DNA from: an uncultured Lachnospiraceae bacterium
GTDB lineage: Bacteria; Bacillota; Clostridia; Lachnospirales; Lachnospiraceae
DNA: 64,000 bases
Assembly: GCA_949840805.1 (NCBI GenBank)
Contig: CATKXR010000007.1
Coordinates: 1 to 64,000 of the forward strand
Reading direction: 5' to 3'
Shown piece by piece: positions 1 through 64,000 of this stretch. Each line of letters begins with the position of its first letter. Positions within the stretch are counted from its first letter, which is position 1. The notes beneath the pieces were generated by a model. The model saw only the letters and a list, made by a program, of their open reading frames with translations, was not told the DNA's origin and made no database searches. The position numbers and the translations under genes are program-made.

Positions 1-41
1 ATAACATAGTTGTATTATCATAAAATAATTATCACTATTTA

Positions 42-83
42 ATTTTAAAAAGCGCTGTGGTTCCAATATGAAATCACAGCGCT
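42..83 (-). terminator. Rho-independent terminator of the small gene at 166-402
   Basis: A 9-bp perfect inverted repeat (AGCGCTGTG at 51-59, CACAGCGCT at 75-83) is followed, reading on the minus strand, by a T-rich run at about 50-42. It lies downstream of the minus-strand gene. Confidence 0.7.
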
Positions 84-165
84 CAAGTTAATTATTCAGT
101 TAGTTTCCCCATCCCGTGAAAAGTAACCCAGGAGCATTCGATAGGACGAGTCAATAGAGATTTTT

Positions 166-402
166 CTACCCTTCCTCTGGTTCACCAAATATCTTACAGT
201 ATTCATCAGCAGACAGCTTTTTCTCTGCCCATTCCCTTGCTTCTTCGTCTGACATAACTTGGAAGTCCTTACCAGCAGTAGCAGAGCCGCCACAATATCT
301 TGCGTAGCTGCTTAAGACACCGCCCTTTCCATAAAGAAAATAGGTTTCCAAAAGTTCAGCCGTTTCCGTGTTATAAGTTTTTCCCTCAAAAATCTTTTTC
401 AT
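166..402 (-). CDS. Small protein of unknown function (78 aa)
   Basis: Not assigned to a named family with certainty. It opens MKKIFEGKTYNTETA, a style of N-terminus I associate with small cargo proteins of Firmicutes conjugative elements and phages, but that is memory, not a search. The start at 402 is chosen because AGAAAGGA lies at a good distance upstream; the longer frame to 444 lacks a site. No signal peptide or membrane segment is visible; the C-terminal half is charged. A terminator follows at 83-42. Immediately upstream on the same strand is a decayed gene (422-669), so this may be the surviving distal gene of a degraded mobile-element operon. Confidence 0.55.
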   Translation of the reverse strand: MKKIFEGKTYNTETAELLETYFLYGKGGVLSSYARYCGGSATAGKDFQVMSDEEAREWAEKKLSADEYCKIFGEPEEG

Positions 403-421
403 AGTATTTTTATCCTTTCTC

Positions 422-669
422 TCAAATCCGGCAGATCTTCTCAATCAGCCGGTCAATGTCTATGTACGTTTCGTCCAAAATTCCGTCACGTCAATCATGC
501 TGCCAGGGACGAGATCACAGCAATTTTCTATCTCTTTGCCTTGCAGCCGATATCCCGTCATGACAAGGGTGTCTCCTATTGGGAAGAAAGATGTTACCAC
601 AAGGTCCTCAATCTGGTAAGAATCATATTCACCGACAAAAATTTCAAAATCAAAGAGGAATGGGATAAG
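422..669 (-). pseudogene. Frameshifted gene remnant, unknown family
   Basis: On the minus strand a protein-like frame runs from about 669 (in-frame stop at 672-670) through residues such as FDFEIFVGEYDSYQ and GDTLVMTGYRLQGKEIENC to about 480. It then needs a frameshift at the A/T run near 477-482 to continue as ILDETYIDIDRLIEKICRI and stop at 424-422. The composition is that of a real acidic protein in both parts, and no intact frame covers it. I therefore read it as a truncated and frameshifted gene. The family is not recognised. A plus-strand frame over the same bases (541-795) is treated as a shadow. Confidence 0.45.
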
Positions 670-750
670 TTAGACCCTGTGACCGGGAAAGTCATGGTGG
701 ATAAGGGTGGTATGTTGCAGACGGAGGAAGCAGAGGTGCAAAAATGCAGG

Positions 751-790
751 CTTCCCCGTTCTGTTTACGGGCAGGGGAAGTCTGTTTTTT
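751..790 (+). terminator. Rho-independent terminator
   Basis: CTTCCCC (751-757) pairs with GGGGAAG (774-780), followed by TCTGTTTTTT to 790. It would stop plus-strand transcription entering from the left and isolates the sugar locus that follows. Confidence 0.7.
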
Positions 791-834
791 GTTGATTTCA
801 GTTGAAAGATAGCTGTTGAAAAACCTTGATTATC

Positions 835-863
835 TTGACAAATTGGCGACTTCTTAATATGCT
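835..863 (+). promoter_or_regulatory. Sigma-A type promoter of the LacI-family gene
   Basis: A perfect -35 TTGACA (835-840) is separated by 17 bp from TATGCT (858-863). It sits 64 bp before the regulator start. No copy of the TGGAA-N4-TTCCA operator found at 2269 and 2325 is visible here, so autoregulation through that site is not supported. Confidence 0.6.
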
Positions 864-926
864 AATTAATAGCAAGTTGTGGATGTGGAGGGTAGTAATT
901 AATTCTGTATTAAGGAGATGAATTTA

Positions 927-1910
927 GTGGCAGGAATTAAAGATGTAGCAAAAAAAGCAGGTGTTGGAGTTGGGACGGTTTCCCGAATGCTGAATGACAG
1001 CGGATATGTTGCAGATGATACCAGAAAAAAAATAGAGATTGCAATGAGGGAACTAAATTATACGCCAAATGAATTGGCTAGAAATCTTTACCACAAAAGA
1101 ACGGGAATTATCGCAGTGCTTGTTCCTAATGCCTCTCACCCCTTTTTTTCGGAGTTTGTAAATTATGCGGAAGCGGAGTTGTATAAAATTGGATATAAGA
1201 TGATGCTTTGCAATACGGAAAAAGCAGACAATGCGGAATTAGAATATTTAGATATGCTGAACCGCCATATTGTCGATGGAGTTATAACGGGAGTTCATTC
1301 CCTTAATGTAGAAGAATATAAAAAAATACGGAAACCAATTGTTGCCTTAGACAGATATCTTGGTGATCGTATTCCGGTGGTAGCAGTTAATCATAAAAAG
1401 GGAGGACATTTGGCAGCAGAGGCTTTAATTAATAGTGGGTGTAAAAAGATTTTGCATTTTATAGGCACAACGGTAGTTGGATCACCATACCACGAGAGAC
1501 ATATTGAATTTGAAAAGGTTATGAGGGAAAATTGTATAAAAACATTATCCTATGAGTTAGAGTGGAATCGTTTTGATACGGAATATTATCAGAGAGTTAT
1601 TAAGGAGGTGTTTTCAAAAAATATTGATGTTGATGGCATATTTGCTGTGGATCGAATGGCTATAGAATGTATGAATGAGATGATACGAAAGCATCGAAAG
1701 ATACCGGAAGATGTGAAACTTGTTGCATATGATGGAACATTTATTACAGAAATTGTTGAGCCAAAGATGACAGCAGTTGTGCAGCCTATCGAGGAGCTTG
1801 CAAAAGAGTCGGTGAAATTACTGATTGATTTGATTAATGGAAAAGAGTATAAAGATAAACGGGTTATTTTAGAAGTGACAGTTAGAAAAGGAGATACAAC
1901 CATTATTTGA
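927..1910 (+). CDS. LacI-family transcriptional regulator
   Basis: A 327-aa LacI/GalR-family repressor. The N-terminal helix-turn-helix (IKDVAKKAGV...TVSRMLN, about residues 3-25) is followed by a periplasmic-binding-protein-like sugar-sensing domain. The GTG at 927 is preferred because AAGGAG (912-917) is 9 nt upstream; the ATG at 918 directly abuts that site. Length is typical of the family. It is transcribed in the same direction as the transporter and hydrolase genes and lies 612 bp upstream of them. The intervening region carries a strong promoter and two palindromes of LacI type, so it most likely controls this locus. The inducer is inferred to be the imported fructoside or its breakdown product. 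Base composition is AT-rich like the rest of the locus. Confidence 0.93.
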   Translation: MAGIKDVAKKAGVGVGTVSRMLNDSGYVADDTRKKIEIAMRELNYTPNELARNLYHKRTGIIAVLVPNASHPFFSEFVNYAEAELYKIGYKMMLCNTEKADNAELEYLDMLNRHIVDGVITGVHSLNVEEYKKIRKPIVALDRYLGDRIPVVAVNHKKGGHLAAEALINSGCKKILHFIGTTVVGSPYHERHIEFEKVMRENCIKTLSYELEWNRFDTEYYQRVIKEVFSKNIDVDGIFAVDRMAIECMNEMIRKHRKIPEDVKLVAYDGTFITEIVEPKMTAVVQPIEELAKESVKLLIDLINGKEYKDKRVILEVTVRKGDTTII

Positions 1911-2026
1911 TAATTAGAATATGATGCCTTGGGAAGAACAAGGGACGATGAAAACGGTTTTCCAAAAATGGTGGATGTTTATATGACTTTGATTTAGATG
2001 AGAATTGTATTATAAAGAGTTAGGGA

Positions 2027-2063
2027 GAATCAAAACCATTGGCTAAACCTATGGTTTTGATTC
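2027..2063. repeat. 13-bp perfect inverted repeat after the LacI-family gene
   Basis: GAATCAAAACCAT (2027-2039) and ATGGTTTTGATTC (2051-2063) form a perfect stem with an 11-nt loop. There is no clear T-run, so it could be a weak terminator or a binding site. The rest of 1911-2226 shows no convincing gene. Confidence 0.55.
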
Positions 2064-2226
2064 CAATCTTGAAAATAGAATATATCTCTTTAATAAGAAT
2101 CTCAAAGATTTGCAGGGATACAAGAATAAATGTTGTACAAAATGTCGAAAAAATAAGCAATATTTGTGTTTTTTGATATAAAAATTGTATATTATGTATA
2201 ATCTTGCTTGAAGTAGAAAAAGCATA

Positions 2227-2254
2227 TTGACATATTTGGCGAAAAGAGTATAAT
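2227..2254 (+). promoter_or_regulatory. Near-consensus sigma-A promoter of the fructan-dianhydride operon
   Basis: TTGACA (2227-2232) and TATAAT (2249-2254) are both perfect hexamers, with a 16-bp spacer. Transcription would start near 2261. Two LacI-type operators follow directly at 2269 and 2325. A promoter this strong needs repression, which fits the regulator next to it. Confidence 0.8.
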
Positions 2255-2268
2255 AAAAGCAACAGATA

Positions 2269-2282
2269 TGGAAAGCGTTCCA
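2269..2282. promoter_or_regulatory. Candidate LacI-family operator O1
   Basis: TGGAAAGCGTTCCA is a near-perfect palindrome of the 14-bp LacI/GalR operator type, centred about 14 bp after the predicted transcription start. It differs from a CcpA cre box because the central CG step is out of register. Confidence 0.65.
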
Positions 2283-2324
2283 CATCTAAATATTGGCAGC
2301 GGAGGATATTTTTTTTAAAGAATG

Positions 2325-2338
2325 TGGAACGGGTTCCA
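2325..2338. promoter_or_regulatory. Candidate LacI-family operator O2
   Basis: TGGAACGGGTTCCA has perfect 6-bp arms (TGGAAC/GTTCCA). Its centre is 56 bp from that of the first operator, so one tetramer could bridge both, or it could act as a roadblock. Confidence 0.65.
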
Positions 2339-2522
2339 TAGAAGAAGGAAGGTGAATAAAATGAAGTAAATATTATGGAAATATGATCCTCAAATTATGA
2401 AATAGAAGCTAAAATTGAAAATTTAAAGCCAGTTTCTATTGATTAGAGGATAGCTATTCTCAAGCAGTAAGATTGTATTTAACTAAATCATTAAAAAGAG
2501 AGTCAGTGAGGAAGGAGAAAAG
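2339..2522 (+). other. Leader region of the sugar operon with a two-codon frame
   Basis: After the second operator, a good ribosome binding site (GGAAGG at 2349-2354 region) precedes ATG AAG TAA at 2361-2369, a two-codon frame. The following bases read as interrupted short frames with no gene that I recognise. This may be a decayed gene start or a leader. The true binding-protein gene has its own AAGGAG before 2523. Confidence 0.35.
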
Positions 2523-3746
2523 ATGAAGAACAAAATTTTTAGTGTTTTACTTGTATCGACTATGTTGACAGCTTGTGTTACAGGGTGCGGAGCAAAGAAC
2601 GAAGAAGGCGGTTCGGCAAAAAACAGTATTACGATATTAGTAGAAAGTGGTTCTCCTGCAGAGGATTTAGCCAACAATACGGCAGCCGATTTTGAGGCGG
2701 AAACAGGATGTAAAGTGATTGTGGATGCAGTGGCTTATACTGGAATGTATGACAAACTTTCTACAGAGATTAAGGCAGGTGCCGCGGCACATGATGTTGC
2801 ATGTATGGATTTTGTATGGCTGGCGGCGTTTGCCGATGCTATTGAGCCACTGAAGGATGTAGATACCAGCGACTTTCTTCCAACATTGGAAAATAGTGGT
2901 ACAATAGATGGAAATCTTTTGGGATATCCGATGTGGGTTAATGTAAAGACATTAATCTACAGAAAGGACCTGATTGCAGAAGAAAAAATTCCAAGTACAT
3001 GGGAGGAGTATCAAAAACTTGCAGAAGAAATGGCATCATCAGATATGTATGGGACGACAGTATTTGGAAGCGGGTCTGACGCAGTGTGTTCATTTCTCGA
3101 TTTTGCATGTCAGGCAGGCGCCCAAGGTCTGATTTTTGATAAAGACGGAAATGTAAATATTACTGAACAGCCATATGTAGACGCATTGAATTTTATGATT
3201 GAAACAGCAGGTGCAGAGTACACACCATCCGATTCACTGGCAACGGCTGCAACAGAATCACAAGAACTTTTTACTAATGGAAAAGTGGCAATGCAGTTAA
3301 ATTGGAGTCATCAATATCCGGCAGCGGTAAAAGCCCTTGGAGCTGATAAAGTAGGGTGCGCTCCTATGATTGCGGGTGATGCAGGAATTGGTGCTACTAC
3401 CGGTCCATGGTATGAATGTGTGATGAAGAATTCAAAAAATAAGGAAATGGCACAAAAATATGTAGAGTACATGTATGAACATAATGAAGATTATATGAAT
3501 TTAACTTTGAAAATTGCAGGAAGAACATCAGTATATGAGCAGGCTGGTAAAGAATCAGGAAATGAACACACGACAGCAGTTTTGGATACTTTGGCAGCAT
3601 CACAGTCGCAGGCCAGACCTATGGTTTCTACATGGGCACAGATTGAGGAGGTGCTTACTAAGGTTGTAGAATCTTGTCTTGGAGGAGCAGATGTAAATGA
3701 AACTTTAGCATCTGCAAAAGAAGAAATTGAGGCAATCGGAAAATAG
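2523..3746 (+). CDS. ABC transporter sugar-binding lipoprotein (family 1)
   Basis: A 407-aa extracellular solute-binding protein of the carbohydrate (CUT1) class. It has a lipoprotein signal peptide: basic MKNK, a hydrophobic stretch and a lipobox ending in TGC at about residues 20-22, so the mature protein would be anchored by Cys22. The mature part has the usual family 1 features, including a FEAETGCKV-like region near the N-terminus. AAGGAG lies a few bases before the ATG. It is the first gene of the importer, followed 30 bp later by the two permeases. The substrate cannot be read from the binding protein itself; from the GH32 and GH91 enzymes downstream I infer an inulin-derived di- or oligosaccharide, possibly difructose anhydride III. 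Confidence 0.9.
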   Translation: MKNKIFSVLLVSTMLTACVTGCGAKNEEGGSAKNSITILVESGSPAEDLANNTAADFEAETGCKVIVDAVAYTGMYDKLSTEIKAGAAAHDVACMDFVWLAAFADAIEPLKDVDTSDFLPTLENSGTIDGNLLGYPMWVNVKTLIYRKDLIAEEKIPSTWEEYQKLAEEMASSDMYGTTVFGSGSDAVCSFLDFACQAGAQGLIFDKDGNVNITEQPYVDALNFMIETAGAEYTPSDSLATAATESQELFTNGKVAMQLNWSHQYPAAVKALGADKVGCAPMIAGDAGIGATTGPWYECVMKNSKNKEMAQKYVEYMYEHNEDYMNLTLKIAGRTSVYEQAGKESGNEHTTAVLDTLAASQSQARPMVSTWAQIEEVLTKVVESCLGGADVNETLASAKEEIEAIGK

Positions 3747-3776
3747 TGTTTATTAGAAAATGAGGAGGTAGCTAGG

Positions 3777-4661
3777 ATGAGGTTGATTTCAAGGAAAACT
3801 TTATTACTATTTTTCCTGCCGGGAGCGATTTTCATGGGAGCATTTCTGATATATCCTATCATTACGATGGTTATCGATAGCTTTTATAAAATCGGAATTA
3901 CTGGAAACAGGACATTTATTGGGCTGGAGAATTATATTCATGCATTTACGGCAGGAGGTTTTTTAAAGCAACTGAAAAATACGCTTCTCTATATTGTGAT
4001 TGCAGTAGGGGTTGAAACAGCCATAGGATTATTGTTTGCACTCTTTTTTGAATTAAACTACAAAGGAAGCAAAATTATCCGTTCGTTGATGATGACACCT
4101 CTGATGATTGCTCCTCTGGTGGCAGGCCTTACTTGGAAGTTAATGATGAGTTCCAGTTTCGGGATTGTGAATGAGTTGCTGACAAGAATAGGCTTTTTAT
4201 CAAATTCAAGTGATATTTTGTGGCTGGCAGATGAAAAATGGTCTTTGTTGGCCTGCTGCATTGCAGATATCTGGCTGACCACACCATTTATGATGCTGAT
4301 GATTTTGGCGGGGCTTCAGGGATTAGATAGTAGCATGTTGGAAGCGGCCAAAATTGACGGTGCAAATATGCTGCAGCAAGTTTTCTATATTAAGGTTCCG
4401 GTAATAAAACCAGTGCTTTTAACGGCATTATCCGTAAGAATTATTGATGCGGCCAGAACATTTGACATCATTTGGGCAATGACAGAAGGCGGGCCTAATA
4501 GTTCGTCAGAAACAATTAGCATTATTATTTATAAGACATTGACACGGTATAATGATGCGGGATATGCCAGTGCTATGGCGATCATTTTTATTGTGGTGCT
4601 TGTAGCTTTTACCTTAATATTCATGCAGAGTCTTTGGAATCCAAAGAAAAAAATAGGTTAG
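3777..4661 (+). CDS. ABC sugar transporter permease, MalF/UgpA type
   Basis: A 294-aa integral membrane permease with about six hydrophobic segments. The EAA-type cytoplasmic loop, which docks the ATPase, is at EAAKIDGANMLQQVFYIKVP (around residues 190-210). GAGGAGG precedes the ATG at 3777. It pairs with the second permease and the binding protein to form a CUT1 importer. No nucleotide-binding subunit is encoded anywhere in this locus, so a shared MsmK/MalK-type ATPase from elsewhere in the genome is presumably used, as is known for many Firmicutes CUT1 systems. Confidence 0.9.
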   Translation: MRLISRKTLLLFFLPGAIFMGAFLIYPIITMVIDSFYKIGITGNRTFIGLENYIHAFTAGGFLKQLKNTLLYIVIAVGVETAIGLLFALFFELNYKGSKIIRSLMMTPLMIAPLVAGLTWKLMMSSSFGIVNELLTRIGFLSNSSDILWLADEKWSLLACCIADIWLTTPFMMLMILAGLQGLDSSMLEAAKIDGANMLQQVFYIKVPVIKPVLLTALSVRIIDAARTFDIIWAMTEGGPNSSSETISIIIYKTLTRYNDAGYASAMAIIFIVVLVAFTLIFMQSLWNPKKKIG

Positions 4662-4678
4662 ATTGGAGGGGCGGAAAA

Positions 4679-5509
4679 ATGAAAGGAAAATGGGAAATTG
4701 GAAAAAAGATAGGCATCAGTTTATCAGTTATTCTTACTGTTTTCTGGCTTATCCCATACATATATGTAATTTGCTGTTCATTTAAGCCTGGTTCGGAAGT
4801 AGTTGCCGTGCCGCCAAAGTTTTTCCCGCAGATATTTTCTGTAGAGAATTTTAGTGGATTATTTGAGAGGATGGATGCAGCTGGTTTCTTAATAAATAGC
4901 CTGACAGCGGCTGTGTGCAGTACAGTGATTGCGTTAATACTGGGTTCTCTTGCAGCTTATGCCATTCAGCGTTCCGGAGCAAAACTTTCAACCGTATTGG
5001 TAGTGTTAGTGTTATGCCTTAAAATGATTCCTACATCCAGTATAGTTGTTCCAATCTATGAGCTGATTTGTGAAATTGGATTATATGATACGAAAATCGC
5101 GTTGATTATTGTATATGCGGCAATCAATATGCCTTTTGTTATGTGGACTATGCTAAGTTTTTATGAGGGAATTCCGACAACATTGGATGAGGCGGCTTAC
5201 ATGGATGGGGCTTCCAGCTTACAAACTTTTAAAAAGGTTATTTTGCCAATCTGCAAACCAGGACTTGCAACTGCATTTATTTTCACGCTGTTTCTTGCAT
5301 GGAATGATTTTCTCGTATCATTATTGCTGACAAGTACAAATGCAAAAACATTTACGGTTGGATTGGCAGGATTTTTGTCTGCATATAATTTGGATTTAGG
5401 GCCTATGTGTGCAGGGGCGTTTTTATTCAGTTTTCCGGTCATGGCGATTTCTCTTGCGGCTCAAAGGTATATTGTGCAGGGAATGACTGCGGGGGCAGTA
5501 AAAGGATAA
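4679..5509 (+). CDS. ABC sugar transporter permease, MalG/UgpE type
   Basis: A 276-aa partner permease with six predicted membrane segments. The EAA loop (DEAAYMDGASSLQTFKKVILP) lies around residues 170-190. The ATG at 4679 is chosen because GGAGGGG lies about 8 bp upstream. The longer frame starting at 4634 overlaps the previous gene and lacks a site. The gene begins 17 bp after the first permease stops and is followed within about 20 bp by the GH32 gene, so all are likely one transcript. Confidence 0.9.
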   Translation: MKGKWEIGKKIGISLSVILTVFWLIPYIYVICCSFKPGSEVVAVPPKFFPQIFSVENFSGLFERMDAAGFLINSLTAAVCSTVIALILGSLAAYAIQRSGAKLSTVLVVLVLCLKMIPTSSIVVPIYELICEIGLYDTKIALIIVYAAINMPFVMWTMLSFYEGIPTTLDEAAYMDGASSLQTFKKVILPICKPGLATAFIFTLFLAWNDFLVSLLLTSTNAKTFTVGLAGFLSAYNLDLGPMCAGAFLFSFPVMAISLAAQRYIVQGMTAGAVKG

Positions 5510-5527
5510 GATTAAGTGGAGGAAACT

Positions 5528-7012
5528 ATGTCAAGAGAGTTGATGATAGCGAATATCAATAAGGCTCAAAAGGAGATAGAACAGAAAAAAGATACTGTAA
5601 AAATAGGGAAGATGCGCCAGCATTATCATTTTATGCCTCAGACGGGATGGCTGAATGATCCAAATGGATTGATATATTTCAAAGGAAAGTATCATTACTT
5701 TTATCAGTATAATCCATACTATGGATATTGGGATTATATGCACTGGGGACATGCGGTTAGCGTGGATCTTCTTCATTGGGAATATCTCCCATTGGCACTT
5801 GCTCCAAGTGAAACCTATGATGATTATATAAGAGGTGGATGTTTTTCCGGAAGTGCCATAGAACATGATGGGAAACTGTTTTTAATATATACTGGCTCAT
5901 CAAATCAGGGAAACGGTGTTGAACAGACACAGTGTATTGCATATAGCGAAGATGGAATACATTTTGAGAAATATAAAGGGAATCCTGTATTGACAGCTCC
6001 GAAAGGAATAGCTGCAGATCAGTTCAGAGATCCAAAGGTCTGGAAACACGAAGATAAATATTACATGGTGTGTGGTGCAAATTGCAACAATATGGCTCAA
6101 GCATTGCTCTATTGCTCAGAAGATTTATTTCATTGGAATTTTGTTAATGTATTGGCAGAAAGCAGGGGCGAATGGGGATATATGTGGGAATGTCCTGATT
6201 TTTATAGGTTAGGTGACAAATATGTACTCACATTTTCTCCGATGGGGGCAGGAGAACATACGGCAGTATATTTTGTGGGAGATTTTGATTATGGTACAGG
6301 GAAATTTTTTCACCAAATATGTGGAGAGATAGATTGGGGGCTTGATTATTATGCTCCCCAGTCCTTCCTGACACCAGATGGAAGAAGGATTGTTGTAAGC
6401 TGGGCGAATGAATGGGACTGGATGCCATTTTGGAAAGATTGGGGGCCAACATATAAAGAGAATTGGTGCGGGTTTTTTAATATTCCCAGAGAAGTACGAA
6501 TTATGCAGGATAATACTTTGCAGTTTGTACCTATAAAGGAATTAGAAGCATTAAGGGAAGACAAATACAAAATGGATTGTTTTACTGTTCGTGAAGCAGC
6601 AATGCAATTGACAGCAGGGGATGGTATTTCTTTTGAAATGAAAATGAAAATTGATTTGGAAAAAACAAATGCCGAGAAGCTAGAATTGGACTTGCGTTGT
6701 GGTAATAATAAGAAGGTTATCTGTATGTTTGATTTTATAAATGGACAGATGTATGTGGAACGGAGCAATTCAGATGGATGGAGTCAAGGAACTTCAAGGA
6801 GTACATTGTTTTTAAAAGGAAAGAAGGAACTGGATATTCATATTTTCTCTGATCAGAGTTCTATTGAGATTTTTGCAAATCAATATCAGAATAATCATGC
6901 AAACAATATTTTTGCTGATAATACACAAAATCAAATAGAAATCTATGCGCATGGAGGAAAAGCGGTAATTAAAGAATATGAAGCCTATAGTATGCAAGAG
7001 TGTTTTCTATAG
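5528..7012 (+). CDS. GH32 beta-fructosidase, cytoplasmic (candidate inulobiose hydrolase)
   Basis: A 494-aa glycoside hydrolase family 32 enzyme. All three catalytic signatures are visible: WLNDPNG with the nucleophile Asp44, RDP with Asp168, and ECP with the acid/base Glu221. The C-terminal part (from about residue 340) has the expected beta-sandwich. No signal peptide is present, so it acts inside the cell on sugar delivered by the importer. The ATG at 5528 follows GTGGAGG with 5 nt spacing; the upstream GTG is part of that site. Family members hydrolyse sucrose, sucrose-6-phosphate, inulin or levan oligosaccharides. With an ABC importer rather than a PTS and with GH91 next door, the best guess for its substrate is inulobiose or short fructans, giving free fructose. 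Sucrose-6-phosphate hydrolase is less likely because no PTS gene is present. Confidence 0.92.
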   Translation: MSRELMIANINKAQKEIEQKKDTVKIGKMRQHYHFMPQTGWLNDPNGLIYFKGKYHYFYQYNPYYGYWDYMHWGHAVSVDLLHWEYLPLALAPSETYDDYIRGGCFSGSAIEHDGKLFLIYTGSSNQGNGVEQTQCIAYSEDGIHFEKYKGNPVLTAPKGIAADQFRDPKVWKHEDKYYMVCGANCNNMAQALLYCSEDLFHWNFVNVLAESRGEWGYMWECPDFYRLGDKYVLTFSPMGAGEHTAVYFVGDFDYGTGKFFHQICGEIDWGLDYYAPQSFLTPDGRRIVVSWANEWDWMPFWKDWGPTYKENWCGFFNIPREVRIMQDNTLQFVPIKELEALREDKYKMDCFTVREAAMQLTAGDGISFEMKMKIDLEKTNAEKLELDLRCGNNKKVICMFDFINGQMYVERSNSDGWSQGTSRSTLFLKGKKELDIHIFSDQSSIEIFANQYQNNHANNIFADNTQNQIEIYAHGGKAVIKEYEAYSMQECFL

Positions 7013-7052
7013 TTTTCATAAAATAAAAAGTTGCTTAAAGGAGGATTTATTT

Positions 7053-8408
7053 ATGGCAAGTAAAAATTATTATGATGTGACAGAATGGAAGGTTGGAGAT
7101 CCGTATAAGGATATTGGAGAGGTAATCAATAGCATTATTGCGGATATTAAAAGCAGACAGTCAGAAACGGATGTGAATGATGGAGGAAAGCCAGGGGCGC
7201 TCATCTATATTCCGGCAGGAGATTATCATCTTGTTACACAAGTAGTAATAGACATAAGCTATTTGAAAATAATGGGTTCGGGACATGGTTTTACATCTTC
7301 CAGTATTCGGTTTAATACACCGGAGAGTGAGTGGAAAGATTGGCACGAATTGTGGCCAGGAGGAAGTCGTATAATTGTAGATATTTCTTCTAAACCGGGC
7401 GAAGAGGAACAAATGGGGGCTGCATTTTACATCAAGAGAGATGGAAATCCTCGAATCAGTTCGGTAGAGTTTTCGGATTTTTGCATTGATGGGCTGCACT
7501 TTTTGGATGACGGTTCAGGAGAAGCAAAGCCGGAAAATACATATACAAATGGGAAGACGGGAATTTATATTGCAAGTGCTCAAGATTCATTTCGGGTTAC
7601 GGGTATGGGAATGGTATATTTAGAGCATGGAATTGTTATCTATGATGCGGATGCACTGGATATTCACGATAATTTTATTGCGGAATGTGGAAACTGTATT
7701 GAACTGCGAGGGTCAGGACAGGCTTCAAAGGTTACAGATAATTTGATCGGAGCTGGTTATAAGGGGTATTCGATTTATGCACAAAATTTTGGTGGACTTT
7801 TGGTTGCAGCAAACAATATTTTTCCGCGAGGTGCAAGCAGCGTATATTTTTCAGGTGTGACACGTTCTATTATTACAAGCAATAGGTTGCATTCTTTCTA
7901 TCCGGGAATGGTAGTGTTAGAAGGAAATAGTTCAGAGAATATGGTTTCATCAAATCATTTTCTGCGGACACGTGAACCATGGCCGCCTATGCAGGCACAT
8001 AATAATGGATTGGACGACTTGTATGGAATTGTTTATATAAGCGGTAGCAATAACTCTGTAATTGCTAATCATTTTTCAGAAATTATTGATAGACAGTATA
8101 TTGTACCGGAAGGAGTGATGCCTGTAATCATTCATATTGTTTCTGGCAATGGTAATTATATTTCTGATAATCATATTGTTGCAACTGCGGAATCATCGGG
8201 GGTATCTGTTGATAGGATTTCCTCTTGCTTCTCTACACAAGTAGCAAATCTAATGGTTGGAGAAAAAACAGAAATACTTGGGGTGATGACCGTGATGATA
8301 GAACAAGGATCCGTAGGGAATACGATTCTTGATTCAGGAACAGAATATCAGGTTGAAATGAATAAATCGTTAAATGCGTTTAGAGCCACACCGGTTCCCG
8401 AAATGTAA
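7053..8408 (+). CDS. GH91 family protein: inulin fructotransferase / difructose-anhydride hydrolase type
   Basis: A 451-aa right-handed beta-helix protein closely resembling the inulin fructotransferases (DFA-III- or DFA-I-forming) of family GH91, with hallmark stretches such as DVNDGGKPGA, GSGHGFTSSSIRFN, LHSFYPGM and AECGNCIEL. Asp206 and Glu217 have the 11-residue spacing I recall for the catalytic pair of the Bacillus enzyme. Unlike the secreted Arthrobacter enzymes there is no signal peptide: the ATG at 7053 follows AAAGGAGG, and the in-frame upstream extension is not signal-like and overlaps the GH32 gene. Intracellular members in gut bacteria have been described as hydrolysing difructose anhydride III to inulobiose, which the adjacent GH32 could split. 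A depolymerising role on inulin inside the cell is unlikely. The exact dianhydride (I or III) cannot be read from the sequence. Confidence 0.88.
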   Translation: MASKNYYDVTEWKVGDPYKDIGEVINSIIADIKSRQSETDVNDGGKPGALIYIPAGDYHLVTQVVIDISYLKIMGSGHGFTSSSIRFNTPESEWKDWHELWPGGSRIIVDISSKPGEEEQMGAAFYIKRDGNPRISSVEFSDFCIDGLHFLDDGSGEAKPENTYTNGKTGIYIASAQDSFRVTGMGMVYLEHGIVIYDADALDIHDNFIAECGNCIELRGSGQASKVTDNLIGAGYKGYSIYAQNFGGLLVAANNIFPRGASSVYFSGVTRSIITSNRLHSFYPGMVVLEGNSSENMVSSNHFLRTREPWPPMQAHNNGLDDLYGIVYISGSNNSVIANHFSEIIDRQYIVPEGVMPVIIHIVSGNGNYISDNHIVATAESSGVSVDRISSCFSTQVANLMVGEKTEILGVMTVMIEQGSVGNTILDSGTEYQVEMNKSLNAFRATPVPEM

Positions 8409-8451
8409 ATAGAAAGATAATGCTGTTTAAAGTGCTGGTAATCATTTACTT

Positions 8452-8499
8452 ACAACTTTCCTCGTAGTGCTCTGCGAGGAAAGTTGTCTTTTGTATTTT
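8452..8499 (+). terminator. Strong terminator of the sugar operon
   Basis: A 13-bp perfect stem (ACAACTTTCCTCG at 8452-8464, CGAGGAAAGTTGT at 8475-8487) is followed by CTTTTGTATTTTT. It ends the operon that starts near 2261. Confidence 0.9.
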
Positions 8500-8521
8500 T
8501 ATATAGAAATTAAGCGAAAGT

Positions 8522-8766
8522 GTGGCAGAGAGGAACATGGAAATCAAGGGCAATGCCCAAGGCGGAGAAAATGGCAGGATTGTAACAGATAAGGGCAAAA
8601 ATAAACTATTTTTCTACGATGACTGTATTATAATGATATCTGTAAAGTCCATGGCGGATTTATGGAAGCAAAGAAATGGAACGGGAAATATTACTGCTTG
8701 GTAATCCCAGGCTATATGAAATTTCTGGTTAGAGTTACTGAAACCGGTATTTACAGATATGTTTGA
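8522..8766 (+). pseudogene. Possible decayed ORFs, unknown
   Basis: Two short overlapping frames are present: 8522-8704 (60 codons, ATG-less upstream site) and 8662-8766 (34 codons, containing KWNGKYYCLVIPGYMKF and VRVTETGIYRY). The second has a protein-like composition but is truncated, and neither has a convincing ribosome binding site. I read the stretch as the debris of a gene. The family is not recognised. The rest of 8500-8850 shows nothing else. Confidence 0.2.
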
Positions 8767-8850
8767 CTGTATGTCTTTTCCAAATTTATTGGTGAGGGTA
8801 CGGCGCTATCGCCATTGTATCCTGCCTTTCGTTATGAAAAGATGCGCATA

Positions 8851-8895
8851 AAAAGGCCACCAAAACCAGTTACTTCCCGTTTGGTGGTCTTTTCA
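8851..8895. terminator. Bidirectional terminator
   Basis: AAAAGGCCACCAAA (8851-8864) and TTTGGTGGTCTTTT (8880-8893) form a stem flanked by A-run and T-run, so it can work on both strands. On the minus strand it would end the small gene at 8940-9227. Confidence 0.75.
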
Positions 8896-8939
8896 AAATC
8901 AGGCAAATTTTGATATGCCTGGATCTGTTTTATCTAAAG

Positions 8940-9227
8940 TCAGGCTTCCTTAGAAAGAAGGGCCAGGATTTCTTCCGCAGACTTTCCTGATTCCTCAATA
9001 GCCTTTAACAGTTTGGCCTTATTTTCCCTCATAGCCTTTTTAGCGGCAGCGGCGGCGGCTTTCTTTTCCTTCATGGCAGCGGCTTTTTCAGCCTTTAATT
9101 GCTCTTTGTAGGCGATTTTTAATTCCTCTTTTGCGGCTTTGAGATCGGATTCCATTTTCATGATTTTCTCATGCAGCTTCAAAGCCTTACCGGTATAAAC
9201 GATTTCCTTTTTTACTCCTCTTGGCAT
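8940..9227 (-). CDS. Small Ala/Lys-rich coiled-coil protein, unknown function
   Basis: A 95-aa protein that starts MPRGVKKEIVYTGKALKLHEK and continues as a long predicted coiled coil (about residues 15-75) with strong Ala/Lys/Glu bias. AAGGAGG lies 8 nt before the ATG at 9227, so translation is well supported. Similar short proteins with this opening are common in Clostridia, to my recollection without known function; the basic helix suggests nucleic-acid or protein contact, but that is speculation. It is flanked by a terminator on its 3' side and by another small minus-strand frame upstream. Confidence 0.7.
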   Translation of the reverse strand: MPRGVKKEIVYTGKALKLHEKIMKMESDLKAAKEELKIAYKEQLKAEKAAAMKEKKAAAAAAKKAMRENKAKLLKAIEESGKSAEEILALLSKEA

Positions 9228-9273
9228 TTGGACAGCCTCCTTGAATGAATATAGTTAAAAATTGATAAAATAA

Positions 9274-9510
9274 TCATACAATAACTTGCTGCTGTTGTAA
9301 AGGAGTGGTTTGGAAAAGAGGAGGAAGAGTCTCATAGTCTTTCCTTAGATGTTTACTTATCAGGCCTTTATCCAGAGCCTGCTGTATCGTTTCCTTTAAC
9401 TTCTCTTCCAGAATATCTTCTGTAATACGTGTTTTCCTGAATTTTGTGAGAAGGCTGGGATCGATCATTTTTGCTTTCAGTTCCAGAACCAGAAAAAATT
9501 TGTATGCCAT
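9274..9510 (-). CDS. Small hypothetical protein
   Basis: A 78-codon frame with protein-like composition (ITEDILEEKLKETIQQALDKG, about residues 30-50) located 46 bp upstream of the coiled-coil gene on the same strand. No clear ribosome binding site is seen before 9510; an internal ATG at 9468 is an alternative start (64 aa). The C-terminus is Gln-rich (LQQQQVIV). It could be a genuine small gene or the tail of a decayed one. No family recognised. Confidence 0.35.
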   Translation of the reverse strand: MAYKFFLVLELKAKMIDPSLLTKFRKTRITEDILEEKLKETIQQALDKGLISKHLRKDYETLPPLFQTTPLQQQQVIV

Positions 9511-9845
9511 GTCTGTCTGGGCGCTGCTGATCCGGGGTTCATCGGAATGGAAAAGGCTGGCGCTCTCCCGGCAGGAAGAAGGTGGAAGGCCTTTGGAGGA
9601 GAATAGAATAAGGCGTGATTTTTTGGAGCTTCCAGCGGGATGTTTACGGAGATTTTATCTTGTGATCTGGATTTGCTTGAGGAACTGTTTGGGGAGGCAG
9701 GGGATTAACTTAATTAACTGCAAACTGCAAATATCTTGCGAAAATTTATGCATAATGCTATACTTTTCATTATGAATTATATTTACAGGATTTCAAGCTA
9801 TCCGGTATATGGGGATATAAAATGTGTGGGAGGAAGGCGGAAAGA

Positions 9846-10496
9846 ATGGAGAGATATCGCATTTTGTATGAAGGCGGCACAGGGGAGCTGACAGAGAAAA
9901 AATCGCGGTTTATCGCCACTACAAGGCCGGTCCGGTCGGAGGAAGAGGCGGCGGCTTTTGTGGAGGAGATGAAAAAGAAGTACTGGGACGCGCGCCATAA
10001 CTGTTATGCTTATGTGATCGGCGACAGGGGGCAGGTGAACCGATGCAGCGACGACGGGGAGCCGTCCCAGACGGCAGGCAGGCCTATGCTGGACGTGCTT
10101 TTGGGGGAGGAGATCCGTGATATCTGCGTGGTGGTCACGCGGTATTTTGGGGGCGTGCTTTTGGGAACAGGAGGGTTGGTGCGTGCATATTCGGGCGCCG
10201 TCCGGGAAGGGTTAAAACAGAGCGTGGTGGTGGAGAAGATTCCGGGCAGGCGGCTTTGTGTCATGACGGATTACAATGGAATCGGGAAGCTCCAGTATGT
10301 GGCCGGACAGATGGGGATACGGATACTGGATACGGAATATTCGGATCAGGTGAAGGCGATGGTGATGGCTCCTCTGGACCAGGCGGAGCAGTTTATCGCC
10401 CAGGTGACGGAACGGACGGCCGGAAAGGCTCTTATTGCGGATGAAGGAACCCTGTACTTCGGGATGGTACGGGGGGAGATGGTGCTGTTTCCGTAA
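9846..10496 (+). CDS. yigZ: YigZ/IMPACT family protein
   Basis: A 216-aa protein of the IMPACT (YigZ, UPF0029) family. The N-terminal domain (about residues 10-125) carries the conserved KKSRFIA region, the WDARHNCYAYVIG motif and the DDGEPSQTAGRPML signature, then TRYFGGVLLGTGGLVRAYS. A shorter C-terminal ferredoxin-like domain follows. Family members are linked to translation control or proline peptide binding; the exact bacterial role is unsettled. The ATG at 9846 is chosen over 9822 because the GGAGG/AAGGCGG stretch lies before it and the family normally begins at this point. The gene stands alone, before the typA promoter. Confidence 0.9.
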   Translation: MERYRILYEGGTGELTEKKSRFIATTRPVRSEEEAAAFVEEMKKKYWDARHNCYAYVIGDRGQVNRCSDDGEPSQTAGRPMLDVLLGEEIRDICVVVTRYFGGVLLGTGGLVRAYSGAVREGLKQSVVVEKIPGRRLCVMTDYNGIGKLQYVAGQMGIRILDTEYSDQVKAMVMAPLDQAEQFIAQVTERTAGKALIADEGTLYFGMVRGEMVLFP

Positions 10497-10529
10497 GGTC
10501 CTGTTTTTTGGAGAGAAATGAATATCTGC

Positions 10530-10558
10530 TTGCATTCTTCCCCTGAAAATGCTATATT
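10530..10558 (+). promoter_or_regulatory. Sigma-A type promoter for typA
   Basis: TTGCAT (10530-10535), 17-bp spacer, TATATT (10553-10558). The predicted start near 10565 places a hairpin with a T-run inside the typA leader. Confidence 0.5.
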
Positions 10559-10579
10559 TATATGCTGTAGATTACCAGG

Positions 10580-10625
10580 AGCTAAGGACTGGCCGTGTTC
10601 CTAAGGACAGTTCCTTAGCTTTTTT
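10580..10625 (+). terminator. Terminator-like hairpin directly before the typA ribosome binding site
   Basis: AGCTAAGGA (10580-10588) pairs with TCCTTAGCT (10612-10620) and is followed by TTTTTT ending at 10625. The GGAGG for typA starts at the next base. It either terminates yigZ or attenuates the typA leader. Confidence 0.75.
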
Positions 10626-10636
10626 GGAGGAGAACA

Positions 10637-12460
10637 ATGAAGAGAGAAGATGTAAGAAACGTAGCCATTATTGCCCATGTGGATCACGGGAAGACCACAT
10701 TGGTAGATGAATTGTTAAAAAGCAGCGGCGTATTCCGGGCCAACCAGGAAGTAGTGGAGCGGGTGATGGATTCCAATGACATTGAGCGGGAGCGGGGGAT
10801 TACCATCCTTTCAAAAAATACCGCCGTTTTTTACAAGGACACCAAGATCAATATTATTGACACTCCCGGCCATGCCGATTTCGGAGGGGAGGTAGAACGG
10901 GTCCTGAAGATGGTCAACGGTGTCATCCTGGTGGTGGACGCCTATGAAGGGCCTATGCCCCAGACAAAATTCGTGCTGAAAAAAGCCCTGGAGCTGGAAC
11001 TGCCGGCCATCGTCTGCATCAATAAGATCGACAGGCCGGAGGCCAGGCCTATGGAGGTCATAGATGAGGTGCTGGAGCTGTTCATGGATCTGGATGCTTC
11101 CGATGAGCAGCTTGACTGTCCTTTTGTGTTTGCTTCGGCCAGGGCAGGATTTGCAAAGAAAGCCTTAGAGGACCCGGAGGAAGATATGCGGCCTCTGTTC
11201 GAGACGATTGTGGACTATATTCCGGCCCCGGAGGGGGACGAGACGGCCAATACCCAGATGCTTGTCAGCACTATTGATTATAATGAATATGTGGGGCGGA
11301 TCGGGATCGGGAAGATCGACAACGGGACGGTCCGTGTGAACCAGGAGTGTGTGATCGTCAATCACCACGACCAGGAGAAGCTTCGCAAGGTGAAGATCGG
11401 AAAGCTCTACCAGTTCGACGGTTTAAACAGGGTGGAGGTGGCCGAAGCCACAGTGGGAGATATTGTGGCCGTGTCCGGGATCACGGATCTGCATATCGGG
11501 GATACGATCTGTTCCCCGGAGAACCCGGAGGCGATTCCCTTCCAGAAGATTTCCGAGCCGACCATCGCCATGAATTTTATGGTCAATGACAGCCCGCTGG
11601 CAGGGCAGGAAGGCAAATATGTCACATCCCGCCATATCCGGGAGAGGCTGTTTAAGGAGCTGAACACGGATGTGAGCCTGCGGGTGGAGGAGACAGACTC
11701 TCCGGACTGTTTTAAGGTGTCGGGAAGAGGAGAACTGCATCTTTCGGTATTGATTGAAAATATGCGCCGGGAGGGATATGAGTTTGCGGTAAGCAAGGCG
11801 GAGGTCCTGTACCGGTATAATGAACGGAACCAGAAGTTGGAACCCATGGAGCTGGCTTATGTGGATGTGCCGGAGGAATTTACCGGCACGGTTATCCAAA
11901 AGCTGACATCCAGAAAAGGCGAACTGCAGGGAATGAGCCCGGTCAGCGGCGGATATACCCGGTTGGAGTTTTCTATTCCTTCCAGGGGGCTTATTGGCTA
12001 CCGGGGAGAATTTCTGACAGATACCAAGGGAAACGGAATCATGAATACCATTTTTGATGATTATGCTCCCTATAAGGGGGATCTGGCTTACCGGAAAACA
12101 GGTTCCCTGATTGCCTATGAGAGCGGCGAGACTATCACCTACGGTCTTTTTAATGCCCAGGAGAGAGGGCTTTTGTTCGTAGGGCCGGGAGAAAAGGTGT
12201 ATTCCGGTATGGTGATCGGGCAGAATCCCAAGGCCGAGGACATAGAGGTGAACGTCTGCAAGACGAAGAAACTGACCAACACCCGCTCTTCCAGTGCGGA
12301 CGAGGCCCTGAAGCTGGTTCCCAAAAAGGAGATGAGTTTAGAGCAATGCCTGGAATTTATCGACACGGACGAGCTTTTGGAGGTAACGCCCAAATCTTTG
12401 AGAATACGGAAAAAAATCCTGGACCCCACGATGCGAAAAAGGGCTTCTTTTAAGAAATAA
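10637..12460 (+). CDS. typA: Translational GTPase TypA/BipA
   Basis: A 607-aa ribosome-associated GTPase of the TypA/BipA family, within the usual 600-615 range. The GTPase domain shows G1 AHVDHGKTT (residues 13-21), switch region RERGIT, G3 DTPGHADFG and G4 NKIDRPEA. Elongation-factor-like domains II, III and V and the BipA-specific C-terminal domain (ending KKILDPTMRKRA) follow. It binds the ribosome and helps 50S assembly and stress adaptation. GGAGGAG lies 7 nt before the ATG. A hairpin with T-run abuts that site, and a convincing terminator follows the gene. Confidence 0.98.
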   Translation: MKREDVRNVAIIAHVDHGKTTLVDELLKSSGVFRANQEVVERVMDSNDIERERGITILSKNTAVFYKDTKINIIDTPGHADFGGEVERVLKMVNGVILVVDAYEGPMPQTKFVLKKALELELPAIVCINKIDRPEARPMEVIDEVLELFMDLDASDEQLDCPFVFASARAGFAKKALEDPEEDMRPLFETIVDYIPAPEGDETANTQMLVSTIDYNEYVGRIGIGKIDNGTVRVNQECVIVNHHDQEKLRKVKIGKLYQFDGLNRVEVAEATVGDIVAVSGITDLHIGDTICSPENPEAIPFQKISEPTIAMNFMVNDSPLAGQEGKYVTSRHIRERLFKELNTDVSLRVEETDSPDCFKVSGRGELHLSVLIENMRREGYEFAVSKAEVLYRYNERNQKLEPMELAYVDVPEEFTGTVIQKLTSRKGELQGMSPVSGGYTRLEFSIPSRGLIGYRGEFLTDTKGNGIMNTIFDDYAPYKGDLAYRKTGSLIAYESGETITYGLFNAQERGLLFVGPGEKVYSGMVIGQNPKAEDIEVNVCKTKKLTNTRSSSADEALKLVPKKEMSLEQCLEFIDTDELLEVTPKSLRIRKKILDPTMRKRASFKK

Positions 12461-12470
12461 ACCGAAAAAT

Positions 12471-12535
12471 CGCAGATATTGATAAAAATGTCGCCATTTG
12501 GCGAACGAAATTCTTCATATCTGCGTTTTCTTTTT
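12471..12535 (+). terminator. Terminator after typA
   Basis: CGCAGATAT (12471-12479) pairs with ATATCTGCG (12517-12525), enclosing a second perfect hairpin TCGCCATTTGGCGA, and TTTTCTTTTT follows. Confidence 0.85.
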
Positions 12536-12694
12536 CATAGACATATTAAGAGCAGAGGAAGGACTGCGCTGTCAGTTATGTCCGGGTCGGCTAAAAATGA
12601 TCCGGTGTCCTGGCAAATCCCGCGGTCCTGCCTGGCGCTGTGCCGTGAACCGGTAAAGTAAATGAATATGAAAAAGGAAGAGGAGAGAAGTACC

Positions 12695-13336
12695 ATGGCA
12701 GAAAAAGTAATTGAAAATAACAAAGTAAGTGTAATTGGAGAAATTGTTTCCGGATTTACCTTTAGCCATGAAGTGTTTGGGGAAGGTTTTTATGTGGTGG
12801 ATGTGGCGGTCAGCCGTTTAAGCGAGCAGGCAGACATTATTCCTCTCATGATCTCCGAGAGGCTGATCCATGTGCAGGAGGATTATCGGGGCTGTACGGT
12901 GGAGGCCATCGGGCAGTTCCGTTCTTATAACCGGCATGAAGGGGTGAAAAACCGTCTGGTGCTGTCCGTATTTGTGCGGGAGATCAACTTTATGGAAGAA
13001 TTTACCGACTACACCAAGACCAATCAGATTTTTCTGGACGGCTATATCTGTAAAGCGCCCATATACAGAAAGACTCCCCTGGGCAGGGAGATTGCGGATC
13101 TTCTGCTGGCAGTAAACCGTCCTTACGGTAAATCAGACTATATTCCCTGCATTGCCTGGGGGCGAAATGCCCGTTTTGCCTCCGGCTTTGAGGTGGGAAC
13201 CCGCGTCCGTGTCTGGGGCAGGGTTCAGAGCCGTGAGTACACGAAAAAACTTTCCGAGACGGAATGTGAGAAGCGGGTGGCCTATGAGGTGTCGATCAGC
13301 AAGCTGGAGTGCGGGGAGGAAGACATGCAGGGGTGA
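12695..13336 (+). CDS. SSB-like protein with two OB-fold regions
   Basis: A 213-aa protein whose C-terminal half (about residues 110-205) looks like a single-stranded-DNA-binding OB fold: an FLDGYICKAP start, REIADLLLAVNR, an IPCIAWGRNA strand and a RVWGRVQSREY strand, as in SSB. The N-terminal half (about residues 8-100) also fits an OB-like pattern. It lacks the acidic DDDIPF tail that bacterial SSB uses to recruit partners, so it is not the housekeeping SSB; the C-terminus ends near EEDMQG. The ATG at 12695 has AGGAG about 9 nt upstream; an earlier ATG at 12662 has none. It precedes a CobO-like gene by 138 bp. A DNA-binding or repair-related role is inferred. Confidence 0.75.
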   Translation: MAEKVIENNKVSVIGEIVSGFTFSHEVFGEGFYVVDVAVSRLSEQADIIPLMISERLIHVQEDYRGCTVEAIGQFRSYNRHEGVKNRLVLSVFVREINFMEEFTDYTKTNQIFLDGYICKAPIYRKTPLGREIADLLLAVNRPYGKSDYIPCIAWGRNARFASGFEVGTRVRVWGRVQSREYTKKLSETECEKRVAYEVSISKLECGEEDMQG

Positions 13337-13470
13337 CAGTCCGCAAGGGATCGGGACCGTTGCAACGTGGGAGAGGGATGCGGCAGGAAAAATACGAAAA
13401 CTGCTGCAGACTGCCAAAGGGTAAGCCGCTTTTGGGAAGAAAAAACGGCTGACCGGAATACTGAGGAGCA
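13330..13470 (+). ncRNA. Possible divergent cobalamin riboswitch
   Basis: The 138-nt leader of the CobO-like gene has elements in cobalamin-riboswitch order: a GGTGAC-like start, GGGACCGTTGCAACG, a CTGCTGCAG segment, GGGTAAGCC, GGGAAG, and ACCGGAATACTG at the 3' end. The most conserved box (CCCGCNACTGT-like) is not recognisable. The call rests on position and partial motifs only and needs a covariance-model scan. Confidence 0.28.
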
Positions 13471-13474
13471 AAAA

Positions 13475-13981
13475 ATGAATACAGGTAAGATTGAGATCAT
13501 ATACGGCGAAGGGGCCGGAAGGACGGCAATGGCTTTTGGAAGAGGGCTGGAGGCTTTGGCCAGGCATAAAAAAGTGGTGGTCATCCGGTTTTTAAAGGGA
13601 AGCCAGAACGAGGAGAAGCCGGAAGTGCTGAAGCGTCTGGAACCGGAGATGAATGTATTTTGTTTTGAAAAGGCCCATAGCAGGTTTGACGAGCTTACGG
13701 AACAGGAGAAGCTGGAGGAGTCCATCAATATCCGCAACGGCGTCAATTATGCCAGGAAGGTGCTGGCCACAGGGGAATGTGACCTGTTGATTTTAGAGGA
13801 GATCTTAGGGCTTTTGGAACAGGAGATTTTAATGGAGCAGGAACTTTTGCAGATTCTGGAAAGCAGGGATTCGGCGGATGTGATTCTTACAGGGCGTATG
13901 CTTCAGGAAAATGGCCTTACGGCTGCTGCCGACCGGATTGAGAGGATAACCCGGATCAGCGGCGGGCGGGAAGGGGAGTGA
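13475..13981 (+). CDS. CobO/BtuR-like P-loop protein with degenerate nucleotide-binding loop
   Basis: A 168-aa protein that resembles ATP:corrinoid adenosyltransferase (CobO/BtuR/CobA type), about the right length. The framework is present: a first strand IEIIYGEGAGRTA, an FLKG motif after the second strand, a NYARKVLATGECDLLILEEIL region corresponding to the family's DLVILDEI strand, and a DVILTGR strand. However, the P-loop is GEGAGRTA where the family has GxGKGKTT, so the key lysine is replaced by arginine and the motif is altered. It may be an inactive or repurposed homologue. The ATG at 13475 is preceded by TGAGGAGC; the longer frame to 13367 lies in the putative leader. A promoter for the lysine riboswitch follows directly after its stop. 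Confidence 0.7.
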   Translation: MNTGKIEIIYGEGAGRTAMAFGRGLEALARHKKVVVIRFLKGSQNEEKPEVLKRLEPEMNVFCFEKAHSRFDELTEQEKLEESINIRNGVNYARKVLATGECDLLILEEILGLLEQEILMEQELLQILESRDSADVILTGRMLQENGLTAAADRIERITRISGGREGE

Positions 13982-13997
13982 AGGCGGAAAATTTCTG

Positions 13998-14026
13998 TTG
14001 ACAAGACGGAAGGATAATGCTAGTAT
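13998..14026 (+). promoter_or_regulatory. Sigma-A promoter of the lysine-riboswitch/dapA transcript
   Basis: TTGACA (13998-14003), 17-bp spacer, TAGTAT (14021-14026). Transcription would begin near 14033, just at the 5' end of the riboswitch. Confidence 0.75.
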
Positions 14027-14032
14027 TTTAAT

Positions 14033-14222
14033 TTAGAAGTAGAGGTTGCGTGAAGCATAAGTAGCCTGCCGGATGTTCCAGAGACAAATGAAGGCAGGCG
14101 AAAGGGCGGACGCCGAAGGCAGGTGCAGGCTGGCTGTATCTGCCTGGGCGCAGGGTGAAGAATCCTGCGACTGTCATCCGGGACCGGGTGGAGTGCTTAA
14201 GGTCGGATGGAGAGCTGCTGAA
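14033..14222 (+). ncRNA. Lysine riboswitch (L box)
   Basis: The conserved L-box elements occur in order: AGAGGTTGCG, AAGTAGCC, GCGAAAGGGCGGACGCCGAAGG (split here by position 14099-14120), GACTGTCAT and GGAGTGCTTA, closed by GAGCTGCTG pairing with the 5' AGTAGAG region. It senses lysine and controls dapA, the first committed gene of lysine/diaminopimelate synthesis. A terminator follows at 14253. Confidence 0.9.
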
Positions 14223-14252
14223 AAAGGATTATAATCATATAATAATTTTTCA

Positions 14253-14281
14253 GGGAGCCTTTCCGACAGGTTCCCTTTTTG
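14253..14281 (+). terminator. Expression-platform terminator of the lysine riboswitch
   Basis: GGGAGCC (14253-14259) pairs with GGTTCCC (14269-14275), followed by TTTTTT. Binding of lysine would favour this hairpin and reduce dapA readthrough. The 126 bp between it and dapA hold no other gene. Confidence 0.8.
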
Positions 14282-14407
14282 TGTGGAGTTTTGCCGAAAA
14301 CGGGGAACATGCCGGCACGGCAAATCATCTGGCCCACGGGCATAAACCGCTTTTGACAAAGGGATTTTTACAGTACAGGCAGACAATGTATCTAAGGAGG
14401 ACGGAAT

Positions 14408-15292
14408 ATGGCGATTTTTGAAGGCGCTGGAGTTGCACTCATCACCCCTTTTAAAGCGAACGGGGAAGTGAATTATGACAAGTTGGAGGAGCTGGTGGAG
14501 GAGCAGATTGCAGGGGGAAGCGATGCGATCATCTCCTGCGGGACTACCGGGGAGTCGTCTACCATGAGCCATGAGGAGCATCTGGATGTGGTTCGGTTTA
14601 CCTGCAAGGTGACAAAGAACAGAATCCCGGTGATTGCGGGAACCGGTTCAAATTCTACAAAAGAGGCGATCCATCTTTCTGTGGAGGCACAGCAGGCAGG
14701 AGCCGACGGCCTTTTGCTGGTGACTCCCTACTATAATAAAGCCACGCAGGCAGGGCTTGCAGCCCATTATACCGCGATAGCAAAAGCCGTGAAGATTCCG
14801 ATCCTGCTCTACCATATTCCGGGGCGCACAGGCGTAACCATGAAGCCGGAGACGATTGTCGGGCTGTGCCGGGATGTGGAAAATATCGTGGGAGTCAAGG
14901 AGGCAAGCGCCAATTTTTCCGCTATTGCCGAGATCATGAATCTGGCTGACGGATGTGTGGATCTGTATTCCGGCAATGACGACCAGATCGTGCCGCTGCT
15001 TTCTCTTGGGGGAAAAGGGGTGATCTCCGTGCTGTCCAATGTTGCGCCCCGGCAGGCCCATGATATCTGCGAGGCTTATTTTAAGGGGGATGTGAAGAAA
15101 AGCTGCGAGCTGCAGTTGAAAGCGGTTCCGCTGATCGGCGCTTTGTTCAGCGAAGTGAATCCGATTCCGGTCAAGGCGGCCATGAATATGATGGGCAAGG
15201 AGGCAGGCCCGCTGCGGATGCCTTTGACGGAGATGGAGCCGCAGAACAAAGAGCGGCTGGCAAAGGCCATGAAGGAATATGGAATTTTATAG
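14408..15292 (+). CDS. dapA: 4-hydroxy-tetrahydrodipicolinate synthase
   Basis: A 294-aa DapA, the usual length. It condenses pyruvate with aspartate semialdehyde, the first step of the lysine/diaminopimelate branch. The TIM barrel shows the GTTGESSTMS motif (residues 45-54), Tyr in LLYHIPGRTG (about 134-143) and the Schiff-base lysine in GVKEAS (about residue 163). AAGGAGG lies 6 nt before the ATG. The upstream lysine riboswitch with terminator explains its regulation. dapB follows 168 bp later, and so may share the transcript. Confidence 0.97.
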   Translation: MAIFEGAGVALITPFKANGEVNYDKLEELVEEQIAGGSDAIISCGTTGESSTMSHEEHLDVVRFTCKVTKNRIPVIAGTGSNSTKEAIHLSVEAQQAGADGLLLVTPYYNKATQAGLAAHYTAIAKAVKIPILLYHIPGRTGVTMKPETIVGLCRDVENIVGVKEASANFSAIAEIMNLADGCVDLYSGNDDQIVPLLSLGGKGVISVLSNVAPRQAHDICEAYFKGDVKKSCELQLKAVPLIGALFSEVNPIPVKAAMNMMGKEAGPLRMPLTEMEPQNKERLAKAMKEYGIL

Positions 15293-15460
15293 AATATTTG
15301 TATCATAATGGAATGGTCCGGATGGTTTTGTTTTTCCGGAGATGAGAAGCTGTCCGTAAAGATATTTGTGAGGATAACTATTACGTTAATGCAACAATGT
15401 ATCGGATATTGCTGACGGCGGATTTTTGATGAATACGGATCTGAGAGGATGGAGATACTT

Positions 15461-16216
15461 ATGGCCAGAATTATTATACATGGATGTAACGGCGCTATGG
15501 GACGTGTGGTCTCGGAGATCGCCAGGGAGGAAGACGGCATGGAGATTGTGGCGGGTATAGATTTGAATACCGCCTCTGTTTTCGGTTATCCGGTATTTAA
15601 AAGCCTGGAGGAATGCAATGTCAAGGCTGATGTGGTGGTGGATTTTGCCTCGGCACAGGCAGTGGACTGTCTGCTGGATTACTGTGCAGAAAGCGGAACC
15701 GGCCTGGTGCTGTGTACCACAGGTCTGTCAGAAGAACAGGTGAAGAGGGCAGAGAAGGCCGCAGAAAAGACGGCAGTCCTGCGGTCGGCCAACATGTCCC
15801 TGGGCATCAATACCCTGCTTAAGCTTCTGAAGGATGCTGCCAGAGTGCTGGCAGGAGCAGGTTTTGATATTGAGGTGGTGGAAAAGCATCATAACCGCAA
15901 GCTGGACGCACCCAGCGGCACGGCGCTGGCACTGGCTGATTCTGTCAACGATGCGATGGGGAATGCCTATCATTATGAATACGACAGGACTGCCCGGCGG
16001 GAACGGCGGGATCCAAAAGAGATCGGGATCCATGCGGTGCGGGGAGGCACCATTGTGGGGGAGCATGAGGTTATTTTTGCGGGGCAGGATGAGGTGGTGA
16101 CTTTTTCCCATACAGCTTATTCCAGGGCGGTATTTGCCAAAGGAGCCCTGGAAGCGGCTCGTTTCCTGGCAGATAAAGAGCCTGGGCTTTACACGATGGC
16201 AGATGTAATCGCATAA
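15461..16216 (+). CDS. dapB: 4-hydroxy-tetrahydrodipicolinate reductase
   Basis: A 251-aa DapB, the second enzyme of the pathway, reducing the DapA product with NAD(P)H. The nucleotide-binding glycine loop HGCNGAMGR is at the N-terminus. Its E/DxVEKHHNRKLDAPSGTA substrate motif lies mid-chain, and an RGGTIVGEHEV strand follows. The ATG at 15461 (MARIIIHGCNG) has GGAG 7 nt upstream; a start at 15449 lacks one. The 168 bp between dapA and dapB contain no strong terminator, so co-transcription under the lysine riboswitch is likely. Confidence 0.96.
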   Translation: MARIIIHGCNGAMGRVVSEIAREEDGMEIVAGIDLNTASVFGYPVFKSLEECNVKADVVVDFASAQAVDCLLDYCAESGTGLVLCTTGLSEEQVKRAEKAAEKTAVLRSANMSLGINTLLKLLKDAARVLAGAGFDIEVVEKHHNRKLDAPSGTALALADSVNDAMGNAYHYEYDRTARRERRDPKEIGIHAVRGGTIVGEHEVIFAGQDEVVTFSHTAYSRAVFAKGALEAARFLADKEPGLYTMADVIA

Positions 16217-16378
16217 AAAATGAGACGCTTAACAATGAAATTTTGCGTAAAACGGTAAAAATTTGGTTCTGGTTTATTCCGGTGAGGAAGGCATGAGTTA
16301 TGGGAGGTCCGGATGGAATAAAATGTTCTCCTTTGATCCATACTAAGGTTGGATAACAAGAGAAAGGAGAATAGGATC

Positions 16379-16789
16379 ATGAAAAAGATCAGGATGTCAT
16401 TTCTGTTTTTGCTGGTTGTGCTGTCCTTGTTTTGTCTGACAGCATGCGGGAACGGAAGCAATAAAGACAATTCCTCATCTGGCACCAGTTCCGGCACCAC
16501 GCAGTCCTCGTCTGGTTCTCAGGCGGAGTCCGGGAGTGCAGGAATGTCAGGAAACGATGGAGGCGGTACAGGAGCCGGAACCGGAACGAATGGAACGGGC
16601 GGGAGCGCCGGCAGCAATAACGCTTCAGGAAATACCGGAAGCTCCGGAGGGAGCAGTTCGGGAGCATCGAATGGGAATGATGAAGAAAGTACCGGAGTGA
16701 TCGGCGGACTCATGGATGATGTAGAACAGGGTGTCAATGACCTGACCGGGGATGATGCTTCCAGGGCTTCTGATGAGAGCAAACAGTAA
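16379..16789 (+). CDS. Ser/Gly-rich small lipoprotein
   Basis: A 136-aa predicted lipoprotein of unknown function. A basic start (MKKIR), a hydrophobic core and the lipobox LTAC (Cys at about residue 21) are followed by a low-complexity Ser/Gly/Thr/Asn stretch (about residues 22-105) and a short acidic tail containing GVIGGLMDDVEQGVNDLTG. That tail is of a type seen in other Clostridia surface lipoproteins. AAAGGAG precedes the ATG at 16379. The linker-like body suggests a flexible surface anchor. A terminator follows at 16832. Confidence 0.75.
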   Translation: MKKIRMSFLFLLVVLSLFCLTACGNGSNKDNSSSGTSSGTTQSSSGSQAESGSAGMSGNDGGGTGAGTGTNGTGGSAGSNNASGNTGSSGGSSSGASNGNDEESTGVIGGLMDDVEQGVNDLTGDDASRASDESKQ

Positions 16790-16831
16790 GGAATAATGTG
16801 GGCGGACGAGATGCCGCAGTAAGTAAGAAGA

Positions 16832-16863
16832 AAATGCCAGGCCGGAATTTGGGCCTGGCATTT
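16832..16863 (+). terminator. Terminator after the lipoprotein gene
   Basis: AAATGCCAGGCC (16832-16843) and GGCCTGGCATTT (16852-16863) form a perfect 12-bp stem whose arms supply A- and T-runs, so it may act in both directions. Confidence 0.8.
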
Positions 16864-17063
16864 GTTAGGTGTGACGGGCATGCCGTCAGTTTGCGGAGAA
16901 AGTCCACAAAGGCCGTGGTTGGACAGCGTTCAGGAAATATGCAGGAAACCATTATTATAGCTACATGTTTACCAGACTGTGGACAGATAGAAAATATATG
17001 ACAAATATGCATGTGGGAAGCGGTGATATTAATTATTTATTTGGCTCATACAATAATTTTTTC

Positions 17064-17092
17064 TTGCAGTCCTCATATACCCATGTTATAAT
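17064..17092 (+). promoter_or_regulatory. Sigma-A type promoter before the Rpn-like gene
   Basis: TTGCAG (17064-17069), 17-bp spacer, TATAAT (17087-17092), giving a leader of about 140 nt. The region 16864-17063 shows no gene and no other feature. Confidence 0.6.
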
Positions 17093-17239
17093 ATTTTCAA
17101 AGCAATGATTTCTGCGGCCGGCCCGTCAGGAGCCACATGACCGATTTTGCAGCGATGCTGTGTCTGTGAGAGTTCTTATCTTTCTATAGTGAAATCCTGC
17201 TTTTAAACCCACCAGAAAAATGAAAAGCAGGAGGAACCT

Positions 17240-18205
17240 ATGGGAAAGAATTTAGAATCCATGGAGATTTCATGGCATCCGGGATTTTACGGGGCGATGG
17301 AGATAGAATTGATATCAGACAAGGGAGTTTTTGAGTTTCAGAGGGAATATAATTTAAGTAAAGAGCCGCTGAGAATGGATCTTTTGATCATTCGGAAGCT
17401 GTCAGATACCGGGACTAAGAATGAGATCGGACGCATTTTCAAAAAATTTAACATTATTGAATATAAAAGTCCGGATGACGGGCTTTCCATTGATGATTAT
17501 TATAAAACCATTGGCTATGCATGCCTGTACAAAGGGTTAGGGGACCAGGTGGACCAGATAAAAGCAGAGGATCTGACGGTATCCATTTTCCGTGACAGAT
17601 ATCCGGGGAAACTATTTCAGGCGCTTAGAGAGGAAGGGAATATCATAGAGGAACCTTTTTCCGGGATTTACTATATAAAGGGAAGGGGGCTTTTTGATAC
17701 CCAGATTATCGTGACAGGCCGTTTAGACGGAAATAGCCATAGAAGTCTCCGCCTGCTTTCGCCCAATGTAAAAAAGTCAGATGCCGAAGGCTTTATAAAA
17801 GATGCGGTGAAGCTGAAAGAGCCAGGAGACAGGAGCAATGTGGAAGCGGTTTTGCAGGTAAGCATTGCCGCAAACCAGAGATTATACGATGAGTTAAGGA
17901 GGCAGACAGGAATGTGTGATGCATTGAGAAATTTATTAAAAGAGGAGATTGCCGAGGAAAAGATTAAAGCCAGAAAAGAAGGATTGGAGGAAGGAAGAGA
18001 AGAGGGACGGAAAGAAGGAAGACAAGAAGGACGGACAGAGGGAAGGCGAGAAGGACGGGAAGAGGGAAGACAAGAAGGACAGAGGGAGACTTTGTTAGAG
18101 ACAATTAACAACTTAATGACAAATATGAAATGGACGGCAGAACAGGCCATGGCAGCCATGGGTATTCCGGCTGAAAAATGGGGATCGTATAAGGCAAAGC
18201 TGTAG
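17240..18205 (+). CDS. Rpn/PD-(D/E)XK nuclease-like protein with EGR repeats
   Basis: A 321-aa protein of the group of Clostridia proteins related to Rpn/PD-(D/E)XK nucleases. The N-terminal half (to about residue 100) has RMDLLIIRK and an IIEYKSPDD motif that fits the E-x-K core with its following acidic helix. A highly charged tract (about residues 232-285) of repeated four-residue units such as EEGR/KEGR/QEGR is a hallmark of the group, and a short C-terminal helix ends in MGIPAEKWGSYKAKL. Related proteins promote RecA-independent recombination or resemble transposase-associated nucleases; nuclease activity here is inferred. GCAGGAGG precedes the ATG. It is monocistronic, with its own promoter. 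Confidence 0.7.
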   Translation: MGKNLESMEISWHPGFYGAMEIELISDKGVFEFQREYNLSKEPLRMDLLIIRKLSDTGTKNEIGRIFKKFNIIEYKSPDDGLSIDDYYKTIGYACLYKGLGDQVDQIKAEDLTVSIFRDRYPGKLFQALREEGNIIEEPFSGIYYIKGRGLFDTQIIVTGRLDGNSHRSLRLLSPNVKKSDAEGFIKDAVKLKEPGDRSNVEAVLQVSIAANQRLYDELRRQTGMCDALRNLLKEEIAEEKIKARKEGLEEGREEGRKEGRQEGRTEGRREGREEGRQEGQRETLLETINNLMTNMKWTAEQAMAAMGIPAEKWGSYKAKL

Positions 18206-18259
18206 CATGATGGAAGTGTTAAGCCATCTAAGATGGGAAAACTTGGGGCAGGATATGGC

Positions 18260-18285
18260 GCAGGCCTTCAGGCGCCTGCTTTCCT
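18260..18285 (+). terminator. Weak hairpin after the Rpn-like gene
   Basis: GCAGGC (18260-18265) and GCCTGC (18274-18279) are followed by TTTCCT. The T-run is short, so termination is uncertain. Confidence 0.35.
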
Positions 18286-18457
18286 CAGGCTCCGTCTGTT
18301 TCCTGGTTTTGCGGTTTTACTTATAAGTGTTTTTAAAGTTTCCGGGGATGATTCTCATCCGCGGGCTGTCTGGAATTTCTATGTTAGTGGTGCAGCGATT
18401 CGATGCGATTTTCAATGGTTTTGTTTTAAGAAAGAAAAAAGCGGGGCCTGAGACAGA

Positions 18458-18814
18458 ATGGGGTTTGAAAAAAACAGACGGGGAAAAAGGGACAGGCAGG
18501 GCTGTGGTTTGGCCTGGAAGGGGAAATGTTCCTGGAGAAAAAAACAAATTAGAAAAAAGGCCAGGAAGAGCACAGACTTTCGTCCGGGTTATGTTTTGGC
18601 GGGGATGCTTGCATTGGAATTTGCAGTGCTTGCCGGACGCACAGGGGATTTTTCTGTTATCAGGAAGCAGGAAGAATACCGGGCGGAGTGGCTCCTTCCT
18701 CCCGGGGGAAACGGACAGGAAGAGGCAGATATATACGGTATCCGAATCCATCCTGAGACCTGGGAACTCCAGTTTTACCATCGCAGAGAATATTTTCGGA
18801 GGACAAGGCAGTAG
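18458..18814 (+). CDS. Uncertain ORF with one hydrophobic segment
   Basis: A 118-codon frame in the otherwise empty 18206-18928 stretch. Composition beyond residue 40 is protein-like: a basic N-terminus, one hydrophobic segment (GYVLAGMLALEFAVLAG, about residues 48-64) and a polar C-terminus with EEADIYGIRIHPETWELQFY. That would suit a small single-pass membrane protein with the tail outside. There is no convincing ribosome binding site at 18458, and overlapping frames exist (for example 18327-18920), so it is only a candidate. No family recognised. Confidence 0.35.
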   Translation: MGFEKNRRGKRDRQGCGLAWKGKCSWRKKQIRKKARKSTDFRPGYVLAGMLALEFAVLAGRTGDFSVIRKQEEYRAEWLLPPGGNGQEEADIYGIRIHPETWELQFYHRREYFRRTRQ

Positions 18815-18928
18815 CAGGCGGCCGGGAAAAGATACGGCCGTAAGAAGAAAAGAAACCCCAATTTTAGGACATGGAAGGACCGAAAGCGCCCCAAACCTGT
18901 TTACAGCAGATATTTGGTAAAGAACCTA

Positions 18929-18957
18929 TTGCAATTATAAATCCAATATATTATAAT
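18929..18957 (+). promoter_or_regulatory. Sigma-A promoter of the purine genes
   Basis: TTGCAA (18929-18934), 17-bp spacer, TATAAT (18952-18957), about 60 bp before purC. No purine riboswitch was recognised between promoter and gene. Confidence 0.65.
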
Positions 18958-19019
18958 TTCCCTGGATTAAATGAAGCATCTGAATGTGGATCATTATCGG
19001 AAAAGGACAGGTGGATACC

Positions 19020-19730
19020 ATGGAGAAAAAAGAATTATTGTATGAAGGAAAAGCAAAAAAAGTCTATACCACAGAAAACCCGGAGCAGCTTATTGTTTCT
19101 TATAAAGACGACGCAACGGCTTTTGACGGCCAGAAAAAGGGTACGATCGTGGGAAAAGGCGCCATCAACAACCGTATGACCAATCATATTTTTAAGCTGT
19201 TGGAGAAAAAGGGCGTTCCTACTCATCTGGTTGAGGAGCAAAACGACAGGGAGACAGTGGTAAAGAAGGTGGAGATCGTACCGCTGGAGGTTATTATCCG
19301 CAACTTTTCCGCCGGAAGCTTTGCCAAAAAGCTGGGGATGGAGGAAGGCATCAGGCTGGCATGCCCGACCTTGGAGTTCAGCTACAAGAATGATGATCTT
19401 CACGATCCCTTCATTAACAGCTATTATGCCCTGGCCCTTAAGCTGGCCACCCAGGAAGAGATCGATGTCATCACCAAGTACGCCTTCGTGGTAAATGACG
19501 TGATGCGGGAGTACTTTGCAGGGCTTGGCATTGAACTGATTGATTTTAAGATCGAGTTCGGAAGGCTGAAGGACGGCACCATAATCCTGGCAGACGAGGT
19601 GTCGCCGGATACCTGCCGCCTGTGGGATAAAGAGACACATGAAAAGCTGGATAAGGACCGTTTCCGCCGTGATCTGGGCAATGTGGAGGATGCATACAAT
19701 GAGGTGTTCCGCCGCCTGGGAATCCAGTAG
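19020..19730 (+). CDS. purC: SAICAR synthetase
   Basis: A 236-aa phosphoribosylaminoimidazole-succinocarboxamide synthase, typical length. It joins aspartate to CAIR in purine synthesis using ATP. Visible signatures: LYEGKAKKVY near the N-terminus, TAFDGQKKG, PLEVIIRNFSAGS (about residues 90-102) and LADEVSPDTCRLWD near residues 185-200. The ATG at 19020 is chosen because AGGTGG lies upstream and the family begins there; the longer frame to 18984 contains the leader. It opens a purC-purF-purB-purA cluster. Confidence 0.97.
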   Translation: MEKKELLYEGKAKKVYTTENPEQLIVSYKDDATAFDGQKKGTIVGKGAINNRMTNHIFKLLEKKGVPTHLVEEQNDRETVVKKVEIVPLEVIIRNFSAGSFAKKLGMEEGIRLACPTLEFSYKNDDLHDPFINSYYALALKLATQEEIDVITKYAFVVNDVMREYFAGLGIELIDFKIEFGRLKDGTIILADEVSPDTCRLWDKETHEKLDKDRFRRDLGNVEDAYNEVFRRLGIQ

Positions 19731-19877
19731 CAGATCCGGAAGGTTCAGGTATCTCAGGCATCAGACGTTCTTTCAGACAGGCCGTCCGGCCGCGGGGCAG
19801 GGCCTGCCAGGCAGGTCCGGAATAAAGGCAGGATGGAGAAGAAGGGAAAAAGGTTAAGCAGGAGAGGAAGGCATCAG

Positions 19878-21323
19878 ATGACACAACAAGAATGGGAATC
19901 AGTGGAAGAAGAAAAACCCCGGGAGGAGTGCGGGGTCTTTGGCATGTATGACCTGGACGGCGGCCAAGTGGCAAATGAGATTTATTACGGGCTTTTTGCC
20001 CTGCAGCATCGGGGACAGGAGAGCTGCGGGATCGCGGTCAGCGATACAAAAGGGCCGAAGGGGAAAGTCAGTGTCTGTAAGGGCATGGGGCTGTGCCATG
20101 AGGTTTTTACCCCTGAGATTGTAGAAGGGCTGAAAGGGGATATCGGAGTGGGTCATGTTCGCTACTCCACCGCCGGCAGCAGCACCCGGGAAAATGCGCA
20201 GCCCCTGGTCTTAAACTATGTTAAGGGAACGCTCGCCCTGGCCCACAACGGCAATCTGGTCAATGCTCCGCAGCTTCGGCGGGAGCTGGAATATGGCGGT
20301 GCTATTTTCCAGACGACCATCGATTCGGAAGTGATTGCCTATCATATTGCCAGAGAACGTGTCCGCGTGCCAAATGTGGAAAGTGCCGTGGCAGAGGCCA
20401 TGAAGAAGCTTTCCGGCGCCTATTCCCTGGTCATTGCCAGTCCGAGGAAGCTGATCGGGGCGAGGGATCCTTTTGGTTTTAAGCCTTTGTGTATGGGAAA
20501 GAAAGACAATGCTTATATTCTGGCATCGGAGAGCTGCGCCCTTGATACCATCGGGGCAAAATTTGTCCGGGATGTGGAGCCGGGGGAGATCGTCACCATC
20601 AGCCGGGACGGGATCCGCTCAGAGAAAAGCATGTGTTTTTCAGACGAGAAAAAACAGGCAAGGTGCGTATTTGAATATATTTATTTTGCCAGGCCGGACA
20701 GCACGTTTGACGGGGTGAGCGTTTATCGTTCCAGAGTCCACGCGGGACGCTGCCTGGCCAAGGATTCACCGGCGGAGGCGGATCTGGTGGTAGGAGTGCC
20801 GGAATCCGGCAATGCCGCTGCCCTTGGATATTCCATGGAATCCGGCATTCCCTACGGCACGGCATTTGTGAAAAACACATATGTGGGACGTACTTTCATT
20901 AAGCCCGGGCAGAGCAGCCGGGTGTCTGCCGTGCGGGTAAAGCTGAACGCGCTGCGGGAGGCAGTGGCGGGGAAAAGGGTCATTATGATCGATGATTCCA
21001 TTGTCCGGGGAACTACCAGCCATCAGATCGTGCGGATGCTGCGGGAGGCAGGCGCGCGAGAGGTCCACGTCAGGGTCAGCGCGCCGCCGTTTCTTCATCC
21101 CTGCTATTTTGGGACGGATATCCCTTCAGAAGAACAGCTTATTGCCTATGGGAAGACCGTGGAAGAGGTCTGTACCCTTTTGGGGGCGGATTCCCTGGCA
21201 TACCTGCGCCAGGAGAGGCTTACGGAGCTTGCAGAGGGGCTTTCGGTCTGCCATGCCTGCTTCAGCGGGGATTATCCTATCGCCCCTCCGGCAGAAGATA
21301 TCAGAGGGGATTTTTCCAGATAA
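19878..21323 (+). CDS. purF: Amidophosphoribosyltransferase
   Basis: A 481-aa PurF, catalysing the first step of purine synthesis (PRPP plus glutamine to phosphoribosylamine). A short propeptide precedes the N-terminal nucleophile Cys of the ECGVFGMYD motif, as in Gram-positive type PurF. The N-terminal glutaminase domain includes GHVRYSTAGSS, and the C-terminal PRTase domain includes the PRPP loop IMIDDSIVRGTTS. The ATG at 19878 is preceded by GAGAGGAAGG; the longer frame from 19833 has an implausible basic extension. It lies 147 bp after purC. Confidence 0.96.
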   Translation: MTQQEWESVEEEKPREECGVFGMYDLDGGQVANEIYYGLFALQHRGQESCGIAVSDTKGPKGKVSVCKGMGLCHEVFTPEIVEGLKGDIGVGHVRYSTAGSSTRENAQPLVLNYVKGTLALAHNGNLVNAPQLRRELEYGGAIFQTTIDSEVIAYHIARERVRVPNVESAVAEAMKKLSGAYSLVIASPRKLIGARDPFGFKPLCMGKKDNAYILASESCALDTIGAKFVRDVEPGEIVTISRDGIRSEKSMCFSDEKKQARCVFEYIYFARPDSTFDGVSVYRSRVHAGRCLAKDSPAEADLVVGVPESGNAAALGYSMESGIPYGTAFVKNTYVGRTFIKPGQSSRVSAVRVKLNALREAVAGKRVIMIDDSIVRGTTSHQIVRMLREAGAREVHVRVSAPPFLHPCYFGTDIPSEEQLIAYGKTVEEVCTLLGADSLAYLRQERLTELAEGLSVCHACFSGDYPIAPPAEDIRGDFSR

Positions 21324-21373
21324 CCGGTATCATTGTATTTTGAAGGGTATCATACCAGCTAGGAGGAATATCT

Positions 21374-22804
21374 ATGTACGATAAATATCAAAGCCCGCTG
21401 TCAGAACGATATGCCAGCCGGGAGATGCAGTATATTTTTTCACCGGATAAAAAGTTTAAGACCTGGAGGCGCCTGTGGATTGCCCTGGCTGAGACAGAGA
21501 AGGAACTGGGGCTTCCCATTACCCAGGATCAGATAGACGAACTGAAGGCCCATGCGGAGGATATCAATTATGAAGTGGCAAAGGAGCGGGAAAAGCTGGT
21601 GCGTCATGACGTGATGTCCCATGTGTTTGCTTACGGGCAGCAGTGTCCGGGGGCAAAAGGCATTATCCATCTGGGAGCCACTTCCTGTTACGTGGGAGAT
21701 AATACGGATTTGATCATTATGACAGAGGCTTTGAGGCTTGTACGGAAAAAGCTGGTCAACGTCATGGCGAAGCTGGCAGAGTTTGCAGAAAATTACAAGG
21801 ACCAGCCGACCCTCGCTTTTACCCATTTCCAACCGGCCCAGCCCACTACGGTGGGAAAGCGGGCGACCTTGTGGCTGCAGGAGCTTTGCCTGGATCTGGA
21901 GGATCTGGACCATGTGCTTGGCTCTATGAAGCTTTTAGGCTCCAAGGGGACTACCGGGACCCAGGCCAGTTTCCTGGAGCTGTTCGAGGGAGACCATGAG
22001 AAATGCCGGAGGGCAGACAGGATGATAGCCGAAAAGATGGGATTTTCTGAGTGTTATCCGGTATCGGGCCAGACCTATTCCCGAAAGGTAGATACTCGGG
22101 TAGTAAGCGTCCTGGCAGGCATTGCCCAGAGTGCCCACAAATTTTCCAATGATATCCGTCTTTTGCAGCATTTGAAAGAAGTGGAGGAACCCTTTGAGAA
22201 GAGCCAGATCGGGTCGTCTGCCATGGCATATAAGAGAAATCCCATGCGGAGCGAGAGGATTGCTTCCCTGGCCAACTATGTGATGAGCGATGTGATGAAT
22301 CCTATGCTGGTGGCTTCCACCCAATGGTTTGAGAGGACTTTGGATGATTCTGCCAACAAGCGGCTCAGTATTCCGGAAGGTTTTCTGGCAGTAGACGGCA
22401 TTCTGGATCTTTATCTGAACGTGGTGGACGGGCTGGTGGTCTATCCCAAGGTGATAGAGAAGCATTTTATGGCAGAACTGCCCTTTATGGCCACGGAAAA
22501 TATCATGATGGACGCGGTGAAGGCGGGAGGAGACCGTCAGGAACTTCATGAGAGGATCCGCAGGCTCTCCATGGAGGCCGGACGGAACGTGAAGGAAAAG
22601 GGTTTAGAGAACAACCTGATGGAGCTGATTGCCGCGGATTCGGCATTCGGGCTGTCTATGGAGGAGCTATCAGAGTGCATGGAACCGTCCCGTTATGTGG
22701 GAAGGGCGCCCAGGCAGGTGGAGGAATTCCTTGAGGAAGTAGTGAATCCGATTCTGGAGGCCAACCAGGATGTGCTGGGAATGAAAGCAGAGATTCACGT
22801 ATAA
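21374..22804 (+). CDS. purB: Adenylosuccinate lyase
   Basis: A 476-aa member of the fumarase/aspartase superfamily that acts twice in purine synthesis, on SAICAR and adenylosuccinate. The signature loop is GSSAMAYKRNPMRSER (about residues 283-298), preceded by HLGATSCYVGDN and THFQPAQPTT, which hold substrate residues. It is slightly longer than the shorter bacterial PurB and matches the clostridial form. AGGAGG precedes the ATG. It is followed by a hairpin at 22825 and purA. Confidence 0.96.
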   Translation: MYDKYQSPLSERYASREMQYIFSPDKKFKTWRRLWIALAETEKELGLPITQDQIDELKAHAEDINYEVAKEREKLVRHDVMSHVFAYGQQCPGAKGIIHLGATSCYVGDNTDLIIMTEALRLVRKKLVNVMAKLAEFAENYKDQPTLAFTHFQPAQPTTVGKRATLWLQELCLDLEDLDHVLGSMKLLGSKGTTGTQASFLELFEGDHEKCRRADRMIAEKMGFSECYPVSGQTYSRKVDTRVVSVLAGIAQSAHKFSNDIRLLQHLKEVEEPFEKSQIGSSAMAYKRNPMRSERIASLANYVMSDVMNPMLVASTQWFERTLDDSANKRLSIPEGFLAVDGILDLYLNVVDGLVVYPKVIEKHFMAELPFMATENIMMDAVKAGGDRQELHERIRRLSMEAGRNVKEKGLENNLMELIAADSAFGLSMEELSECMEPSRYVGRAPRQVEEFLEEVVNPILEANQDVLGMKAEIHV

Positions 22805-22824
22805 ATCAGGAGCCGGTATGGAAG

Positions 22825-22852
22825 CTGCCGGGTCCGGGACCCGGCAGTTTAA
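22825..22852 (+). terminator. Hairpin between purB and purA
   Basis: A GC-rich stem (CTGCCGGGT...ACCCGGCAG, 22825-22847) is followed by TTTAAG only, so it may be a partial terminator or processing hairpin. Confidence 0.45.
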
Positions 22853-24187
<1,335 letters not shown>

Positions 24188-24227
24188 CGGTTTCTTTAAA
24201 AATTGTTGCCTGCCATGGGAAATTTCC

Positions 24228-24255
24228 TTATTTTTCTAACCAGGAAAGCCGATAT
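24228..24255 (+). promoter_or_regulatory. Candidate sigma-D (sigma-28) promoter of the FliD-like gene
   Basis: GCCGATAT (24248-24255) matches the flagellar sigma-28 -10 element (GCCGATAA) in 7 of 8 positions, 47 bp before the start codon. The -35 at about 24228-24232 (TTATT) is only a weak match to TAAA. The cognate sigma factor gene is in this window at 46789. Confidence 0.55.
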
Positions 24256-24301
24256 ATAGAATGTAAAAATAGGTATTTTCATACCGGAAAGGAGGCACAA
24301 T

Positions 24302-25186
24302 ATGGCAATTAACGGATTATCATCCAGTTACAGCTACAATTACGGCGGCTACAGCTCCCTGATTGACAGCGACAGCTGGTACAACAAGGCCAATGAAGAT
24401 GCGGAGAAGCTGAAGGAGAGCACGGGGACCAAGACCTCCGGCAGCACGTCCACAAGCACTGCCAAGACGGCCAGCAGCACGTCTTCATTTTTGATGGAAT
24501 ACCAGACCCGGCTTGAGGATCTGGAGGCAGCGGCGTCGAAGCTTCAGATGAGCAAGAAGGACAATGTCTTCAGCAAGTATGACAAGGTTCTCGCCGAGAT
24601 GGAAAAAGAGCAGTTTGTGGTTGGGGAAGACGGCAAATTGACGAACAAGAAAGTGCAGGATGCAGAGGACGATGTGGTAGACGCCACCAAGGATTTCATC
24701 AACCAGCTTAACGGCACGATCTCTTATCTGTCCAAGAACAGCGGACAGAGCGCCACGGTTGCATTCCAGCTTGCATCTTTGCAGAGGACGATCCCCTCAG
24801 AGAAGGGATTGGCAAAGATCGGCATCAAAGTAGACACCAAAGGCAATCTGTCAATGGATGAAGATAAGTTCAGAGAAGCTCTTCGGAACGATCCGGATCT
24901 TGTGAAAGACGTGCTGGGCGGACAGTTCGGCATGGCGGAGCGGGCGGGAGATAAGGCTACGAAGATCCTGGATATGTCGGTGAATGAGATCATTGGAGGA
25001 AGCACTGCCGCTTCTTCTTCAGATACTACTTCAAAACCAAACGGCACCGGCTCCGTAAGCGGGGCTACCGCCGCGTCCAAATCCACAATGTCAGATTCTT
25101 TCAGGCAGTTTGCCAACTTCGCCAGAAGCGGCGCTTATAACCTGAGTAATTATTATGCAGTATCCATGCTGAATATCCTGGTCTGA
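24302..25186 (+). CDS. FliD C-terminal-like flagellar protein
   Basis: A 294-aa protein resembling the C-terminal part of the flagellar cap protein FliD. After a Ser/Tyr-rich start and a Ser/Thr linker (about residues 40-65) there is a helical region (EYQTRLEDLEAAASKLQMSKK), then KDFINQLNGTISYLSKNSG, the FliD-like KIGIKVDTKGNLSMDEDKFREAL segment (split for length: residues about 176-198) with NDPDLVKDVLGG, and another Ser-rich linker. It is shorter than true FliD (450 aa or more) and lacks the N-terminal hook-cap helix, so it is either a reduced cap protein or a distinct secreted filament-associated protein. GGAGG precedes the ATG; a candidate sigma-D promoter sits upstream and a terminator downstream. 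Confidence 0.65.
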   Translation: MAINGLSSSYSYNYGGYSSLIDSDSWYNKANEDAEKLKESTGTKTSGSTSTSTAKTASSTSSFLMEYQTRLEDLEAAASKLQMSKKDNVFSKYDKVLAEMEKEQFVVGEDGKLTNKKVQDAEDDVVDATKDFINQLNGTISYLSKNSGQSATVAFQLASLQRTIPSEKGLAKIGIKVDTKGNLSMDEDKFREALRNDPDLVKDVLGGQFGMAERAGDKATKILDMSVNEIIGGSTAASSSDTTSKPNGTGSVSGATAASKSTMSDSFRQFANFARSGAYNLSNYYAVSMLNILV

Positions 25187-25202
25187 CAGGCAGCAGGAAC
25201 AG

Positions 25203-25236
25203 TCCCGGCGGAGGCGGCCTCCGTCGGGATTTTTCT
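25203..25236 (+). terminator. Terminator after the FliD-like gene
   Basis: TCCCGGCGGAGG pairs with CCTCCGTCGGGA, followed by TTTTT (25230-25234). Confidence 0.85.
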
Positions 25237-25272
25237 AATGGACAACGGCTTGCCCGATGTTTTTTGCATGGC

Positions 25273-25309
25273 GCCGCGGCACAAGACTATGGCATGCCGC
25301 GGCTTTTAT
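25273..25309 (+). terminator. Second hairpin terminator
   Basis: GCCGCGGCA (25273-25281) pairs with TGCCGCGGC (25295-25303), followed by TTTTATA. With the previous terminator it insulates the flagellar operon promoter. Confidence 0.65.
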
Positions 25310-25347
25310 ATCTATATATATTTTATATATAAAATGAAAAAATAATC

Positions 25348-25396
25348 TTAGAGCTTGACATTAGAGCTTGACATGTGAAAAATATTGCGGCATAAT
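25348..25396 (+). promoter_or_regulatory. Flagellar operon promoter with duplicated -35 unit
   Basis: The 13-bp unit TTAGAGCTTGACA occurs twice in tandem (25348-25360, 25361-25373). The second copy's TTGACA (25368-25373) is 17 bp from CATAAT (25391-25396), a good sigma-A promoter; the first TTGACA is too far to pair with that -10. Transcription would begin near 25403, 150 bp before flgB. Confidence 0.7.
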
Positions 25397-25554
25397 ATAT
25401 GAAGGTCAGAGGAGGCACAAGTTTCGGATAATCGGTGGGAACGCCTCCCTGTTTACATTATAAAATGGAATTTTCCGGATATGCTGGAAAAGGACCACTA
25501 TTGAAAAAGAACTGTTTATTATGGTACAAAGGAAGGAAAAAAGGAGGAACAGGT

Positions 25555-25947
25555 ATGGTAGGAATATACGGAAACGGCGTTGCCCTGTCGGAAAAAGTTC
25601 TTGACTATCTATGGGGAAGGCAGAGCGTATCGCTGTATAATATTGCAAATGTAGATACTCCAGGTTTTAAATCCCAGTACATAACTTTTGAAGAAGAGAT
25701 GAGCAGACGCCTGACTGCAGCCGGCAACAAAGTCACAGGCTCCAAGCGCGCGGTTTCGAATGCGATTGACCGGTCCCGTTACAAGCTCCATACCACCTGG
25801 GATGAGTCCTCCAGGTTAGACGGCAATAATGTGGATATGGATCAGGAGCAGGTGGAGGTGGTCAGGACTGCCTACCAGTACCAGTATGTGCTTAATTCTA
25901 TCAATAATGACATTAACCGTCTGAGAAATGCGGCAAAGACCTTCTAA
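25555..25947 (+). CDS. flgB: Flagellar rod protein FlgB
   Basis: A 130-aa proximal rod component. It has the rod/hook N-terminal signature SLYNIANVDTPGFKSQYITF (about residues 23-42) and a C-terminal helix ending NNDINRLRNAAKTF that packs in the rod. The ATG at 25555 follows AAGGAGG; the longer frame to 25435 is leader. It opens the flagellar cluster. Its usual partner flgC does not follow; instead there is a 190-bp gap with a terminator-like hairpin and then fliE. Confidence 0.95.
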   Translation: MVGIYGNGVALSEKVLDYLWGRQSVSLYNIANVDTPGFKSQYITFEEEMSRRLTAAGNKVTGSKRAVSNAIDRSRYKLHTTWDESSRLDGNNVDMDQEQVEVVRTAYQYQYVLNSINNDINRLRNAAKTF

Positions 25948-26137
25948 AGACGGAAAACAGGCCATTGCACAAGAGTTATCCGGACCGCAGAAAATGGATA
26001 GTCTTTCGGGCGTGCGTGCTCCGTCAAGCTCCGCACGACAAGGTATGCGTTTTCGGAATGCCCGCATAAGAATACCTGCATAAAAACAGGGTATATTTTT
26101 GGAAGTGTCCATAGGAGAATTACAGAGGGAGGATATT
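25948..26137 (+). other. flgB-fliE gap lacking flgC, with two hairpins
   Basis: In most Firmicutes flgC lies here. The gap has no gene-like frame. It carries a stem CGTGCG (26011-26016)/CGCACG (26032-26037) and a terminator-like hairpin ATACCTG (26072-26078)/CAGGGTAT (26087-26094) followed by ATTTTT. The latter could dampen expression after flgB. Confidence 0.6.
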
Positions 26138-26461
26138 ATGGAAGGAGCGTCATTTATCGTGCCTATGACCCCCTGGGGGCCGATCGGCATGAATGGAGAC
26201 GGGAATCAGATACAGAGCGCGCCTGTGATAAACGGTGAGGTGTCGTTGTTTAAGAGTGTGTTCAGGGACACCATTGGCCGGGTTAAAGAGACACAGCTGG
26301 ATGTGGAAAATAAGCAGTACCTGCTTATGACAGGTCAGTTGGACGATGCTCATACCCTGCCTATCGCTGAGGCCAAGGCCGGGATTGCCTTAGATGTGCT
26401 TATCACGCTGCGTAATAAGACCGTGGAAGCTTACAATGAGCTTATCAAGATCAATGTCTAG
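26138..26461 (+). CDS. fliE: Flagellar hook-basal body protein FliE
   Basis: A 107-aa FliE, the adaptor between the MS ring and the rod. The family C-terminus is plain: KAGIALDVLITLRNKTVEAYNELIKINV (about residues 80-107, shown in parts), preceded by FRDTIGRVKETQLDVE. The ATG at 26138 follows GGGAGGAT; the ATG at 26099 lies in the hairpin. fliF follows after 59 bp that include a tandem 12-bp repeat. Confidence 0.93.
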   Translation: MEGASFIVPMTPWGPIGMNGDGNQIQSAPVINGEVSLFKSVFRDTIGRVKETQLDVENKQYLLMTGQLDDAHTLPIAEAKAGIALDVLITLRNKTVEAYNELIKINV

Positions 26462-26474
26462 TTTTGTTTCAGAA

Positions 26475-26498
26475 TCGGATACTAATTCGGATACTAAT
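26475..26498 (+). repeat. Tandem 12-bp repeat before fliF
   Basis: TCGGATACTAAT occurs twice directly in tandem (26475-26486 and 26487-26498), just upstream of the fliF ribosome binding site. Function unknown; it may be a replication-slippage product. Confidence 0.7.
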
Positions 26499-26520
26499 AT
26501 AACAAAGGTTGGATAGAAAC

Positions 26521-28269
26521 GTGCAGAATTTGAAAGAGAGCTGGCAGAATATGCCGGAGAAGACCCGGACTCTTATAAAGGTGCTCGCGGGAGGGACGAT
26601 TGCCATTGCCGTGACCGCGATCATTGCATTGTACCTTTTAGGGGGGAATAAGGATTACAGCGTTCTTTTTACCGGGCTGAACCAGGAAGAAGCGCAGCAG
26701 GTAGTCAGCCTTTTGCAGGAGTCAAACATTGATTACCGCTATGACAATAATAATGGGGCCATACGGGTTCCCTCCTCCACGGTAGACCAGACAAGGGCAA
26801 ATCTTTTGAGCCAGGGATATCCAAAGAGCGGCTTTACATACGACATGTATTTGAAAAATACGGGCCTTATGACTACAGAGTCAGACAAGGACCAGATTAC
26901 CATATACGAACTGCAGGACCGTTTGGGAGCCCAGATCCGCCTGTTTGAGGGAGTGCAGGACGCAAAGGTGACGATCGCCCTGGCAGGCGACAGGCGTTTT
27001 GTGATAGACGACGCGGCGGAGGAAAGCGCGTCTGCTTCCGTGGTGGTGACCATGCAGAACGGCAGCACCCTGACGCCTGATAAGGCCCAGGCAGTGAAGA
27101 GCCTGATTTCCCATGCGGTCAGAGGGCTTAATATTACAAGGACGGCGGTTTATGACGCGGCCACCATGCTGGAGGTAGGGTCGGAGACCGACAGTTCCGC
27201 AGGCGGGGCTACGGATCTTCTCAGCCTTACATCCATGGTGGAGAGCAGCATTGCGGCTAATGTGAGGCGGGTGCTGGAACAGCTTTACGGATCTGGGAAC
27301 GTGGCAGTGTCCGTCAAGGGAACGCTGAATATGGAACGGCTGATCCAGGAAAGCACACAGTATACGACTCCCGACAAGATTGACGAGGAAGACAAGACGG
27401 GGCTTTTACAGCAGGAAAATCTGGCTGACGAGAACACCGTGTCTTCGAACCAGGGGATCGGAGGCCTGGTAGGGGCCGACGCCAATGCGGATATTCCCCG
27501 TTATACCAATGAAAACGGCACGGGCCAGGTCAGCGACAGCTACTCCAACAACAGTTCCTCCAGAATCTGGCTGTACAACATGTTGAAAGAGCAGAGGCAG
27601 ATTGATCCTGGAATGCTCCAGGACACGTCAATCGGCGTGGTGATCAATACGGACGACATGACTTCCGTGGACCAGCAGAGCCTGTTGCGCTTGGTGGCCA
27701 ATTCTGCCGGCATCCCGGTAGACGAGATGAACCAGAAGATCACCATCGTCCGTTCCCTTGGTCCGGTTACGGATGTGACTCCTCAGGTGCCGTCGGATAA
27801 GCCGACAGGCGGAGTCGGAGAGGTGATTGCCAAGACGCCGCTGCCGCTTCTGATCGCGATCGGCGCCGGTATCCTGCTTCTGCTGTTACTTCTGCTGTTG
27901 CTCCTGCTTCGCTCCAGGCGCAAGAAGAAGCTGGCCCTGGAGGGCATTGAAGAGGGAGAGCTGGTAGCGGACGGCGAAGGCCTGACAGCCGGGGACGGCG
28001 AGCTGGTAGCCGGCGAAGACGGAATGGAGATGCCTGATATGAACCGGATGCCAGGTATGGCTATGGATGAGGAAGATGAATTTACCAAGAACGAAGAGAT
28101 TCTTAACCTTCGGATGCAGCGCAGCCTGCGCCTGAAGCAGAATATCTCGGAATTTGTAGACCAGAATCCGCAGATTGCGGCGAAGCTGGTACAGAGCTGG
28201 CTGAGAGGAGAAGAAGAAAGTGGCAGCGATAGAAGAAAGTCTGCTGGGTCTCGAAAACAGTCCAGATAG
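26521..28269 (+). CDS. fliF: Flagellar MS-ring protein FliF
   Basis: A 582-aa FliF, forming the membrane MS ring on which the rotor and export gate assemble. Two membrane segments frame the periplasmic ring domains: one near residues 23-45 (IAVTAIIALYLL), the other near residues 445-468 (a run of Leu after PLPLLIAIGAG). The C-terminal cytoplasmic tail contains an acidic stretch and the FliG-binding end around NLRMQRSLRLKQN. GTG at 26521 is chosen because GGTTGGA lies 7 nt upstream; a TTG at 26509 abuts that site. The last 50 bp overlap fliG, suggesting translational coupling. Confidence 0.95.
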   Translation: MQNLKESWQNMPEKTRTLIKVLAGGTIAIAVTAIIALYLLGGNKDYSVLFTGLNQEEAQQVVSLLQESNIDYRYDNNNGAIRVPSSTVDQTRANLLSQGYPKSGFTYDMYLKNTGLMTTESDKDQITIYELQDRLGAQIRLFEGVQDAKVTIALAGDRRFVIDDAAEESASASVVVTMQNGSTLTPDKAQAVKSLISHAVRGLNITRTAVYDAATMLEVGSETDSSAGGATDLLSLTSMVESSIAANVRRVLEQLYGSGNVAVSVKGTLNMERLIQESTQYTTPDKIDEEDKTGLLQQENLADENTVSSNQGIGGLVGADANADIPRYTNENGTGQVSDSYSNNSSSRIWLYNMLKEQRQIDPGMLQDTSIGVVINTDDMTSVDQQSLLRLVANSAGIPVDEMNQKITIVRSLGPVTDVTPQVPSDKPTGGVGEVIAKTPLPLLIAIGAGILLLLLLLLLLLLRSRRKKKLALEGIEEGELVADGEGLTAGDGELVAGEDGMEMPDMNRMPGMAMDEEDEFTKNEEILNLRMQRSLRLKQNISEFVDQNPQIAAKLVQSWLRGEEESGSDRRKSAGSRKQSR

Positions 28270-29290
28270 CAAGCTGGAAGGAGAACCCATAACAGATCCC
28301 AGAAGCAAGGCGGCATTGGTGGTAGTGTCTCTCGGGGCCGACAGGGCCTCCCAGATATACAAGTATCTGAATGAGCAGGATATTGAAGACCTGACTTACG
28401 AAGTGGCAAAGCTTGGGAAGACAGGGAACGCCCAGGTGGAGTCGGTGCTGGATGAGTTTTATAAATTGTGCCTGACCCATAAGATGATGACGGACGGCGG
28501 GCTGGATTACGCCAGGAACGTATTGGAGAAGGCATTTGGAGAATCTACGGCCAGGAATCTTTTGGAGAAGGTGTCCAAGACCCTTCAGTCCAAGCCTTTC
28601 AACTTCTTCACGAAGGGCGACCCGAAGGCTCTGTTCTCCCTGCTGCAGAACGAGCGGCCTCAGGTGATTGCGCTGATCCTTGCCTATATGGACGCCATGC
28701 AGGCTGCCCAGGTATTGGAGGAGCTGCCTGACGACAAGCGGATCCAGACGGTGGAAAGCATGGCCCGGATGGATAGGGTGTCCCCGGAGGCGATTGCCAT
28801 TGTAGAGGAGGAGATGAAGCGGAAGTTTGCCACCATCATCACCAGCGAGGACAATATGAGCCTGGGCGGCATCGATTATGTGGCGGACATGATGAACCAT
28901 GTGGACCGCAGCAGCGAAAGAAAAATCTTCGAGGAACTGGGAAAACGCAATCCGGAGCTGGCCCAGAGCATTCGGGACAAAATGTTCGTATTCGAGAATA
29001 TTCTGGACATGGACGACCGTTCCGTACAGCGTTTTGTCAGAGACTGCGATGCCAAGGATATTGTATATGCCTTAAAGAACGCTACGGAAGAGATGAAGAA
29101 CGTCTTCTTCAGCAATATGTCCAAGCGTATGGTGGAGACCGTGCGGGGCGACCTGGAGATCACAACCAACGTAAGGCTGAAGGACGTGGAGGAAGCTCAG
29201 CAGAGGATCGTCAATATTATCCGGAACCTGGAAGAGCAGGGTGAAGTGGTGATCAAGAAGGGAGGAGACAATGATGACATCATCGCATAG
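28220..29290 (+). CDS. fliG: Flagellar motor switch protein FliG
   Basis: A 356-aa FliG of the C-ring, about 15-20 residues longer than average because of its N-terminus. It binds FliF, FliM and the MotA stator. Visible: SKAALVVVSLGADRASQIYKYL at the N-terminus, the middle-domain NERPQVIALILAYM (EHPQ-type motif) and the torque helix region DDRSVQRFVRDCD. The start is GTG at 28220 after GAGGAG, inside the end of fliF. The stop overlaps the fliH start by 20 bp. Confidence 0.96.
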   Translation: MAAIEESLLGLENSPDSKLEGEPITDPRSKAALVVVSLGADRASQIYKYLNEQDIEDLTYEVAKLGKTGNAQVESVLDEFYKLCLTHKMMTDGGLDYARNVLEKAFGESTARNLLEKVSKTLQSKPFNFFTKGDPKALFSLLQNERPQVIALILAYMDAMQAAQVLEELPDDKRIQTVESMARMDRVSPEAIAIVEEEMKRKFATIITSEDNMSLGGIDYVADMMNHVDRSSERKIFEELGKRNPELAQSIRDKMFVFENILDMDDRSVQRFVRDCDAKDIVYALKNATEEMKNVFFSNMSKRMVETVRGDLEITTNVRLKDVEEAQQRIVNIIRNLEEQGEVVIKKGGDNDDIIA

Positions 29291-30191
29291 GCGGGTCATC
29301 AAGCAGTTGGATTCCCACGAAGGACAGGAGATCGAACAATACCTTCCTCCCCAGGAGGTTGTCATCAACAGCCGGAGGGTTGTGGAAAGAGCGCCTACGT
29401 TTCCCCGATACAGCAGCGACGGCCGCAAACAGGGAGAATACCGTTCCGTTATAAGGTTTACGGCCCAGGATATCCAGAAGGAGGAAAAGGAGGAACCGCA
29501 GCCGGAACAGGAGCAGGAAAGCCAGGAGGAGCCGATTTTAGAGACTCCGGAGGATATAACGGAAAAAACCGAAGAAGCAGCCAGGGAAGCTTTGGAAGAG
29601 GCCAGGAGACAGGCGGAGCGGATTCTTATGGACGCGGCCAGGGAGGCAAGGCACCAGCAGGAGGAAGCCCGTCAGGCCGGACTTCGGGAAGGATATGAGG
29701 CCGGCTATCAGGAGGGCAGGCAGAAGGCGGAGGCCGAGTGCAGGGAAACCCTGCAGAGTACCCTGGCAACCTTTCAGGAAGACATGCGCCAGGCCCTAAA
29801 GTCCGTGGAGTCAGCCAAGGAACGCTGCCTTAGGAATTATCTGGATGAACTGAAGGACTGCGCGGTGGCCGTGGCGGAGAAGGTGATCCATATCAGCCTC
29901 CGCTCCAGCGGAGAGGTGATTAAGCAGATGATCATTTCCGCCACGGAAAAGCTGAAAAAGACTGCCTGGGTTAAGATTTACATAGATAAATGCGATTATG
30001 ACATAATGATGGAATCGGACGCCGCAATTTTGGATGAGCTGTCCCACTTGTCGGACAATATTAAATTTATTGTGATGGATAAGGAAGACCGCGGCAACTG
30101 CATTATCGAGATGCCGGAAGAGATTGTGGATGTAAGCGTCAATACACAAATTGAGAATATTAAGGATATATTGGAGAATGTGAGGGTGTAG
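29271..30191 (+). CDS. fliH: Flagellar export assembly protein FliH
   Basis: A 306-aa FliH, the regulator of the FliI ATPase in the type III export apparatus. The N-terminal third is disordered and Glu/Gln-rich (about residues 65-110), followed by a helical region with GLREGYEAGYQEGRQ (the glycine-rich helix typical of FliH, near residue 140) and a C-terminal globular domain with CAVAVAEKVIHISL and KIYIDKCDYDIMM. GGGAGGAG precedes the ATG. It lies between fliG and fliI as in most Firmicutes. Confidence 0.9.
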   Translation: MMTSSHRRVIKQLDSHEGQEIEQYLPPQEVVINSRRVVERAPTFPRYSSDGRKQGEYRSVIRFTAQDIQKEEKEEPQPEQEQESQEEPILETPEDITEKTEEAAREALEEARRQAERILMDAAREARHQQEEARQAGLREGYEAGYQEGRQKAEAECRETLQSTLATFQEDMRQALKSVESAKERCLRNYLDELKDCAVAVAEKVIHISLRSSGEVIKQMIISATEKLKKTAWVKIYIDKCDYDIMMESDAAILDELSHLSDNIKFIVMDKEDRGNCIIEMPEEIVDVSVNTQIENIKDILENVRV

Positions 30192-30239
30192 GGAAAATGG
30201 TTTGCTCTTTCCGCAGATATTTCAATATAGGAGCCGCGT

Positions 30240-31541
30240 ATGTATGAGAAGATACCGCAGTTGATTGCCAAGTCAGAGACAGTCAGCCATATCGGGAAAA
30301 TTGAAAATGTGGTAGGAATGTCCATGGAGGCATCCGGCGGGAGATCCAGTATCGGGGATATTGTGATGATTTACAACGAGGAGCAGAACCGCCAGATGCC
30401 GGCGGAGGTGGTAGGCTTTAAGGACGGCAAGATCCAGCTTATGACCTACGAGGCCACCAGCGGCATTGCGTCGGGAAGCTTTGTTAGGAATACAAGGCGG
30501 AGACTGAAAGTTCCGGTAGGGGATTTTCTGCGGGGGAGAATCATCAATGCCATGGGAGAACCTATGGACGGAGGAGAACCCTTTCCTTCCAGCCGTCATT
30601 ACACGGTCAGCAGCCCCTACATTAACCCGCTGGCCCGTCCTCCTATCCGGGAACGGCTGGAATTCGGGATCAAAGCCATTGACGGGCTCAACACTATCGG
30701 AAAGGGCCAGAGAATTGGAATTTTTGCCGGTTCCGGCGTGGGAAAAAGTACTCTTATGGGAATGATTGCCAAGAATGTGAAGACAGACATTAACGTGATC
30801 GCTCTGGTAGGAGAGCGTGGACGTGAGGTATTGGAATTTATCCAGAAGGATCTGGGCGAGGAAGGGATGAAGCGCTCTGTGTTGGTGGTGGCTACATCCG
30901 ACCAGCCGGCCATGCTTCGGATGAAATGCCCTCTCGTAGCGACGACCATCGCCGAGTATTTTAAAGATCAGGGTTATGATGTGCTCCTGATGATGGATTC
31001 CTTGACCCGTTATGCCATGGCACAGCGGGAGATCGGGCTCGCCATAGGCGAGCCCCCCATCGCCAGGGGCTATACGCCGTCTATCTACGCAGAATTTCCA
31101 AAGCTTTTGGAGCGAAGCGGGAATTTCGGGAACGGTTCGATTACCGGAGTCTATACGGTACTGGTGGAGGGCGACGACACCAATGAGCCGATATCCGATA
31201 CGGTGCGCGGAATTTTGGACGGCCATATCGTCCTCAGCAGGCAGCTTGCCAATGAAAATCACTTTCCGGCCATTGACATTGGAGCCAGCATTTCCCGTTT
31301 GATGGTGGAGATTGTGCCAGAGAAGCATCAGAAGATGGCGGCCCGGCTGAGGAACCTGCTTGGGATTTACCAAAAAAACGCGGATCTGATCTCCATCGGG
31401 GCATATAAGAGAGGCAGCAATCCGGCTCTTGACGAGGCGGTCACGAAGATAAATGACATAAACGGTTTTTTGCAGCAGGGCATTAAAGAAAGTTTTACTT
31501 ATGAGGAAACCTTGCAGCGGATCGGGGCCATCACAGGCTGA
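30240..31541 (+). CDS. fliI: Flagellum-specific ATPase FliI
   Basis: A 433-aa export ATPase related to the F1 beta subunit. Walker A AGSGVGKST is at residues 163-171; Walker B LLMMDSLTRYAMAQRE follows around residue 245. The N-terminal beta-barrel domain holds GDIVMIYNEEQ. FliI forms a hexamer under the export gate and unfolds or delivers substrates. AGGAG lies close before the ATG. It precedes fliJ by 70 bp. Confidence 0.97.
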   Translation: MYEKIPQLIAKSETVSHIGKIENVVGMSMEASGGRSSIGDIVMIYNEEQNRQMPAEVVGFKDGKIQLMTYEATSGIASGSFVRNTRRRLKVPVGDFLRGRIINAMGEPMDGGEPFPSSRHYTVSSPYINPLARPPIRERLEFGIKAIDGLNTIGKGQRIGIFAGSGVGKSTLMGMIAKNVKTDINVIALVGERGREVLEFIQKDLGEEGMKRSVLVVATSDQPAMLRMKCPLVATTIAEYFKDQGYDVLLMMDSLTRYAMAQREIGLAIGEPPIARGYTPSIYAEFPKLLERSGNFGNGSITGVYTVLVEGDDTNEPISDTVRGILDGHIVLSRQLANENHFPAIDIGASISRLMVEIVPEKHQKMAARLRNLLGIYQKNADLISIGAYKRGSNPALDEAVTKINDINGFLQQGIKESFTYEETLQRIGAITG

Positions 31542-31611
31542 GAAGAAGCTGCCGGCGTGCCAGGCAAAAGGCAGGCATCAGGAAAGGCAGCGGTTTGGGA
31601 GGACGAAAAAG

Positions 31612-32070
31612 GTGAAACGATTTCAGTACAGGCTGGAGACCGTGCTGGCCTATAAGACTCAGGTTCTTGACAACTTAAAGACAGAACACGCGGCTATTTT
31701 GCAGGATGTGAACCGGAAGCAGGATGAGATACGGGGGCTTCACCAGGAACTGTCCGGCTATGAGAGCCAGTTTGACGAAGCCAAGGAGAATGGGATCAGC
31801 ATTGAAAACTACCGGCTCTTTGATATGTGCATCGGCAGGATGGAAGAGATCATTGATGTGGAAAAAGAACGGCTGAAGGTGCTGAGAAAGAAAGAGGATG
31901 CCAAGAAACAGGAAGTGATAGGAGCCAAGGTAGACACCTCCAAATTTGAAAAACTGAAAGAAAAGAAGTACCAGGAGTACCAGAAGATTGTGGCAAAGGC
32001 CGATGAAATGTTTGTGGAAGAATTCGTTTCCAATACTTCGATGCAGTTAAAAAGACAGCACAGAGGGTAG
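31612..32070 (+). CDS. fliJ: Flagellar export protein FliJ
   Basis: A 152-aa coiled-coil protein corresponding to FliJ, the central stalk of the export ATPase. The N-terminal FQYRLETVLAYKTQVLDN segment matches the family, and nearly the whole chain is predicted helical with charged heptads. GTG at 31612 follows GGGAGGA 8 nt upstream; the longer frame to 31501 would run inside fliI. Identification rests on position and N-terminal pattern. Confidence 0.88.
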   Translation: MKRFQYRLETVLAYKTQVLDNLKTEHAAILQDVNRKQDEIRGLHQELSGYESQFDEAKENGISIENYRLFDMCIGRMEEIIDVEKERLKVLRKKEDAKKQEVIGAKVDTSKFEKLKEKKYQEYQKIVAKADEMFVEEFVSNTSMQLKRQHRG

Positions 32071-32191
32071 GAAAATCCGGCAGAAAGCCAGGCAGGGACG
32101 GCGGGAAAATGTCAGGAGAGCATATCTGAGTTTTGCGCGCTTGTGAAGAAAGAGTAATAAATTATAAGAAATTATGATATAAAGTGGAATT

Positions 32192-32219
32192 TTGTCGTTT
32201 TTTATGATATAGTTATAAT
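32192..32219 (+). promoter_or_regulatory. Possible internal promoter before fliK
   Basis: TTGTCG (32192-32197), 16-bp spacer, TATAAT (32214-32219) in the AT-rich 270-bp fliJ-fliK gap. The gap also has an inverted repeat ATAATCA/TGATTAT near 32267-32294. A second transcript start for the distal flagellar genes is possible. Confidence 0.5.
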
Positions 32220-32339
32220 GATATGATCAAATCAGACCCCCTGCAGGGCTTTTGTTATGAATAGGGATAATCATGGCCAATGGCCGTTGATTATAGATTT
32301 TATGTAAAAAAGCAGAAAGAATAAGAAAGGAGGAATGAA

Positions 32340-33542
32340 GTGGAGACAGCAGTAAAGATGCAGAACACATCATCTGTAAAGGCCACGGCGTCCGGACGCC
32401 TGCCGTCAGCAGGAGCATCTGCCAAAGACAATGGTTTCAGCCAGCTTTTGCAGGTAAAGAAGGACGCGGCGGATGTCAAAGGACAAAGCCAGGCGGAGAA
32501 GCCCGGGACAGACAAAGCAGCACAGACAGATAAGAAGACACCCGGGAAAGAAGTGGCGGAAAAGACTTCTCAGAATAAGAAGGAAGATGCCAAAGTCTCC
32601 GAAGAACCCACGAATCCGGCTGAAGGAGAACAGCAGGAAGCTCTCTTGAGGGCAGCCATGGAACAGGCGGCGGCCCAGATGGCAGGAATGTTCCAGGAGG
32701 AAGCGGCCACAGAGGTCTTGGAGCCGGTTATGGGGGAGATTCAGGGAGAGATTGTGGCGGCAGGTGAACAGCCGGCAGGTGAACACTTGGCAGAGGCCAT
32801 GACGCCGGAGAACCTGGAACCAGTGCAAAAGGATGGGGCTGAGACTCTTATGGCGAGAACTCCAAAGACCGGAAAGGAACCGGTAAAACAGGAGCAGCCG
32901 AAGACAGAAATCATGTCCCGTGTCCAGCAGAGCGCGGCAGAAGATAAAAGCCCGGAGGTAAGGCCGGATACAAGAGGCCAGCAGGATTTATCAGGTTCTA
33001 ATGACAAAAAGCCGCGGCAGACGGAGGACGGAAGCACACAGCAGATGGCAGGAGCCGGCACTTTTCGGATATCCGGCCAGCAAGAGCATTTGTTTCATGA
33101 GACCGGCAGGACAGAGCAGATTCCCTTAAAGACCACACCGGATACTTTGCCAGAAGATTTGGGAAAGGCGCTGGCGGCAAAACTGCCGGACACGGGAAAG
33201 ACTCTTACCGTAGAGCTGGAACCCGCTTCCCTTGGCAAACTGACGATCCGGCTGACCTATGAAGCAGGACGGGCGGCGGTATCCATATTGGCCACGAATC
33301 CTAAGACCCTGGAACTCCTCAGCACAAAGGCAGCGGAGATCGCGTCGATTTTGGAGGAAAAGACAGGGGAGGAGACGGTGATTCTCACCCAGGAGCCTCA
33401 TGAGCAGGAGCAGTACCAGGAAAATAAAAATAACAGCAGCCAGCAGCAGGATCAGGATCAGGGGCAGAGCCAGCAGGGGAAAGAAGAACAGGCCCGTCAC
33501 AGTGATTCCTTTGCCCAGCAGCTTCGGTTAGGGCTGGCGTAG
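32340..33542 (+). CDS. fliK: Flagellar hook-length control protein FliK
   Basis: A 400-aa FliK. The first 270 residues are a low-complexity, disordered Gln/Glu/Lys/Pro-rich ruler. The C-terminal domain (about residues 280-365) holds the family core LTVELEPASLGKLTIRL and KTLELLSTKAAEIASILEE. A Gln/Asp-rich tail follows. FliK is secreted and switches the export apparatus from hook to filament substrates. GTG at 32340 lies 6 nt after AAGGAGG; an ATG at 32335 in another frame runs only six codons. flgD follows, the usual order. Confidence 0.9.
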   Translation: METAVKMQNTSSVKATASGRLPSAGASAKDNGFSQLLQVKKDAADVKGQSQAEKPGTDKAAQTDKKTPGKEVAEKTSQNKKEDAKVSEEPTNPAEGEQQEALLRAAMEQAAAQMAGMFQEEAATEVLEPVMGEIQGEIVAAGEQPAGEHLAEAMTPENLEPVQKDGAETLMARTPKTGKEPVKQEQPKTEIMSRVQQSAAEDKSPEVRPDTRGQQDLSGSNDKKPRQTEDGSTQQMAGAGTFRISGQQEHLFHETGRTEQIPLKTTPDTLPEDLGKALAAKLPDTGKTLTVELEPASLGKLTIRLTYEAGRAAVSILATNPKTLELLSTKAAEIASILEEKTGEETVILTQEPHEQEQYQENKNNSSQQQDQDQGQSQQGKEEQARHSDSFAQQLRLGLA

Positions 33543-33580
33543 GAAAAGATCAGAAGAACAGTTGCAGAAAAGGAGACAAA

Positions 33581-34147
33581 ATGGCAGACCGTTTATCAGT
33601 CAGCGGAACATCAGATCCGTATACAGCTCAATCTTACAAAGCTCAGTCCAATGACAAGAATACCATAACCATGACCGGGTTTTTCCAATTACTGGCAACC
33701 CAGCTCCAGAATCAGGATATGACCAGTCCCATGGACAACAGCGAGATCATGAACCAGATGACCCAGATGGCTATGGTGCAGGCGATGACCACCATGTCGG
33801 ATACTATGAAGAACTCTACGGCGGTCAATACCCAGACTTATGCGGCAGGGCTTGTAGGACAGGAAGTGACCATGGCGGTGACAGAAGAAAATAGTTATGG
33901 ACAAGAGACGCCGGTAGATGTAAAATATGCTAAGGTGGAGTGGGTAAACTTTACATCAGGAGATCCGACCATCAAGATTGAGGGAGACGACAAGGAATAT
34001 AATCTTACCCATCTGGTGGGTATGGGACGGGTGCCGAACCCATTTAAGACTTCCAGCGGGGAAGGCGAAGGAGATAAGGATGAGCCGGAGAGCGGGAATG
34101 ATGTGGATCCCGGGAATGACCCGATTAATCCCACTGCGTTGATTTAA
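33581..34147 (+). CDS. flgD: Flagellar hook assembly protein FlgD
   Basis: A 188-aa FlgD hook-cap scaffold. The N-terminal motif FFQLLATQLQNQDMTSPMDN (about residues 30-49) and TQMAMVQAMTTM are characteristic. The region after residue 95 is short, fitting FlgD forms that lack the full C-terminal Tudor/FnIII pair; the C-terminus is acidic and Gly/Asp-rich. AAGGAGAC precedes the ATG. It is followed by a TIGR02530-type gene and flgE. Confidence 0.92.
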   Translation: MADRLSVSGTSDPYTAQSYKAQSNDKNTITMTGFFQLLATQLQNQDMTSPMDNSEIMNQMTQMAMVQAMTTMSDTMKNSTAVNTQTYAAGLVGQEVTMAVTEENSYGQETPVDVKYAKVEWVNFTSGDPTIKIEGDDKEYNLTHLVGMGRVPNPFKTSSGEGEGDKDEPESGNDVDPGNDPINPTALI

Positions 34148-34202
34148 ACATGTTTTAAAAGGCTGCATAAAAGAAAAGCGGCTTATGGAAAGAGGAAAGA
34201 TT

Positions 34203-34583
34203 ATGGATGTGAATGGAATGCGGATTTATGAAAAGGGCATGTCCGGCATCCCCCACCAGAACACTACCACACCAGGGACAGGGGAGCGCCAGACAGGTTT
34301 TGACCAGCTTCTCCAGGAGAAAGCAAAGGTGGGCCTGAATTTTTCCAAGCATGCCGCAAAAAGGCTGGGCGAGCGGGGGATCTCCGTGGATAATCAGCTT
34401 ATGAGCGATTTAGAGCACGCCGTGGAAGGCGCCAGAAAAAAGGGTGCGAAAGATGTGGCTATCATCGGAGCCCAGGGAGTGTTCATTGTAAATGTACCTA
34501 ATAATATGGTGGTAACTACCATGGGACAGCAGGATATGAAAGAACGGGTATTCACAAATATTGACAGCGCCGTCTTATTGTAA
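34203..34583 (+). CDS. TIGR02530-type flagellar operon protein
   Basis: A 126-aa protein of the small family found between flgD and flgE in Firmicutes and other flagellated bacteria (TIGR02530-type). Its conserved block is LNFSKHAAKRLGERGI (about residues 46-61), followed by AVEGARKKGAKDVAII and FIVNVPNNMVVT. Function is not established; its fixed place suggests a role in hook assembly. The ATG at 34203 (MDVNGMRIYEK) follows AGAGGAAAG; the ATG at 34185 is the weaker choice. Confidence 0.85.
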   Translation: MDVNGMRIYEKGMSGIPHQNTTTPGTGERQTGFDQLLQEKAKVGLNFSKHAAKRLGERGISVDNQLMSDLEHAVEGARKKGAKDVAIIGAQGVFIVNVPNNMVVTTMGQQDMKERVFTNIDSAVLL

Positions 34584-34609
34584 GCAGGACCTCGCATGAG
34601 GATGCTTGT

Positions 34610-34634
34610 CCCGCCTGCCGGATGTGCAGGCGGG
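34610..34634 (+). other. Intercistronic hairpin before flgE
   Basis: A perfect 9-bp stem CCCGCCTGC (34610-34618)/GCAGGCGGG (34626-34634) with a 7-nt loop and no T-run. It may stabilise or process the mRNA upstream of flgE, whose product is needed in high amounts. Confidence 0.6.
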
Positions 34635-34676
34635 ATGGGACGGATCAGGCTGTAAGGAAAGGAATAATAGAAAAAT

Positions 34677-35660
34677 ATGTTAAGAGCAATGGATTCAGCA
34701 GTGGCGGGCCTGCGTGCCCACCAGAACAAGATGGACGTAGTAGGGCATAATATTGCCAACGTAAATACATTTGGATTTAAGGCGCAGACATATACTTTTA
34801 AGGAGGCGATGTACCAGACATCCACTTCATCTACCGCAGGAACGTCCGATGCCGGTGGTATCAATACCGCACAGTATGGTTACGGCGCTTTGATGGGGAC
34901 GATCGGCGTGGATATGACGGCTTCTACTCCAACTTACGTCGGTGGTTTTAACGCAAGCATCAGCGGGGATGGATTTTTTTTAGTGAAGGCGACAAAGACA
35001 GAAGTTGAAGTAGATCCTGATGATGCAGCAGCACATTCCACAGCTATCAAGTCGTCGGATTTCCTTCTTACCAGGGTCGGCCAGTTTTCCTTAGACAGCA
35101 ATGGTTATGTGGTGGATGGAGACGGTAATTTTGTTTATGGTTTTTTGCCTCAAGATGATGATGATGCCCCGTTTATTCTTGATAAGTTAGTGCCGTTGCG
35201 TATGCCGACAGACTATGACCCCGATACGGGGATGGGTGATTTTACTAATAATACAGGAGATGATCTTGGGGTTGCACTGATTTCAAAAAACATATCCATA
35301 AATAGTGCCGGAGAAATCACGGCGAAAGTGGAATACACAGATGATGATGACAAAAAGCAGACAGGTACCGTATCTTTAGGCAAAGTTGCAGTGGCTACCT
35401 TCCAGAACCCAAATGGTGTGACAAAGGCAGGCGGCAATTATTATACGACAACGGAATCCGATAATGCCGGTGCTGCTGCGGCTGGCGTTCCCGGCGGAGC
35501 CAACCCGGATCTCATGACCGGCTACGTGGAGGCCTCCAACGTCGACCTTGCCAAAGAATTCGCCGACATGATCACCACCCACAGAGGCTTCCAGTCCAAC
35601 ACTAAGATGATCACGGTGTCGGATGAGATGCTCTCCGACCTGGTGGCCATGAAGCGGTAA
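34677..35660 (+). CDS. flgE: Flagellar hook protein FlgE
   Basis: A 327-aa hook subunit. The N-terminal rod/hook signature MDVVGHNIANVNTFGFK (about residues 19-35) and the C-terminal SNVDLAKEFADMITTHRGFQSN (about residues 287-308, in parts) are clear. It is short compared with proteobacterial FlgE (about 400 aa), so the variable outer domain is reduced. AAGGAAAGG precedes the ATG. It follows flgD and TIGR02530 and precedes flbD, the normal order. FlgG-type genes are separate, near 47.6 kb. Confidence 0.9.
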   Translation: MLRAMDSAVAGLRAHQNKMDVVGHNIANVNTFGFKAQTYTFKEAMYQTSTSSTAGTSDAGGINTAQYGYGALMGTIGVDMTASTPTYVGGFNASISGDGFFLVKATKTEVEVDPDDAAAHSTAIKSSDFLLTRVGQFSLDSNGYVVDGDGNFVYGFLPQDDDDAPFILDKLVPLRMPTDYDPDTGMGDFTNNTGDDLGVALISKNISINSAGEITAKVEYTDDDDKKQTGTVSLGKVAVATFQNPNGVTKAGGNYYTTTESDNAGAAAAGVPGGANPDLMTGYVEASNVDLAKEFADMITTHRGFQSNTKMITVSDEMLSDLVAMKR

Positions 35661-35881
35661 TAGGGGGCAATAACTGACAACCAACAGCAATAAAAGGCGA
35701 TAACAGGTAAAAAGCCATGAGTATGAGAAGGCGGTTAAGCAGCGAAAACCAAAAAATGATGGACCGTGCCCGCAAGGCAAGGAAAGAAAGAATATTCGGG
35801 GATAAGAGCCACGGGCAGCATCACCGTGGCTACTCCTCCGCTAATGCAGAAAATCAGGTAGGGGAGAAGGAAGGGAAAGGT

Positions 35882-36082
35882 ATGTTAAAGCTGGTTCGTT
35901 TAAACGGGGAGGTATTGTATCTGAATATGTTTCAGATTGAGTCGATGGAGTCCATACCGGAGACAAAGGTAAAGATGATGAACGGGGATTATTATTTGGT
36001 GAAAGATTCCGCAGATTCTATTATGGACCAGATCCGGGCATTTGTAAAAAGCTGTATTGTTTATGAGGACAAAAGCGAATAA
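35882..36082 (+). CDS. flbD: FlbD family flagellar protein
   Basis: A 66-aa FlbD-family protein, the usual size. It has LKLVRLNGEVLYLNMFQI and an ETKVKMMNGDYYLVKDS strand pattern. The function in Firmicutes is not well defined. The ATG at 35882 is chosen because GGAAGGGAAAGG precedes it and the family starts there; the frame is open back to 35717, giving a basic 55-residue extension that could be a separate small product but is probably a chance opening. motA follows 33 bp later. Confidence 0.85.
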   Translation: MLKLVRLNGEVLYLNMFQIESMESIPETKVKMMNGDYYLVKDSADSIMDQIRAFVKSCIVYEDKSE

Positions 36083-36115
36083 GCGTGTCCGGAGCTGAAG
36101 CAGGAGGAGAATGAA

Positions 36116-36931
36116 ATGGATTTAACAACGCTTATTGGTATAATAATGGCCATTGGGCTGTGCGTGTGGGGAATTGGTGTAGAAAAGATCGGCAATTTTA
36201 TCGACCCGCAGAGCCTTGCGATCGTTATAGGCGGTACGATTGCGGCAATCACGGCAAGCTATCCGCTCCGCATCCTGTTGGATGTCCCCAAACATATTAT
36301 GGTATTGTTTCGGGGGAAAAAGTATAATATTCCCAAGCTGGTGGATACATTGGTGGATCTGGCCATGCTGGCCAGGCAGAGCGGCCTTCTGGCGTTGGAG
36401 GAAAAGGCAGAGGAGATCAAGGATCCGTTTTTGAAACAGAGCGTGCTTATGATTGTGGATGCCAGCGACCCGGATAAGGTGAGGGAGATGCTGGAAAAGC
36501 AGATGGACGACATGATTGCAAGGCATGACGAGGCGGCAGGGCTTTATGAGAAGGCTTCCGCTTACGCGCCTGCTTTCGGTATGATCGGTACGCTGATCGG
36601 TCTGATCAATATGCTGAAAGGCCTGGATCTGGGCGGCGGAGGCGGAGCAAGCAGTTTGGGCCAGGATATGTCAGTTGCGTTGATTACAACCTTTTACGGC
36701 AGTGGTTTTGCCAATATTTTCTGCCAGCCCATAGCAAAGAAGCTGAGGGTAAGGGAGGCAGAGGAAGAACTGTATTGTTCGACGGTTATTGAAGGGCTTA
36801 TGGGAATTCAGGCAGGTGAGAATCCCAAGATGCTTCGGGAACATCTTCTTTCCTGTATGAAACAGTCTCAGCAGAAGAAGCTTCTTTTGAAGGCTGAAAA
36901 GACCGGCGGCGGCGGAGGCGCAGAGAGCTGA
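36116..36931 (+). CDS. motA: Flagellar motor stator protein MotA
   Basis: A 271-aa MotA with four membrane segments: two near the N-terminus, then a cytoplasmic loop with the charged region KVREMLEKQMDDMIARHDE (about residues 120-138), then APAFGMIGTLIGLI and a final segment SVALITTFYGSGFAN. It forms the proton/sodium channel stator with MotB and pushes on FliG. GGAGGAG precedes the ATG. The stop overlaps the motB start by one base, a typical coupled pair. Confidence 0.97.
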   Translation: MDLTTLIGIIMAIGLCVWGIGVEKIGNFIDPQSLAIVIGGTIAAITASYPLRILLDVPKHIMVLFRGKKYNIPKLVDTLVDLAMLARQSGLLALEEKAEEIKDPFLKQSVLMIVDASDPDKVREMLEKQMDDMIARHDEAAGLYEKASAYAPAFGMIGTLIGLINMLKGLDLGGGGGASSLGQDMSVALITTFYGSGFANIFCQPIAKKLRVREAEEELYCSTVIEGLMGIQAGENPKMLREHLLSCMKQSQQKKLLLKAEKTGGGGGAES

Positions 36932-37878
36932 TGAGCAGGAGAAAAAAAGGCGGCGGCGGAGAAGAATGCGGAAGCTGGATGGATACATATGGCGATATGG
37001 TTACATTGCTTTTGTGTTTTTTTGTAATGTTGTATTCCATGTCAAGCCTGGACCAGCAGAAGTGGGAGATCTTTGTAAAGAGTATCTTCCCCAATTCCAG
37101 TGAAGATCAGCAGATTGCCATTAATGAGAATATACTGGAAGGGGAGTTTGATGTTTCCGGGACCCTTCAGGTTGAGGAGGAAGTGGAGCTGGATGAACTG
37201 GATAAGCTCTGGCTTTCCCTTCAGGAAAAGCTTCAGCAGCAGGGACTTGCGGATGGGGTCAGTATGAATAAAGGGGAAGGTTATGCTTTTATCTCTTTTG
37301 AAAACCATGCCTTCTTTAACGGGGACAGCTCCCAACTGACCATGGAAGCCCTTCAGGTGCTGGATGTGTTCTGTGAGGCCATAGCGCCCCAGGCGGAATC
37401 CTTTTCCCAGATTGAGGTGATGGGACATACGGCCCAGGGAGATCCTAACGTGCGCAATAAACCCAGGACAGACCGTCTTCTTTCCGCCATGCGGGCGGCG
37501 GAGGTGGTAGCCTATATTCAGGAAAAATCAATTCCGGGCCTGGATCCCAGCAAGTTAATTGGTATCAGCTATGGACAGAACCGTCCGGTGGACACTTTTG
37601 AGACCAGCGAGGGAAGGGCAAAGAACCGGCGGGTAGAGTTTTTGATTATCAACAAGGACGCTGATATTAAGTCCATGAACGAATTGTACGATGAAGTCAA
37701 CGGTGTAGCAAAGGAAGATCCCTCGGTTCCGGATGGATTTACGGAAACAGGAAGCAGTATGGAAGGGGAAGCCAGTATGTATAACCCACAGGAAGAGCCT
37801 TCCGTAGAAGAAGCGCCGCCTGTTCAGGAATCGGTGAACCCGGCCCAGGCGGGAGATGTAGAACCCGCTGCGGAATAA
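36931..37878 (+). CDS. motB: Flagellar motor protein MotB
   Basis: A 315-aa MotB. One membrane segment (about residues 20-45) contains the ion-carrying Asp22 in YGDMVTLLLCFFVMLYSMS (in parts). The C-terminal peptidoglycan-binding OmpA-like domain (about residues 150-245) has IEVMGHTAQGDPN and SEGRAKNRRVEFLI. An acidic Pro/Glu tail follows (about 260-315), longer than usual. It anchors the stator to the cell wall. No fliL gene separates it from fliM, as would be normal. Confidence 0.96.
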   Translation: MSRRKKGGGGEECGSWMDTYGDMVTLLLCFFVMLYSMSSLDQQKWEIFVKSIFPNSSEDQQIAINENILEGEFDVSGTLQVEEEVELDELDKLWLSLQEKLQQQGLADGVSMNKGEGYAFISFENHAFFNGDSSQLTMEALQVLDVFCEAIAPQAESFSQIEVMGHTAQGDPNVRNKPRTDRLLSAMRAAEVVAYIQEKSIPGLDPSKLIGISYGQNRPVDTFETSEGRAKNRRVEFLIINKDADIKSMNELYDEVNGVAKEDPSVPDGFTETGSSMEGEASMYNPQEEPSVEEAPPVQESVNPAQAGDVEPAAE

Positions 37879-37903
37879 CTATTGAGAAAAGGTGGCGTTT
37901 TAA

Positions 37904-39043
37904 ATGGCAGACGTATTATCCCAAAGTCAGATTGATGCACTTTTGAAGTCCATGCAGGGTGGCGGGGGCGATGACAGCAGCGCCGGCAGCGCTTCTGCAC
38001 AGCCGGAGAAAAAGGCGGCGGCTGTGCAGGAAGAGAAAAAGAAGCCGGATACACCAGAGATCAAGTACAGTAAATACGATTTTTACAGTCCAAGGAAATT
38101 TACTAAGGATAAGATGAAGATCCTGACCAGCGTATTTGAAAATTATGCGAGGATTATTACCTCCCAGGTCAACGGCGTGTTCAGGGTCATGACCGACATC
38201 ACAGTGATGGAAGTCCAGGAACGGCGTTATTATGAATTTGTAAACTCTCTGAAGGAAAATGATGTGATTACCCTGGTCAATACCAGCATGGAAAATTATA
38301 ACCGGAAGCTGGTGCCTCTTATGATGTATGTGACGCCGGGCCTGGTGATCACCCTCATCGACCGTATGCTGGGAGGAGAGGAGACGGTGGTAAAGGTAAA
38401 GGACGGATACCGCTATTCAGACGTGGAAACCGCTCTGTACCGCAGAGTCTTAAAACAACTGATCCATGCGCTGAAGGACGGTTTCGCCAGTTATATAAGC
38501 GTGAATTTTGAACCATACCGGATAGAAGAGAATCCTACAATGATGCAGGATGTGGGATTGGATGAGACGGTGGCCATTATTCATCTGAATGTGGATGTGA
38601 CCGGACTTGCAGTGGAAAGGATCAGGATTTGCATGCCTGGAAGCCTGTTGGAGGCGATTTTCCAGGTGATGGACAGCCACAGGCATCTGGCCAAAGGCTA
38701 CTCTTATGAGGATAACCGCGAGACAATCCTGGAGAATATCCGCCAGTCCCAGCTTCCTATTACCGGACAGCTAGGCAAGGTATCTCTTGATTTGAATGAT
38801 GTATACCACTTGAAGGTAGGCGATGTGATTGATATGAATAAGCCTAAGGACAGGGATGTCACCGTTTATGTAGGCAGGCAGGCATGGTTTACCGGAAAAA
38901 TGGGCATTTATAAAAAGAATATGGCAATCCGGATCAACCGGAGGATCTTCGGGGAAGAAGAGACGGAGGATGGAGAGGGCCTGGAAAGTCCCGATCAGGA
39001 GGAACTTCTCATGGCCCAGGAGGACATGGCTTTTGACGGATAA
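37904..39043 (+). CDS. fliM: Flagellar motor switch protein FliM
   Basis: A 379-aa FliM. The N-terminal LSQSQIDALLKSM (residues 5-17) is the CheY-P binding peptide. After a Gly/Ser/Lys linker comes the CheC-like middle domain (ITLIDRMLGGEE) and a C-terminal SpoA-type domain (LGKVSLDLNDVYHLKVGDVI). It is a C-ring subunit binding FliG and FliY and setting rotation sense. GGTGGCG-type binding site lies before the ATG. cheY follows after a short AT-rich spacer. Confidence 0.97.
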   Translation: MADVLSQSQIDALLKSMQGGGGDDSSAGSASAQPEKKAAAVQEEKKKPDTPEIKYSKYDFYSPRKFTKDKMKILTSVFENYARIITSQVNGVFRVMTDITVMEVQERRYYEFVNSLKENDVITLVNTSMENYNRKLVPLMMYVTPGLVITLIDRMLGGEETVVKVKDGYRYSDVETALYRRVLKQLIHALKDGFASYISVNFEPYRIEENPTMMQDVGLDETVAIIHLNVDVTGLAVERIRICMPGSLLEAIFQVMDSHRHLAKGYSYEDNRETILENIRQSQLPITGQLGKVSLDLNDVYHLKVGDVIDMNKPKDRDVTVYVGRQAWFTGKMGIYKKNMAIRINRRIFGEEETEDGEGLESPDQEELLMAQEDMAFDG

Positions 39044-39129
39044 CAGCCATGTCGGCAGGACAGGATAAGAGGTTACTGTTTTTTAGTAACATCATATATA
39101 TTATTTATTTAATAAGAGAGGGGATAACA

Positions 39130-39492
39130 ATGGCTAAGATTATGTTGGTTGACGATGCCGCATTTATGAGGATGATGGTTAAGAATGCCTTGACTAAAAG
39201 CGGGTATGATAATTTTGTGGAGGCTCAGGACGGAGCGGAAGCAGTGAAAAAGTATGATGAGGAAAGCCCGGATATGGTGATTATGGATATTACCATGCCC
39301 AATATGGACGGCCTGCAGGCACTGAAAAAGATTCGGGAGAACCATCCGGACGCCAAGATTGTAATGTGTACAGCAATGGGCCAGGAGGGCATGGTTGTGG
39401 ATGCAATCAAATCAGGAGCCAAGGACTTTATCGTAAAGCCTTTTAATGCAGACCGTATCGTCCAGACCGTAAATACTATTTTAGGGCAGTAA
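39130..39492 (+). CDS. cheY: Chemotaxis response regulator CheY
   Basis: A 120-aa receiver-only protein. The acidic pair in MLVDDAAFMRM (Asp9-10 region), the phosphoacceptor Asp53 in VIMDITMPNMDG, the Thr in CTAMGQ and the Lys in FIVKPFN are all visible. Phosphorylated CheY binds FliM and changes rotation. The ATG at 39130 follows GAGAGGGG; the frame is open to 39049, where an AT-rich leader with a small TTACT/AGTAA stem lies. It sits between fliM and the displaced flgC. Confidence 0.96.
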   Translation: MAKIMLVDDAAFMRMMVKNALTKSGYDNFVEAQDGAEAVKKYDEESPDMVIMDITMPNMDGLQALKKIRENHPDAKIVMCTAMGQEGMVVDAIKSGAKDFIVKPFNADRIVQTVNTILGQ

Positions 39493-39516
39493 ACTGCCGG
39501 GCAGGAGGAATGGAAC

Positions 39517-39966
39517 ATGGCTTTTTTAAGCTCTTTTGACATCAGTGCATCGGCTCTCAGCGCCCAGCGTATCCGCATGGATATAGCCGCGGAAAATATT
39601 GCCAATATTGACACTACAAGAACCGAGAGAGGCGGGGCTTACCGCAGAAAGGATGTGCTCTTTGAAAGCTTTGGAGCAAAATCCTTTAAGCAGGCTCTTC
39701 GTAATGCTTCCATGGGGAAGGGCTTTGCCGGCAGGAATGCAGGAGTGCGGGTGGCCGGTATCATTGAGGATGACCGGGAGATGAAGCAGGTCTATAATCC
39801 AGGGCATCCGGATGCCGATGAAAATGGCTTTGTGACTCTGCCCAATGTAGATCTTCTGAAGGAAACGGTGGACAGCATGTCCGCCACCAGATCCTATGAG
39901 GCGAATGTTACAGCGTTGAATGCAATGAAGCTGATGGCGCAGAAAGCGCTGGATATTGGTAAATAA
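39517..39966 (+). CDS. flgC: Flagellar rod protein FlgC (displaced)
   Basis: A 149-aa proximal rod protein. The N-terminal signature SFDISASALSAQRIRMDIA and AENIANIDTTRTERGGAYRRK, and the C-terminal VDLLKETVDSMSATRSYEANV with LMAQKALDIGK, identify FlgC. AGGAGG precedes the ATG. FlgC normally follows flgB; here it is about 13.6 kb away, between cheY and fliY. It appears intact, so the rod gene set is complete. Confidence 0.95.
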   Translation: MAFLSSFDISASALSAQRIRMDIAAENIANIDTTRTERGGAYRRKDVLFESFGAKSFKQALRNASMGKGFAGRNAGVRVAGIIEDDREMKQVYNPGHPDADENGFVTLPNVDLLKETVDSMSATRSYEANVTALNAMKLMAQKALDIGK

Positions 39967-40008
39967 TGTTTAGCGCATTGAAAAATTAGGGTAAAAGGAG
40001 ATAGAAAA

Positions 40009-41322
40009 ATGGGCGCTAGCAGCTTTAATGAGATGGAACTGGACGCCATAGGCGAGATTATGAATATCAGCCTGGGCGCCTCGGCGACGGCAGTTTCCAC
40101 AATGCTGGGCACCAAGGTAAACATTACCACACCGGTAGTACTGGTTCAGACAAGGGAAGAGTTTGAATTCAAACGATTAGAGCCGGCCATTGGTGTTGTG
40201 ATTGATTATGTGGAAGGGCTGGACGGCAAAAATATCATGATGTTCCGGAAGGAGGATATCCGGATTATCGTCGGGACCATGATGGGGGAAGATCCGCCTG
40301 CCGACGCCTTTGAGATGATGGATGAGCTGTATATCAGCGCCATCTGTGAAGTTATGAACCAGATGATGGGATCCTCTGCTACGGCTTTGTCGGAGTTTCT
40401 GGGTACCATTGTAAATATATCGACACCAAAATCCTTTGAGGTGGGCGAGCCGGAGGAATTTAAGGATACGTATTTTACAGAAGAATCCGGCATGGTGATT
40501 GTACGTTTTCGTCTTGAGATCGAGGATAAGCTCAACAGTGAGTTTATGAACCTGATGCCGATCAAGCTGGCAAAGCGTCTTTTGGAGCCTTTTGCCGATT
40601 CTTTGGGCATGACATCAGAACCGGAACCGGCACCGCAGCCGGCCCCCGAGCCAGTACCGGCGCCAGCGCCACAACCAGCGCCCCAGCCACAGCCAGCTCC
40701 CGAGCCAGTACCGGCGCCAGCGCCACAACCGCAGCCGGCACCAGCGCCTCAGCCAATGCCGCAGCCGGCACCAACACCCCAGCCAATGCCGCAGGCACAG
40801 CCGATGCCTCAGATGGCAGATCCGGCGGCTGCGCAGGCTATGCCTCCTCAGCCGTATTACGCTTACCCGCCCGCGGGTATGGATCCTATGATGATGCAGC
40901 TTCTCAATCAGATGCAGCAGACACAGATGCAGATGATGGAGATGATGAAAAATACCAAGACTTCGGAACGTTCCTCCGGTTCTTCTTCCAACACCGGCAA
41001 TTCCATTATCCGTCCTCTGGCCTCGCCACAGATGCAGGAAGGTGACGGTACAGGAGAGGAAGATAAGACGAACCAGGAGATGCTCATGAAAGTGCCTTTG
41101 GAGATCTCCGTGGAGATCGGAAGGACAAAACGCCTGGTGAAGGATATTCTGGAGTTTACTCAGGGAACCTTGGTGGTTTTAGATAAGATGGCAGGGGAGC
41201 AGGTGGACCTGTTTGTCAACGGACAATGTATCGCAAAAGGCGATATCGTTGTGGTAGAAGATAACTTCGGGATCCGTGTCACGGAGATCGTATCCCGGGA
41301 ACTGCATCCGGAAAGCTTGTAA
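40009..41322 (+). CDS. fliY: FliY: CheC-type phosphatase and FliN switch protein
   Basis: A 437-aa FliY. The N-terminal CheC-like domain (about residues 1-195) has two phosphatase motifs, DAIGEIMNISLG and SAICEVMNQMMG, both with the Glu and Asn intact. A long Pro/Ala/Gln-rich linker (about residues 204-275) with repeated PEPVPAPAPQP units follows, then a Met/Gln helix, and the FliN SpoA domain (EISVEIGRTKRLVKDI and GDIVVVEDNFGIRVTEI). The protein forms the C-ring base and dephosphorylates CheY-P. The linker is encoded by a 54-bp direct repeat and is longer than in most FliY. AAAAGGAG precedes the ATG. Confidence 0.95.
   Translation: MGASSFNEMELDAIGEIMNISLGASATAVSTMLGTKVNITTPVVLVQTREEFEFKRLEPAIGVVIDYVEGLDGKNIMMFRKEDIRIIVGTMMGEDPPADAFEMMDELYISAICEVMNQMMGSSATALSEFLGTIVNISTPKSFEVGEPEEFKDTYFTEESGMVIVRFRLEIEDKLNSEFMNLMPIKLAKRLLEPFADSLGMTSEPEPAPQPAPEPVPAPAPQPAPQPQPAPEPVPAPAPQPQPAPAPQPMPQPAPTPQPMPQAQPMPQMADPAAAQAMPPQPYYAYPPAGMDPMMMQLLNQMQQTQMQMMEMMKNTKTSERSSGSSSNTGNSIIRPLASPQMQEGDGTGEEDKTNQEMLMKVPLEISVEIGRTKRLVKDILEFTQGTLVVLDKMAGEQVDLFVNGQCIAKGDIVVVEDNFGIRVTEIVSRELHPESL
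40645..40730 (+). repeat. 54-bp period direct repeat in the FliY linker
   Basis: CCCGAGCCAGTACCGGCGCC plus a further 12 bases occur at 40645-40676 and again, identical, at 40699-40730. Degenerate proline-codon repeats continue to about 40810. Confidence 0.85.
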
Positions 41323-41323
41323 A

Positions 41324-41695
41324 ATGGGAGATCTGACGTTATTTCGCGCAGTACTGACAGTTGCGGCAGTACTGGTTCTTGCCTGGTGGTGCAGCCGCCT
41401 GTTAGGAAAGCAGTGGGCAGTAAAACTGTCTTCTGCGTCTGGCAGTATCCGGCTGATAGAACAGCTCCAGGTGGGGCAGGACAGGAGGATCCTCCTTCTG
41501 AAGGTAGGGGAAGAGCATTATCTTATTGGCGTCAGCCAGGCAGGGATCCAGCTTTTATCAAAAATAGACGGATCCTTCGAGAACCCGGATGAGCAGGAGA
41601 CGACCCGGCCTCCGGTCGGGACAGGGCTTTTCTTTGCGGATTTCATAAAAGAACATCTAAAAGAACGGCGGGATAAGATGGGAGGAAAACCATGA
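41324..41695 (+). CDS. fliO: Flagellar biosynthesis protein FliO
   Basis: A 123-aa FliO-like chaperone of the export gate. A single membrane segment (LTVAAVLVLAWWCSRLL, about residues 10-26) is followed by a cytoplasmic domain with SGSIRLIEQLQVGQDRRILLLKVGEE (in parts), the pattern shared by FliO and FliZ proteins. The ATG at 41324 directly follows the fliY stop; the in-frame opening to 41276 lies inside fliY. Overlap of 4 bp with fliP indicates coupling. Confidence 0.85.
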   Translation: MGDLTLFRAVLTVAAVLVLAWWCSRLLGKQWAVKLSSASGSIRLIEQLQVGQDRRILLLKVGEEHYLIGVSQAGIQLLSKIDGSFENPDEQETTRPPVGTGLFFADFIKEHLKERRDKMGGKP

Positions 41696-42348
41696 CTGAC
41701 CTTCTGACACAGTTAAATGGCGGAAGTGTTCCTGCCTTGGAATTGTTGTTTCTGACTACGCTTGTAGCGTTGCTGCCCTCCGTCGTCATTATGATGACTT
41801 CATTTACGAGGACAATCATCATTTTATCATTTACGAGGAATGCTATGGGCGTCCAGCAGGCGCCGCCTAATATGGTGCTGGTTGGAATTGCAGTGTTTCT
41901 GACTTTATATATTATGAGTCCGGTTATTAACCGGATTAACGATGAGGCCTATCAGCCATATGTGAGGGAAGAGATCAGCCAGGAGGAAGCTTTAGAGCGG
42001 ATGGTGGTTCCGTTAAAAGAATTTATGCTGCGCAATACGGAAGTGAATACCATGGAGACATTTATCCGGCTGTCAAAGACACCGGTTTTGGACAACCCGG
42101 AAGATTATCCCTTGACTGTGGTGGTGCCGGCTTTTATGACCAGTGAGCTGAAGAGAGGTTTCACGGCGGGTTTTCTGATTTATTTACCTTTTTTGCTTGT
42201 AGATATTATTGTTTCCACTACCCTGATGTCCATGGGTATGGTAATGCTTCCGCCTGCCATGATTTCTATGCCTTTCAAGCTGCTGCTGTTTGTGACGGTA
42301 GACGGTTGGGAGCTTTTGTTTTCCAATATTGTACAGAGTTTCCGATAG
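41692..42348 (+). CDS. fliP: Flagellar export gate protein FliP
   Basis: A 218-aa FliP of the type III export gate, with hydrophobic segments near the start (LFLTTLVALLPSVVIMMTSF), SFTRNAMGVQQAPPNMVL, and the C-terminal part ELKRGFTAGFLIYLPFLLVD. It is shorter than the 245-aa enteric form because the cleaved N-terminal signal is absent, which is normal for some Firmicutes. GGAGGAAAA precedes the ATG within fliO. Confidence 0.96.
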   Translation: MTDLLTQLNGGSVPALELLFLTTLVALLPSVVIMMTSFTRTIIILSFTRNAMGVQQAPPNMVLVGIAVFLTLYIMSPVINRINDEAYQPYVREEISQEEALERMVVPLKEFMLRNTEVNTMETFIRLSKTPVLDNPEDYPLTVVVPAFMTSELKRGFTAGFLIYLPFLLVDIIVSTTLMSMGMVMLPPAMISMPFKLLLFVTVDGWELLFSNIVQSFR

Positions 42349-42375
42349 AGGCGGGAGAGGAGAATAGAATAGCCT

Positions 42376-42639
42376 ATGGGTGATTTGCAGATTCTGGACA
42401 TTATGTACCAGACGTTTCAGCTTGCGGTGCGGCTGACCATGCCGTTTCTTCTGACCAGTATGGTAGTAGGGGTAATCATTGCTATTTTCCAGGCTGCTAC
42501 CCAGATCAATGAGCAGACTTTAACTTTTGTGCCGAAGTTTCTTTCGATTTTAGCGATTATGGGCTTTTTGGGAAGCACGATACTGGCGATGCTCCAGGAT
42601 TTTGTCAGGCAGATGTTCGGGCTGATCGGGGGAGGCTGA
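42376..42639 (+). CDS. fliQ: Flagellar export gate protein FliQ
   Basis: An 87-aa FliQ with two membrane segments. The pattern VGVIIAIFQAATQINEQTLTF (residues about 31-51) is the FliQ hallmark. It lies 27 bp after fliP and 6 bp before fliR, and forms part of the FliPQR export-gate complex. Confidence 0.96.
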   Translation: MGDLQILDIMYQTFQLAVRLTMPFLLTSMVVGVIIAIFQAATQINEQTLTFVPKFLSILAIMGFLGSTILAMLQDFVRQMFGLIGGG

Positions 42640-42645
42640 CGCTTC

Positions 42646-43398
42646 ATGTTTATTCTGTTTTCCTTAGTGGTTATGCGGATGAGCGGCGCGATTGTCTTTA
42701 ACCCGGTTTTCGGAAGGACAAATTATCCCCGGGCGGCCAAGGGAGCCCTGATTCTTTTTCTTTCATTAATGTTGTTTGTGGGAGTGGACGGCACTCCGAT
42801 CCATCAGCCTTCCGGAATGATCGAGTACGGGGTGATGCTGGTTAAGGAGATGCTTTTAGGATTTGTGCTGGGTTTTTCCATGGAGCTGACTTTCGCCATT
42901 GTCCGGTTTGCATCGGCAATCATGGATAATGTGATGGGGCTTTCCATGGCCCAGGTTTATGACCCTCAGTATAATACGCAGATGACCATCACATCCGGTA
43001 TTTTTTATTCTTTTATGGCGCTGATTTTTCTTGCCACGGACGGGCATTTGCGGTTGATCGCCTTGTTTTTTTCTTCTGCCAGGCTGGTTCCTTTCGGAGA
43101 GATCACGGTCCGGCCGGAGCTGGCGGAATTGATGCTGGAGATTTTTAAGACCAGTATAACCACAGGGTTTCAGTTCGCCTTTCCGTTGGTAGCCATGGAG
43201 CTTGTGACGGAGGCGGCGGTAGGGATTTTGATGCGGATGATTCCGCAGATCAATGTATTTGCTGTTAATTTCCAGATAAAGATCATTGTGGGACTGATGA
43301 TGCTTGTGTATCTGTTCAGTCCGATGGCAGCCCGTATTTACGTGATGATCGATGATATGTTTATGAATATGCAGCGTCTGATCATGCTGATGAGGTGA
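42646..43398 (+). CDS. fliR: Flagellar export gate protein FliR
   Basis: A 250-aa FliR with six to seven membrane segments. It has RMSGAIVFNPVFGR near the N-terminus, an AQVYDPQYNTQM loop, and IGVLM-type VGILMRMIPQINVFAVNFQIK (in parts) near residue 190, all FliR features. The ATG at 42646 follows GGGGGAGG in the end of fliQ. FliR joins FliP and FliQ in the gate helix. It is not fused to flhB, which is a separate gene. Confidence 0.95.
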   Translation: MFILFSLVVMRMSGAIVFNPVFGRTNYPRAAKGALILFLSLMLFVGVDGTPIHQPSGMIEYGVMLVKEMLLGFVLGFSMELTFAIVRFASAIMDNVMGLSMAQVYDPQYNTQMTITSGIFYSFMALIFLATDGHLRLIALFFSSARLVPFGEITVRPELAELMLEIFKTSITTGFQFAFPLVAMELVTEAAVGILMRMIPQINVFAVNFQIKIIVGLMMLVYLFSPMAARIYVMIDDMFMNMQRLIMLMR

Positions 43399-43457
43399 GA
43401 GGCATACAGGGAGCCGTGTGGACAAGAAGCCTGGAATGACAGAAGGGAGTGGTGGGC

Positions 43458-44531
43458 TTGGCGGAATCAAACGGACAGGAAAAGACCGAGAAACCAACCA
43501 GCAAACGGCGGAAAGACGCCCGCAAGGAGGGCAATGTATTCCAGAGCAAGGATGCCGTTACGGTGGTGATGCTGTTTGGCGTGTTTTATGTGCTGAAGCT
43601 GATGATTCCGCTCCTGTATGAAACCATACGGGACTGTATGGTTTATTTTTTTTCACAGGTAAGCAATCCGGATCCGTTAAATTCTTCGCCGCATATTTAT
43701 GTGTACATGGTGGCGGCTGCAGTCAAATGTGCCATGCCGGTGCTTCTGGCATCGGTGGCCTTAGGGATCATTGCCCATGGGGTCCAGACACGGTTCAATA
43801 TCAGCTTTCAGGTCCTCCGTCCCAAGTTCAGCAAGATGAATCCGATAAACGGGATTAAGCGTATGTTCGGGATCAAGAAGCTGGTGGACCTGGCAAAAAA
43901 CCTGATTAAGATTGCGCTTTTATTGGCGCTTCTCATCAATCTTTTGAAAAAAGACCTGGTCGATATATCCAGGATGCTGGATATGCAGATCCTTCCGTCT
44001 GCGGCCAGGATGCTGGAACTTGTGTTCGAGCTGGTATTAAAAGTAGCGATGGCGTTTGCAGTGGTGGCTTTTTTTGATTATCTCTACCAGAGATGGGATT
44101 ATGAGAACAATCTGAAAATGACCAAACAGGAAGTCAAAGACGAATATAAGATGACGGAAGGAAATCCGGAGATCAAAGGAAGGATCCGGAAGATTCAGAG
44201 ACAGATGGCCTTGAGCCGCATGATGCAGAAGGTTCCGGAGGCGGATGTGATTATCAGGAACCCGACTCACTTTGCGGTGGCCTTGAAATATGACCCCGAT
44301 AAATACGGGGCGCCGGTGGTCCTGGCAAAAGGGCAGGATGAGCTGGCGCTTCGGATTGTGCGGGTAGGGGAAGAAAGTGGAGTGTTTGTAATTGAGAACA
44401 GGCCCCTTGCCAGGGCATTGTACGATTCTTGTGAGATTGACCGGGAGATCCCGGCGGAGTTTTATGGGGTAGTGGCGGAGATTCTGGTATATATTTACCG
44501 GGAGAGCCACAGGGAGGATATGCTTCAGTAG
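43458..44531 (+). CDS. flhB: Flagellar export switch protein FlhB
   Basis: A 357-aa FlhB. Four membrane segments in the first 210 residues are followed by the cytoplasmic domain with the autocleavage motif NPTH (in IIRNPTHFAVALKYD, about residues 265-279). Cleavage between Asn and Pro switches export specificity with FliK. TTG at 43458 is preferred (MAESNGQEKTEKPT, the expected family start) because GAAGGGAG ends 8 nt before it; GTG codons at 43449 and 43452 overlap or abut that site. The start assignment is therefore uncertain by 3 codons. Confidence 0.95.
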   Translation: MAESNGQEKTEKPTSKRRKDARKEGNVFQSKDAVTVVMLFGVFYVLKLMIPLLYETIRDCMVYFFSQVSNPDPLNSSPHIYVYMVAAAVKCAMPVLLASVALGIIAHGVQTRFNISFQVLRPKFSKMNPINGIKRMFGIKKLVDLAKNLIKIALLLALLINLLKKDLVDISRMLDMQILPSAARMLELVFELVLKVAMAFAVVAFFDYLYQRWDYENNLKMTKQEVKDEYKMTEGNPEIKGRIRKIQRQMALSRMMQKVPEADVIIRNPTHFAVALKYDPDKYGAPVVLAKGQDELALRIVRVGEESGVFVIENRPLARALYDSCEIDREIPAEFYGVVAEILVYIYRESHREDMLQ

Positions 44532-44618
44532 AGATCCGATGTATAACCCTCTGACGGGTGCCGGAATGGTTGCATCAGATCAGTAACCGCATCATATTTT
44601 ATATGGATGGAGTTTTTC

Positions 44619-46766
44619 ATGAAAAAGTTGTTGAGCTATTCGGTGGTATTGTTCGTACTTACCGTAATCTTGTTATTGATTATTCCGCTGCCGGCGGCGC
44701 TGGTGGATGTGGCGATCATCCTGAATATGTCTCTTTCCATGATGATCCTTGTTACCACGATGACCATCCGGGAACCGCTGGAGTTTTCCATATTTCCATC
44801 ACTGCTTTTGATTACCACCTTATTCCGTCTGGGGATCAATGTATCCACCACCAGGAATATTCTGAGCAACTCTGGTTCTTCAGGGCAGATTATTAAGGCT
44901 TTCGGTGATTTCATTCTGCGGGGAAATGTAGTGGTCGGTATGATTATCTACCTGATCATTGTTTTAATGCAGTTTATCGTTATCACCAAGGGCGCGGAGC
45001 GTGTGTCCGAGGTTGCCGCGAGGTTTACCCTGGATGCCATGCCCGGTAAGCAGATGGCCATTGACGCAGACTTAAACTCCGGTCTCATCAATGAACAGCA
45101 GGCAAAGATCCGGCGTGAAAAGATCCAGCGGGAAGCGGATTTTTACGGTTCCATGGATGGTGCCACCAAGATTGTAAAGGGCGATTCGGTCATGTCCCTG
45201 ATCACCACGGCCATCAATCTGATCGGAGGAAGCATTATCGGTATCGTCCAGTCGGGAGATACCATTGGAAACGTGTTGAATACTTATTCTATTGCCACGG
45301 TAGGCGACGGCCTGGTAGGGCAGATTCCCTCTTTGCTGATCTCTACGGCCACCGGCATGATCGTCACCCGCGCGGTCTCGGAAGGAAGCTTAAACGAGGA
45401 TGTCTCCAAACAGTTTATGGCCCAGCCTACGGCAATCATGATCAGCGGCGTTGTCATCGCCGTGCTGACGGTGATTCCGGGGATGCCGGTGATCCAGCTT
45501 GCGATCATTTCCCTGGGGCTTATCGGAGGCGGTTTTTATCTGTCCCGCCGGATTAAGGCGGAGCCGGGGCTTGCCATGGCGGGAGCTTTCGGCGGCATAG
45601 CGGCGCCCGGGGCGGAGCCGGAGGGCATTGCGGAGGAGGCTCCCCAGGAGGAGGCTCCGAGGCCGGTCAGCGAGGAGGAGTATTTCAAGGATGTCAATAA
45701 TGTATATACCTTGCTTTCCGTGGAAGCCATTGAGATGGAATTTGGCTATAGCCTGATCCCTTTGGTGGATGAATCGGTAGGCGGGCGTCTGATTAACCGG
45801 ATTATTATATTCCGCCGTCAGTATGCCCAGGATATGGGGTTTGTGATTCCTTCCATCCGTCTGCGGGACAGCTCGGGGCTGAATACAAACCAGTATTGTA
45901 TCAAGATCAAGGGGGAGGAGGTGGCCAAGGGCGAGATTCTGGTGGATTATTATCTGGCGCTGGAGCCGGAGAACCCGGAGAAAGAGATCGATGGCATTGA
46001 GACGATTGAGCCTGCCTATGGGATACCCAGCCGCTGGATCCGTCCGGAGGACAGGGAGCTGGCGGAGATATACGGATATACGGTTATCGACCCGCTTTCC
46101 GTGCTTGTGACCCATCTTTCCGAAGTGGTGAAACAGCATGCCCATGAGCTGATCACCCGTCAGGAAGTGATGCATCTGGTGGAGAATACCAGGAAGATTT
46201 CCCCGGAACTTATAGAGGAAGCGTTCCCCAACCTGATCAGCTACAGCCTGTTCCAGAAGATCCTGACCAGCCTTCTGAAAGAAGGGGTGCCGATAAAAGA
46301 CCTGGAGACCATACTGGAAACCATGATCGAGACCATATCCGACACAGGGCTTCCGGTGAAGGATGTGGACGGGATGATCGAGAATATCCGGGTGGCCTTA
46401 AAGCGTACCATTACCAGAATGTACTGCGAGGACGGCAGCATGAAGGTGATTACCCTGGATGCGGAGCTGGAGCGCACCATGGTGGGATGCCTGTCAAAGG
46501 GAGAGAGGGGATATTATCTGGCTTTAAGCCCGGATATCCTTCAGAGCCTGATTAATCAGGTGACGGTCCAGCTTAAGAAGTTCAGCGGTTTTTCCCAAAG
46601 TCCTGTAATCCTGACTTCCCAGGTGATGCGGGTCCATTTTTACCGGCTGATCGACCAGTTTTACCCGAATGTCAGGGTACTCTCTTTTAATGAGATATCC
46701 AATAATGTGCAGATTCAGTCCATTGGCAGCCTGACTCTTGACAATACAGGGAGAAAGGGCGCCTGA
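44619..46766 (+). CDS. flhA: Flagellar export gate protein FlhA
   Basis: A 715-aa FlhA. Eight membrane segments in the first 320 residues include the conserved EPLEFSIFPSLLLITTLFRLGINV block and, in the loop, AARFTLDAMPGKQMAIDADLNSG (in parts). The C-terminal cytoplasmic domain (about residues 350-700) docks chaperone-substrate complexes. A short Glu/Pro-rich linker (about residues 335-350) is unusual but mild. The ATG at 44619 follows GGATGGAG; an upstream in-frame ATG at 44607 lacks a site. flhF and flhG, which usually follow flhA in Firmicutes, are absent and fliA comes next. Confidence 0.96.
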   Translation: MKKLLSYSVVLFVLTVILLLIIPLPAALVDVAIILNMSLSMMILVTTMTIREPLEFSIFPSLLLITTLFRLGINVSTTRNILSNSGSSGQIIKAFGDFILRGNVVVGMIIYLIIVLMQFIVITKGAERVSEVAARFTLDAMPGKQMAIDADLNSGLINEQQAKIRREKIQREADFYGSMDGATKIVKGDSVMSLITTAINLIGGSIIGIVQSGDTIGNVLNTYSIATVGDGLVGQIPSLLISTATGMIVTRAVSEGSLNEDVSKQFMAQPTAIMISGVVIAVLTVIPGMPVIQLAIISLGLIGGGFYLSRRIKAEPGLAMAGAFGGIAAPGAEPEGIAEEAPQEEAPRPVSEEEYFKDVNNVYTLLSVEAIEMEFGYSLIPLVDESVGGRLINRIIIFRRQYAQDMGFVIPSIRLRDSSGLNTNQYCIKIKGEEVAKGEILVDYYLALEPENPEKEIDGIETIEPAYGIPSRWIRPEDRELAEIYGYTVIDPLSVLVTHLSEVVKQHAHELITRQEVMHLVENTRKISPELIEEAFPNLISYSLFQKILTSLLKEGVPIKDLETILETMIETISDTGLPVKDVDGMIENIRVALKRTITRMYCEDGSMKVITLDAELERTMVGCLSKGERGYYLALSPDILQSLINQVTVQLKKFSGFSQSPVILTSQVMRVHFYRLIDQFYPNVRVLSFNEISNNVQIQSIGSLTLDNTGRKGA

Positions 46767-46788
46767 CCGGAAAAGGGGGTGAGGCAAG

Positions 46789-47562
46789 ATGCCGCCGGCA
46801 GATTATTTAGATGATAAGACCAACGAGGAGCTTCTGGAGATGTATCGGCAGGAGGGAAAGCTGGAGGTAAAGCAGGCCCTTGCCCTGCGCCATCTTTATA
46901 TTGTTAAGACGATTGCCATGCAGATGAGAAATATTTACGCAGGCACCCTCCAAATGGAAGATATTATCAATGAAGGCGTCATTGCCATCATGAAAGGTAT
47001 TGACAGATACGACCCAGAGCGAGATAATAAGTTTGAAACGTTCATATCCCGCAGGATCCGGGGAATGATCATTGACCTGATCCGCAAGAATGACTGGATG
47101 CCGAGAGATTTCCGCAAACAGGTGAAAGCCATGGATGAGGCCAGGGTCGCCCTGGAGCGTAGCCTGGGCTACACCCCCTCCGATGAGGAGACGGCAAAAT
47201 ATATGGGAATGGATATCCGGAAGTTTAAGAAGCTTCAGAGAATGAGCGTCATGATGAACGTGCTTTCCCTGGATATGATCACGGATGATGAGGGAGAGCA
47301 TCAGTCTCTGCAGCTTTCCAGCGGAGATATGGATTCCCAGCCTGAGAAGGCATTTCTTAAGGGCGAGTCCCGCCAGATTCTGGCAGAGGCGGTGAACAGC
47401 CTGAAGGAAAAGGAAAGGATGGTGATTTCCCTGTATTATGTGGAAGAACTGAATATGGGGCAGATCGCCCATATTTTAAATGTCAGTGAGCCCAGGATCT
47501 CCCAGATCCACAGCTCCGCCATACGGAAGCTGAAGGCTTATATGAGTAATTATATGGAGTAA
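46789..47562 (+). CDS. fliA: Flagellar sigma factor FliA / SigD
   Basis: A 257-aa sigma factor of the FliA/WhiG group. It shows region 2 (EDIINEGVIAIMKGIDRYDPERDNKFETFISRRIRG, in parts, residues about 57-90), region 3 (LGYTPSDEETAKYM) and region 4 with the -35 helix-turn-helix (NMGQIAHILNVSEPRISQIHSSAIRKLK, in parts). It directs late flagellar genes; a GCCGATAT element at 24248 is a candidate target in this window. GGGGGTGAGG precedes the ATG. It lies directly after flhA and before rod genes, so a late position in the operon would delay its synthesis. Confidence 0.95.
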   Translation: MPPADYLDDKTNEELLEMYRQEGKLEVKQALALRHLYIVKTIAMQMRNIYAGTLQMEDIINEGVIAIMKGIDRYDPERDNKFETFISRRIRGMIIDLIRKNDWMPRDFRKQVKAMDEARVALERSLGYTPSDEETAKYMGMDIRKFKKLQRMSVMMNVLSLDMITDDEGEHQSLQLSSGDMDSQPEKAFLKGESRQILAEAVNSLKEKERMVISLYYVEELNMGQIAHILNVSEPRISQIHSSAIRKLKAYMSNYME

Positions 47563-47611
47563 AATGCAGTTGCAGGAACAGGGCGTGATACGCTGAAAGG
47601 AGGAAACGGGC

Positions 47612-48403
47612 ATGTATCAGGGGTTTTATAATCTGACATCCGGCATGCTGACCCAGAGCAGGAATTTAAACGTAATCAGTAACAATATGGTGAATATCCA
47701 GACTCCCGGTTATAAGAAAGACAAGATGGTCAGTACCACGTTTCAGGAGGAGATGCTTTACCGGACGGGAAAGCGATACAAGGAGGATCCGGAACCTCTT
47801 GCCACCACATCCAAGATCCGGGCTGCGGACAGGACTTACGTGAACCATGAGCAGGGAGGATTTGACCTGACAGACGGAATTTTTGATTTCGCCCTGGGGG
47901 ACAGAGGATATTTCTGCATCGATACTCCTATGGGAGTCCGGTATACGCGCAATGGCTCCTTTTTTGTGGATGAGGAAGGCTACCTTTCCCTGAACGGGAT
48001 GGGAAGGGTCCAGGGGAAGGACGGACAGCCTATTCAGATTGATAACGAGGAATTTACGGTAGACGGCAGAGGCAACATTCAGGTAACGGAGACAAGCGGC
48101 GGAGGCGAGGACGAGGAGGTTATCGTTCAGACCCGCCAGATGGGTACTCTGCGGGTCGTGGATTTTGAGGACTATGAGCAGCTTCATAAGGAGGATTATG
48201 GCCTGTTTTCTACTAACCAGGCGCCTCAGGAGATAGAATCGCCTTCTGTCATGTGGAAGATGGTGGAACGGTCTAACGTGGACATGGTAGAGGAGATGGT
48301 TTCCATGATGTCGTCTCAGAGGGCATTACAGAGCGCTGCCCAGGTGCTCAAGATGTATGACCAGATTTTGAGCAAAGCCGCAACGGATGTGGGAAGATTG
48401 TAA
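47612..48403 (+). CDS. Flagellar hook-basal body protein, FlgF/FlgG type (first)
   Basis: A 263-aa rod protein. The N-terminal LNVISNNMVNIQTPGYKK (about residues 17-34) and C-terminal SNVDMVEEMVSMMSSQRALQSAAQ are typical for the FlgF/FlgG/FlhO/FlhP group. The middle contains RYTRNGSFFVDEEGYL, as in distal rod proteins. GAAAGGAGG precedes the ATG. It is one of two consecutive genes of this kind after the sigma factor gene. Which is FlgG and which FlgF (or FlhO/FlhP) cannot be settled from sequence alone. Confidence 0.88.
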   Translation: MYQGFYNLTSGMLTQSRNLNVISNNMVNIQTPGYKKDKMVSTTFQEEMLYRTGKRYKEDPEPLATTSKIRAADRTYVNHEQGGFDLTDGIFDFALGDRGYFCIDTPMGVRYTRNGSFFVDEEGYLSLNGMGRVQGKDGQPIQIDNEEFTVDGRGNIQVTETSGGGEDEEVIVQTRQMGTLRVVDFEDYEQLHKEDYGLFSTNQAPQEIESPSVMWKMVERSNVDMVEEMVSMMSSQRALQSAAQVLKMYDQILSKAATDVGRL

Positions 48404-48418
48404 GGGAGGTAAAAACTT

Positions 48419-49204
48419 ATGTATCAGTCGTTTTATACAGGCGCCCTGGGTGCCGGGACCTGTATGGCAAAGATGGGGATAATTTCCAACAACATCGCCA
48501 ATATCAACAATGACGGATTTAAGCCGAAAACCGCAGTGTTTTCCGATCTTCTCAATTTTAATCTGAACGATTCGGAGGATGCGGTCACGGAACTGATGTC
48601 CGGCAATGGCGTCCGGCTGCAGCGGACGTACACCCATTATGACGTGTCGGCCATGGCCCAGACCAACAGTCTCTGTGATTTTGCCATTGCTGAAGACAAT
48701 GCCTTTTTTATGGTTCAGGATCCGGGAACCGGAGAGATCACTTACACCAGGAAGGGAAGTTTCCACAAGGGCCAGTGGCAGGACGGCTATTACCTGACCA
48801 CGGATACGGGGAAGCTGGTACTGGATCAGAACGGAGAACCTTTGAAAGCAGAGACTCCTGATATTGAGAAGCTGCTTGCCATGCAAAGCGAGGACTACGA
48901 GGAGGAAGAGGAAGAGGAGGAAGAAGAAGAGGGTGTGGATAAGCCCCGTATCAGCGTCTATACTTTTTCCCATCCCAGCCATCTGGTCAGCGTAGGTGAT
49001 AACGAATATTCGGCTCCTGCCGGGATGGAGCCGGTGCTGGTGGAGAATGCCAGGATCGTTCCCTGTGCCGTGGAACGTTCGGGGACGGATTTGGCCAAGG
49101 AGATGGTACGGATGATCGAGTGTCAGCGGGCTTATTCTTACGCGCTGAAGATGGTAACTACGGCGGATGAAGTGGAATCCACGATCAATTCCCTGCGAGG
49201 ATAA
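48419..49204 (+). CDS. Flagellar hook-basal body protein, FlgF/FlgG type (second), with poly-Glu tract
   Basis: A 261-aa paralogue of the previous gene. The N-terminus (MGIISNNIANINNDGFKPK, about residues 20-38) and the C-terminus (GTDLAKEMVRMIECQRAYSYALK) match the rod family. A run of about eleven glutamates (residues about 161-171) interrupts the middle domain, coded by a GAG/GAA tract at about 48898-48932. That tract is slippage-prone and not expected in a tightly packed rod domain, so it should sit in a surface loop. AGGGAGG precedes the ATG, 15 bp after the first copy ends. Confidence 0.88.
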   Translation: MYQSFYTGALGAGTCMAKMGIISNNIANINNDGFKPKTAVFSDLLNFNLNDSEDAVTELMSGNGVRLQRTYTHYDVSAMAQTNSLCDFAIAEDNAFFMVQDPGTGEITYTRKGSFHKGQWQDGYYLTTDTGKLVLDQNGEPLKAETPDIEKLLAMQSEDYEEEEEEEEEEEGVDKPRISVYTFSHPSHLVSVGDNEYSAPAGMEPVLVENARIVPCAVERSGTDLAKEMVRMIECQRAYSYALKMVTTADEVESTINSLRG

Positions 49205-49237
49205 TAAACCCCAACGAATAGGAGGTCATAGGAAACT

Positions 49238-49858
49238 ATGAAATTAAAAAGCTATGAGGATATGAATCTACAGGAATTGGATGTGATGAAAGAGATCAGC
49301 AGCATCGGAACCAGCCATGCGGCCACATCCCTTTCCAAGCTCCTGCAGAAGGAAGTGCGGATTTCCATACCCGAAGTAAATGTGCTCGGTTATGAGCAGA
49401 CCGTGAATAAGATCGGAGATATCGAGGAGCTTGTCGCCGCTACTTTGGTACAGATGTCCAATGAGGTAGAAGGGCTGATGTTGTTTATCTTTAAACTGGA
49501 TCTGGCAAACGTGGTGCTGGAGAAGCTGATCGGCAGGACTTATGAGTCTTTCCAGGACCTGGATGAGCTGGCTTATTCCGCCCTGGAGGAGATAGGCAAT
49601 ATTATCATCTGTTCCTATGTGAATGCTTTTACTCAGTTGGTGGGAGTGGAGATCGACCTGTCTGTTCCCAGCTCGACCTTGAATATGCTGGGGGGAATCC
49701 TGACTGTCCCTATTGCGGAATACGGATATGAGACTGACAAGCTGATGTACATTAACGCGGAGTTCATAATAGACGGCCGGAAATTGTCTGACGGGCTTTT
49801 GATGCTTCCGGACATTCCATCTTTGAACAGTATCTTAGAAAAATTAGGAGTTATATAA
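49238..49858 (+). CDS. cheC: CheY-P phosphatase CheC
   Basis: A 206-aa CheC. It carries two phosphatase motifs: DVMKEISSIGTSHAATSLS near residue 10, in which the expected Asn is Ser (ISS for IGN), and SALEEIGNIIICSYVNAF near residue 110, which is intact. One active centre therefore looks degenerate. The family dephosphorylates CheY-P and is stimulated by CheD. It is followed immediately by cheD, with one base overlap (TAATG). AGGAGG precedes the ATG. Confidence 0.95.
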   Translation: MKLKSYEDMNLQELDVMKEISSIGTSHAATSLSKLLQKEVRISIPEVNVLGYEQTVNKIGDIEELVAATLVQMSNEVEGLMLFIFKLDLANVVLEKLIGRTYESFQDLDELAYSALEEIGNIIICSYVNAFTQLVGVEIDLSVPSSTLNMLGGILTVPIAEYGYETDKLMYINAEFIIDGRKLSDGLLMLPDIPSLNSILEKLGVI

Positions 49859-50343
49859 TGGCTGACAGGGATATAAAAGTAGGAATCGGTGATATGAAAT
49901 TCACTAGGGGAGGCGGCACCGTCATTACATATGCCCTGGGTTCCTGCATTGGAATCACGATGTATGACCCTGGTTTGAAGCTGGGAGGCTTGCTGCATAT
50001 TATGCTGCCGTCCCGAAGCGACCCCAATGATCCCAAAGTGTATAAATACGCGGACAGCGGGATCCGGGAGATGATCCGTAAGCTTACGGCTTTTGGTATG
50101 GTTAAGAGCAGGACCGTGGTGAAGATCGCAGGCGGCGCCAAGATGTTCGATATCAAAGGCAATGCGGATTTCGGCAATATTGGCGAGAGGAACGCAGCCA
50201 TGGTGAAGAAAATTCTGCTGGAAGAGCGGATGCGTGTGACATCGGAGGATACGGGCGGCGCTTACGCCCGGACGATGGTTTTGAAGGTGGATACGGGAGA
50301 GGTACTCATCCGTACCGTGGGCAGGCCGGAGAAACACCTGTAA
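49858..50343 (+). CDS. cheD: Chemoreceptor deamidase CheD
   Basis: A 161-aa CheD. The nucleophile Cys in YALGSCIGITMYDP (about residues 23-36) and the His in GGLLHIMLP are present, as is a FNGGDRVFNI-like region here written KIAGGAKMFDI. CheD deamidates glutamines on chemoreceptors and activates CheC. Receptor and cheA genes are not in this window. It is coupled with cheC and followed by cheV. Confidence 0.95.
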   Translation: MADRDIKVGIGDMKFTRGGGTVITYALGSCIGITMYDPGLKLGGLLHIMLPSRSDPNDPKVYKYADSGIREMIRKLTAFGMVKSRTVVKIAGGAKMFDIKGNADFGNIGERNAAMVKKILLEERMRVTSEDTGGAYARTMVLKVDTGEVLIRTVGRPEKHL

Positions 50344-50511
50344 GGAAGCAGGAGACTGCCTGAAATGGTTCGCGGAGAGAGGGAACGGCTGTCCGCAGAT
50401 AGAATAATTTGTAGGAATTTGTAGGAAACGGAAGCGATGGAAGCCAGGAAGCGCCTTTTTGGAGTGAAGGCCTGCTGCCGGTTTTTGTGCCAGAGAGAGG
50501 AGAGTGTGAAG

Positions 50512-51450
50512 GTGGAAAAGGGAAAAGAAGGAATCCTTCTGGAATCGGGAACAAATGAAATTGAAATCATGAAATTTACAATCCAGGGGGAATTTTACGG
50601 AATCAATGTGGCAAAGGTGAAGGAAATTATGATGGCGGAGAAAGTCAAAGCCATGCCTCATGCTCATCCGGCAGTGGAAGGGATCTTCAAGCCCAGGGAT
50701 ATTCTGATTACGGTGATTGACCTTGGTTTTTATCTGACCGATGAGTGCCTGGAGCATAAGCCCAGAGATCTGTTTATTGTGACGAACTTTAACAAGATGA
50801 CGGTTGCGTTCCGGGTTCAGAGCATTGAGGGGATCAGCCGGATTTCCTGGAATGATATCCAGAAGCCGGATAAGACCTTAAGCCACGGGGAAGAAGGGGT
50901 GGCTACGGGGATTGCCCAGTGCGCGGGCGAGCTGGTTACGATTCTTGACTTTGAGAAGATTGTGGCGGAGATTGCCCCGGAGACGACCATCCAGCTTTCC
51001 GAGGTGGACCAGATGGGAGACAGGCCGATCTGCAACAGCCCGCTGGTGATCGCAGAGGATTCTATCCTGCTGCAGAAAATGATTGACGAGGCCCTTGAGC
51101 GCGCCGGATTTACCAATGTGAAGAACTTTAATAACGGACAGGAAGCATGGGATTACCTGGATTCCATTAAGGGAGATTCGGATCTGTATGATAAGGTAAA
51201 TCTGATCATCACAGATATCGAGATGCCGAAGATGGACGGACACAGGCTCACCAAACTGGTGAAGGACGATTCAAGGCTTAAGTATCTGCCGGTGGTGATC
51301 TTCTCGTCGCTGATTGACGACCAGATGCGGATTAAGGGAGCGGCGCTGGGTGCGGACGAACAGCTTACAAAGCCGGAGATCGGAAACCTTGTCCATGTGA
51401 TCGACAAGCTGCTGGAGCGGTTTGAAAAGAATATTGAAGGAAAAGAGTAA
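50512..51450 (+). CDS. cheV: Chemotaxis coupling protein CheV
   Basis: A 312-aa protein joining an N-terminal CheW-like domain (about residues 15-165: EIMKFTIQGEFYGINVAKVKEI, in parts, and GIAQCAGELVTILDFEKI) to a C-terminal receiver domain (about residues 180-305) with AEDSILLQKMI, the phosphoacceptor Asp in LIITDIEMPKMDGH, SSLI and a KPEI lysine. GTG at 50512 is chosen because AGGAG lies 9 nt before it; an in-frame opening to 50437 lacks a site. It ends the flagellar-chemotaxis cluster. CheV could couple receptors to an unlinked CheA. Confidence 0.93.
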   Translation: MEKGKEGILLESGTNEIEIMKFTIQGEFYGINVAKVKEIMMAEKVKAMPHAHPAVEGIFKPRDILITVIDLGFYLTDECLEHKPRDLFIVTNFNKMTVAFRVQSIEGISRISWNDIQKPDKTLSHGEEGVATGIAQCAGELVTILDFEKIVAEIAPETTIQLSEVDQMGDRPICNSPLVIAEDSILLQKMIDEALERAGFTNVKNFNNGQEAWDYLDSIKGDSDLYDKVNLIITDIEMPKMDGHRLTKLVKDDSRLKYLPVVIFSSLIDDQMRIKGAALGADEQLTKPEIGNLVHVIDKLLERFEKNIEGKE

Positions 51451-51481
51451 GAAAAAAACAAGAAAAAATTAAGTGCGGACG

Positions 51482-51541
51482 CTGGTACAGCCTGGCAGAA
51501 ATGATGCAGGGCTGTACCAGAATGCTTTTTATGGTTTTTTG
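51482..51541 (+). terminator. Strong terminator at the end of the flagellar/chemotaxis cluster
   Basis: CTGGTACAGCC (51482-51492) and GGCTGTACCAG (51510-51520) form a perfect 11-bp stem, with T-runs at 51525-51530 and 51535-51540. Confidence 0.9.
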
Positions 51542-51558
51542 TGAAGGAGGCTGAAGCA

Positions 51559-52488
51559 GTGAGAAAACAGTTGGCATTGCTGTTTGGCAGTCTGGCGTTG
51601 ATGGCGGTATGGGCATTTCCCGGGATGGCGGAAGGATGGGAGCTGTCAGAGGACGGTAAATACTGGACCTACTGTGATTCCCCGGGAGTGCCGCGGGAAG
51701 ACGAGTGGATCGAGGATCACGGAAAGACTTATTATGTGGATGAAAAGGGCCACATGAAGACAGGATGGGTGACAGATAAAGATACCGGTGAAAAGTATTA
51801 CATGGGGGAGGACGGAGCCATGTACGTGAATGCCTTTACCAAGGACAACCGGTATGTAGGGCCGGACGGACTGCAGATAGCAACTTATGACACTTATCGG
51901 AAGACAGTAAAGTCAGAAATCAAAAAGGCGGTTCCGAAGAAGAAAAAGACAAAGAAAATCGGCCAGAATGCCGCGGAGGAACCGGCGCGGCAGGGATATT
52001 TCCTTATCACAGACTTAAATCTGGACGGATACAGGGACCTGGTGGTGATGGATGGGACGGAGGAAAGCAAAAATCTTGTGGAAGTGGCCATATGGGATCC
52101 TGAAGAAGAGATATTCTTGCTGTCTGCGGAGTTTGATGAACCGGAGGAGGGAGCCGCTGCCTGTACTTTGTACCAGAATCCCGAGGAAGAGACGATCTGG
52201 CTGGAGGTTGCGGAAACAAACGGGAATTGCTATCTCTTCCAACTGGAGTACCAGGAGGCCAGGTTTAAAAATGTCTGGAGTTTTGAGATGGAGATCGACG
52301 ATTGGGGCGGGCCGGAGTATCTGATAAACGGCCAGGCCCAGGATCAGGACGAATGGGATTTTGAGCTTGCCGAGGCGCGAAGGGCAAGGGGAGAGACTGT
52401 CCTTGGGGGATTTCTTCCGGCCACAGAGGAGAATATAAATGCCCAGGTGGATCGGATACTGACAGAAGAAGAGCTGGATTTGTGGTAA
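51559..52488 (+). CDS. Secreted cell-wall-binding-repeat protein with FG-GAP-like segment
   Basis: A 309-aa exported protein. A signal peptide (basic VRKQ, hydrophobic LALLFGSLALMAVWAF, cut near AEG at about residue 25) is followed by choline-binding-type repeats (GKYWTYCD, GKTYYVDEKGHMKTGWV, GEKYYMGEDGAMYVN; about residues 32-90), then a basic linker with PKKKKTKK and a globular region with DLNLDGYRDLVVMDG, which resembles an FG-GAP calcium-binding repeat. The C-terminus is acidic. GTG at 51559 follows AAGGAGG; the frame's GTG at 51541 overlaps the terminator T-run. A cell-surface role is likely, with no enzyme domain seen. It lies directly after the flagellar terminator and before the aminotransferase. 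Confidence 0.8.
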   Translation: MRKQLALLFGSLALMAVWAFPGMAEGWELSEDGKYWTYCDSPGVPREDEWIEDHGKTYYVDEKGHMKTGWVTDKDTGEKYYMGEDGAMYVNAFTKDNRYVGPDGLQIATYDTYRKTVKSEIKKAVPKKKKTKKIGQNAAEEPARQGYFLITDLNLDGYRDLVVMDGTEESKNLVEVAIWDPEEEIFLLSAEFDEPEEGAAACTLYQNPEEETIWLEVAETNGNCYLFQLEYQEARFKNVWSFEMEIDDWGGPEYLINGQAQDQDEWDFELAEARRARGETVLGGFLPATEENINAQVDRILTEEELDLW

Positions 52489-52506
52489 GAGAGGAGAAGA
52501 ACGGAA

Positions 52507-53352
52507 ATGGAACGAATGAAAAACCTGGCTTATTATAACGGAAAGATTACGGCAATTGACGACATGATGATACCGGCCAATGACAGGGGATTTTATTTTG
52601 GAGACGGCATTTACGAGGTGGCGATGGTATATAATCACAAGATTTTTGCCCTGGAGGATCATCTGGACAGGATGGAAAGCAGCGCCGCCATGGTGAGGAT
52701 TGAGCTGCCTGGCAGGAGGGATGAGATCGGCCGGCTTCTGTCGGAGCTGGCTTTGAAAGTGGAGAGTCCCTGCCAGTTTTTGTACTGGCAGATAACCCGG
52801 GGAACTTCTCCCAGGAATCACCTTTTCCCGGATACGAAAGCGGTTGCCAGCAATCTCTATGTGTACAGCAAGCCCTGGAAAGGGGTGGAGATGTCGGATG
52901 AATACCGCCTGATGAGCGTGGAGGACACCCGTTTCCTTCATTGCAATATTAAGACTTTGAACCTGCTTCCCAACGTGATGGCGGCCCAGAAGGCGAAGGA
53001 GGCCGGGTGCAGTGAGGCGATTTTTGTCCGTGACGGATATGTGACAGAAGGGTCCCATTCCAATATTTCCATGGTAAAGGACGGAGTGTTTATCACCCAT
53101 CCGCTGGATAACCTGATTCTTCCGGGTACGGAGAGGAAACATATGATGGCGTACTGCAAAGAGCTGGGGATCCCGGTGGAGGAGAGGGCTTTTACTCTTG
53201 AGGAGCTGGCACAGGCGGATGAGATTATTGTATCCAGCACCAGCCATCCCAGTATGCGGGCCATGGAGCTGGACGGGAAAGCCGTGGGGATGAAGAATCC
53301 GGAGCTTGTGAAGAAGCTGAGGGAGAAATATATGCAGGAGGCCGGCATGTAA
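52507..53352 (+). CDS. Class IV aminotransferase, D-amino-acid type
   Basis: A 281-aa PLP enzyme of the class IV fold (D-amino acid / branched-chain / ADC lyase group). Features favour D-amino-acid aminotransferase: NDRGFYFGDGIYEV (residues about 24-37), the PLP lysine Lys149 in NIKTLNLLPNV, and TEGSHSNISMV and LPGTERKHMM later on. It interconverts D-alanine or D-glutamate with 2-oxo acids. GAGAGGAG precedes the ATG. Its neighbour is a DmpA-type D-aminopeptidase and the downstream region encodes a DppA D-aminopeptidase, so a role in D-amino acid breakdown or supply is consistent. A branched-chain substrate cannot be excluded. Confidence 0.85.
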   Translation: MERMKNLAYYNGKITAIDDMMIPANDRGFYFGDGIYEVAMVYNHKIFALEDHLDRMESSAAMVRIELPGRRDEIGRLLSELALKVESPCQFLYWQITRGTSPRNHLFPDTKAVASNLYVYSKPWKGVEMSDEYRLMSVEDTRFLHCNIKTLNLLPNVMAAQKAKEAGCSEAIFVRDGYVTEGSHSNISMVKDGVFITHPLDNLILPGTERKHMMAYCKELGIPVEERAFTLEELAQADEIIVSSTSHPSMRAMELDGKAVGMKNPELVKKLREKYMQEAGM

Positions 53353-53400
53353 GGTTTCGGCTAAAGATGTGAGAAGAGAGAAGAAAGGTGCAAAAAGATT

Positions 53401-54501
53401 ATGGAGCTGAAGCGAATCCGGGATTATGGAATAGGAACCGGCCGTATGAAGCCGGGGGAACGCAATAAGATTACGGATGTTCCCGGCGTGCTGGTGGGGC
53501 ATTCTACCATTAAGACCCGGGAAAACCATACGGGTGTCACGGTGATTCTTCCCGGGCCGGATAATGCCTATGCCAATAACTATGTGGCGGCTTCCTATGT
53601 CCACAACGGTTTTGGGAAGAGCTGCGGCCTGATACAGATCGAGGAACTGGGAACCATTGAGACGCCCATTGCCCTCACCAACACGTTAAATACAGGCCTG
53701 GTGTGGGATGCCCTGACGGAGTATGTGATCCGGCAGTGCGAGAAGGACGGGATTTCTGCCAGGACGATCAATCCCATAGTGGGAGAGTGCAATGACAGCC
53801 TGATCAACCATATCACGAACCGGGCGGTAAAGGCGGAACACGTGTGGGATGCCATAGACCGGGCGGAAGCGGATTTTGAGGAAGGGGACGTGGGGGCCGG
53901 CGCAGGGACGGTCTGCTATGGACTAAAGGGCGGGATTGGCTCTGCGTCCAGGATTGTGGAACTCTATGGGAAGAAGTATACCATTGGGGTGCTGGTACAG
54001 TCCAATTTCGGGGCTGCGGCGGATTTTATGCTGGACGGCGTCCGGGCAGGAGAGAAGCTCCTTAAATGGAAGGAAAAGATGGACAGGGAGTGCGGGACAG
54101 GCCGGAGGGAGGATGGAAAAAGAGAGAAAGAGGAGGAGCTGGATAAAGGCTCCATTATGACCATTCTGGCCACGGATCTCCCGGTGTCCCATCGGCAGTT
54201 AAAGCGGATTCTGCGCAGGACGGCAGTGGGGATTGCCCGTACCGGCGCCTATACGGGCCATGGAAGCGGTGAGGTGATGATCGGGTTTACCACGGCCAAC
54301 CGGGTTCCTGCAGAAGCGGGGGAGGAGCCGCTGGTCCAGTTGACGCTGCACGAGTCTTTGATCAATCACGCCTTCCAGGCAGCCGCGGAGGCTGCCCATG
54401 AGGCGATCTTAAATTCCATGGTCTGTGCCGGGCGGACGGCCGGCATAGACGGGAAGGTGTATTACGGGCTGGGGGAGTGTCTGCCGTTCATAGCAGGATG
54501 A
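53401..54501 (+). CDS. P1 (DmpA/BapA) family aminopeptidase
   Basis: A 366-aa P1-family N-terminal nucleophile hydrolase. It starts RIRDYGIGTGRMKPGERNKITDVPGV (in parts), the family opening, and has NDSLIN and GAGAGTVCYGLKGGIG. Autocleavage is expected between Gly250 and Ser251 (in KGSIMTILATDLP), making the Ser the N-terminal nucleophile. Relatives act on D- or beta-amino peptides. The insert with charged residues (about residues 228-248) before the cleavage site is longer than in some members. The gene converges on the minus-strand regulator with 12 bp between stops. Confidence 0.93.
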   Translation: MELKRIRDYGIGTGRMKPGERNKITDVPGVLVGHSTIKTRENHTGVTVILPGPDNAYANNYVAASYVHNGFGKSCGLIQIEELGTIETPIALTNTLNTGLVWDALTEYVIRQCEKDGISARTINPIVGECNDSLINHITNRAVKAEHVWDAIDRAEADFEEGDVGAGAGTVCYGLKGGIGSASRIVELYGKKYTIGVLVQSNFGAAADFMLDGVRAGEKLLKWKEKMDRECGTGRREDGKREKEEELDKGSIMTILATDLPVSHRQLKRILRRTAVGIARTGAYTGHGSGEVMIGFTTANRVPAEAGEEPLVQLTLHESLINHAFQAAAEAAHEAILNSMVCAGRTAGIDGKVYYGLGECLPFIAG

Positions 54502-54513
54502 GGGATGCTGCTT

Positions 54514-56532
54514 TCAGGAACCGTTTTTCATAAGCCATGCCAGGCCCAGCTCCGTTATCTCGCACCCGCCCTTGGTGCGGTGGACCAGGATTAGTTCCTG
54601 GTCCGCCAATTCTTTTAAAAGCCCCCGCAGTTTCCCGTCGGTGATGCCGGCGCCGGTTTCTGCCAGGGCTTTTTGTATGGAGGCGCGTCCGCTTTTAGGC
54701 ATATCCCGGATGATGGCCAGTACTTTCCGCGTGAGGGAACCGGGATTGTCCCGGGCTGGTGTCAGGCTGTCCCGGATGTAGGAGGGAAGCTGGGACAGGA
54801 TCAGGGGATGGGCGCCGTACATGGAGGAGAAATACTGGGCCAGGTTGATCAGCTCCTTGATGTTGCCCGGGTAATCATAGGACAACAGAAATTGGTACAG
54901 GCTTTTGGACAGGATGGCGTCCATCTGAAACCGGGAATGATGAAACATGCTTTGGAAAAAATGTTCCATAAGCAGGGGGATATCTTCCCGGCGTTCTTTT
55001 AAGGGAACCGTATCCAGAACCGCCGTGCTCAGATGGAAGAACAGGTTCTTGTCAAAGGTATTTTCCTGCACCCTGGCGTACAGATTGGGGATGGAAGTGG
55101 CGATCACCCGGATGTCCCAGGATCTTTGCGGGGGCAGGGAGCCGCCGGAGGTGTTCTGGAGAAGCTGCACCAGAAAATCCTGCATCTCGGGGGAAAGCCG
55201 TTCAATATGGTCAACTAGGAGCGTGCCGTGGCTGGCTGTCTCCAACACTTCGTTTAAGCTGCAGCCGGACAGGGTAAGAAGCTGGTTTAAGCTGACAAAG
55301 GGATGGCTGCGCCTGCTGGAGCTTTGGTGGATAGCCCTGGCCAGCGTTTTCTTCTGGGTTCCGTTTTCCCCCTGGATGAGAATGGGAAAGTCGTAGAGGG
55401 AAAGCCGCCTGGCATAGGAGATCACTTCCTGGAACCGGGGGGAAGTGGTGAGAAAGCTGGAAAAGCCGTTCTGCTGCCGATTTGTGGAGGCTGTGCTGCA
55501 GCCGGGTTCTCCTGCCGGGTCTTCTCCTGCCCAGGCAGGATCAGGAGAAAGGAGGGGAAGGCCAGGGTCTGTTTCGTGGCTTCCGTCCGGCTTGCTGGTC
55601 AGCAGGGAGACACGGGTATGGTTGGGGAAAGAAAGTTCCATTACATTTAAAATCATGGGGACGCCCATGTTGTTGGTGATCCTGTAGTCTGCCGTCTGAT
55701 TAAAGAAAAGCCGGGAATATACTTCCGGAAGGCAGTTGGAAAAAAGGGTCCCCGCCCCATGCTTTTCGGAAAGCCCCCATTCTCTGGCAAAATGTTTGTT
55801 GATTGCCATGATGGACCCGTTTTCGTCCAACAGGCAAAGGCTGACAGGCAGGTTGGAGACCGTGGCCAGGAGAAGCTGCTGGGAAAAAACAAAGCTGCTG
55901 TAGTAGCTTCCTGCAGTCCGGACTACCTTCAGGATATGGGAAATATAGTTCCGGGTGATCTGATTGCCCAGCCTGGCCGGAAGATGGAACAGGACGCACA
56001 GTTCATTGATGGTGGAAATGTCGAGGATCCGGTTCCCGATATTGATCACATTCCGGATGTGGCCGGGGACAAGCTGAGGTTCTCCCACGGTAATGGCATA
56101 GCGCACGGTATGGTCGATCTCCTGGGTTTCCCCGAAATAGGGGATAAAATGGTATTGGGTGATGCCGAATTCTTCAAACTGCCGGATGGTACTCAAGGTG
56201 GAGTCCAGAAAATCATTGACCACATAGACCCGTTCTCCCGGCGGGATCCGGATGATCTGGTCTAAGAAGGCATGGTTGAAGGTCCTGGTACAGACAATCT
56301 GACTGACGGAATCAGGAACGGGAACAGGAAAGTCCGACTGGACCTGCGGGCTGGAAAACAGGACGCACTGGTAGGGAAGAAGCTGTTCTGATTTTTGGAT
56401 GTCGGAAGGGGCGCTGGCGTCAAAGACGATATGGTTTCCCAGAATCGACTGGAGATAATCCTGGAATTCGATGCGGATGTAGGGACTGATGCAGACGATC
56501 AATACATGATATTTGTCCTGGGATAAGGGCAT
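54514..56532 (-). CDS. Divergent AAA+ regulator resembling a sigma-54 activator, with degenerate motifs
   Basis: A 672-aa regulator read on the minus strand. The N-terminus (about 1-210) is an unassigned sensory region, followed by a PAS-like region (LPVSLCLLDENGSIMAINKHF, in parts, about residues 230-260) and an AAA+ part aligning with sigma-54 activators. Walker A is GENGTQKK near residue 386 rather than GESGTGKE; the GAFTGA loop that contacts sigma-54 is missing; Walker B reads LLVDHIE with His in place of the catalytic Glu; the Arg-finger helix FREDLYYRL is FDKNLFFHL. The C-terminus is a winged-helix-like domain (SIQKALAETGAGI...) instead of a Fis-type helix. It is probably a non-canonical DNA-binding regulator. 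The promoter lies back-to-back with the dpp-type operon, so that operon is a likely target. AAAGGAGG precedes the ATG. Confidence 0.75.
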   Translation of the reverse strand: MPLSQDKYHVLIVCISPYIRIEFQDYLQSILGNHIVFDASAPSDIQKSEQLLPYQCVLFSSPQVQSDFPVPVPDSVSQIVCTRTFNHAFLDQIIRIPPGERVYVVNDFLDSTLSTIRQFEEFGITQYHFIPYFGETQEIDHTVRYAITVGEPQLVPGHIRNVINIGNRILDISTINELCVLFHLPARLGNQITRNYISHILKVVRTAGSYYSSFVFSQQLLLATVSNLPVSLCLLDENGSIMAINKHFAREWGLSEKHGAGTLFSNCLPEVYSRLFFNQTADYRITNNMGVPMILNVMELSFPNHTRVSLLTSKPDGSHETDPGLPLLSPDPAWAGEDPAGEPGCSTASTNRQQNGFSSFLTTSPRFQEVISYARRLSLYDFPILIQGENGTQKKTLARAIHQSSSRRSHPFVSLNQLLTLSGCSLNEVLETASHGTLLVDHIERLSPEMQDFLVQLLQNTSGGSLPPQRSWDIRVIATSIPNLYARVQENTFDKNLFFHLSTAVLDTVPLKERREDIPLLMEHFFQSMFHHSRFQMDAILSKSLYQFLLSYDYPGNIKELINLAQYFSSMYGAHPLILSQLPSYIRDSLTPARDNPGSLTRKVLAIIRDMPKSGRASIQKALAETGAGITDGKLRGLLKELADQELILVHRTKGGCEITELGLAWLMKNGS

Positions 56533-56555
56533 GACAGACCTCCTTTTTTAGGAAG

Positions 56556-56584
56556 ATTATAAAATATATCAAAGAATAAATCAA
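56556..56584 (-). promoter_or_regulatory. Sigma-A promoter of the AAA+ regulator gene
   Basis: On the minus strand, TTGATT (56584-56579), 17-bp spacer, TATAAT (56561-56556), 24 bp before the ATG. No sigma-54 type -24/-12 element was recognised in the divergent region. Confidence 0.7.
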
Positions 56585-56644
56585 CCTAATCCGACTGCTT
56601 GCAGGAAAAAAATATTGGAAGAAACAAAAATTCAGCACTTTACC

Positions 56645-56673
56645 TTGACAAAGAAAAAAAGTACAATTAAAAT
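56645..56673 (+). promoter_or_regulatory. Sigma-A promoter of the dpp-type operon
   Basis: TTGACA (56645-56650), 17-bp spacer, TAAAAT (56668-56673). The 5' leader (about 136 nt) has a hairpin GGATATC/GATATCC with a CTGAAAAATCAG core near 56703-56729 that might be regulatory. Confidence 0.7.
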
Positions 56674-56815
56674 ATGGGGTAACGGCAATGAGGCGTTAAT
56701 GGGATATCTGAAAAATCAGGAGATATCCACGGGAATCGCCTTTGTTTTTTTGTTCCGGCCAATAAGAAAAACAGATATGAGAATTATCAGACAGGGAAGA
56801 ATAAGGAGGAGTTTC

Positions 56816-58501
56816 ATGAGAAGGACAAAAAAGAAATATTACGCGCTGCTTCTGGCGGCGTCCATGGCGGCTTTGACAGCCTGCGGAGGAGGTTCCGGGG
56901 ACGCGGGTTCCGGGACAGGCTCTTCGGCGGCCCCGGCAGCAGGCGGCGAGACCCAGGCCCAGGCGGAGATCCCGCAGGGGGCGTCGGTTTCCCAGGAGAC
57001 TGATATCGTGGCGGCGGTAAACGTGGACTTTACCACCATGGATCCCATGGATACCAGCGATACTTTGTCAGGAGGAATCCAGAGGATGATTTCTGACAGC
57101 CTGTTTGGATTTGATGACGGCATGGGGATCATTCCTATGCTGGCCACAGGCTATGAGGCCAATGACGAGGCTACGGAATTTACCATCACCCTCCGGGAAG
57201 GGATCAGTTTTACAGACGGCACTCCGTGGGACGCAGATGCGGCTCTTGCCAATTTTGCAAAATGGGACGACGAGACACTGGGACTTAAGAGAACCACTTT
57301 CCTCTGCAATGTGCTGGACACTTTTGAGAAAGTGGACGATTATACCATCAAAGTGAAGCTGACCGAGCCTTTTGGTGCGTTTATCAGCAACCTGGCACAT
57401 CCTGCCTGTGTGATCATGAGTCCCAAGACCATCGAAGCCGGCGTGGAGGAGTGCGCGAGAAACCCGGTGGGAACCGGCCAGTATAAGTTCGTGGAGTGGA
57501 TTGAAGGCGACCATCTGACTCTGGAACTGAACAAGGACTGGTGGGGCTATGATGCGGATATCTGCGGCGGGACGGCCCTGGCGGACGAGGATGCAGGATT
57601 TAAGACCATTACCTTTAAGCCCGTCCCGGAGAGCGCGACCCGCGTGGCTATGATCCAGTCTGGCGATGCCCAGGTGATCTGGCCGATCCCCACGGAGAAC
57701 GTGGCGGTGTTGGAGAGCGACCCCAATGTGACTACTTATCGGGAGGACGGCATTGTAGTCCGTTATCTGATGATGAATACTCAGAAGGAGCCGTTAAACA
57801 ACCCGAAGGTGCGTCAGGCCATGGACTACGCGGTGAATAAGGAAGCGTACATCCAGGTTGTGGACAACGGGACGTCTTCTGTGGCAACCTCTATTATCGG
57901 GCCGGCTGTCCAGTACTATAAAGCCAATGAGGCTCGTCCCTATGATCCGGAAAAGGCGAAGGAGCTTTTGGCGGAGGCAGGTTATCCCAATGGTTTTACC
58001 ACCTCTGTAATGTATGCAAACACTACGGCAAACCAGAAGAGGGCAGAGTTCTTAAAGCAGCAGTTTGAGCAGGTCGGGATCAACCTGGAGCTGAAAGGCA
58101 TGGAGAGCGCGGTCCTGAACCAGAAGATCCAGGATGTGGATGTTCCGGGTTCCGAGGCCGAGGTGGAGTGCTATATCATCGGATGGTCTCCTTCCACCGG
58201 TGACGCGGACTGGGGAATCCGTCCCCTGGTAGCTATCGAGTCTGAGCCGCCTATGAGCTATAATATCTGCTATTTTGAGAACGAGGAGCTGGAAGGCTAC
58301 ATTAAGACCGGCCTGGAGAGCGCAGACGATGCGATCCGCAGGGAGGCTTATGAGAAGGCCCAGGATCTTCTTTTTGAAGAGATGCCGATGCTGTATCTGA
58401 GCCTGGAGTCCAATACCTGGGCTACCGGGGCAAAGCTGCAGAATGTAAAGATTTATCCGGACGGCGCTATTAATATGAAGAACGCGAAGATGGCGAATTA
58501 A
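56816..58501 (+). CDS. Peptide-binding lipoprotein (DppE/OppA type)
   Basis: A 561-aa family 5 extracellular solute-binding protein. A lipoprotein signal (MRRTKKKYY, hydrophobic stretch, lipobox LTAC with Cys at about residue 22) is followed by a Gly/Ser/Ala spacer and the family 5 signatures: LREGISFTDGTPWDADA and NPVGTGQYKF near residue 220, TTANQKRAEFLKQQFEQVGINLELK (in parts) near residue 405. It captures di- or oligopeptides. The ATG at 56816 has AAGGAGG upstream; the frame opens to 56615 but lies in the leader. The peptide type is not readable from sequence; downstream DppA suggests D-residue-containing peptides. Confidence 0.93.
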   Translation: MRRTKKKYYALLLAASMAALTACGGGSGDAGSGTGSSAAPAAGGETQAQAEIPQGASVSQETDIVAAVNVDFTTMDPMDTSDTLSGGIQRMISDSLFGFDDGMGIIPMLATGYEANDEATEFTITLREGISFTDGTPWDADAALANFAKWDDETLGLKRTTFLCNVLDTFEKVDDYTIKVKLTEPFGAFISNLAHPACVIMSPKTIEAGVEECARNPVGTGQYKFVEWIEGDHLTLELNKDWWGYDADICGGTALADEDAGFKTITFKPVPESATRVAMIQSGDAQVIWPIPTENVAVLESDPNVTTYREDGIVVRYLMMNTQKEPLNNPKVRQAMDYAVNKEAYIQVVDNGTSSVATSIIGPAVQYYKANEARPYDPEKAKELLAEAGYPNGFTTSVMYANTTANQKRAEFLKQQFEQVGINLELKGMESAVLNQKIQDVDVPGSEAEVECYIIGWSPSTGDADWGIRPLVAIESEPPMSYNICYFENEELEGYIKTGLESADDAIRREAYEKAQDLLFEEMPMLYLSLESNTWATGAKLQNVKIYPDGAINMKNAKMAN

Positions 58502-58521
58502 CAAAAGCCGGGAATATTTCA

Positions 58522-58561
58522 GGCGCTGCAAGGCTGTACCTCCAGTTTGCAGCGCCTTTTT
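58522..58561 (+). terminator. Intra-operon terminator after the binding-protein gene
   Basis: GGCGCTGCAA (58522-58531) and TTTGCAGCGCC (58546-58556) form the stem, followed by TTTTT. It would partly stop transcription so that binding protein exceeds permease and ATPase. Confidence 0.85.
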
Positions 58562-58613
58562 GTTACTTACACGCAAAGGAGCTGGTCTTTATGATTAAGG
58601 AGATGAGAAAAGT

Positions 58614-59534
58614 ATGTTGCGATACACCTTGAAAAGAATTGTCGGAGTGATTCCCACTCTGATCATAGTAGTAACCTTCGTATTCTTTTTTGTACGGCTG
58701 ATCCCTGGCGACCCGGCCCGTCTGGTGGCAGGCGAGCAGGCAACCCTGGACGCGGTGGAGGCGGTGAGGGTCCAGCTCGGCCTGGACCAGCCGATCCATA
58801 TCCAGTATATCAAATATGTGGGCGGGCTTCTGCGGGGGGATCTGGGAATGTCTCTGCGCACCAAGAGGCCGGTGCTTACGGAGGTGGCGGCCCGGTACGG
58901 CAATACCATGGCGCTTACCTTTGCCAGCCTGGTATGGAGTACCGTTGCAGGCGTGATCCTTGGCGTATGGTCGGGAAAAAACCGGGGAAAATGGCAGGAC
59001 TTTTCAGGAATGACCCTGGCGGTGTCGGGAATCTCCCTGCCGAACTTCTGGATCGGGTTTCTGCTGATCATGCTGTTCTCCGTGAAGCTGCGCTGGTTCC
59101 CCACAACGGGCGTGGGAAGCTGGAAGAACCTGGTGCTGCCAGCTATTGCCCTGGGTACCAGCATAGCGGCGATTATCGCAAGATTTACCCGGTCTTCTAT
59201 CGTGGAGGTGCTTAAGGAGGATTACATCCGGACGGCCAGGGCCAAGGGATTGAGGGAAAAGACTGTGACCTGGGGCCATGCTTTCCGCAATTCTATGATC
59301 TCCGTGGTAACGGTTGTGGGTCTTCAGTTTGGTTTCCTTTTGGGAGGTTCCGTGGTCACGGAGGCGGTGTTTGCCTATCCCGGCCTGGGGCAGCTTTTGG
59401 TAGAATCGGTGAATTACCGGGATTATCCGGCGATCCAATCCCTGATTCTTATCTTCTCCCTGCAGTTTATTGTCATCAATCTGATTGTGGATATCCTCTA
59501 TGCCATCCTCAATCCGGAAATCAAATTGTCATAG
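58614..59534 (+). CDS. Peptide ABC transporter permease DppB type
   Basis: A 306-aa permease with six hydrophobic segments and the DppB/OppB opening MLRYTLKRIVGVIPTLIIVVTFVFFF (in parts). It has PGDPARL near residue 33 and the EAA-like loop EDYIRTARAKGLREKTV around residue 200. A DYPAIQSL segment lies near the C-terminus. It starts 53 bp after the terminator and pairs with the next permease. Confidence 0.94.
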   Translation: MLRYTLKRIVGVIPTLIIVVTFVFFFVRLIPGDPARLVAGEQATLDAVEAVRVQLGLDQPIHIQYIKYVGGLLRGDLGMSLRTKRPVLTEVAARYGNTMALTFASLVWSTVAGVILGVWSGKNRGKWQDFSGMTLAVSGISLPNFWIGFLLIMLFSVKLRWFPTTGVGSWKNLVLPAIALGTSIAAIIARFTRSSIVEVLKEDYIRTARAKGLREKTVTWGHAFRNSMISVVTVVGLQFGFLLGGSVVTEAVFAYPGLGQLLVESVNYRDYPAIQSLILIFSLQFIVINLIVDILYAILNPEIKLS

Positions 59535-59546
59535 GAGGGTATACGC

Positions 59547-60440
59547 ATGATCGGAAAGAAAAAAGCCGCCAATGCGGAATTGAATGAAAAGACAGATATC
59601 AAGACTCCGGTCTCGGAGATGGTGCGGAAATTCAAAAAGCAGAAGAATTCCGTGATCGCTCTTTGGTTTATTTTATTTTTGGTGTTTTTGGCGTTTTTCG
59701 GTGAGTTCATTGCTCCCTTTAAGATCAACGAATATGATTACAGCGCCATCCTTCAGGGACCCAATGCCGCCCACTGGTTCGGCACGGATGAATTCGGAAG
59801 AGATTTGTTCTCCAGGATTATCAGCGGGACCAAGATCTCTCTGGCCGTGGGGCTTTCCGCGGTGTCGGTCGGGGCGGTCTGCGGCACGGTCCTGGGACTG
59901 CTCGGAGGATATTACAGAGGGATTGTGGACGCGGTTATCATGAGGATCTGTGATGTATTGTTTGCTTTCCCGGGCATTATCCTGGCCATTGCCATTGTGG
60001 CCATTTTGGGAAGCGGGATCGGGAATGTGGTGATTGCCGTCTCTGTGTTCTCCACGCCTACCTTTGCCCGCCTGGTGCGGAGCCGCACCCTGGCTTTGAA
60101 AAATTCGGTGTTTGTCCAGGCGGCGAAGAACCTGGGGGCTTCGGATGCCAGGATTTTGTTCCGCCATATTCTGCCGGGGGCCGTGCCGGAGATCATCGTG
60201 CAGTTTACCATGTCGGTCGGTTCGTCCATCCTGACGGCTTCTTCTTTAAGCTTTCTGGGCATGGGGGCGCAGCCGCCCACGCCGGAGTGGGGACTGCTTC
60301 TGGCCAACGGGCGGAATTATATGATGACCAGCATGCATTGTACCGTATTCCCGGGACTTGCCATCTTCCTGACCGTGTTAAGCTTCAATATCCTTGGAGA
60401 CGGGCTTCGGGACGCGCTTGACCCGAAACTGACGGATTAA
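59547..60440 (+). CDS. Peptide ABC transporter permease DppC type
   Basis: A 297-aa second permease. The DppC features are a charged cytoplasmic N-terminus, one membrane segment near residue 35-55, HWFGTDEFGRDLFSRIISGT (residues about 74-93), and the EAA loop QAAKNLGASDARILFRHILPGAVPEII (in parts). AGGAGGG precedes the ATG, 12 bp after dppB. Confidence 0.94.
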   Translation: MIGKKKAANAELNEKTDIKTPVSEMVRKFKKQKNSVIALWFILFLVFLAFFGEFIAPFKINEYDYSAILQGPNAAHWFGTDEFGRDLFSRIISGTKISLAVGLSAVSVGAVCGTVLGLLGGYYRGIVDAVIMRICDVLFAFPGIILAIAIVAILGSGIGNVVIAVSVFSTPTFARLVRSRTLALKNSVFVQAAKNLGASDARILFRHILPGAVPEIIVQFTMSVGSSILTASSLSFLGMGAQPPTPEWGLLLANGRNYMMTSMHCTVFPGLAIFLTVLSFNILGDGLRDALDPKLTD

Positions 60441-60471
60441 GGCAGTGACTGAGAGAGGAGAAAGGGAGCAG

Positions 60472-61461
60472 ATGGAAGATAACAGAAAGAATATATTGGA
60501 AGTAAAAAACCTCCATACTTATTTTTACACGGACAGCGGAGTGGTGAAATCCGTGGACGGAGTGGATTTTGAACTGAAGGAAGGAGCTACTTTAGGGATC
60601 GTGGGAGAATCCGGAAGCGGAAAGAGCGTGACTTCCCTCTCGGTGATGGGGCTTTTAGCAGGAACTACCGGAAAGATCGTGGAGGGCGAGATCCTGCTGG
60701 AAGGGAAGGATATCGCCCATATCAGCGAGGAGGAGAAGAGGAAGCTGCGGGGCAGCCAGATCTCCATGATTTTCCAGGAACCCATGACCAGCTTAAATCC
60801 GGTTATGAAGATCGGTAAACAGCTTACAGAGTGTATTTTACAGCATCAGGACATCTCTAAGGAAGAGGCATATCAGAAGGCGGAGGATATGCTGCGCAAA
60901 ACAGGGGTGCCGCGGGTGAAGCATATGATGAAGGAGTATCCCTTCCAGCTTTCCGGCGGGCAGAGGCAGAGGGTGATGATCGCCATGGCCCTGGTGTGCC
61001 GCCCGAAAATCCTGATTGCCGATGAGCCTACCACGGCCCTGGATGTGACTATCCAGGCCCAGATTCTGGATTTGATGAATGAGTTGAAAAAGGATATCGG
61101 CACTTCGACTTTGTTTATCACCCATGACCTGGGAGTGGTGGCGGAAGTCTGCGATGAGGTGGTGGTCATGTATTGCGGCCGGGTAGTGGAAAAGGCGGAT
61201 GTCCGCAAATTGTTTGCCCGCCCTTCCCATCCTTATACCATCGGGCTTTTGAATTCCATTCCCAAGCTTGGGGAGGCAGTGGAGGAGCTGGAGGCGATTC
61301 CCGGCAATGTCCCCAACCCCAAGTATATGCCTAGGGGCTGCAAGTTTGCACCCCGGTGCAGCAGGGCGTTTGACAGATGCCAGGAGGAGGAGCCGGGCTT
61401 TTATGAAGTGGAAGACGGCCATCTGTGCCGGTGCTGGCTTTGTGAGAAAGGGGGCGTTTAA
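60472..61461 (+). CDS. Peptide ABC transporter ATPase DppD type
   Basis: A 329-aa ATPase. Walker A GESGSGKS is near residue 45, the signature LSGGQRQRVMIAMAL near residue 160 and Walker B LIADEPTTALD near residue 180. The C-terminal oligopeptide-type extension has PNPKYMPRGCKFAPRCSRAFDRC (in parts), with Cys residues that bind a cofactor or Fe-S cluster in this family. The ATG at 60472 follows AAAGGGAG; a GTG at 60445 is upstream but weaker. It powers the importer together with the next ATPase. Confidence 0.94.
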   Translation: MEDNRKNILEVKNLHTYFYTDSGVVKSVDGVDFELKEGATLGIVGESGSGKSVTSLSVMGLLAGTTGKIVEGEILLEGKDIAHISEEEKRKLRGSQISMIFQEPMTSLNPVMKIGKQLTECILQHQDISKEEAYQKAEDMLRKTGVPRVKHMMKEYPFQLSGGQRQRVMIAMALVCRPKILIADEPTTALDVTIQAQILDLMNELKKDIGTSTLFITHDLGVVAEVCDEVVVMYCGRVVEKADVRKLFARPSHPYTIGLLNSIPKLGEAVEELEAIPGNVPNPKYMPRGCKFAPRCSRAFDRCQEEEPGFYEVEDGHLCRCWLCEKGGV

Positions 61462-61462
61462 C

Positions 61463-62455
61463 ATGGCAAATGCAGCGGATTGCTTACTGCATGTGGAGGA
61501 TATGAAAATCTATTACCCGGTGGCAGGAAAGCGGCTGGGTACGACGGATTATGTGAAAGCAGTGGACGGGGTTTCTTTTGAGGTCAGGCGGGGTGAGGTG
61601 TTTGGCATTGTAGGAGAGTCAGGCTGCGGCAAATCCACCCTGGGCCGGGGAATCTGTAAGCTGGAAAAGCCGACAGGAGGCAAGGTTGTTCTTGACGGGG
61701 AGGATATCTCGGGCTATAATGACAACCAGATGCGCCCGGTCCGCAAAAAGGTCCAGATGGTATTTCAGGATCCTTATGCGTCTTTGAATCCCAGGATGTC
61801 AATATTTGACATTATTGCGGAGCCGCTGATCATTCATAAGCTGGCTAAGGATAAGAAGGAGATGGAGGAAAAGGTCCTGGATCTTCTTCGGAAGGTGGGG
61901 CTGGACGATTATCACGCCAACCGTTATCCTCATGAGTTTTCCGGGGGACAGAGGCAGAGAATCGGAATCGCCAGGGCTTTGGCGGTGCAGCCGTCTTTGA
62001 TTATCGCCGATGAGCCGGTGTCGGCCCTGGATGTGTCCATCCAGGCCCAGGTGCTGAACCTGATGAACCAGCTCAAGAAGGATTTTAACCTTACCTATAT
62101 TTTTGTGGCCCATGACCTGAGTGTGGTGGAGCATATCAGCGACCGGGTGGGCGTCATGTATCTGGGGAATTTTGTGGAGGTGGGAAATAAGGAAAGCTTA
62201 TACCGCAAGCCCCTTCACCCGTACACCCAGGCGCTTTTGTCGGCGGTTCCGGTGCCGGACCCTACGGCTAAGAAGGAGAGGATGATCCTGGAGGGAAATA
62301 TCCCGTCTCCTCTTAACCCGCCTAAGGGGTGCAAGTTCCATACCCGGTGCCCGAAGGCCATGGGGTGCTGCAAGGCAGAGGCGCCAAAGCGGTACCAGGT
62401 CAGCGACGACCATTATGTATATTGCCACCTATATGACGATGTAAACAACCAATAA
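61463..62455 (+). CDS. Peptide ABC transporter ATPase DppF type
   Basis: A 330-aa partner ATPase. Walker A GESGCGKS, signature [16 protein letters not shown], Walker [13 protein letters not shown], and the oligopeptide C-terminal extension [16 protein letters not shown]. The ATG at 61463 starts right after dppD (AAGGGGGCG precedes it). An inverted repeat (ATACTCCCGGAAT/ATTTCGGGGGTAT, 62468-62502) without T-run follows before dppA. Confidence 0.94.
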
Positions 62456-62466
62456 GTTACGATCAG

Positions 62467-62505
62467 GATACTCCCGGAATCTTAGAGCAGGATTTCGGGG
62501 GTATC
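62467..62505 (+). other. Inverted repeat between dppF and dppA
   Basis: GATACTCCCGGAAT and ATTTCGGGGGTATC pair with one mismatch. There is no T-run, so it is more likely a stabilising or attenuating hairpin than a strong terminator. Confidence 0.55.
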
Positions 62506-62534
62506 TATGACGAAAGGGGAGAATTGTCTTTGCC

Positions 62535-63335
62535 ATGAAGATTTTTATCAGTGCGGATATCGAAGGCTGCGCCGGGCTGGCCCTTCCGGCGGAAACCCAT
62601 AAACAGGAAGCCGTGTACCAGGCTTTTGCCCGGGAGATGACAAGGGAAGTATTGGCGGCCTGTGAGGCGGCCAGGGAAATGGGGGCGACGGATATTGTGG
62701 TGAAGGACGGCCATGGGGACGCATCGAATATCGACCCGCTTGAGATGCCGGATTATGTGAGGCTGATCCGGGGGAAAAGCGGCCATCCTTATAATATGAT
62801 GTGGGGGCTGGATGAAAGCTTTGACGGTGTTTTGTATATTGGATACCATGCGCCGGCCGGGAACCCGGAGTTTTCCATCAGCCATACTTCTACCGGCAAC
62901 AGTTTGTATATCCGCCTGAACGGGGAGTGTATGAGCGAGTTTATGCTGAACACATATACGGCTGCCAGCCTGGGGGTGCCGGTGCTTTTTCTGTCCGGGG
63001 ATGAGGCTGTCTGCCGTCTGGCCAAGGCCCAGGTGCCGGAGATGGAGACTGTGGCGACAAAAAGAGGGACAGGAGGGGCAACCGTCTGCGAGCCTTCGGG
63101 GGCCGTTCTGGAGGGAATCCGCGCAGGGGTGAAAAAGGCCCTCCGGGGGGATCTTTCCAGGTGCAGGGTTAAGCTGCCGGAAAAGTTTGTCTATGAAGTG
63201 ACCTTTAAGGACTGGAAAAAGGCGTATCAGATGTCTTTTTATCCGGGGATGGAGAAGGTAGATACCTTTACCGACCGGCTGACGGCCGGAAGGTGGATGG
63301 ATGTGGTGACGGCCCACTGCTTTGTGGTGTATTAA
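62535..63335 (+). CDS. dppA: D-aminopeptidase DppA, family M55
   Basis: A 266-aa zinc D-aminopeptidase of family M55. Metal ligands by pattern: Asp8 and Glu10 (SADIEG), His60 (KDGHGD) and His105 (GYHAPAG), with Glu131/Glu135 beyond, spacing that matches the known Bacillus enzyme closely. It removes D-amino acids, such as D-alanine, from short peptides. The length is about 270, as usual. AAGGGGAG lies before the ATG. Its place after the peptide importer indicates that imported D-peptides (for example wall-derived D-Ala-D-Ala) are cut in the cytoplasm. Confidence 0.94.
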   Translation: MKIFISADIEGCAGLALPAETHKQEAVYQAFAREMTREVLAACEAAREMGATDIVVKDGHGDASNIDPLEMPDYVRLIRGKSGHPYNMMWGLDESFDGVLYIGYHAPAGNPEFSISHTSTGNSLYIRLNGECMSEFMLNTYTAASLGVPVLFLSGDEAVCRLAKAQVPEMETVATKRGTGGATVCEPSGAVLEGIRAGVKKALRGDLSRCRVKLPEKFVYEVTFKDWKKAYQMSFYPGMEKVDTFTDRLTAGRWMDVVTAHCFVVY

Positions 63336-63380
63336 ATATAGCCGGGATAAGAAAGAATGGAATAAAGGAGACTTTTGATC

Positions 63381-64000
63381 ATGGATATGCAGATGTTTGG
63401 CCGGATTTCGGATGCGTTTGGTCCGAGTGGATTTGAGGAGGATGTGATTCGTGTCATTGCGGGATATTGTAAAGAGTATCACGTGGAAAATGACGGGATG
63501 AACAACCTGTATGTCAGGATGCCGGGAGCGGACGGGAATAAGCCGGTGATCCAACTGGATGCCCACACGGACGAGTGCGGCTTTATGGTGCAGGCCATTC
63601 ACGATAACGGGGTTCTTGGGATTCTTATGCTGGGAGGGTTTTCACTCAGCAACATCCCGGCTCATACGGTGATGATCCGGACAAGGAGCGGGAAGATGGT
63701 CCGGGGGATCATCACTTCCAAACCGGTTCATTTTATGAACGAAAAAGAGCGGGCTTCCCAGGAACTTGATATTGAGAGGATCTATGTGGATATCGGCGCC
63801 ACCAGCAGGCAGGAGGTGGAAGAGGTATTCGGGATTTCCATCGGGGATCCCATGGTGCCGGAAGTGTCTTTTTCCTATGATGAGGAACATGAGATCTGCC
63901 TGGGGAAGGCTTTTGACAACCGGGCCGGGTGCGCCTGCATTGTGGATACCATGAAGCAGTTGTTTGGGGAGCGGGAGAAGCTTTCGGTGCAGGTAGTAGG
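63381..64000 (+). CDS. M42 family aminopeptidase, incomplete at window end
   Basis: The first 206 residues of an M42 (glutamyl/leucyl aminopeptidase or endoglucanase-annotated FrvX type) peptidase; the gene runs off the window. The N-terminal DAFGPSGFEEDV motif, the metal-binding His in LDAHTDECGFMV (about residue 66) and the DNRAGC motif with its Asp (about residue 182) are present. AAAGGAG lies 10 nt before the ATG at 63381. It follows dppA by 45 bp and probably completes peptide breakdown in the same transcript. Confidence 0.9.
   Translation, partial: MDMQMFGRISDAFGPSGFEEDVIRVIAGYCKEYHVENDGMNNLYVRMPGADGNKPVIQLDAHTDECGFMVQAIHDNGVLGILMLGGFSLSNIPAHTVMIRTRSGKMVRGIITSKPVHFMNEKERASQELDIERIYVDIGATSRQEVEEVFGISIGDPMVPEVSFSYDEEHEICLGKAFDNRAGCACIVDTMKQLFGEREKLSVQVV

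Follow-up and report, generated by a model that had tools for sequence, protein, structure and literature searches.

A cassette that joins an ABC importer to two putative fructoside-active enzymes raises the questions of which sugar it serves and how it is controlled. Such a cassette is present in the window, the whole 64,000-nt stretch analyzed here, where the initial annotation had recognized a complete difructose anhydride (DFA) utilization locus consisting of a LacI-type regulator, an ABC importer, GH32, and GH91. This composition was confirmed, with strong family matches for all the named genes. The range given for the locus, 2227..8408, begins with the TTGACA of the promoter and ends with the GH91 stop codon; lacI falls outside this range, yet within the description. 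The features are as follows:

918..1910, plus strand: LacI-family regulator of the cassette (PF00356, 8.5e-20; PF13377, 5.7e-21)
2227..2254, plus strand: sigma-70-like promoter, TTGACA-16-TATAAT, 12/12 in the promoter match scan
2269..2282, no strand assigned: operator-like palindrome O1, TGGAAAGCGTTCCA, 14 nt past the -10 box
2325..2338, no strand assigned: operator-like palindrome O2, TGGAACGGGTTCCA, 56 bp from O1
2523..3746, plus strand: lipoprotein-type sugar-binding protein (SBP) of the ABC importer (SBP_bac_8/SBP_bac_1; PF13416, 2.4e-29), with a hydrophobic N-terminus followed by VTGC
3777..4661, plus strand: ABC sugar permease A (BPD_transp_1, PF00528, 9.4e-15)
4679..5509, plus strand: ABC sugar permease B (BPD_transp_1, PF00528, 1.2e-19); a longer ORF begins at 4634
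5528..7012, plus strand: cytoplasmic GH32 beta-fructofuranosidase, putatively an inulobiose hydrolase (PF00251, 3.9e-97; PF08244, 7.7e-21; TIGR01322, 386.2 bits against a cut-off of 356.4)
7053..8408, plus strand: cytoplasmic GH91 DFA-III hydrolase (PDB 5zks DFA-IIIase, residues 1-448, E = 1e-194)
8193..8288, plus strand: codons of the GH91 lid region (about residues 381-412), a marker of DFA-IIIase vs. inulin fructotransferase, with boundaries read by the author from alignment breaks
8452..8487, plus strand: intrinsic terminator with a 16-pair stem (terminator scan)

For permease B, GH32, and GH91, the likely starts are ATG 4679, ATG 5528, and ATG 7053, each preceded by a purine-rich Shine-Dalgarno sequence, rather than those of longer ORFs. 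A second sigma-70-like promoter match (11/12) was located at 2173-2202. Terminators had been proposed at both ends of the locus; the downstream one is good, whereas the upstream one, at 767-785, is weak (6 pairs), and 10 terminator-like sites were found in window positions 1-10500 vs. 6.6 expected. A hairpin 3′ of lacI (2027-2063) has no T-run, and a minus-strand terminator-like match (2288-2263) overlaps O1. An RNA switch before the operon was also considered, and none was found at Rfam gathering thresholds; the window’s sole Rfam match is to a lysine riboswitch, at 14032.

The label GH91 for the protein encoded at 7053-8408 rests on its PDB match to a DFA-IIIase, and the same range gave a beta-helix match that includes ‘Beta helix repeat of Inulin fructotransferase’. 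Among all PDB chains, the best match was the DFA-IIIase 5zks (651 bits), which aligned end to end, lid included, and is from Arthrobacter, a genus of a different phylum from the window’s host. An inulin fructotransferase, making either DFA III or DFA I, would belong to the same family and share the fold, and the fructotransferases 9j4i, 2inu, and 8hsn also matched, although at 374, 360, and 283 bits, respectively. The lid region of the window GH91 aligned with 5zks, whereas 9j4i and 2inu, DFA III-forming enzymes that lack the lid and make DFA III from inulin, aligned only up to residue 388 (2inu resumed at 414, for just 0.3 bits); similarly, the alignment with a truncated DFA-IIIase chain, 5zky, broke at the lid and resumed at residue 413. 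The DFA III-forming inulin fructotransferases are secreted; in contrast, no signal peptide is apparent in the window GH91. Both enzymes had been said to lack signal peptides, and hydropathy agreed, with no hydrophobic N-terminus in either: over 15-residue segments of the first 45 residues, the Kyte-Doolittle mean peaked at 0.57 and 0.46 for the two candidate starts of GH91 and -0.40 and -0.21 for those of GH32, vs. 2.30 for the binding protein. The 5zks chain is AcDFA-IIIase of Arthrobacter chlorophenolicus A6 (organism name as in PMC11538131), and removal of the lid is reported to convert AcDFA-IIIase into a fructotransferase (PMC11538131). Finally, the window GH91 shares 71% identity with the BpDFA-IIIase from Blautia parvula (L069, NZ_CP084061.1). 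Scores, identity, and lid place the window enzyme, as judged from sequence, in the DFA-IIIase branch (EC 4.2.1.178) and not among the inulin fructotransferases, and the fructotransferase reading is regarded as extremely improbable.

The catalytic acids of GH91 are D200 (7650-7652) and E211 (7683-7685), which are invariant in eight aligned sequences and correspond by sequence context (ADAL, DNFIAEC) to D207 and E218 of the A. aurescens DFA-IIIase. Mutants of D207 and E218 are inactive, and this Asp/Glu pair is described as conserved throughout the family, fructotransferases included (PMC4640833). The suggestion that an intracellular GH91 is noteworthy did not hold, given published intracellular or signal-less homologs: the Arthrobacter DFA-IIIase is called intracellular (PMC11538131), and no signal peptide was found in the DFA-IIIase of PMC4640833. 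A cytoplasmic GH91 is normal for the DFA-IIIase branch. Bifidobacterium dentium has a further enzyme that acts on a difructose dianhydride, a DFA I synthase/hydrolase (PMC8605356); it belongs to a different enzyme family, GH172 (PMC11538131), and its dianhydride is not the one expected for the window GH91.

The catalytic GH32 motifs WLNDPNG, FRDP, and WECPD were found by eye in the translation, and both the N- and C-terminal domains are present. The protein best fits the broad ScrB family (TIGR01322) and may not be restricted to inulobiose; four GH32 N-domain matches in all occur in its own genome. The VTGC after the hydrophobic N-terminus of the binding protein is presumably a lipobox, and the protein looks like a lipoprotein. 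The cassette lacks an ATPase gene, and the four TOBE_2 ATPase genes of the genome are all outside the window’s contig.

The co-occurrence of GH91, GH32, and ABC importer genes in the window matches the DFA-III cluster described for Blautia, in which a GH91 DFA-IIIase, a GH32, and an ABC transporter lie side by side (PMC11538131, 2024). The cluster of Blautia parvula NBRC 113351 has the same gene order as the window, with identities of 71% for GH91, 69% for GH32, 79% for the SBP, 89% for permease A, and 88% for permease B. In vitro, DFA III was converted to inulobiose by BpDFA-IIIase and then to fructose by a GH32, although the GH32 assayed came from B. dentium and not from a Blautia cluster, and import of DFA III by the Blautia ABC transporter is put forward there as a hypothesis (PMC11538131). 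Five Blautia strains were compared in that study: DFA III supported growth of the three that had both the cluster and fructose metabolism; B. hansenii, which has the cluster but lacks fructose metabolism, degraded it without growth; and B. wexlerae JCM 31267, without the cluster, neither grew on nor degraded it. BpDFA-IIIase was inactive on DFA I, which none of the five strains degraded (PMC11538131); because both the enzyme and the strains spare DFA I, DFA III is the likely substrate of the window locus rather than DFA I. The pathway proposed earlier, in which a dianhydride is imported and then opened by GH91 before GH32 cleaves the product, is supported by this homologous cluster and thus right as far as homology tells; since the cluster is published, it is not new.

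Alternatively, the operon could serve mainly linear oligosaccharides of the inulin type (inulobiose, nystose, and longer chains), with GH91 cutting imported chains and DFA III arising as an intermediate. BpDFA-IIIase also attacks nystose (GF3), GF4, and inulin, so the importer ligand could be a linear fructo-oligosaccharide, and the equilibrium of DFA III to inulobiose, at 59.3:40.7, lies toward the dianhydride (PMC11538131). However, the cluster-bearing B. hydrogenotrophica used DFA III and did not degrade 1-kestose (PMC11538131), and its DFA III system is therefore not a general short-fructan system; moreover, the lid, to which that paper credits DFA III hydrolysis, is kept in the window GH91. 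A mainly linear substrate is consequently considered unlikely. The locus is very probably a DFA III utilization operon of the DFA-IIIase type, with the pathway and LacI control proposed here. The lipoprotein SBP and the two permeases would import DFA III, powered by an ATPase encoded elsewhere, and the cytoplasmic GH91 would open it to inulobiose in a reversible reaction that alone favors DFA III; GH32 would then split inulobiose into two fructose molecules, drawing the GH91 reaction forward, and fructose would enter glycolysis via a kinase encoded elsewhere. A dedicated LacI-type repressor bound to two operators just past the promoter would keep the operon off, and would release them once a pathway sugar appears. 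In this scheme, we infer the importer substrate, the inducer, the shared ATPase, the kinase, and the action of LacI as a repressor at O1 and O2. As a whole, the locus is a well-supported further case, in another genus, of a published kind of operon, and the pathway picture is unchanged by it.

The addition concerns regulation. No published account of the regulation of the DFA III cassette was found in a search that most subscription papers lay beyond, and in the main text of PMC11538131 (figures apart) none of the words LacI, regulator, operator, or repressor occurs. O1 and O2, both located past the promoter, are palindromes of 14 bp that follow the pattern TGGAA-N4-TTCCA, with a center other than CG; a CcpA-type reading was rejected because, on inspection by eye, they depart from the cre consensus. 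The motif, derived from the window, was surveyed upstream of the cassette in the window and in the 19 scanned loci with an SBP at least 76% identical, i.e., 20 regions, or 19 after L075 was dropped with only 161 bp before its SBP. One more locus, L035 (SBP 52%), was scanned but not counted and has one TGAAA-N4-TTTCA site. Exactly two TGGAA-N4-TTCCA sites were present within 500 bp in 13 of the 19 regions (26 sites; 500 resamplings under a first-order Markov model gave 0.008 on average and never more than 1), although these regions are not fully independent, since L032 shares 94-95% DNA identity with the window and L081 and L082 are both from Hespellia. Spacing within the pairs ranged from 50 to 89 bp and was 54-57 bp in 10 of the 13. 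In 10 of the 12 related loci, a promoter match of 10/12 to 12/12 precedes the first operator by no more than 70 nt; the other two (L071 and L091) have no good match in that interval (just 8/12). The first site begins 12-15 nt past the -10 box in the window and five loci, and 39-41 nt past it in another five.

The motif tracked the type of regulator. Of the 65 scanned loci, 11 have, ahead of the same cassette, a LacI homolog 70-96% identical to that of the window; this type of LacI accompanies 12 of the 13 TGGAA-N4-TTCCA regions, the window’s own counted, the exception being L082, whose fetched stretch yielded no LacI. The other six regions (L033, L065, L066, L069, L074, and L086) have a different LacI on the opposite strand, 24-26% identical to the window’s (26% in B. 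parvula, L069), and no TGGAA-N4-TTCCA. All six instead contain TGAAA-N4-TTTCA (nine sites vs. an expected mean of 0.016, a post hoc count because this motif was picked after the first motif scan had been viewed), which occurs in none of the 13 regions of the other group. B. parvula carries two more LacI genes downstream, 35% and 34% identical to the window’s. In the window’s own genome, TGGAA-N4-TTCCA occurs at 12 places vs. 3 for a reversed control pattern, and only those at 2269 and 2325 are close together. From these sequence patterns, the Lachnospiraceae cassette appears to carry either of two LacI regulators, and a distinct operator-like motif goes with each; this pairing is a modest, testable addition to the known operon, and the operator pair offers a sequence signature for spotting regulated copies of the cassette.

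In the family of the window’s host, Lachnospiraceae, sampling of 397 genomes gave a GH91 match (E ≤ 0.001) in 12, own genome included; nine were nearly full length (one of them, L022, with an in-frame stop), one was partial at a contig edge, and two were short fragments. Within the genus, it occurs in 2 of 24 genomes, again counting the window’s own. The locus in the second genome, L032, matches window positions 1-20000 only over 747-8547, at 94-95%, so the surroundings of the cassette differ between the two genomes. Immediately 3′ of GH91, L032 carries a PfkB kinase gene that the window lacks; the best match in the window’s genome to a cassette-borne PfkB kinase is 37% identical and on another contig. 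Its presence in 2 of 24 genomes, in differing surroundings, fits transfer of the cassette as a unit. No tRNA that could be an integration site was found in the window, nor were direct repeats of at least 16 nt joining the edges of 747-8547. In 1-kb windows, G+C is 0.31-0.41 over the cassette and, from 9501 on, 0.50-0.54 in 10 of 12 (0.47 and 0.496 in the other two); however, low G+C starts before the cassette (0.41 at 1-1000) and persists to about 9.5 kb, and therefore does not mark its edges. On roughly even odds, the cassette may be a movable unit among Lachnospiraceae whose enzymes and importer stay near constant while the regulator is swapped along with its operators, yielding two regulatory editions, in one of which a repressor would act, possibly by looping the DNA, at TGGAA-N4-TTCCA pairs located past the promoter and usually spaced by 54-57 bp.

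DFA III is an industrial-scale product that also arises in caramelized food, and its use as a prebiotic is under discussion (PMC11538131); with the present survey, its likely users come to include, besides Blautia, named Faecalicatena, Hespellia, and candidate Mediterraneibacter genomes. The contig scan yielded 65 GH91 loci, including Paenibacillus, several Bacillaceae, Blautia, Faecalicatena, Serratia, Klebsiella, and Kluyvera. By clustering of neighboring ORFs, all three ABC parts were present in 49 of the 65 and an MFS transporter in 5, whereas 11 had neither; GH32 was found anywhere in the fetched stretch in 44 and a PfkB or ROK kinase in 19. The stretches reach at most 9 kb from GH91 and some stop at contig ends, such that these counts are lower bounds for the genomes. 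Among the 11, the ABC set is incomplete in L047 and L053, the GH91 matches of L092 and L093 are only partial, and L036, L039, L040, L063, L073, L085, and L096 lack a clustered importer. A viral origin was not supported: a GH91 alignment scan of viral contigs matched 42 stretches by pattern, none encoding a relative. The GH91 enzymes of Paenibacillus and Bacillaceae loci are 72-79% identical to the window’s, about as in Lachnospiraceae (67-78%), whereas their permeases are mostly 45-58% identical vs. 83-91% in Lachnospiraceae (the congener L032 being higher and L035 lower), which suggests transfer of, or strong constraint on, the enzyme. Among plasmid records, 85 of 72,556 had a GH91 match, and 70 of these were from Rhizobium.

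Among the GH91-bearing loci of other genomes, that of Muricomes intestini (L036:8180-10347) retains GH91, but GH32 is reduced there to its C-terminal half and the importer of the window's predicted DFA III utilisation cassette was not found beside GH91; the locus looks as if it were a truncated cassette. The gene arrangement in Metabacillus niabensis (L040:9001-17605) differs from that of the window cassette: after GH91 come two GH32 matches (28-29%) together with a LacI relative (39%). MFS transporter, GH91, carbohydrate kinase, GH32, and LacI genes are also carried by the Citrobacter freundii plasmid pA-NDM-202212 (L031:6486-13253), where annotated resistance genes and insertion sequences lie a few kb from this gene set.

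GH91 itself varied among the loci. Immediately 3′ of GH32 in L075, a single 729-aa reading frame (4751-6937) contains a putative esterase (PF00756) and a complete GH91, and is a candidate fusion or assembly product. At the Hespellia loci (L082:8977-10299 and L081:6492-7787), the GH91 match stops at residue 415-416 of 451, and the C-terminal end past the lid, the segment at about residues 381-412 that marks DFA-IIIases versus inulin fructotransferases, is thus absent or divergent.

Two further features were recorded in the window:

8940-9227, minus strand, Lys/Ala-rich reading frame of 95 aa without a Pfam match
14032-14225, plus strand, lysine riboswitch (RF00168, 110 bits)

The DNA of the Lys/Ala-rich frame has a 90% copy on another contig of the same genome (C63) and 82-88% relatives in three further genomes of the genus. 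The contig start (window 1-127) may represent an assembly break at a repeat, since two other contigs of this genome, C78 and C36, carry 100% copies of it.
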